From positions 1 through 21,713 of the IMG/VR virus record IMGVR_UViG_3300012954_000106: DNA of 21,713 bases; one strand, written 5' to 3'. The DNA is from a virus. Position numbers and translations under genes: made by a program. The notes under the pieces are model-generated. The model was not told the origin of the DNA and ran no database searches. It saw only the letters and a program-made list of their open reading frames with translations. Positions 1 to 21,713 of this stretch are shown piece by piece (the stretch's first letter is position 1; each line of letters starts with the position of its first letter).

Positions 1-3000
1 AATTGCATATCTGTTATTTTCTGACTCATCAACATCAGTAACAAGTGTGTAATTACCAAAATTATCAACAGTAATACCAGCATGGTAGATATTTCTGAAA
101 TCTCCACTAATAGAGAAGGACTTAACCCATTCCCATGAAGTATTTGCAGTTGAAATGGCAAATTTGTTGACTTGAATCTTATCAAACTTAGCAGAGGCAT
201 TATTATAGACATTCCAGACCAAAACTACATCATTGTAGTCATCAATTAGGAATCTTGGGTTTCTAACATATCCACCGATAGTTGGAATTTGACGAATGTA
301 GTCAATTTCGAGGTTTGCACCATCATAGAAGAATACACCGAAGATTAGGTCATCATTTTGCTGGTTTATACCAACAAAGAAGAATCTGTCATCAGAAATC
401 CACTCAATCTGATACAATTCTTCTGAATCATCTGCAGATGCAATTTTTCTCTTCTCTACAAGGTTACCTTCAATATCACATTGGATAACCCACATATCAT
501 TGGGGTCAGGAGAGTTAGAGTCGGTATAACCACCAAGATAGATACGCTCATCTTGGTCAAGAGTAATAGTTGTGACGAAATCTCTTCTTGTGCTACCAGA
601 GATACCAGCAATACTCTTCTGCCACTTCAGAATACCATCTGGAGCGTTAGCATTATTGAATCCAGACTCATAAAGTCCTAACCAGATGTCTGGGTTGTAG
701 ACATCGTTGTCAGGATTTTTTGTTTGGCCTGCAACATAAATGAGGTCGTTTTCTGGAGCACTGTTGATATACAGTTTAAGAAACTCTGCTCGTTTCTGAT
801 TAGCATTCAGAGGAATAAGATGCCTTTCCCAAACTAACTGACCCAAGTCATCAAACTTGGCAAGGAAACCTGCTTCATCAGCATCTGCTTCAGTAATCTT
901 ACCACAGATATAAGTTTGTCTTTCTTCAGTTACCTTAATATCATTAACAGTAATAGTACCTGTTGCTTCAAGATACTCAGTCAACCAATAACGAGTCTTC
1001 TTGTATTGTTGTGGGTGAGAGATACGAATCTGTGGAGGATTATCTACATCGTATCCATTACCAGAGTTGATAATATCAACAGTGTTAACATTACCAGTAT
1101 TCAGTAGATTAATTCTTAATTGTGCGTCCTGACCTTGAGGAGTAATCAATTCAAAGGTAGGAGGAATGTCAGCATTGTAACCAACACCACTTTGAGTTAC
1201 AGCAATAGATTCAATACCAGCAACAACCTTAACTTTGAAGAGTTTGTTGGTGTTATCGATAACAGGACGAGAGTTAACAATAACTTCGTCTTGTTGACGC
1301 AACTCATGCTCTATCTCAGTAGTGATGACACCGTAAGGACGGTCGCCAATCATCTCTTTTGTATAACCTGTAATCTTTTGACCCTTAACAGACTCAATGA
1401 TTGCAGATGCACCAAAACCACCAGTGCCTTCATCGTCAAAGAATACAGTATCATCAACCTGATAAGAAGTACCAGGATTCTCAATCACAAATCCGTCAAT
1501 CTTGGCAGATTCAAACTGAGTGGTTGTTTCAACTTCAATATCAACTCTAGATTCAGCAGATACTCTTGGGAAGTAGTCATAGATTTGTAGAGTTGCCTCT
1601 TCTGACATCTCTAACAACTCTTGCTGCTCGTTAGCATCAATAATACCGTCATTGTTACTATCCTGAATCTCAAAGATAATAGGATAACCTTCAATTTCAG
1701 TAGTTAAGACATCAGCCTCTTGGTTAGGTTGACGGTCAATATCAATGTCAACATTTACATAAGGGTCTCTGTATCTAACGACTCCTGATGGAATGTTTTC
1801 CTGCGTAGCAGTTTGAGCAAAGTTCCAGGAATCAGGAAGAGAGTTAAATTGGGGTCCAAGAATGTAGGGGAATTCTGGAATACCAGTATCTGATGCATCG
1901 ATTGTGATGAAATAAGCATAGGTGCCCTCTGGGTATTGGGGTGTCTTACAAAAACGCCCGTTATAGTTGTCTAGGTCACCCGATTGGAAGTCATAAAAAT
2001 AGTCAGCAACGAATGACCCAGCAGGGTAGTCAGAAAGAAGAGGGCCATCGATACGTGAAGGGAAAGGATTAGTGGCTTGATCATATACTACGTTCGCCTT
2101 AAGTTTGTAGGAAGTTCTGAGACGACGGATACCACTATTTTGGTCAGTTGGGTCAATATATCCATAAGGACCGTAAATTGGGTTACCGTCAAACGCCCAA
2201 CCGATGATTGGGGAGTGTTTGAAGTTACTTTCTAATTCTTGGAATTGCTGAGTAACAGGGTTAAGGAAAACGTTGTCACCAACCACATAGCGTAATTCTT
2301 TAGGGTCGGAAAGGTGAGCATATTCTCCTCCGAACTGGTTATTATAACCAGTAAACACATAACCTTTCGCAAAGTCATATTTGTTTACTAAGTCATACTG
2401 AAGGTTTTTATTCCATTGGAAAACTTCAGGTGTAAAGGTTGCCAACTGACCGACAGATTCCAATCTGACAGTTGTATTACCTTGTGTATAACCAATACCT
2501 TTATTAGTGATAGTAACACTAAGCACACGCCCTTTATCTTCACCGATTGTGCCAATTGTTGCTTGTGCAATAGCACCAAAACCATCTCCATTGATGATAA
2601 TGTTAGGTGCTGTAGTGTATCCACTACCAGAGTTAATAATAGCGATAGAAACGATACGACCATTGATAACAATGGGTTGTGCAAGAGCACCTTCACCAGA
2701 ATTAACTCTTACATTAGGAAGTGAAGTATATCCACTACCAAAATTAGTAATATTAACACTTTCAATAGTACCACGGACTTCTGCATTTGCTTCTGCACCT
2801 AGTCCACCGCCACCAGTAATAGAAACGCTAGGTTGTGAAGTGTAACCGCTGCCTGGTTGCTCAACCAGAATTCTAGTAACACGACCACCAGTGATAACTG
2901 CCTGAGCAGTTGCACCACTACCACCTCCACCAACGATAGAAACTAGAGGTGAGTCAGTATATCCACTACCTTGAGCAGTAACAGTGAAACCTGTTAGACT

Positions 3001-6000
3001 ACCATTAACAACAACTTCAGCAGCAGCACCTGAGCCGCCACCGCCTGTAATTTCTAGATTTGGTTTAGCACCAGCATCATAACCCTCACCGATGTTATCA
3101 ACATCAATTTTAGTAAGAGGACCATACTGGACAAAATCACCAGACTTGTAAGCCCAGATAGAAACACCATTAATCCAAGCACCAATCGGACTGTTTGCAC
3201 CGATATCTTGACGCTCAGAGATAGTTTGTACTGTTCTTGGGAATCTCAGCAGTTTACGCTGGTTTCCTGGAATTAACGCCGACCCTGTGAAAGGACCAAT
3301 CTTATAGTTGGGTAAACCAGAAGCGGCAACATATACATAACTGTCATTAAAGAATGAGTTTTGAATGTTAGTAGTAAATTCACTTACAACCTTATTAATG
3401 GAAGTTACATTTGATTTACCTCTGTTAAGGTCAACAGACAGAAGGATATTACCCTGAGGGATAATATCAGTAGGAACGTTGATTTGATAAGAGAAGGTAA
3501 ACTCATCAATACGTGAAGTAACTGTAAATGTGCCGTTATAAACAACAGGGTTTGCACCATAAACAGTAACTTGGTCTGATACCAGCAAACCGTGTGGGTT
3601 ATCACAAACAACGGTTGCTGTTTGATTATTTACGCCTCCTGGTGTTACAGTATCGACCTTAATAAGTTTTTTAACATTATACAACCAACTTGACAGTCTT
3701 TCATCAAGAGCAGACGAGCCAAGATTGGCAACTTTCAGTTTATCGCCTTTCAGGTAGTAACTACCAGTGTTATCAAGTATAGTAGTGCCTGCTTCAGCAA
3801 TACCAAGGATTCTTAACTTACATTCTTGGTCAGTGCCACGGTTTGTATATACAAAAATGTCAGATTGGACAATAGTGCCAGGATCCCAGTCCTCTACAAC
3901 ACCATTTTTACTTCTTGTGCACTCAATAAACTGGTTTAGTGATTTTTCCTTATATTGTACTTGCTCTTCATCATTAATAAGGACTGTGCCGTTTCTTTCA
4001 GGCCATCCAATAGTTGAGTCAACGGTAATAATCTGACCGTCAGTAGAAAGTGGCTCAACCAGCGTAGTTTTGTAAGGAATCTTGAAAACACCTGTAAGAG
4101 TCTCTTCAGAGATTGCCAATTCGTAAATTGTGTCAGTACCTTCAATAATAGTAATGACGTTTTCAATCAGAGCTTGTGCTCTTTTGATATTTTGGTCAAC
4201 AGGGTCTGCAAATTGGATAACCTGTGAGTCAATTAGGTTATTGGCATCACCTTCAATCAATTCTGCACGCAAAACAGTGTCAACAACCCAAGTAGCATCA
4301 GATGGGCTGATGATTTCGTCTCTAGGATAGAAAAGTGAGACTTCTTGACCAAACAGAATCTTAAACAGATACTGTGTTGCTAACTCTGTACCTTTTGAGA
4401 TATAGAAGTCAGTAATATTCTTAATTACTTGGACTGGGTTGACTTTAGAGAAGTCAATGTCAATAGTTGGGAGGTATTGTCTTCTAAACTTGTCGAATAC
4501 CTCTTTAATGAATAAAGAGTCTAGGTTTTTGACAACTGCCCCAGCCATATGGTTGCTCTGTCTAAGAGCAGACTCACCAGCATAGATTTCATTGTGATAG
4601 TTGTCATAATCAACAGGACCAGATACACCCCTAGAGCATCCGAGGAATGCAGATGGACTATAACCTGTGCCAGACTCAATAACGTCGAATCCAGTAACCT
4701 CATCGAAACCAACATCTAATGATGCACGTGCTGATTTAGGTTCAGCGATGAAGATTCTAGGTGGAAACTCTGTAGAATACCCAGTACCAAAGTTGGTGAT
4801 GTTAATATCGGTGATTTCACCGTTAAAGATAGTTGCAACTGCTTCTGCACCAGTACCACCAATAGGGTTACCAAAACCATCTTTCCTGTCATCAACAATG
4901 TAAACAGAAGGTGCGTCAGTATAACCACTACCACCTGTCAACATCTCAATTTCAGTAACAGACCCAGATGCTACAGTAACATCAAGGACTTGAGCACCAA
5001 CAGGGTCAATAATTGCAACTCTAGGTGTAGTTGTATATCCTCTACCTCTATTTGTAATCAGGATTTCATAAACCTGACCGTCTTGGTTAATTCTTGCTTG
5101 TGCTTGAGCATTGATACCATCTTCAGGTGCAGCATCAATGTATACTGTGGGAGGATTAGAGTATCCACTACCCATTGTAAGCACTTCAATACTATTGATG
5201 TTAACTCTACCCTCACTATCAATGGTAGGTTGTCCAATAGTTGCTCCAGATGGATTCTTGAAGGTAATAGAAGGGATAAAATCATATCCACTACCACTAT
5301 CATCAATGGTGATGCTATCAACAACTCCAAGAACGTCATCAACAGTAAGACTAATCTTTGCAGGGGTGCCAGATTGATTACTGGGTGCAGAGATAACAGG
5401 AATAGGTGGGTTGTATGATGAATAACCCTGACCACCATCAATTAGAATAACGTCTTTAATACCACCAACGAGAGACCTTACAGTTGCTCCTCTACCAGCA
5501 GTAGAAGTAATAGTAACTTTAGGGTTAAAGTCTAGACGATATCCACTACCACCAGTTTTAGGAATAATTCTTGAAACTTCGCCATTGTCATCAACTGCAA
5601 CAACAGCACTAGCACCACTACCAAATTGAGGTGCGATATACTCTACAGAGCGAATATGGATTTGGTCAGCAGCACCAATAGGGTTATTGAAAATAACTGT
5701 ATCTTGGAATACAGTGTAATCAATATAAGGTTTCTGCAATTTACCATTCTTATTGATAATCAGACCACTCTCAGATGTTGGCGTATAAGGTGCCTGTGCG
5801 ACTCTCAGAGGGTATTCTTTACCACCTTCCCACTCTTGGTAAGGGATAGAATCCATTGTCTGAATTGCCTGGTCTGCATACCCAATAAGATAGGTAACTT
5901 GTGTAAATTCTGAATCATCTGCACCACTTCTTTCTCTAGGTGCAGTAGTAAACAAGATGTCATCACCAGCAACCGAATAATCGGTGCCAGGTATCAACAT

Positions 6001-6513
6001 GTTATTGTAAGTAATAACAATCAGGTGCTCAGCAGAAGGAGGAGCAACAGGAGTGCCTAAGAAGTTGAGGGGGAATAGGACACGACTCCCATCAAACGAT
6101 GTAAAAGGGTTTTCTAGTTGCTGTTTCTTTTTATTAAACTGAGGATATGATACACCTGGCGTAATGATGGCATCAGGACCACGAGTAACAGTCTCATAGT
6201 AGATAACCTCATTATCAATCATAATAGACCCGTTGGTTTCAACGAATCCATCAATACTTTCAATCTCAATCTTATCAGCAGTAATGCTGATGTCTGTTAG
6301 AAGTTCTGTGCTAGAAGATAACGTATCCGAGTCGTAACTATCAAGGTCAAGATACTCAAGTAAATTATTGAGGATATCATAGGGGCGACCTGTCTTTTCT
6401 TGAGATTTGTAGTACTCAAAAAGGAAATTAACGAGTTGTTGGTCTTCCAACCTGACAAATTCAGGAAGTTGAGATTCAACTCTATCTGATACGTTGATAT
6501 TCTTGTTAGGCAT
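1..6513 (-). CDS. Giant virion structural protein downstream of gp6, C-terminus beyond the window (partial)
   Basis: The frame stays open from an ATG at 6513 to the left edge: 2171 codons with no stop. It starts 5 nt after the gp6 stop, so it is a baseplate or tail-periphery protein by position. Visible layout: an N-terminal domain (about 1-310); eight GSGY-type repeats (about 316-620); a helical region around 640-740 with a motif like SKGTELATQYLFKILFG, which I recall from other marine T4-like structural proteins; six more repeats (about 1138-1345); a YHYH-like motif, HSPIIGWAFDGNPIYGP, from residue 1433; an EF-hand-like loop, DSNNDGIIDANE, at 1618-1629; three more repeats (about 1680-1830); and from about 1865 beta-propeller blades of the pattern YVAGxT...W. 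This is far larger than T4 gp7 (about 1030 aa), whose map position it occupies; homology to gp7 is not shown. A protein for host contact or fibre attachment is an inference. Confidence 0.9.
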   Translation of the reverse strand, partial: MPNKNINVSDRVESQLPEFVRLEDQQLVNFLFEYYKSQEKTGRPYDILNNLLEYLDLDSYDSDTLSSSTELLTDISITADKIEIESIDGFVETNGSIMIDNEVIYYETVTRGPDAIITPGVSYPQFNKKKQQLENPFTSFDGSRVLFPLNFLGTPVAPPSAEHLIVITYNNMLIPGTDYSVAGDDILFTTAPRERSGADDSEFTQVTYLIGYADQAIQTMDSIPYQEWEGGKEYPLRVAQAPYTPTSESGLIINKNGKLQKPYIDYTVFQDTVIFNNPIGAADQIHIRSVEYIAPQFGSGASAVVAVDDNGEVSRIIPKTGGSGYRLDFNPKVTITSTAGRGATVRSLVGGIKDVILIDGGQGYSSYNPPIPVISAPSNQSGTPAKISLTVDDVLGVVDSITIDDSGSGYDFIPSITFKNPSGATIGQPTIDSEGRVNINSIEVLTMGSGYSNPPTVYIDAAPEDGINAQAQARINQDGQVYEILITNRGRGYTTTPRVAIIDPVGAQVLDVTVASGSVTEIEMLTGGSGYTDAPSVYIVDDRKDGFGNPIGGTGAEAVATIFNGEITDINITNFGTGYSTEFPPRIFIAEPKSARASLDVGFDEVTGFDVIESGTGYSPSAFLGCSRGVSGPVDYDNYHNEIYAGESALRQSNHMAGAVVKNLDSLFIKEVFDKFRRQYLPTIDIDFSKVNPVQVIKNITDFYISKGTELATQYLFKILFGQEVSLFYPRDEIISPSDATWVVDTVLRAELIEGDANNLIDSQVIQFADPVDQNIKRAQALIENVITIIEGTDTIYELAISEETLTGVFKIPYKTTLVEPLSTDGQIITVDSTIGWPERNGTVLINDEEQVQYKEKSLNQFIECTRSKNGVVEDWDPGTIVQSDIFVYTNRGTDQECKLRILGIAEAGTTILDNTGSYYLKGDKLKVANLGSSALDERLSSWLYNVKKLIKVDTVTPGGVNNQTATVVCDNPHGLLVSDQVTVYGANPVVYNGTFTVTSRIDEFTFSYQINVPTDIIPQGNILLSVDLNRGKSNVTSINKVVSEFTTNIQNSFFNDSYVYVAASGLPNYKIGPFTGSALIPGNQRKLLRFPRTVQTISERQDIGANSPIGAWINGVSIWAYKSGDFVQYGPLTKIDVDNIGEGYDAGAKPNLEITGGGGSGAAAEVVVNGSLTGFTVTAQGSGYTDSPLVSIVGGGGSGATAQAVITGGRVTRILVEQPGSGYTSQPSVSITGGGGLGAEANAEVRGTIESVNITNFGSGYTSLPNVRVNSGEGALAQPIVINGRIVSIAIINSGSGYTTAPNIIINGDGFGAIAQATIGTIGEDKGRVLSVTITNKGIGYTQGNTTVRLESVGQLATFTPEVFQWNKNLQYDLVNKYDFAKGYVFTGYNNQFGGEYAHLSDPKELRYVVGDNVFLNPVTQQFQELESNFKHSPIIGWAFDGNPIYGPYGYIDPTDQNSGIRRLRTSYKLKANVVYDQATNPFPSRIDGPLLSDYPAGSFVADYFYDFQSGDLDNYNGRFCKTPQYPEGTYAYFITIDASDTGIPEFPYILGPQFNSLPDSWNFAQTATQENIPSGVVRYRDPYVNVDIDIDRQPNQEADVLTTEIEGYPIIFEIQDSNNDGIIDANEQQELLEMSEEATLQIYDYFPRVSAESRVDIEVETTTQFESAKIDGFVIENPGTSYQVDDTVFFDDEGTGGFGASAIIESVKGQKITGYTKEMIGDRPYGVITTEIEHELRQQDEVIVNSRPVIDNTNKLFKVKVVAGIESIAVTQSGVGYNADIPPTFELITPQGQDAQLRINLLNTGNVNTVDIINSGNGYDVDNPPQIRISHPQQYKKTRYWLTEYLEATGTITVNDIKVTEERQTYICGKITEADADEAGFLAKFDDLGQLVWERHLIPLNANQKRAEFLKLYINSAPENDLIYVAGQTKNPDNDVYNPDIWLGLYESGFNNANAPDGILKWQKSIAGISGSTRRDFVTTITLDQDERIYLGGYTDSNSPDPNDMWVIQCDIEGNLVEKRKIASADDSEELYQIEWISDDRFFFVGINQQNDDLIFGVFFYDGANLEIDYIRQIPTIGGYVRNPRFLIDDYNDVVLVWNVYNNASAKFDKIQVNKFAISTANTSWEWVKSFSISGDFRNIYHAGITVDNFGNYTLVTDVDESENNRYAI
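2455..3115 (-). repeat. Second block of GSGY protein repeats (6 copies) in the giant gene
   Basis: Six units with the clearest consensus in the window: GSGYTxxPxVxIxGGGGSGATAxA. The Gly-rich turns (GGGGSGAAA, GGGGSGATA, GGGGLGAEA) alternate with GSGYT cores. The block directly precedes the YHYH-like motif. A third, looser block of three units lies at about 1005-1485. Confidence 0.75.
4640..5580 (-). repeat. First block of GSGY protein repeats (8 copies) in the giant gene
   Basis: Eight degenerate units of about 40 codons. Each carries a G-x-GY core (GGSGY, GGQGY, GSGY, GRGY, GTGY) followed by a short beta-strand of the type PxVxI and often a Gly/Ala-rich turn. The DNA is diverged between copies, so this is a protein-level repeat and not a recent duplication. 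It suggests a stacked beta structure or small beta domains in series. Confidence 0.75.
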
Positions 6514-6518
6514 TTATC

Positions 6519-8681
6519 TCAGAAACAGGATGAGTCTACTGGATACTCGAAGGCATCGGACGGATAGTCAATGATATTTATCCCTGTTATATCACCTAAG
6601 TTATAACCACCAAAGTTGTTAGGGTCAAAGTTAGGGACAGGGATTTTATTGATTGTATAATCAATAGGATTCACTTTTGGATTAAAGAGTGTTGGGTCAA
6701 CGCCAGGTGGAATCTCAATACTGCCACCATAAGGCATTACGCTAATCGGCAATTGCTCCTCACCGCTTGGAGTTTGTGCGATTGCAATAGGTCCAATACA
6801 GACTTGTCCTGTGGAGTAATCTACACTACCCACATTTGCATCTAGGATAACTTCTACTTCATCCTTAGTAGTGACAAGCATGATATTGCCTTGACCATCG
6901 TCCCTCATTTTTACTGGGACTAATGTTTCATTTTCCTCATCTGAGGAGAATACTGTATCGCTAGCGATTGATGCACCACCAGCGTTTTGTAGATTTACCA
7001 AATCATCGGTATATCCTGTTGCATAGAATGTGCCAGACTTAACTGTAGAGAAGTTTGGTTTACACTTACCATCTCCATCTCCACCGCCATCGCCGCCACC
7101 ATCACCTGTGCCGTCTCCGCTTCCGTCTCCGCTGCCACCATTGTCTCCACTGCCGCCACTGCCATCTGGCGTCCCTGAGTAAGCGCCTGGGTCGTAAATT
7201 GGGTTTCCGAAGTCTAGACATTGAGTGAATACGTTTCCAAAAGTAAATTTATCTAGGTTTTGTCCTAGAGACATCTGAGTAACACTACCAGAGATAGATG
7301 TATCAGAGTTATCAACCATTGAGCCAAATTTAGAGGTCTCAAGACGGTTGTTAAAACGATTACTTTGACCAGCACGGTTAAAATCGTCAATCGACTGCAA
7401 AATCTTAGTGCCAAGTTGTGAATTAGTAAGATTTGTGTCGTTACCGTTATAGTATGCGTAGGTTTTTGGAATCATGTAGAAGGAAGTTGGGTCAATTACC
7501 TCTGGTTGGATAGAAGCGACCGTATACTTCTTCAAATCATTTTCAATTTTCTTTTTAGTAGACTCGTTTAACTTGTTTCCTGTTTTTGGTCTAACTGCAA
7601 CATACACTTTACCGTAAATCGGAGGTGTAAGTTTCTCTCCACCATATGCAGTAACCGATGCTGCCTGAGGATAGATTTCAGAAACGATATGTTCGTAATC
7701 TGCTTCTGTTACTGCTCTGTTTTGTGTTGCATAAGAGCGTGGTGCTCTAAACTTTATCTGAAGAGGCGTTTCAGCAACTTCACCTTGCTGCGCTTTCTCA
7801 CGAGTTGTCGTTGTAATGTTGGATGGTGGTAATACTCTACCATCAGAATCAATAATATTGCCGATAAACGAAAAATTGTCAGCACCATTCGCTTCAACAC
7901 CGAATGTAGTGACATATTCAATTTGGATAAACTCACCATCAATTAATTTACGCCCAATAACGCCATCACCGAATACAATCTTGTATCTGAAGTCATCAGT
8001 CTCTTCCAAATAGTAAATACGAGAATTGGCATCTAGTGAGGTAACGTTACCAGCAAGATTGTAAGTGTCAGTTTCCTCTGATTGAGCATTAGGAGAGATT
8101 CTAACTGTCAACAACTCGGTATCAACGTTGTCGGCAGGAATGATATACTCTTGTTTCTTGGTATAGTCTACAGTATAGTTAAAAGTTAATAGATTTCCTT
8201 GATATACAATAACACCATCAAACAATGCCTTACCAGTGCCTTTGTCTACAGGTCTTAAAATATCATTTAACAGTGCAAATGTGTATGAATCGAGATTATT
8301 GTCTGCAACAAATACATCGCCCTTCTTCAAATTAACGAATTCTGGAAATGTAGTGCCATTCAATCCAACATCAGTCTGCACATCGATGTTTAGACATGCC
8401 TTTGGTGATTTAATTGACCTAGGAGTATAATTAAGTTGCTTAGCAATCCTTACAATGTTGTCTCTTACAGTTGCAGTCTCAAGAAATGACTCATTTAACG
8501 CCATGTTAGCGTTGAATGCTGTATAGTAAGTGTTATAAGCAAGAATATCAATCAAGTATGAGGCTGCACTACCTTCAAAGTCGTAGTCAGAGAACTCTTT
8601 TCGGGTTCGCAAATACGATCTGATAGACTCTTTAATTTCAAAAAAGTCTAGAGACGTTAATTGTGAGGGAATGGCAGGCAT
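6519..8681 (-). CDS. 6: T4 gp6-like baseplate wedge protein
   Basis: 720 aa; T4 gp6 is about 660. In T4, gp6 forms the ring of wedge arms around the baseplate hub and belongs to the Baseplate_J family. The N-terminus (SQLTSLDFFEIKESIRSYLR, then a DYDFEGSAASYLIDILAYNT-like stretch at 33-51) is the family signature as I know it. The C-terminal VGSVDYSTGQV segment (617-627) matches the gp6 C-terminal beta domain. The two parts are separated by a Gly/Asp/Ser tract (about 505-538) flanked by Cys488 and Cys540. The ATG at 8681 follows the gp25 stop by one base, with an AGAGAAG stretch upstream as a possible ribosome site. It is co-transcribed with gp25 upstream and the giant gene 5 nt downstream. 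Confidence 0.93.
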   Translation of the reverse strand: MPAIPSQLTSLDFFEIKESIRSYLRTRKEFSDYDFEGSAASYLIDILAYNTYYTAFNANMALNESFLETATVRDNIVRIAKQLNYTPRSIKSPKACLNIDVQTDVGLNGTTFPEFVNLKKGDVFVADNNLDSYTFALLNDILRPVDKGTGKALFDGVIVYQGNLLTFNYTVDYTKKQEYIIPADNVDTELLTVRISPNAQSEETDTYNLAGNVTSLDANSRIYYLEETDDFRYKIVFGDGVIGRKLIDGEFIQIEYVTTFGVEANGADNFSFIGNIIDSDGRVLPPSNITTTTREKAQQGEVAETPLQIKFRAPRSYATQNRAVTEADYEHIVSEIYPQAASVTAYGGEKLTPPIYGKVYVAVRPKTGNKLNESTKKKIENDLKKYTVASIQPEVIDPTSFYMIPKTYAYYNGNDTNLTNSQLGTKILQSIDDFNRAGQSNRFNNRLETSKFGSMVDNSDTSISGSVTQMSLGQNLDKFTFGNVFTQCLDFGNPIYDPGAYSGTPDGSGGSGDNGGSGDGSGDGTGDGGGDGGGDGDGKCKPNFSTVKSGTFYATGYTDDLVNLQNAGGASIASDTVFSSDEENETLVPVKMRDDGQGNIMLVTTKDEVEVILDANVGSVDYSTGQVCIGPIAIAQTPSGEEQLPISVMPYGGSIEIPPGVDPTLFNPKVNPIDYTINKIPVPNFDPNNFGGYNLGDITGINIIDYPSDAFEYPVDSSCF
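6575..6582 (-). promoter_or_regulatory. Candidate late promoter (GATAAATA) ahead of the giant gene
   Basis: The octamer GATAAATA on the minus strand, within the last codons of gp6 and about 62 nt before the giant gene start. T4-like late promoters have the core TATAAATA, read by gp55 with the sliding clamp. The same octamer occurs upstream of gp25. One mismatch in a short motif makes chance occurrence possible. Confidence 0.4.
7062..7170 (-). repeat. Low-complexity Gly/Asp/Ser tract inside gp6
   Basis: About 34 codons made almost only of Gly, Asp and Ser, with GDG and SGDG units. On the DNA it is a run of imperfect GGxGAx repeats with clearly higher GC than its surroundings. It separates the Baseplate_J core from the C-terminal beta domain and is bracketed by two cysteines (488 and 540). 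Confidence 0.85.
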
Positions 8682-8682
8682 T

Positions 8683-9093
8683 TTACGTCTTCTCTAAAAG
8701 GAAATCGATTGTTTGGACTAATTCTTGACCAACTATTATATATTCCATATTGATGGCAACTGAATTCGCATCAGGCTCATCTTCTACAGTCACGTCTACT
8801 ACTTCGATACGAGGTTCTAGTCTCTCCATCGTATTGAAGATTTCCGTGCGAATAGCATCAGCGGCAAATACATCCCAAGGTTCAAAAAGAAGCGCCCTCA
8901 CCCGAGATCCTATCTCAGGTTGAAAAGGTCGCTCACCAAACATTGTTAATAGTAGATTCCTCACAGATTGTGAGATTGCTCTTTCATTTTTCACAGCGCC
9001 AAAGTCCTTCGTAGAGGGATTCTCATTGAAGGACATAGCTAGGTCTCTAAACCCACGACTTACATATTTTTCCGATCTGAATTTGTACGGCAT
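8683..9093 (-). CDS. 25: T4 gp25-like baseplate wedge protein
   Basis: 136 aa, close to T4 gp25 (132). gp25-like proteins sit at the junction of wedge, hub and sheath and initiate sheath assembly in contractile tails. The family signature is clear: FGERPFQPEIGSRVRALLFEP in the middle and MERLEPRIEV near residue 95, the conserved EPR. The start at 9093 has AAGGAC about 9 nt upstream. It ends one base before the gp6 ATG, as expected for a baseplate wedge operon. A 49-codon ORF overlaps its 5' end in another frame. Confidence 0.94.
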   Translation of the reverse strand: MPYKFRSEKYVSRGFRDLAMSFNENPSTKDFGAVKNERAISQSVRNLLLTMFGERPFQPEIGSRVRALLFEPWDVFAADAIRTEIFNTMERLEPRIEVVDVTVEDEPDANSVAINMEYIIVGQELVQTIDFLLEKT

Positions 9094-9209
9094 TTGTCGC
9101 TGTCCTTACGGACTCTATTGAGGTATTTATCACTTTTTGGGTCGGTTATTAACACCATCCCTGATTCGATAAATTCTTTGCTTTGGTCTGGTATTGGTTG
9201 GATAGCCAT
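9060..9209 (-). CDS. Possible 49-aa protein overlapping the gp25 start
   Basis: An ORF starting MAIQPIPDQSKEFIESG and ending 34 nt inside gp25. It fills the otherwise empty space between the basic 49-aa gene and gp25, and its first 40 residues have an ordinary protein-like composition. Against it: no Shine-Dalgarno before the ATG, a long overlap, and the GATAAATA octamer lies in its codons (Asp-Lys-Tyr). I do not recognise it. It could equally be a non-coding leader carrying a late promoter. Confidence 0.3.
   Translation of the reverse strand: MAIQPIPDQSKEFIESGMVLITDPKSDKYLNRVRKDSDKCRTNSDRKNM
9124..9131 (-). promoter_or_regulatory. Candidate late promoter (GATAAATA) ahead of gp25
   Basis: GATAAATA on the minus strand, about 31 nt before the gp25 ATG and thus placed for a short late leader. 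It matches the T4-like late consensus TATAAATA in seven of eight positions and is identical to the octamer before the giant gene. Confidence 0.45.
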
Positions 9210-9243
9210 AATCGTGATAGTTATCGATAGTTATTTAGTAGGG

Positions 9244-9393
9244 TCAACGTCCTTGTCCACGATAACGCTTCTTCTTACCATTCCTTGACGTTGCACTATA
9301 TTTAGTATTTTTGCTGGACCCTTGACTTGTAACCTTTGGTTTTCCTGGCATCCAGCTCTCACCAGAAATGCCCACCTTTGCCTTAACTGCCAT
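9244..9393 (-). CDS. Small basic protein between PAAR and gp25 genes (49 aa)
   Basis: MAVKAKVGISGESWMPGK..., ending in a strongly basic tail NGKKKRYRGQGR. It starts 19 nt after the PAAR stop, so it belongs to the same transcript. The Lys/Arg/Gly/Ser-rich, probably disordered tail could bind nucleic acid or an acidic structural partner, but nothing in the sequence proves this. I recall similar small proteins beside the baseplate genes of T4-like cyanophages. No cysteines or membrane segment are present. Its role is unknown. Confidence 0.65.
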   Translation of the reverse strand: MAVKAKVGISGESWMPGKPKVTSQGSSKNTKYSATSRNGKKKRYRGQGR

Positions 9394-9412
9394 TAGTCTT
9401 GATTAAACGACT

Positions 9413-9946
9413 CTAGGATGCTAGCACAGTTGGGTGCCCATGTGCAACCACTGACGAGCATGGTAACGAAAATCCAGGAAACCCGACTCCAAGAGGGTCA
9501 AGGATACGTGCTATAGGACGCTTACATGCAAAGACCGTCAGAGAGGTCGCCATACAGACCCTGGTGTGCCCTACACCGCCGTTGTCCTCTATTGTTAGGT
9601 TAGAGCAGGGGACCGCTGTTGGAATGGCACACATGCTCTTTCCACAGGGGCATATATGAATCACGGTATTTGTGCATGTCGAGATATGGAAAGTAAATGT
9701 ATCACCCAATACCATGACAGGTATCCTATTTACCTGCACCATTGCTCTGTCTAAGGTGAGACCAAAGGTGGGAATCAAAGGAGTAGGTGGCCACCAGCAA
9801 GTAAAATTCTTAATTAGGATTGGATATGGTATAGGTGGTGTGCCACATGCCTGTACAGAGTGAATCGTGGACGGTAAACACAGTCCATGACCACTATCGG
9901 GTAGTCCACTTAGTGATGTTACTGGTTTTAGGAAACCAAATGCCAT
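9413..9946 (-). CDS. PAAR-like, cysteine-rich tail-tip protein
   Basis: 177 aa. PAAR proteins cap the central spike of contractile tails and carry a metal-bound point; T4 gp5.4 is the reference. Seen here: a VNRIPVMVLGDTFTFH segment, matching the VNGxPxARxGD-type PAAR core, and a closing HGHPTVLAS resembling the GSPTVxVN end of the fold. Eleven cysteines are scattered along the chain, many beside His, consistent with metal binding or disulfides. The ATG overlaps the TAA of the 1298-aa gene by one base (TAATG), so the two are translationally coupled, and a GAGGG lies upstream. The PAAR call is by motif, not alignment. Confidence 0.75.
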   Translation of the reverse strand: MAFGFLKPVTSLSGLPDSGHGLCLPSTIHSVQACGTPPIPYPILIKNFTCWWPPTPLIPTFGLTLDRAMVQVNRIPVMVLGDTFTFHISTCTNTVIHICPCGKSMCAIPTAVPCSNLTIEDNGGVGHTRVCMATSLTVFACKRPIARILDPLGVGFPGFSLPCSSVVAHGHPTVLAS

Positions 9947-12900
9947 TAAATGCCCTCGTTAACCACTCTACCGACCTGATAAGGACGACCAACAATCAAT
10001 TCTTCACTACATTCGTCGAAGAATGGGTTACCCGTGTTATCCAACGCCCTACTTAGAGCAATTGTACTGCCTGTCAACCAATTTCTAACAGTCATCTTGC
10101 CATCATACGGTCCCATACGCATATTTAACGACCCACTGTCTATTCTTTGCGGTTGAATTGCGATAGAACAGTCATTTACAAAGGTAAGTGCGCGAGCAGG
10201 TGGTCCACCAAACCCAAAAAATGTATATCCGCCTATAGATGAAGGTGCACAAGAACTACACCACGGGTTTGTTACGGGTGTACCCGTTGTTGTTGACGTT
10301 GTTCCGTCTCCATTATCCACAACATACGTTGGAGTGGACGTAATTTCCCACCAACGGGACCCTTGAATACCATTTCCGTTGGAATCGTATCCACAATACA
10401 CTTGTAGCGGACCATTTGCCCCAACATAACTATCCCAACACTCATGTTTAGGGTAATTTCCGTTACTAGGACAGTCAACACTAACGTAATAGTATGAAAT
10501 TGATGGTGATGTGTTGGTTTGTGAGGAAGGAGGCACGTAATCCTCGTCACCTACATTACCTTGACCAGGAATTGTGGTTTGCCATTGCCAATATCCGCTT
10601 CCAGAAGACGGTGAGCTACCTGATGCGTTAGTTATATTGTCTCCCATCCACAATTTCAACTGGTCAACCTCAGTTAGACCGCTAGTTGTGTTGTAGTCAT
10701 AGGTATTTTCGTCTCCACCCACAGGAATAAAGATAATATTGTTGCTATTACCAGGGTCACGGAAGCATCTACCGTTTACACTACCGTCATTACAGTCCCA
10801 AACACGATTATCACCGCTTCCACTAGGGTCAGGGACCTTTCTTGCACGTGCTAATTCTGGTTTCGGGTGTTTTTTGAGGAATCTCATGAATTCATCACCA
10901 TTAGTCCCAATGGTTTTACCCTTAACTTCTAGGGAAACACGGAAAGATGCCTCTTGTTGGTCAGATGCACAGTATTTGAAGGGCAACCAACCGAATGCTT
11001 TGTCATTATTCTTGAGTAACTTCTCACCTTTTCGCGCTTTTGGTTTGACATTAGGTAAATCTTCCCCAATACCTGACGCATCTAGGTAAGGACATGGCAT
11101 ATCAAACCACCTAGAGATGTTATACAACTTAGGTTGACCCGTAGTAATGCAGTTTTCTCTACCAAATGCACCGTAAACGTGTGAAATGTTGGAGTTAAAC
11201 TGGTCAACCTGTTGCACAGCACCGTAAACTTGGGGCATAACGTCCTTATTAAAGACGGAAGCACCCTCAGAATACTTAACTATCTCCTCAAATTGCTCAT
11301 CACCAGGCATTGCTGCCTCAATATTGCCCTTTGCATCGATATTAATACACGCAGAAGGTAGATTAAAGCAGTGTTTTGTCCTTTCTTCCTTACTTTCTTC
11401 CGCAATTCTGATGTAAGAGTCAGGAATATCTACATTTAGTCCGTCACTAATGAAACCAAATGAGGAATCTACGAAGTTTTGGTTACTTCCTTCATCAGTA
11501 TCCTGCAGAGATTCAATACCAGTCCCCGTAAATCCCTGTGCCATAGCAGATCCCATGTCTGCAAAATTCAAATCCTTCTTACCAATGCCGTCAGTAACCT
11601 TACCAAACACATTATTTGCGTTATCTATAGGTGGAGAAGTGAATTCAAAGTACTCAGGGTCCGCAACAAACACGTTTGGCTCGTCAGAAGGGTTGTATCC
11701 ATCCCCTCCATCGATAAGTCTTACCGCTTCGATACCACCTTGAGCACTCAATTTAGTAATTTCTACCGTTGCTTCCTTATAAATCTGCAACTCTTTGTCT
11801 TTTGACTTCGCTTTATTGCCTTTATGGACCACATCAAACATACCATAGTTGTTTTCCACGTGTCTCATGAAAGTCCCACGGGGTCCTGGCTCGGGAATTG
11901 CCTTCTCCCAGTCAGGATTTTGCTTAATTTGGTGCTTCTTAGTGTGCTTAGTAGTGTCAGTAGCAGAGAAATCCTCTAACACTCGCGGATTAATCACCTT
12001 AATGATGGGATTTTTGTATCCTGAGCCACTATTAATAATCTTAAGACTCTTAACCTTACCCTTCTTATTGATTTTTGCCCTGATAACTGCCTCATCAAGA
12101 GTCCTATGTGGGATAAGTGAGCGTGGGTCTATCTCTACTTTGTAAAAACTAATCTTTTTAGGGAATTCATACACTCCACAGAAGGCAGCTCTGTTAGCAA
12201 TACCTCTTCCAGCAAGCACAATAGCACCTGCACCCGTCTCAGAAGTGATAGATTGGTTAGAAGTGAAGTCATTTCCGTCACCTACCAGCTCAATCATGCC
12301 ACACTTGAGCTCATCACCGAAGTAATACACGGTTTGAATGTCCCAACCATTCAGTTTTTGTCCTCTAGAGAAACTATTTCCATTATTAGTAGTGTATCTG
12401 AAGAGGATTCTCTTTGCTCTAGTGTCAATTTCATAGAAACATGCGTTAGCATCCTCCTGTCCATCGTTAATTTTTAACTGTGTAGCGGTAGTTTCCCATG
12501 CTGAGTCCTTAATCTCATAGAAGTGAGAGTGGAAACTAAGACCTGGCGTGCAAGTAGGCTCACCTTCCTCGTCTTCACCGTTAGGACAACACGGTATATC
12601 ATTCAAAACATACTGACAAGAGAAGATAGGACCATTCCAAGGTAGTGAAGTATCATACAAATAATAAATGAATTGTGTATCGTATGAATCTTCAAACCCT
12701 AGGTAGCGTGGCACTGATGCTTTGGTCGCACCAGACAATCCATAAAACCATTCAAAGTGTGCTTCATTATTAGTAATCTCTACACCGTCCGTGCCGTTAC
12801 CCCAACCAGCTAGACCTGGTGTGGCAGGGTCAGGACCATTCACATCACCATAACTGGTAGGGTTAAACATCCTGTAGTTACGGTAACTGAAGGAAGTGCT

Positions 12901-13842
12901 ATTACCAGAATACCTTCCACTACCAGTATTGTTATCATCATATGCATACCAGTCAGACTTATCTACACAATGACCAGTAGGACCAATCTCACTACCATCT
13001 ATAATTTCTTCTACAGGAGACTGTGGACTAGGTTTAGTAAAAACATATCCTAGAATACCCTGATACACCCACGTGCCGTCTCCGTCGTGCCTAGAGGCAA
13101 TAGGACCGCCAGTGATATTGATTTCATTGTATGGGTCAATAGTATAAAGGTCATCTACCTCAGACCCTGAATCCTCATTACCTGTCCTCCTTCTAAAGTG
13201 ATACAGAGGCATGATAGGGTCATCAGTTTCTTGATATGCTGCAGCAGCACCTGATGATGTGAAAATATAACCTAACGTCTTAATATACTTGTATTTGTTT
13301 CTTCCGCTTCCTACAGTGCTGTTATTACCAGTGGGGTTACCACCTGCAGTCAACTGTGTATTATCGGGCCAATAAGAATAGAATTTTTTCAGTGGTGATG
13401 ACCCACTTACACTTCTGTCCATCACATAGAATACAGGCACACCTTTACGTGGCTCCTTGTTGTATCCTTTAATTACATCTTCCCATCTCTCATTCTCTGC
13501 ACCTGTGTCTTCTTTCTGTAACTCAGGTTCATTACTATAAGAGTGGTCATTCTTTGCCCCTCTAAAGAATCTGTATATTGGTGTCCTTACCTTATCACAT
13601 GTATTACCACAGTTACTTGTACGCTCTCTACCAAGGTAATGTACAATGTCAGTGCCTAGTGGTCTACTACCTGGTCCATTACCATCGAACGTAATGATAT
13701 AGTCCGTCCCTGTGCCAGGGTCAGGATACTTAGAGTGTGAACGATACTTACCACTAGCAGGACGCTTAAACGGTTTGTCATAAGCAGCACCACTAATGGG
13801 GTTAGGAAAACTTCTCCCAGTCTCCAGTATCTTGACCGCCAT
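9946..13842 (-). CDS. Large cysteine-rich virion structural protein with DUF5648-like repeats (1298 aa)
   Basis: 1298 aa, coupled to the PAAR gene, so a tail-tip or baseplate protein by context. The N-terminal third has repeats such as TPIYRFFRGAKNDHSYS (about 87-103) and MPLYHFRRR...LYTIDP (about 211-237), each followed by a GYxF strand (LGYIFT, LGYVFT). This is the pattern of DUF5648-type carbohydrate-associated modules (xYRFYxxxxxDHFYT). Two GSGY-type units (near 601 and 716) resemble the repeats of the giant protein. It contains roughly 25 cysteines. The C-terminal third is rich in Gly, Ser and Asn. The ATG at 13842 follows the upstream stop by 4 nt. No enzymatic motif was found; host-surface binding is an inference. 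Confidence 0.85.
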   Translation of the reverse strand: MAVKILETGRSFPNPISGAAYDKPFKRPASGKYRSHSKYPDPGTGTDYIITFDGNGPGSRPLGTDIVHYLGRERTSNCGNTCDKVRTPIYRFFRGAKNDHSYSNEPELQKEDTGAENERWEDVIKGYNKEPRKGVPVFYVMDRSVSGSSPLKKFYSYWPDNTQLTAGGNPTGNNSTVGSGRNKYKYIKTLGYIFTSSGAAAAYQETDDPIMPLYHFRRRTGNEDSGSEVDDLYTIDPYNEINITGGPIASRHDGDGTWVYQGILGYVFTKPSPQSPVEEIIDGSEIGPTGHCVDKSDWYAYDDNNTGSGRYSGNSTSFSYRNYRMFNPTSYGDVNGPDPATPGLAGWGNGTDGVEITNNEAHFEWFYGLSGATKASVPRYLGFEDSYDTQFIYYLYDTSLPWNGPIFSCQYVLNDIPCCPNGEDEEGEPTCTPGLSFHSHFYEIKDSAWETTATQLKINDGQEDANACFYEIDTRAKRILFRYTTNNGNSFSRGQKLNGWDIQTVYYFGDELKCGMIELVGDGNDFTSNQSITSETGAGAIVLAGRGIANRAAFCGVYEFPKKISFYKVEIDPRSLIPHRTLDEAVIRAKINKKGKVKSLKIINSGSGYKNPIIKVINPRVLEDFSATDTTKHTKKHQIKQNPDWEKAIPEPGPRGTFMRHVENNYGMFDVVHKGNKAKSKDKELQIYKEATVEITKLSAQGGIEAVRLIDGGDGYNPSDEPNVFVADPEYFEFTSPPIDNANNVFGKVTDGIGKKDLNFADMGSAMAQGFTGTGIESLQDTDEGSNQNFVDSSFGFISDGLNVDIPDSYIRIAEESKEERTKHCFNLPSACINIDAKGNIEAAMPGDEQFEEIVKYSEGASVFNKDVMPQVYGAVQQVDQFNSNISHVYGAFGRENCITTGQPKLYNISRWFDMPCPYLDASGIGEDLPNVKPKARKGEKLLKNNDKAFGWLPFKYCASDQQEASFRVSLEVKGKTIGTNGDEFMRFLKKHPKPELARARKVPDPSGSGDNRVWDCNDGSVNGRCFRDPGNSNNIIFIPVGGDENTYDYNTTSGLTEVDQLKLWMGDNITNASGSSPSSGSGYWQWQTTIPGQGNVGDEDYVPPSSQTNTSPSISYYYVSVDCPSNGNYPKHECWDSYVGANGPLQVYCGYDSNGNGIQGSRWWEITSTPTYVVDNGDGTTSTTTGTPVTNPWCSSCAPSSIGGYTFFGFGGPPARALTFVNDCSIAIQPQRIDSGSLNMRMGPYDGKMTVRNWLTGSTIALSRALDNTGNPFFDECSEELIVGRPYQVGRVVNEGI

Positions 13843-13846
13843 TACA

Positions 13847-14101
13847 TTATTTTAACTTCTCAAGTTTATTTAGTCGCGAATACAGATCGTCAAACAATTG
13901 GACGAGGTTTAGATATTCCTCTTCACCTTGTGGTTTATACTTCATCATATCGGCACCTGGTTTAGGCATCTTACCTAACGCTACCTCTAGGTTAGTAATA
14001 CGCTGCGCTAGATTCTTTAACCCTTCACTGAGTTGCTGGAGAGACCAAGCAACCATTTCTGATTCACTCTTAAATTCAGGGACGCCGTTTTTTTCTTGCA
14101 T
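13847..14101 (-). CDS. Small coiled-coil protein (84 aa)
   Basis: MQEKNGVPEFKSESEMVAWSL... A helical stretch (about 19-46, with heptad-like LSEGLKNLAQRITNLEVAL) is followed by a Pro/Gly-rich turn (KMPKPGADMMKYKPQG) and a second amphipathic helix (LVQLFDDLYSRLNKLEKL), so an antiparallel helical hairpin or trimeric coiled coil is likely. It lies between the AbrB-like gene and the 1298-aa gene, with 4 nt before the latter. GGAG is present upstream but is rather distant. Function unknown; a small assembly or connector component is plausible. Confidence 0.8.
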   Translation of the reverse strand: MQEKNGVPEFKSESEMVAWSLQQLSEGLKNLAQRITNLEVALGKMPKPGADMMKYKPQGEEEYLNLVQLFDDLYSRLNKLEKLK

Positions 14102-14113
14102 TCGCGATTTTTT

Positions 14114-14281
14114 TCACTCCTCAATAATTTTAGTTAGAATTATAGACCCATCGGTCTCCTCAGTGTATTCTAACACATCACCAGGTTGCCACCCAGTCTC
14201 TGCTAGTAATTCCTCAGGTAGTGTAACGAAACTATCGCCAGTATGCTCGTCTTCTTCTACTTCAAGGATGTATCTCTTCAT
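14114..14281 (-). CDS. AbrB/MazE-like small protein (55 aa)
   Basis: MKRYILEVEEDEHTGDSFVTLPEELLAETGWQPGD... This is the swapped-hairpin (SpoVT-AbrB/MazE) pattern: beta-strand, LPEELLxxxGWxxGD turn, acidic beta-hairpin, ILTK end. Full-length members of this group are DNA-binding antitoxins or transition regulators. Many marine T4-like phages carry such a short orphan, so antitoxin function cannot be assumed, and no toxin gene lies beside it. Upstream is AAAGGT directly before the ATG and an AAAGGAC a little further. It lies 22 nt after the NlpC/P60 gene. Confidence 0.8.
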   Translation of the reverse strand: MKRYILEVEEDEHTGDSFVTLPEELLAETGWQPGDVLEYTEETDGSIILTKIIEE

Positions 14282-14303
14282 ACCTTTAATGTCCTTTTAC
14301 ACC

Positions 14304-14783
14304 TTATGTAGTATTCCCACGAATTGCACCTACACACGCTGCCTGATATATCTTGACTCCATCCTCATATAAGTCCTCTACATCAGACAATCCACCATAA
14401 GGATGATGAAGCATATATCCATCACCAAGATAAACCCCACCATGATTAGGTGCTCTTCCAGTCGGTGCTGAGTAACCTCCTCCCAACGGTGTGGTGTATA
14501 GTCTAAACAACAGGATGTCATTCTCTAACATCTCTGAGAAGTCTACCTCTCCTCCCCAATCCTTCTTGTATACCCAGTAACCCTCTTCTTCTGCAATCGC
14601 ATCATCTGTGAAAGCATACACTTTACGAGCGTTGAAATCAATCAACTCTCTATTTAATTCTTTGCGATAATATTTGCGGATTATCTCGTAACAACCAAAG
14701 AGTCTATTACCTGTCCATTTATGCCCTAGGAGGTCACTGTAACGGTCTCTGAGGGCGAGTAGTTTGCTTTCGCGAGGATGCAT
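14304..14783 (-). CDS. NlpC/P60-family peptidase, tail-associated
   Basis: 159 aa. NlpC/P60 enzymes are papain-like cysteine peptidases that cut peptidoglycan stem peptides; in phage tails they occur as the lambda K-like protein or as spike-linked hydrolases. The expected catalytic residues are visible: Cys31 in GNRLFGCYEIIRKYY, His114 in NHGGVYLGDGYML and a third polar residue at His126 in LHHP. The length equals a bare catalytic domain. As first gene of the structural group it probably helps local cell-wall penetration. No signal peptide. The start at 14783 has no Shine-Dalgarno, and no alternative start exists before the catalytic Cys. Confidence 0.85.
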   Translation of the reverse strand: MHPRESKLLALRDRYSDLLGHKWTGNRLFGCYEIIRKYYRKELNRELIDFNARKVYAFTDDAIAEEEGYWVYKKDWGGEVDFSEMLENDILLFRLYTTPLGGGYSAPTGRAPNHGGVYLGDGYMLHHPYGGLSDVEDLYEDGVKIYQAACVGAIRGNTT

Positions 14784-14931
14784 GTCTGAAAATGTTTTTA
14801 AGAAGAATCCTGAGGGTTTCTGCGAGACTTATTGCAATATATTTTATTTGCTCCCACAGAGGTGTCTCAACCCTAGGAGGGTTTTTTATATCAGGAAAAT
14901 TTTTCTCTGTGAGGGGGACCCGTAGTTTCAT
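14734..14931 (-). CDS. Possible 65-aa protein overlapping the NlpC/P60 start
   Basis: MKLRVPLTEKNFPDIKNPP..., with an amphipathic helix around 28-48 (IKYIAISLAETLRILLKNIF) and a basic tail. Its ATG overlaps the stop of a 40-codon ORF by ATGA, in keeping with the local gene style. Against it: 50 nt of overlap with the NlpC/P60 gene, no Shine-Dalgarno, and a plus-strand hairpin with a T-run within it. Not recognised. Confidence 0.4.
   Translation of the reverse strand: MKLRVPLTEKNFPDIKNPPRVETPLWEQIKYIAISLAETLRILLKNIFRHASSRKQTTRPQRPLQ
14869..14887 (+). terminator. Terminator-like hairpin facing the plus strand
   Basis: AACCCT-AGG-AGGGTT followed by four more T on the plus strand. As a rho-independent terminator it would stop plus-strand transcription, although no plus-strand gene is supported. 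On the minus strand the hairpin is not followed by a T-run. The short stem makes this weak. Confidence 0.3.
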
Positions 14932-15050
14932 TCGATTAATATATCGAGGTCGCTGTGATACTTTTGTAGGTTAGGGTAGTAAGCGTTTTTAATATACCGC
15001 CCAAGGCGGGATACACATAGGGACAGAAATAACTGTCCCATGACTGTCAT
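14928..15050 (-). CDS. Possible 40-aa protein, or non-coding hairpin region
   Basis: MTVMGQLFLSLCVSRLGRYIKN..., starting immediately after the TAA of the 58-aa gene and ending ATGA into the next ORF. The spacing favours a gene. However, two strong hairpins (14997-15009 and 15020-15039) and a palindrome at the ATG lie in its codons, which fits a structured 3' end better. Weak call, not recognised. Confidence 0.3.
   Translation of the reverse strand: MTVMGQLFLSLCVSRLGRYIKNAYYPNLQKYHSDLDILIE
14997..15050 (-). other. Cluster of three inverted repeats after the 58-aa gene
   Basis: Directly after the TAA, the minus strand reads ATGACAGTCAT (palindrome), then GGGACAG-TTATTT-CTGTCCC (7-bp stem, 6-nt loop), then CCGCC-TTG-GGCGG followed by TATATT and an A-rich run. 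The last stem could end transcription, but lacks a proper T-run. It may mark the boundary between the early accessory genes and the late structural genes. Confidence 0.6.
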
Positions 15051-15227
15051 TTAATCACTGCTATACTGCCTTGCGTCAGTTAGTGCTTGCTGCTGTGATT
15101 TGAATGGTCCATACTTAGGACAGTCTGGATAATCGTATGCCCAGAAGAATTTGCGATTACGCTCCCAGATCTTTACATTTACTGGGGGTGCGGTTGTTAA
15201 CGTTGTTGCCATAGTGGGGGATGTCAT
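15051..15227 (-). CDS. Hypothetical 58-aa protein, last gene of a three-gene early unit
   Basis: MTSPTMATTLTTAPPVNVKIWERNRKFFWAYDYPDC... A Thr-rich start, then a compact aromatic core (VKIWERNRKFFWAYD, PKYGPFKSQQQALTDAR). Its ATG overlaps the TGA of the preceding 43-aa gene (ATGA), so translation is probably coupled. An internal ATG at 15212 would give 53 aa and also keeps the core. The pattern of two beta-strands and a helix is seen in other small cyanophage proteins, but I cannot name a function. Confidence 0.7.
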   Translation of the reverse strand: MTSPTMATTLTTAPPVNVKIWERNRKFFWAYDYPDCPKYGPFKSQQQALTDARQYSSD

Positions 15228-15355
15228 TTAAGAGTGGTGCGGATGGTGTCATCGTAATTCTCTTTATATGCCTGCTCGTCTTCACTCAGTAGACTGTCGA
15301 TCCAGTCCTCGTTGATTACATCACCGTGTGTGGGATTGTAGTCAAATTCATTCAT
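15224..15355 (-). CDS. Hypothetical acidic 43-aa protein
   Basis: MNEFDYNPTHGDVINEDWIDSLLSEDEQAYKE... Very acidic, with one likely helix. The frame is open further upstream to 15490 (88 codons), but that extension lies inside the 54-aa gene, and the ATG at 15355 gives an 8-nt ATGAATGA overlap with that gene's stop, so I place the start here. It in turn overlaps the 58-aa gene by ATGA. It is the acidic partner of a basic upstream product, so the two could interact; that is inference. Confidence 0.7.
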   Translation of the reverse strand: MNEFDYNPTHGDVINEDWIDSLLSEDEQAYKENYDDTIRTTLK

Positions 15356-15512
15356 AGTCAAGTGGGTCGAAATTGATGCGTTGATTGTTGTTGCCTGTGG
15401 AAAACTCATCACGTGAGTCTTTGTTATTTTGTTGTTGGAACTGTCGCTTCTCTCTAATAGATTTGGGTCTACGAGAGTTGTGCAAATCATTGCGTTTGTA
15501 GGTCCTTCCCAT
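15348..15512 (-). CDS. Small basic, disordered protein (54 aa), conserved cyanophage type
   Basis: MGRTYKRNDLHNSRRPKSIREKRQFQQQNNKDSRDEF... Rich in Arg, Lys, Asn and Gln with almost no hydrophobic core, so probably disordered and possibly nucleic-acid binding. I recall similar MxRTYKRND... proteins in T4-like cyanophages. It is the first gene after a canonical sigma-70 promoter (-10 at 15558-15563). An AGGAG lies in the leader but about 20 nt before the ATG. Confidence 0.72.
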   Translation of the reverse strand: MGRTYKRNDLHNSRRPKSIREKRQFQQQNNKDSRDEFSTGNNNQRINFDPLDYE

Positions 15513-15557
15513 TGTTAGTGATTACCGCAATTGTCTCCTGATTGTGTTTACTCTGTC

Positions 15558-15586
15558 ATTATAGTCGATTACTGCGATGTGGTCAA
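15558..15586 (-). promoter_or_regulatory. Canonical sigma-70 promoter for the 54/43/58-aa unit
   Basis: TTGACC, 17 nt, then a perfect TATAAT on the minus strand, followed by GACAGAGTA. This is the only promoter in the right part with both hexamers at standard spacing, as expected for early transcription by host RNA polymerase. It lacks the GTGGCACA box of the other units. Predicted start about 15551, giving a leader near 40 nt. Confidence 0.8.
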
Positions 15587-15691
15587 TAGGTGGGGGGCGA
15601 TTGTGGGCAAACTGGGACATGTGTTGACAAAAAAACTTCGTTGTGCTACGCTCTAAGGTAACTATAACTTGCTTGATATAATTCTCGCAAG

Positions 15692-15716
15692 TATATTTAT
15701 TAATGCATTTATTTAT
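15692..15716 (-). promoter_or_regulatory. Two AATAAATA late-promoter-like octamers
   Basis: The minus strand has AATAAATA twice within 25 nt, downstream of the 72-aa gene. They differ from TATAAATA by one base. If used late, they would let gp55-type polymerase read from here towards the NlpC/P60 and tail genes. The region is very AT-rich, so chance is likely. Confidence 0.25.
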
Positions 15717-15743
15717 TCCACAGATTATGCGGAAACTGTGGAA
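15716..15743 (-). terminator. Hairpin just after the 72-aa gene
   Basis: TTCCACAG, 12-nt loop, CTGTGGAA: a perfect 8-bp stem beginning 3 nt after the TGA. On the minus strand it is followed by AATAAATAAAT, not a T-run, so it may protect the 3' end or act as a weak terminator. The rest of the 15517-15746 gap holds the sigma-70 promoter, the AATAAATA octamers and a T7 run near 15630. Confidence 0.4.
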
Positions 15744-15746
15744 AAC

Positions 15747-15965
15747 TCATGCTACGTGGTCCATCTGGGTGAAATCGTTTACTACTGTCTTCCTTCCCTG
15801 TGTGTCTATTAGTATGGTCCTATTCTTGTTGGGAGTGTAACCAGTTTTGTCAGTTTGTCCGATGATGTAATTTACTAGCACTAAGTGCTCAGTTTTGTAT
15901 CCTTCTGAGTCTGTCATGATAACAACATCACCAACACCAATTTCATTTACTGAATTATATTTCAT
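15747..15965 (-). CDS. Hypothetical 72-aa protein
   Basis: MKYNSVNEIGVGDVVIMTDSEGYKTEHLVLVNYIIG... Mostly predicted beta-strand, with a VGDVVIM segment and a GRKTVV end, suggesting a small SH3-like or KOW-like barrel; that fold is a guess. The ATG overlaps the TGA of the 95-aa gene (ATGA), so the pair is one unit from the promoter at 16274-16317. No catalytic motif and no membrane segment. Confidence 0.78.
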   Translation of the reverse strand: MKYNSVNEIGVGDVVIMTDSEGYKTEHLVLVNYIIGQTDKTGYTPNKNRTILIDTQGRKTVVNDFTQMDHVA

Positions 15966-16249
15966 GCTAGCACCTCTTCTCTTAGTGCTTGCTCTGCTGC
16001 TGCGATTGTTTCATCAAGTGCCTTTAACTGTTGGATGTGTCTAAGGTCAAATAAGATATCCCTTACTCTTTCTCTGTCTAGACTATCACCATCACCCCAT
16101 GTAATGTTTTCATCACTAGCACACTTATCAAGATATGTAAGAGTAGCAAGTGCTAACTCTTCGCGAGTAATGTCAAGAATAGGATAAAGTGAATCAGGTC
16201 CCATGTAGAATGATTCACAATAGTCAAGGAATTCAGAGAAGTTTGTCAT
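15962..16249 (-). CDS. Hypothetical 95-aa helical protein
   Basis: MTNFSEFLDYCESFYMGPDSLYPILDITREELALATLTYL... Largely helical and acidic, ending in a charged helix (LDETIAAAEQALREEVLA) that may form a coiled coil. First gene of a two-gene unit, coupled to the 72-aa gene by ATGA. It has its own box-type promoter (-10 at 16274-16279) and a leader of about 30 nt without Shine-Dalgarno. Not recognised. Confidence 0.8.
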   Translation of the reverse strand: MTNFSEFLDYCESFYMGPDSLYPILDITREELALATLTYLDKCASDENITWGDGDSLDRERVRDILFDLRHIQQLKALDETIAAAEQALREEVLA

Positions 16250-16251
16250 TG

Positions 16252-16266
16252 ATGTTTCTTTGTTGT
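16252..16266 (-). repeat. Leader repeat ACAACAAAGAAACAT, copy 1
   Basis: A 15-nt sequence identical to 16776-16790, in the leader of the 95-aa gene between its -10 hexamer and its ATG. Looser versions occur in the leaders of the 107-aa gene and the helicase. It is A-rich and lacks a Shine-Dalgarno, so it may act as an initiation enhancer. Confidence 0.7.
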
Positions 16267-16273
16267 TAATACT

Positions 16274-16317
16274 ATTATAAGGGAAAAAAGAGAAGTGGTG
16301 TTGTTACTGTGTGCCAC
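16274..16317 (-). promoter_or_regulatory. Box-type promoter for the 95/72-aa unit
   Basis: GTGGCACA (16310-16317), 30 nt, then TATAAT (16274-16279), followed by AGTATTAACAAC. The box lies right after the stop of the 148-aa gene and overlaps a 5-bp hairpin, CCACT-CTAATA-AGTGG. No -35 hexamer is visible. Confidence 0.65.
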
Positions 16318-16330
16318 TTATTAGAGTGGT

Positions 16331-16777
16331 TTATCTCATGTAGAGATGACCACCTGACCAATCTACATTAACAGGATTATGGACGAATTCGCGTTGATTG
16401 ATGATTCTCATATCATATCTTACATGCTTAGCAGGTTTTGCCCATCCTGCAGGTTTGTAGATTTGACCAGTCTTTTTATCAATGAATGCTGTTACTGATT
16501 GGTCTCTATATTCACCTTGCTCGTTTCTTGCTTCCTGTTGAATAATCTTGTAATACTTCTTACCTTCGTTTGCTCTGAATTTCATCAACTTAGCAGATCC
16601 ATTTTTGATTGCTTCAAGTTGCTCATTTGCATATCTTGATGACCCTTCTCTTGCTGCCATTGTTTGCATTGAGCGGATGTGATACTGCTTGTAATTTTCA
16701 GTTAATGCCATGCAATACTTTTCTACCCATGCAGGGACGAATGCTTCAACTGTTGGATTTGAGATTGTTTGAGTCAT
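16331..16777 (-). CDS. Conserved hypothetical phage protein (148 aa)
   Basis: MTQTISNPTVEAFVPAWVEKYCMALTENYK... A helical N-terminus with many Lys, Arg and Gln, then a C-terminal segment FIDKKTGQIYKPAGWAKPAKHVRYDMR and a closing DWSGGHLYMR. I recognise the DKKTGxxYKPAxWxxPAKxxR...DWxGxxLY pattern from uncharacterised proteins of several unrelated phages. The function is unknown; small size and basic charge fit a nucleic-acid or host-polymerase binder, which is inference. Transcribed alone from a box-type promoter 24 nt upstream of the ATG, with a leader copy of the 15-nt repeat running into the start codon. Confidence 0.82.
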   Translation of the reverse strand: MTQTISNPTVEAFVPAWVEKYCMALTENYKQYHIRSMQTMAAREGSSRYANEQLEAIKNGSAKLMKFRANEGKKYYKIIQQEARNEQGEYRDQSVTAFIDKKTGQIYKPAGWAKPAKHVRYDMRIINQREFVHNPVNVDWSGGHLYMR

Positions 16778-16790
16778 GTTTCTTTGTTGT
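16776..16790 (-). repeat. Leader repeat ACAACAAAGAAACAT, copy 2
   Basis: Identical to 16252-16266. Here the last two bases, AT, are the first two of the ATG start of the 148-aa gene (GAAACATG), so the element abuts initiation directly. Confidence 0.7.
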
Positions 16791-16800
16791 CTATACTATT

Positions 16801-16843
16801 ATTATAGTGGAAAAATGACGCGACGGTAGTCACATTGTGCCAC
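16801..16843 (-). promoter_or_regulatory. Box-type promoter for the 148-aa gene
   Basis: GTGGCACA (16836-16843), 29 nt, then TATAAT (16801-16806), followed by AATAGTAT. The box starts right after the TAA of the 64-aa gene. A second, similar octamer, GTGACACA, lies 7 nt further upstream in the last codons of that gene (16851-16858). Confidence 0.68.
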
Positions 16844-16844
16844 T

Positions 16845-17039
16845 TTATTCTGTGTCACATACAACATCGTAACACATACCTTCTGCAATAAAATAATCGC
16901 ATAGTCTCTGATATTGGAATAAAGTTTCATTTAGTCCTGTATCAATTAGAAACTGTGCTAATTCAATTTGTGAGTCAGGTGGAAGAATGCCCTCGTCATA
17001 AGCATTCATAAGTTGTGCATACTGTTGTGGGAGATTCAT
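16845..17039 (-). CDS. Hypothetical 64-aa helical protein
   Basis: MNLPQQYAQLMNAYDEGILPPDSQIELAQFLIDTGL... Two or three short helices, acidic, ending CYDVVCDTE. The pattern YxxLMxxYDEGxLPPDSQIELAQFLIDTG...LQGxYxR is common in small phage proteins, as I recall, without a known function. It starts one base after the oxygenase stop, so it is the last gene of the 107/42/52/208/64-aa unit. The next promoter begins at its stop codon. Confidence 0.8.
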   Translation of the reverse strand: MNLPQQYAQLMNAYDEGILPPDSQIELAQFLIDTGLNETLFQYQRLCDYFIAEGMCYDVVCDTE

Positions 17040-17040
17040 G

Positions 17041-17667
17041 TCAATTAATGGTGATGTTTGCAGTTAAGGTGATACGCTCAGGCATCGGGTTTGAGTCATA
17101 TCCATGAGTCAAATTAGATGGATAGATGATAACATCGCCTTCAGTCATGTTGAAAGTTGCTTCAGTAAGATTGAATGCTGTTGCATCTAATGTTTCAATT
17201 TGCAAGATGGGATAATGATTTGATGCTACATTCTTACGCCATTTGATAAATGCGTGTTGGTCTGGGTTGTAGTTAATCAAGTAGGTGAGACTGTAGACGC
17301 AATTAGAATGCTCATGAGGAGCATAGATTGCACCTTGACCATGTAATTCGACGTAACTTTCATTGATGATTAAATTGGGTTTGTAGTTGAGTGAGTGTTT
17401 ATTATGCTTATTGATTGCTGCGTTGAGTGCATCTTCAATGTGTGGACAGTCATGCAACAATTTGTTAGTTGGACCGATTTGATTAACATTGTGACTAATC
17501 GCTTCGCGTCCATGTGAGTCTAGAATCTTTTCATCTTTCATCCATGTAAGGATGTCTTTTTTGATTGATTCATGCTCTTGTAGTTTATACCGTGTGATAG
17601 GTGTGGGGAAAAATCCATAAGTTTCGGATTGAATTTTGTCCTCTAGATTATCACTTAGATTGGTCAT
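17041..17667 (-). CDS. 2OG-Fe(II) oxygenase-like protein
   Basis: 208 aa. 2OG-Fe(II) dioxygenases hydroxylate proteins, nucleic acids or small molecules; T4-like cyanophages usually carry several of unknown substrate. Seen: APHEHSNCVYSLTYLINYN (His118, His120), matching the HxH...SGVYY region of the TIGR02466-like group, and EGDVIIYPSNLTHGYDSN...ERITLTANI (His188, Arg198), the second iron ligand and the 2OG-binding Arg. The HxH in place of the usual HxD leaves the exact iron ligands uncertain. It overlaps the 52-aa gene by 17 nt and precedes the 64-aa gene by one base. Confidence 0.8.
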   Translation of the reverse strand: MTNLSDNLEDKIQSETYGFFPTPITRYKLQEHESIKKDILTWMKDEKILDSHGREAISHNVNQIGPTNKLLHDCPHIEDALNAAINKHNKHSLNYKPNLIINESYVELHGQGAIYAPHEHSNCVYSLTYLINYNPDQHAFIKWRKNVASNHYPILQIETLDATAFNLTEATFNMTEGDVIIYPSNLTHGYDSNPMPERITLTANITIN

Positions 17668-17809
17668 AATTACACATTGGGAATGGGGTGCTATCGTTAT
17701 CTATACCCATTATCATATCATAAAAGTCCTCTGGAATCAAGTCACCTCTAACAGTATAACGAATTACACCATCGGCATCAGGTTGTTTGCGTGGTTTGTT
17801 GTTTGTCAT
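17651..17809 (-). CDS. Hypothetical 52-aa protein
   Basis: MTNNKPRKQPDADGVIRYTVRGDLIPEDFYDMIMG... A basic, flexible start, then one predicted strand (VIRYTVRG) and an acidic helix. It overlaps the upstream 42-aa gene by ATGA and runs 17 nt into the oxygenase gene. Its position in a tightly coupled chain is the main support. No function recognised. Confidence 0.7.
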   Translation of the reverse strand: MTNNKPRKQPDADGVIRYTVRGDLIPEDFYDMIMGIDNDSTPFPMCNYDQSK

Positions 17810-17934
17810 TGTAGTAAATCCTCGAATCGTTGTTTAGTAATTGCTTCTAGAGCATCGGTGTCTAGATTTGGATATTCTTCGCATACTTCATCATAGAGTG
17901 ATTCAAGTATGCTTTCATGATGTAAAACTGACAT
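17806..17934 (-). CDS. Hypothetical 42-aa acidic helical protein
   Basis: MSVLHHESILESLYDEVCEEYPNLDTDALEAITKQRFEDLLQ: two acidic helices separated by a short turn. It starts 2 nt after the stop of the 107-aa gene and overlaps the 52-aa gene by ATGA. Small acidic helical proteins of this shape are often DNA mimics or host-protein binders in phages; that is only a possibility here. Confidence 0.7.
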   Translation of the reverse strand: MSVLHHESILESLYDEVCEEYPNLDTDALEAITKQRFEDLLQ

Positions 17935-17936
17935 AA

Positions 17937-18260
17937 TTAAGCGAAAATGTAACCGTTATCAAACTCTTTAACTTGACCGTTATCTCTCACATACCATGTG
18001 AAATTCTTTTGAAAAACACCATCGGTAAATGCATTTGCAAACTCATTGATGAGTGCATTCAAACGTGATTTAGTGGTGTTAGACTGCCAACCACCATCGA
18101 AAATCTGAAGACCTTCGGGTGATTGAATTGCGATGAGATTGTTGTGAAGATAAACTTCAGAAGTGTTGCGGATAGGTGAATAAACTACGCGAGTGTTTGA
18201 TGATTTGAAATCTGCATTGTTGCGGATTGCTTGATTCATTTGTGACTCGATTTTACGCAT
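17937..18260 (-). CDS. Conserved hypothetical phage protein (107 aa)
   Basis: MRKIESQMNQAIRNNADFKSSNTRVVYS..., then a YLHNNLIA strand, FDGGWQSNTTKSRLNALINEF and FQKNFTWYV. I recognise this MRKIExQMxxAI...NTxV...YLHxNxIA...TTxSRLxAL pattern from many small phage proteins of unknown function. The frame is open to 18362 (141 codons), but that extension covers the promoter (-10 at 18291-18296). The start at 18260 is preceded by CAGAAAC, as in the 148-aa gene (GAAACATG). First gene of the unit ending at 16845. Confidence 0.85.
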   Translation of the reverse strand: MRKIESQMNQAIRNNADFKSSNTRVVYSPIRNTSEVYLHNNLIAIQSPEGLQIFDGGWQSNTTKSRLNALINEFANAFTDGVFQKNFTWYVRDNGQVKEFDNGYIFA

Positions 18261-18290
18261 GTTTCTGAGGTGTGTTTGTTTGATACTCTT

Positions 18291-18332
18291 ATTATAATGG
18301 TTTTCCGCGCCACGTGTGCGGATTGGTGACAG
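18291..18332 (-). promoter_or_regulatory. Box-type promoter for the 107-aa to 64-aa unit
   Basis: CTGTCACC (18325-18332; a variant of GTGTCACA with the central TGTCAC kept), 28 nt, then TATAAT (18291-18296), followed by AAGAGTATC. The box forms one arm of the hairpin at 18326-18347. Confidence 0.55.
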
Positions 18333-18347
18333 TTTGTGGACTGTCAC
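18326..18347 (-). terminator. Hairpin 7 nt after the helicase stop
   Basis: GTGACAG, 8-nt loop, CTGTCAC: a perfect 7-bp stem right behind the TAG of the helicase gene. There is no T-run, so termination would be weak. A second GC-rich inverted repeat (CCGC...GCGG, 18305-18321) follows. Confidence 0.4.
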
Positions 18348-18354
18348 ACGGAAA

Positions 18355-19599
18355 CTAGGCAACTAACGCGGTCGCGGGTATACCTTTAATAAAGATTTCA
18401 TCAACTACTCTTTGCAGTCTTTTAGCAATTGCGGCACCATGATTTGAATGAATAGGCACAGTAACGTAACCAGTGGGTTTGTGATACAAACTAAGAGTGC
18501 CAGCAGTAACACTACCGCTCGCAATTGCTTCGGAGTCGCGTTTATCAAGTCTGATAACCCTTCCGATAGTTTGTGCCATTTCGACGATGTTAAGGTTTCG
18601 CAACAAAATTGTGTGAGTGAGACCAGGCACGTTGATACCTTCCGAAAGAATCGAATAGTGAAAGACGATGAATTTTTTGCTATCGTCTTTACCCCACGTA
18701 GTGAGAGTTTCAAAGAATTTTTCACGATTAACTTTTGTTTTGTTGACATAGGCACCGAATTTAGATGTGACGTGTAACACGTTGTATCCACGCTCTGAGA
18801 GTTGTTGCAGTAAATCTGTATGTCCTAGGATGTTACCTAGCACACGCGATGATGGGACTGCTACAAGCACCTTAGCGGCATCACTTTCATCAAGTGAGTC
18901 GATGATATCTTGGACTGTGTTAGAGTGCACAAGATGTGGATTTTTCTTGTCTACTGTGTCATTAGTTTTGAATGGCACAATAGTAGGGGGAATAATGCTA
19001 CCATTGTTGATTAACTCAGGTGCAGGGACTGATTCAAGTCTAGGACCAAATACTGCGATGTTATTCATACCTCTATCATGCTTATTGCTGATACGAGGTG
19101 TAGCAGTAAAGAAATACTTTCTATCTGCAATGATACTCATTGCTGCAACTGCTGTAAAAAAGTTACGAGTGCAACCATTATGTGCTTCATCAAAATAGAT
19201 GCAATCAATAGGAATGCCACTATCTACAACTTTATGTAATGAGTGATAAGTTGTGAAGATGATGCAACTTTCTGCTGCTGCTCTTGCTGTGTTGTTGAAT
19301 AGAGCAATCTGGTCAGGTTTGGTGCTACTGAAGTGATGAGTTTCACCACTATGTGCATGACAGATATGTGTCCATGTTGTTGAAATTTGCTCTTGAAATT
19401 CTTCTGATAGTTGATTAGCAAGAAGAATACGAGGTGCAACAACAACAATAGTTTTAGCACCAGTTTTAAGCAAACGGATGCAATCTTGAATCATAATGAA
19501 TGTTTTACCTCCACCAGTAGGCACAATGACCTGACCATGAGTCGCTGCTTTCATTGCGTCGAGTGCTCTCTGTTGGTGTGGTCTGAGTGTGATGGGCAA
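18355..19599 (-). CDS. DEAH-box superfamily 2 helicase (UvsW-like), TTG start
   Basis: 414 aa from the TTG at 19599. SF2 helicases unwind or remodel DNA; T4 UvsW resolves recombination and replication intermediates. Motifs: LRPHQQRAL before motif I; PTGGGKT (27-33); DEAH (137-140); TATP (165-168); QTIGRVIR (343-350). It lacks the roughly 100-residue N-terminal domain of T4 UvsW (503 aa), so it may be a different phage SF2 helicase. The frame is open to 19785, but that stretch holds a terminator, a promoter and another gene. TTG gives MPITLRPHQ and lies 30 nt from the -10, as in the 95-aa gene. GTG at 19632 is the alternative. Confidence 0.85.
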   Translation of the reverse strand: MPITLRPHQQRALDAMKAATHGQVIVPTGGGKTFIMIQDCIRLLKTGAKTIVVVAPRILLANQLSEEFQEQISTTWTHICHAHSGETHHFSSTKPDQIALFNNTARAAAESCIIFTTYHSLHKVVDSGIPIDCIYFDEAHNGCTRNFFTAVAAMSIIADRKYFFTATPRISNKHDRGMNNIAVFGPRLESVPAPELINNGSIIPPTIVPFKTNDTVDKKNPHLVHSNTVQDIIDSLDESDAAKVLVAVPSSRVLGNILGHTDLLQQLSERGYNVLHVTSKFGAYVNKTKVNREKFFETLTTWGKDDSKKFIVFHYSILSEGINVPGLTHTILLRNLNIVEMAQTIGRVIRLDKRDSEAIASGSVTAGTLSLYHKPTGYVTVPIHSNHGAAIAKRLQRVVDEIFIKGIPATALVA

Positions 19600-19623
19600 A
19601 GGTCGTTTTCTGTCGTTATTAAT

Positions 19624-19666
19624 ATAATACACCAAAAAAGGGTGCCGTAAAGCACCCTTGTGACAC
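19624..19666 (-). promoter_or_regulatory. Box-type promoter for the helicase
   Basis: GTGTCACA (19659-19666), 29 nt, then TATTAT (19624-19629), followed by ATTAATAACGACAG. The 29-nt gap is filled by the hairpin and T-run of an intrinsic terminator, so termination of the upstream unit and initiation of the helicase unit share the same bases. Confidence 0.6.
19634..19659 (-). terminator. Intrinsic terminator ending the mini-gene operon
   Basis: AAGGGTGC, loop TTTACG, GCACCCTT, with six T in a row at the end: a strong rho-independent terminator on the minus strand. It lies 28 nt after the stop of the 43-aa membrane protein gene. The strongest terminator in the window. Confidence 0.85.
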
Positions 19667-19687
19667 TTATTCAACTGTCTGCCCTTA

Positions 19688-19819
19688 TTAACAATAACTA
19701 GAATCAATCTCACATAATTGTTGCATCTTAGCATCTTGAATGTCTGAAACATTGTTAATAGCATTGATGCCAATATGTGTGCCAATTAATAGCACAATTG
19801 CAACTAAAATGATTCTCAT
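19688..19819 (-). CDS. Small membrane or secreted peptide (43 aa)
   Basis: MRIILVAIVLLIGTHIGINAINNVSDIQDAKMQQLCEIDSSYC. A hydrophobic N-terminal segment (3-18) with one positive charge before it looks like a signal anchor or signal peptide, followed by a polar tail with two cysteines. The ATG overlaps the TGA of the 42-aa gene (ATGA), and the gene is last before the strong terminator. A role in the host membrane (lysis timing, exclusion, transport) is possible; nothing specific can be read from the sequence. Confidence 0.7.
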   Translation of the reverse strand: MRIILVAIVLLIGTHIGINAINNVSDIQDAKMQQLCEIDSSYC

Positions 19820-19944
19820 GTGTTTAAGTTTTGATTGATTGATTCAAGAAGAAATTCTTCTTCTATTGGTGATAAATCGCTGAGTATACTGTTTAATACG
19901 TCAGCGATGAATTGCTCTTCAATAGAGATATATTCTTTATTCAT
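19816..19944 (-). CDS. Hypothetical acidic 42-aa protein
   Basis: MNKEYISIEEQFIADVLNSILSDLSPIEEEFLLESINQNLNT: two acidic amphipathic helices, no cysteines. ATGA overlaps on both sides (with the 60-aa gene upstream and the 43-aa gene downstream) are strong signs of a real gene despite the size. Not recognised. Confidence 0.72.
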   Translation of the reverse strand: MNKEYISIEEQFIADVLNSILSDLSPIEEEFLLESINQNLNT

Positions 19945-20123
19945 GCATTCTCTTCGCATACGGTCCAAACTTCATCGATAAGTTGGTCGGTGCAATTTAG
20001 GTCATAAACATCACAAACCCAATCAACACACTCTGAGAATGAGAATCCATTGTCATGAAATTCTCTTAATCCTGCACATGCATCGAATGAGAGGATTGAT
20101 GGGATTTGTGATAAATTGGTCAT
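19941..20123 (-). CDS. Hypothetical 60-aa protein
   Basis: MTNLSQIPSILSFDACAGLREFHDNGFSFSECVDWVCDVYDL... An acidic small protein with five cysteines (about 16, 32, 37, 44, 56), which could bind a metal or form disulfides. ATGA overlaps join it to the 44-aa gene upstream and the 42-aa gene downstream. No known family recognised. Confidence 0.75.
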   Translation of the reverse strand: MTNLSQIPSILSFDACAGLREFHDNGFSFSECVDWVCDVYDLNCTDQLIDEVWTVCEENA

Positions 20124-20254
20124 CGGTCGAATGGATTTTGTTTGTAAAACTCTACTATTTCATCATACAGATCTTTCTTCGCTTTGTGCGGTTTAGTGGT
20201 CGGTTTGTCAACCGTCACATCATTCTCTTCTTTGTTGTCCTTAGTTTCTGACAT
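20120..20254 (-). CDS. Hypothetical charged 44-aa protein
   Basis: MSETKDNKEENDVTVDKPTTKPHKAKKDLYDEIVEFYKQNPFDR. The N-terminal half is highly charged and probably disordered; the end is one amphipathic helix (LYDEIVEFYKQ). The start overlaps the upstream stop (TGATG) and the stop overlaps the 60-aa gene (ATGA). Not recognised. Confidence 0.7.
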   Translation of the reverse strand: MSETKDNKEENDVTVDKPTTKPHKAKKDLYDEIVEFYKQNPFDR

Positions 20255-20406
20255 CAGTATGTAAGCAATGGTTTAACATCGTCATTATATATGAAGTCAT
20301 GTAACTTGATTTGTTTATCATTAGCAATGTCATGAATGGTAACATCATGACGTAATTGCTCTGCATTAAGTTGCAATAACCTAACTAATAATTCACTATA
20401 AGTCAT
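20254..20406 (-). CDS. Hypothetical 50-aa protein
   Basis: MTYSELLVRLLQLNAEQLRHDVTIHDIANDKQIKL... It begins with a helix (YSELLVRLLQLNAEQL), then two strands (DVTIHD, QIKLHDF). This LxxLxxEQLxxDVTIxD...E pattern is common among small proteins of cyanobacteria and their phages, as I recall. The ATG overlaps the TGA of the 35-aa gene (ATGA), and its own TGA overlaps the next ATG (TGATG). Function unknown. Confidence 0.75.
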   Translation of the reverse strand: MTYSELLVRLLQLNAEQLRHDVTIHDIANDKQIKLHDFIYNDDVKPLLTY

Positions 20407-20510
20407 CCGTATGTTGTAGCATTGTAGTATGTGCGTGGTGGACGTATCTCTGGTTTAGGTTTAACCTTAACCGCTTGATATATCCTTAAGAGTAAATCTG
20501 TTTTAACCAT
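20403..20510 (-). CDS. Hypothetical basic 35-aa protein
   Basis: MVKTDLLLRIYQAVKVKPKPEIRPPRTYYNATTYG. A short helix, then a Pro-rich basic tail. The same frame is open to an ATG at 20606, but that region is the 59-aa gene. The ATG at 20510 gives an 8-nt ATGGTTAA overlap, in line with the neighbouring genes, so I use it. The smallest gene in the chain and correspondingly less certain. Confidence 0.6.
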   Translation of the reverse strand: MVKTDLLLRIYQAVKVKPKPEIRPPRTYYNATTYG

Positions 20511-20682
20511 GCTCTTGGATTGTGTCCCATGTTTCAATAAAGGACGATAACCAGACTCTTTGACGTAGTGATAATTCATTGCCTGTTGATTGATAGAGTA
20601 AATCATCTGCTGAAACTAAAGGTAAACCATTACCTTTAATCCAATTCTCGTATACATCAGTTAGGAAATCAAGTTGAGACAT
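20503..20682 (-). CDS. Hypothetical 59-aa protein, first of seven linked mini-genes
   Basis: MSQLDFLTDVYENWIKGNGLPLVSADDLLYQST...LSLRQRVWLSSFIETWDTIQ. An acidic helical protein; the pattern SADDLLxxxxxxLSxxQRxWLxxFIxxWD recurs, as I recall, in small proteins of cyanophages. It starts 25 nt after the stop of the 100-aa gene in a T-rich leader without Shine-Dalgarno or clear promoter, so it is probably co-transcribed with that gene. Overlaps the 35-aa gene by 8 nt. Confidence 0.78.
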   Translation of the reverse strand: MSQLDFLTDVYENWIKGNGLPLVSADDLLYQSTGNELSLRQRVWLSSFIETWDTIQEHG

Positions 20683-20707
20683 AATAAAAAAAGAAATAAA
20701 AGAGAAG

Positions 20708-21010
20708 TTAGCAACATGCTGCTAAACTACTGTTGAATAGTTGTGCATCAGTATTGAAGTTTGTAACTTCATACTCATAACCAAATACACGAGAATCAAT
20801 CTCACTCTGCATATCTTTTTTATTGATATAAGAGCGTGATTGTGTTGAATTCATAAATGTGACAACTTTAAGCATCAAACGTGAATGAATTGAATTGTCT
20901 GCAAACTTGACTGGATAGAAATCAACAACCATGTTACCAGACTTTGCTTTGAGTTGCATTTGAATGAAAAATGAAGAATAGGGTGTGGAGAGATTCAAAT
21001 TAAAGAGCAT
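20708..21010 (-). CDS. Hypothetical 100-aa beta-rich protein
   Basis: MLFNLNLSTPYSSFFIQMQLKAKSGNMVVDFYPVKF... Mainly alternating strands, with a C-terminal NFNTDAQLFNSSLAACC. The frame is open to 21091 (127 codons), but that extension covers the promoter (-10 at 21049-21054). The ATG at 21010 has AGAGGA just upstream, one of the few Shine-Dalgarno-like signals in this part. It heads the transcript that runs through the mini-genes to the terminator at 19634. Not recognised. Confidence 0.72.
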   Translation of the reverse strand: MLFNLNLSTPYSSFFIQMQLKAKSGNMVVDFYPVKFADNSIHSRLMLKVVTFMNSTQSRSYINKKDMQSEIDSRVFGYEYEVTNFNTDAQLFNSSLAACC

Positions 21011-21048
21011 TTTCCTCTGGGGTCGCTCACTCTTGCCTCCACTCTTTA

Positions 21049-21091
21049 ATAATACACGATTATGAGAGCAGTGGGTGGCATTGTGTGCCAC
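21049..21091 (-). promoter_or_regulatory. Box-type promoter for the 100-aa gene and mini-gene operon
   Basis: GTGGCACA (21084-21091), 29 nt, then TATTAT (21049-21054), followed by TAAAGAGTGG. The box is part of a 7-bp hairpin, GGTGGCA-CACAA-TGCCACC (21074-21092), located 13 nt after the stop of the 63-aa gene. Confidence 0.6.
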
Positions 21092-21105
21092 CTTGTCAAC
21101 TGTCC

Positions 21106-21297
21106 CTAAAAAGGGTTGCTCCAGTTGTTTGCTTGGTAGTTACTTACTCTACCTTCTTTGTTTAGACTGTCAACATAATCGTTAAATGCTTCGCGTTTTG
21201 CGATAGTATCACCCCACCATTGTGTGCCCTTAGTCTCCTCTCTCCATGCTTGTCTGAATATACTTACAACTTCGGTTTTAGTGAGACGGAATGACAT
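21106..21297 (-). CDS. Hypothetical 63-aa protein with a structured leader
   Basis: MSFRLTKTEVVSIFRQAWREETKGTQWWGDTIAKREAFNDYVDSL... A helical, basic first half (KTEVVSIFRQAW) and a pattern ITKREAFNDYVDSLxKxGRIS like many small phage proteins of unknown function that I recall. It is the only gene between the hairpin leader at 21325-21407 and the next box promoter, so it forms its own unit. No clear Shine-Dalgarno before the ATG. Confidence 0.8.
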   Translation of the reverse strand: MSFRLTKTEVVSIFRQAWREETKGTQWWGDTIAKREAFNDYVDSLNKEGRVSNYQANNWSNPF

Positions 21298-21324
21298 AAT
21301 GGTGTTTGGTGTTGAAATAGTGGA

Positions 21325-21407
21325 CGAAACATTAGAGGTAATGTAATTTTAATCTCTCGTCATGTGTCTGCTTCAATGTCAGACTAGAGAGACCTCTAAC
21401 TGTTTCG
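21325..21407 (-). ncRNA. Structured RNA element (long branched stem) before the 63-aa gene
   Basis: On the minus strand, CGAAACA-g-TTAGAGGT pairs with ACCTCTAA-TGTTTCG: 15 base pairs with one bulged G, closing an element of 83 nt. Inside are two nested stems, CTCTC/GAGAG and GTCTG/CAGAC, with the terminal loop ACATTGAAG. The predicted transcription start (about 21408) is at the foot of the stem. It could be a 5'-stabilising leader, a regulatory leader or the body of a small RNA. I do not recognise it as a known cyanophage RNA motif. Confidence 0.65.
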
Positions 21408-21414
21408 TATCCTC

Positions 21415-21420
21415 ATTATA
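21415..21420 (-). promoter_or_regulatory. -10 element (TATAAT) of the 63-aa gene
   Basis: A perfect TATAAT followed by GAGGATAC, similar to the AAGAGTATC and AGTAT that follow other -10 hexamers here. No -35 and no box at 28-30 nt. It places transcription start at the base of the long stem. The remaining intergenic bases (21421-21449) show only a GCTCTAGC palindrome. Confidence 0.55.
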
Positions 21421-21449
21421 ACCACACGCTAGAGCATAATGGTGTGATG

Positions 21450-21713
21450 CTAGTCCAGTTCGTCAAGTGGCACAGATGGATAAACTGCACCTAAACTGAC
21501 TCTATATCCATCGTTAGGTGCATCACCTCTATGAATATCACTAGAGTTGAATAATATTATTCTACCTAATTTGAATTCAATTCTTTGACCATTCTCAAAT
21601 ACTGTGTCACCACTATTACCACATCCCATGTAAATTACTGTGAGATAGTTATCTGAATCTGCATCACTATGAAAGCATCCTGATTGTGTTGGTAACTGTC
21701 CATTTAATAATAC
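21450..21713 (-). CDS. Second 2OG-Fe(II) oxygenase, C-terminal fragment (N-terminus beyond the window)
   Basis: 87 residues are visible, open at the right edge and ending at a TAG (21450-21452). It shows the complete classical signature: HSDADS (His15, Asp17 of the visible part; HxD), then GRIILFNSSDIHRG (His61) and Arg71 in GYRVSLGAV, ten residues after the His, the 2OG-binding Arg. This resembles prolyl-4-hydroxylase-like enzymes more than the oxygenase at 17041-17667. The substrate is unknown. The visible region holds the active-site core and suggests a functional enzyme. Confidence 0.8.
   Translation of the reverse strand, partial: VLLNGQLPTQSGCFHSDADSDNYLTVIYMGCGNSGDTVFENGQRIEFKLGRIILFNSSDIHRGDAPNDGYRVSLGAVYPSVPLDELD

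Follow-up and report, generated by a model that had tools for sequence, protein, structure and literature searches.

The window analysed here is the full 21,713 nt of IMG/VR record IMGVR_UViG_3300012954_000106, a 21.7-kb viral fragment in which no Rfam family was found. Its minus strand, on which all of the following features lie, carries six promoters, each consisting of a 24-bp operator and a -10 hexamer and each placed before a gene. Operator 1 (16310..16333; TAAACCACTC-taat-AAGTGGCACA) scored 18.3 with our PWM, or 18.9 when window sites were excluded from the matrix, and stands 30 nt from a TATAAT at 16274..16279, which is followed after about 30 nt by the ATG of a hypothetical gene (phrog_7799, 15962..16249). 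Operator 2 (16836..16859; TGTGACACAG-aata-AAGTGGCACA; PWM 26.6) is separated by 29 nt from a TATAAT at 16801..16806 and serves a DUF7717 gene (PF24835, 16331..16777), and the spacer between operator and hexamer contains a terminator-like hairpin with a T run (16818..16835). Operator 3 (18325..18348; TGTGACAGTC-caca-AACTGTCACC; PWM 23.6) lies 28 nt from a TATAAT at 18291..18296, ahead of a Kyano_Gp96 gene (PF23790, 17937..18260). Operator 4 (19659..19682; GCAGACAGTT-gaat-AAGTGTCACA; PWM 19.5) lies 29 nt from a TATTAT at 19624..19629, and the intervening spacer, with a minimum free energy of -12.6 kcal/mol, is filled by an intrinsic terminator (19638..19659; AAGGGTGC-TTTA-CGGCACCCTT followed by a T run). 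The gene behind it encodes a DEAD/ResIII helicase (18355..19599), whose start we take to be a TTG at 19599. Operator 5 (21084..21107; AGGGACAGTT-gaca-AGGTGGCACA; PWM 22.7) is placed 29 nt from a TATTAT at 21049..21054, whose flank TCGTGTATTATTAAAGAGT resembles TCGTGTATTCTATAAGAGT of phage Syn9, and precedes a phrog_500 gene (20708..21019). Operator 6 (21451..21474; TGTGCCACTT-gacg-AACTGGACTA; PWM 19.0) lies 30 nt from a TATAAT at 21415..21420 and precedes a phrog_336 gene (21106..21297).

A first-pass annotation had described five of these promoters as a GTGKCACA-like box paired with a -10 hexamer. All five units were recovered at the positions and spacings (28–30 nt) it gave, with the octamers at 16310-16317, 16836-16843, 18325-18332 (the weak variant CTGTCACC), 19659-19666 and 21084-21091; promoter 6 had been overlooked. 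When the window was searched for GTGKCACA-N28-30-TATWAT, four matches were observed against a mean of 0.0075 and a maximum of 1 in 400 first-order Markov shuffles. The octamer alone showed a modest excess (7 versus 1.8 expected, with 7 reached in 1 of 100 shuffles), so that the signal resides in the pairing and its spacing. A PWM trained without window sites returned exactly the six sites, and at a score of at least 15 the six compared with a mean of 0.05 in 200 shuffles.

Alignment of 24 sites revealed a left arm, TGTGMCAG, and the octamer, although real, makes up just one half, the right arm, of an interrupted palindrome of 24 bp, TGTGMCASTT-N4-AASTGKCACA. As predicted from the position of the -10, the dyad centre lies at about -54, the octamer at about -49 to -42 and the whole operator at about -66 to -43, in agreement with the earlier placement of the box just upstream of a normal -35. 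Across eight cyanophages and the window pooled, the spacing from GTGKCACA to TATWMT was 29 nt in 24 cases, 30 nt in 4 and 28 nt in 3, with no other distance occurring more than three times. The -10 is of the SigA type, TATAAT and variants, and its distance to the ATG clusters at 27–37 nt, about 30. A conserved -35 is absent; a TTGAC-type element matching at least four of six positions at 16–18 bp was present in 20 of 71 spacers. Within the window, the earlier remark that no good -35 exists holds, the one exception being promoter 4, where TTTACG, a weak match, precedes the 19624 hexamer by 16 nt. A TTGAC-type -35 is also kept in L159. Since such elements are retained at some sites, the operator is not always a substitute for the -35.

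The hairpins in the window raise the question of whether the palindrome acts as RNA, as a transcript terminator or processing site, or else as part of a recombination cassette. Promoter-early stem-loop cassettes (PeSLs) of T4-like phages, reportedly described in Arbiol 2010 and Comeau 2014 (both cited in PMC4503421), fuse the terminator of an upstream gene to an early promoter in the variable region, and several of our spacers match this arrangement exactly. Spacer folds of -11 kcal/mol or lower were likewise enriched (22 of 105 versus 0.7 expected), as were hairpins followed by a T run (14 versus 0.3 expected). However, whereas PeSLs have a stem-loop at each unit, the spacer terminator here is optional, occurring at about a fifth of sites; what is constant is a protein-type operator and its spacing, and the operator is kept where there is no hairpin. 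Moreover, symmetric arm positions varied independently (A-G 29, A-T 27, C-G 26, C-T 17). The base-pair covariation of an RNA stem was not seen, and the pattern suits a DNA operator instead. We therefore regard an RNA or recombination element as very improbable.

We then considered how widely the operator is distributed. At two mismatches or fewer it was found in all ten T4-like cyanophages and in none of three controls (T4, pelagiphage HTVC008M and podovirus Syn5); among the phages tested, it is restricted to T4-like cyanophages. At a score of at least 16 the ten cyanophages contained 98 operators, nearly all with a -10 at 28–30 nt, amounting to 4 to 21 per phage against 0–0.2 in shuffles; S-PM2 and S-CRM01 are among these phages and had contributed no training sites to the PWM. 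At the same threshold, 95 operator/-10 pairs were spaced by 28–30 nt, compared with 8–15 at control spacings. When IMG/VR was searched for perfect operators by the operator alone, 113 of 126 had a -10-like hexamer at 28–30 nt, and such hexamers numbered 14, 73 and 59 at 28, 29 and 30 nt against about 5 at each other distance. Both marine and freshwater T4-like cyanobacterial viruses carry these promoters. In Syn9, five CTATAAGAGT-type promoters at 46.3–53.0 kb all have the operator (the one at 46342 is a variant form, read by eye), as does the helicase promoter, and P-TIM40 has 7 exact pairs and 12 sites. Syn9 -10 hexamers were placed at 46342, 48611, 51053 and 53049. An operator-like site also stands before Syn9 g32, with no -10 at the proper distance. 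Shuffled sequences and control spacings, together with held-out contigs and searches with the reversed pattern, which gave 0, rule out chance as a source of the pattern. The motif search in related phage genomes that had been suggested thus gave a paired motif far above expectation, and pairing, spacing and recurrence together bear out a genuine promoter class.

Divergent phages have the operator at about 30 nt in front of the same families of genes, and for each window promoter, homologues of its gene elsewhere also carry it. DUF7717 homologues, found by protein search, had an operator promoter upstream in 58 of 67 cases; a control region gave 1 of 67. Kyano_Gp96 homologues were preceded by the operator in P-TIM40, Syn9, S-PM2 and S-SM1 and in 37 of 63 IMG/VR homologues. 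Helicase homologues have an operator promoter in Syn9 (49078) and S-PM2 (192426); the helicase promoters of P-TIM40 (45029) and S-BM3 (14685) have the operator too, with the -10 at 27 nt. For phrog_7799 the operator-bearing homologue is in P-TIM40 (50295), for phrog_500 in P-SSM2 (61988), with a similar ORF after an operator in L159, and for phrog_336 in P-TIM40 (54329) and Syn9 (47204). The genes served are small variable-region genes and the helicase, and this is the same small-gene region in which the operators of Syn9 and P-TIM40 cluster.

Host genomes were also searched. Synechococcus WH7803 had no operator match at two mismatches or fewer and no operator/-10 pair in 800 kb, and 300 Cyanobiaceae genomes gave only 2 matches at one mismatch or fewer, a pattern search of this kind being blind to a strongly degenerate consensus. 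The operator is real and virus-specific. A host transcription factor whose regulon the phage hijacks would have the appeal that early promoters need a reader from the moment of entry and that one phage infects different hosts; given that host sites are absent, we consider such a regulon quite improbable.

The nature of the genes served bears on the temporal class. Because these are small variable-region genes and a helicase, we take the operator promoters to be early. In 2016, Doron and colleagues reportedly described a conserved "novel regulatory element" for early transcription in T4-like cyanophages, including Syn9 and P-TIM40, and are said to have found host-like promoters at middle genes. 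Our operator is probably that element: it occurs in Syn9, in P-TIM40 and in all T4-like cyanophages tested, and lies in the small-gene cluster. The palindrome is thus probably not new. The first-pass annotation had instead raised the possibility of middle promoters served by a new activator. The logic of the layout does recall T4 middle promoters, which depend on MotA/AsiA, in that a phage-specific box is held at a fixed distance from a SigA/sigma70 -10 and there is no -35. Yet T4 has a single box, near -30, whereas the octamer here is a half-site of a dyad centred near -54, and the MotA C-terminal domain (PF09158) was detected in the T4 positive control only and in none of the ten cyanophages, as had been anticipated. 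In Syn9 the operator was absent upstream of psbA, psbD, nrdA, talC, hli, g43, uvsX and g41, which include replication genes and auxiliary metabolic genes, the latter being expressed exclusively in the middle cluster in cyanophage P-HM2 (PMC5082946). A MotA-like middle class is accordingly improbable, and the reported host-like promoters at middle genes also speak against it.

What we favour as probable, judging from the layout of the sites, is a single phage regulon of activator-type early promoters in which the palindrome would be read by a putative dimeric protein. Such a dimer would bind the 24-bp palindrome, centred some 54 bp ahead of the predicted start, and make a fixed contact that keeps the host's SigA polymerase at the -10, so replacing the -35. 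A comparable geometry exists in the late promoters of phage P2, which are activated by Ogr or P4 delta and have a dyad around -55. They share with the present promoters an interrupted dyad about 55 bp upstream, the lack of a good -35 and the use of host sigma70 polymerase; they differ in that their dyad is TGT-N12-ACA, against TGT-N18-ACA here, and in that they are late, whereas ours are probably early and no Ogr_Delta protein (PF04606) was found in any of 12 phages. Alternatively, a repressor encoded by the phage, or an activator/repressor switch, could bind the palindrome and shut off the early genes after the first minutes, the host polymerase using the -10 unaided. The good TATAAT hexamers, the conserved A downstream and the A/T-rich flank would suit this, palindromes are apt for repressor dimers, and the promoters that also have a TTGAC -35 could fire by themselves. 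The strict 28–30 nt spacing and the missing -35 at most sites, however, suit an activator that contacts polymerase, and an operator at about -66 to -43 leaves the -35 and -10 uncovered; we judge repression unlikely.

The activator we envisage would most likely be encoded by the phage, since the hosts lack the operator. If it acts first, either the virion would need to bring it in or basal transcription would need to supply it immediately. No DNA-binding protein that tracks operator presence was found among the phages compared. HTH_3 gave a single sub-threshold match, in P-SSM2 only. An AbrB/MazE-like protein in the window (14114-14281, phrog_661) was an attractive candidate, but it is missing from the operator-bearing P-HM2 and S-CRM01 and so is not a universal factor. 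Relatives of a HigA-like HTH protein adjoining the L144 operator array were absent from cyanophages. Comparison of the proteins of operator phages with those of T4 and HTVC008M yielded only non-regulators (an Sm-like gp143, a small basic protein, DUF3110, MazG and photosystem proteins).

The operator's dimensions (24 bp, 28–30 nt to the -10 and about 30 nt to the ATG) allow the regulon to be annotated in any cyanophage contig and gene starts to be corrected, and the operator is a ready probe for capturing its binding protein, whose origin is narrowed by the absence of the operator from hosts and from the related pelagiphage. None of the T4 regulators Alt, ModA, ModB, MotA and AsiA is present in cyanomyoviruses (PMC2984593), and the operator bears on how they take over transcription without them. 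We tentatively propose, as a possibility held at somewhat less than even confidence, that T4-like cyanophages encode, and perhaps carry in the virion, a putative dimeric DNA-binding activator. By recognising a 24-bp operator found only in phages and lying at about -54, it would stand in for the -35 at their earliest promoters and be an early-phase counterpart of MotA.

The window is an IMG/VR virus fragment of 21.7 kb and, judged from its gene content, belongs to a T4-like cyanophage. The genes for gp6 (6519-8681) and gp25 (8683-9093), named by position and by comparison with Syn9, lie on the minus strand, as does a giant fibre gene, with a helicase gene and small hypothetical genes upstream. 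The 14-21.7 kb region is the counterpart of Syn9 gp55-gp98, between the Syn9 fibre/halogenase block and gp25. A likely 2OG-Fe(II) oxygenase, of a kind common in cyanophages, is encoded at 17041-17667 (minus strand), with PF13759 just under the cut-off.

The first-pass annotation had described five minus-strand units in which an octamer box, GTGKCACA, precedes a -10 hexamer, and all five were confirmed, with spacings of 30, 29, 29, 29 and 28 nt. This pairing exceeds chance: GTGKCACA-N28-30-TATWAT occurs four times in the window against 0.0075 expected, and the octamer without a -10 partner is only mildly enriched. The box is real as a repeated element, but the octamer alone is half of a 24-bp dyad, TGTGMCASTT-N4-AASTGKCACA (the operator), since an alignment of 24 sites shows conservation also at positions 16 to 9 nt before it, as TGTGMCAG. 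The arms and the -10 carry high information content, the spacer less. Paired arm positions vary independently (A-G 29, A-T 27, C-G 26, C-T 17), which rules out an RNA stem and argues for a DNA operator. Minus-strand operators lie at 16310, 16836, 18325, 19659, 21084 and 21451, the last being newly recognized; the same six were recovered by a position weight matrix (PWM) built without window sites. For each promoter, the gene family that it serves has the operator elsewhere too, in one or more other phages; for the helicase gene these include P-TIM40 and S-BM3. In contrast to most of the promoters, the one at 21451 has a leader of about 120 nt before its phrog_336 gene (21290-21409, minus strand), containing a long hairpin, ACGAAACA-GTTAGAGG ... 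CCTCTAA-TGTTTCGT (-27.2 kcal/mol, z -3.5), with no match in Rfam. A near-consensus TTGACC-N17-TATAAT without an operator (15558-15586, minus strand), upstream of small ORFs at 15.2-15.5 kb, is possibly a host-like promoter contrasting with the operator class.

The layout recurs in related phages. GTGKCACA-N28-30-TATWMT was found in P-TIM40 (7), P-SSM2 (5), Syn9 (4), P-HM2 (4), S-SM1 (3), P-SSM4 (2), S-BM3 (2) and S-RSM4 (1), and not in T4, HTVC008M or Syn5; the reversed control gave zero matches everywhere. Pooled octamer/-10 spacings peaked at 29 nt (24, with 4 at 30, 3 at 28 and at most 3 elsewhere). Scanning with a symmetric PWM (score at least 16) yielded operators in P-TIM40 (9), S-BM3 (5), P-SSM2 (14), P-SSM4 (6), S-SM1 (4), S-PM2 (15), P-HM2 (12), Syn9 (7), freshwater S-CRM01 (21) and the window (6), against none in T4 and 0-0.2 in shuffled sequences; no site from S-PM2 or S-CRM01 had gone into the matrix. 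With up to two mismatches, the operator was present in 10/10 cyanomyoviruses and absent from T4, HTVC008M and Syn5. Across 10 cyanophage genomes, 95 operator/-10 pairs were spaced at 28-30 nt versus 8-15 at other spacings. Among 105 promoters from nine cyanophages and the window, 71 had 29 nt, 24 had 30 and 10 had 28, and the -10 to ATG distance clustered at 27-37 nt. The operator accompanies every intergenic CTATAAGAGT-type -10 in Syn9, where the site at 46342 is a low-scoring variant with a five-base centre, recognized by eye. At Syn9 (DQ149023) 48608 and 148771, the annotated gp73 and gp183 starts overlap the promoter, implying later start codons.

Scanning IMG/VR with the operator alone, no -10 being required, returned at least 120 stretches. 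Among the matches listed, 113 of 126 distinct perfect operators had a -10-like hexamer at 28-30 nt, and such hexamers numbered 14, 73 and 59 at 28, 29 and 30 nt versus about 5 per other distance. Approached from the protein side, DUF7717 loci (the gene family served by the operator at 16836) had an operator promoter upstream in 58/67 cases and in a control region in 1/67; for Kyano_Gp96 (served by the one at 18325) the counts were 37/63 and 13/63, the latter of which may represent neighbouring genes' promoters. Low-GC metagenomic contigs (L144, 779-1837; L139; L182) carry tandem operator arrays at intervals of about 58 bp, mostly followed by TTGACA, and a HigA-like HTH gene adjoins one array. 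Another lineage (L159, IMGVR_UViG_3300042860_000994, 266-4647) combines the operator with a TTGAC-like -35 and a TATCAT -10; several of its genes start with near-identical residues, MKNQTT, which suggests that promoter/start cassettes were duplicated or recombined.

With transcription assumed to begin about 7 nt past the -10, the predicted dyad centre lies near -54; the operator then extends from about -66 to about -43 and abuts the usual -35 place on its upstream side. The intervening spacer shows no strong conservation. A TTGACA match of at least 4/6 at 16-18 bp occurs in 20/71 spacers, some metagenomic relatives retain a TTGAC -35, and in about a fifth of sites a hairpin, often the upstream gene's terminator, fills the spacer (for example, 19638-19659 in the window). 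The fixed spacing, the free spacer and the good -10 suggest that the operator's binder would be an activator touching polymerase. In WH7803, the S-PM2 host and reportedly also a Syn9 host, no operator was found at up to two mismatches, nor did 800 kb of its genome contain an operator/-10 pair, and 300 Cyanobiaceae genomes essentially lacked it (two one-mismatch matches). Since host genomes lack the operator, its binder is probably phage-encoded. Searches for candidates found none with a fitting distribution; they turned up neither a MotA nor an Ogr/Delta protein, nor a clear HTH_3 one. A 55-aa AbrB/MazE-like protein (14114-14281, minus strand; PF04014, phrog_661), present in 8/10 cyanophages examined, fails as binder on distribution.

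The units had been proposed as possibly a middle-promoter class, whose activator and box would be new if, as generally held, T4-like cyanophages lack MotA. According to a review, cyanomyoviruses are without motA and asi, and S-PM2 and Syn9 early-gene homologues have sigma70-like motifs (PMC2984593). A middle class is disfavoured: in P-HM2, expression of auxiliary metabolic genes (AMGs) is confined to the middle cluster (PMC5082946), and of the AMG and replication genes tested in Syn9 none has the operator, g32 apart. Turning to prior reports, Doron et al. 2016 reportedly found a novel regulatory element controlling Syn9 early-gene transcription and middle genes driven by host-like promoters; P-TIM40 results are said to be similar, and the elements conserved in T4-like cyanophages. 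The Syn9 and P-TIM40 operator promoters match the reported description of that element. The lack of the operator at those AMG and replication genes and this match therefore suggest that the window units are probably early promoters and that the operator has most likely been reported already. The original observation holds, and more strongly than it was put; its interpretation shifts from a new box for middle promoters to a palindromic operator of known kind, phage-wide and probably early, whose binding protein can be tested for.
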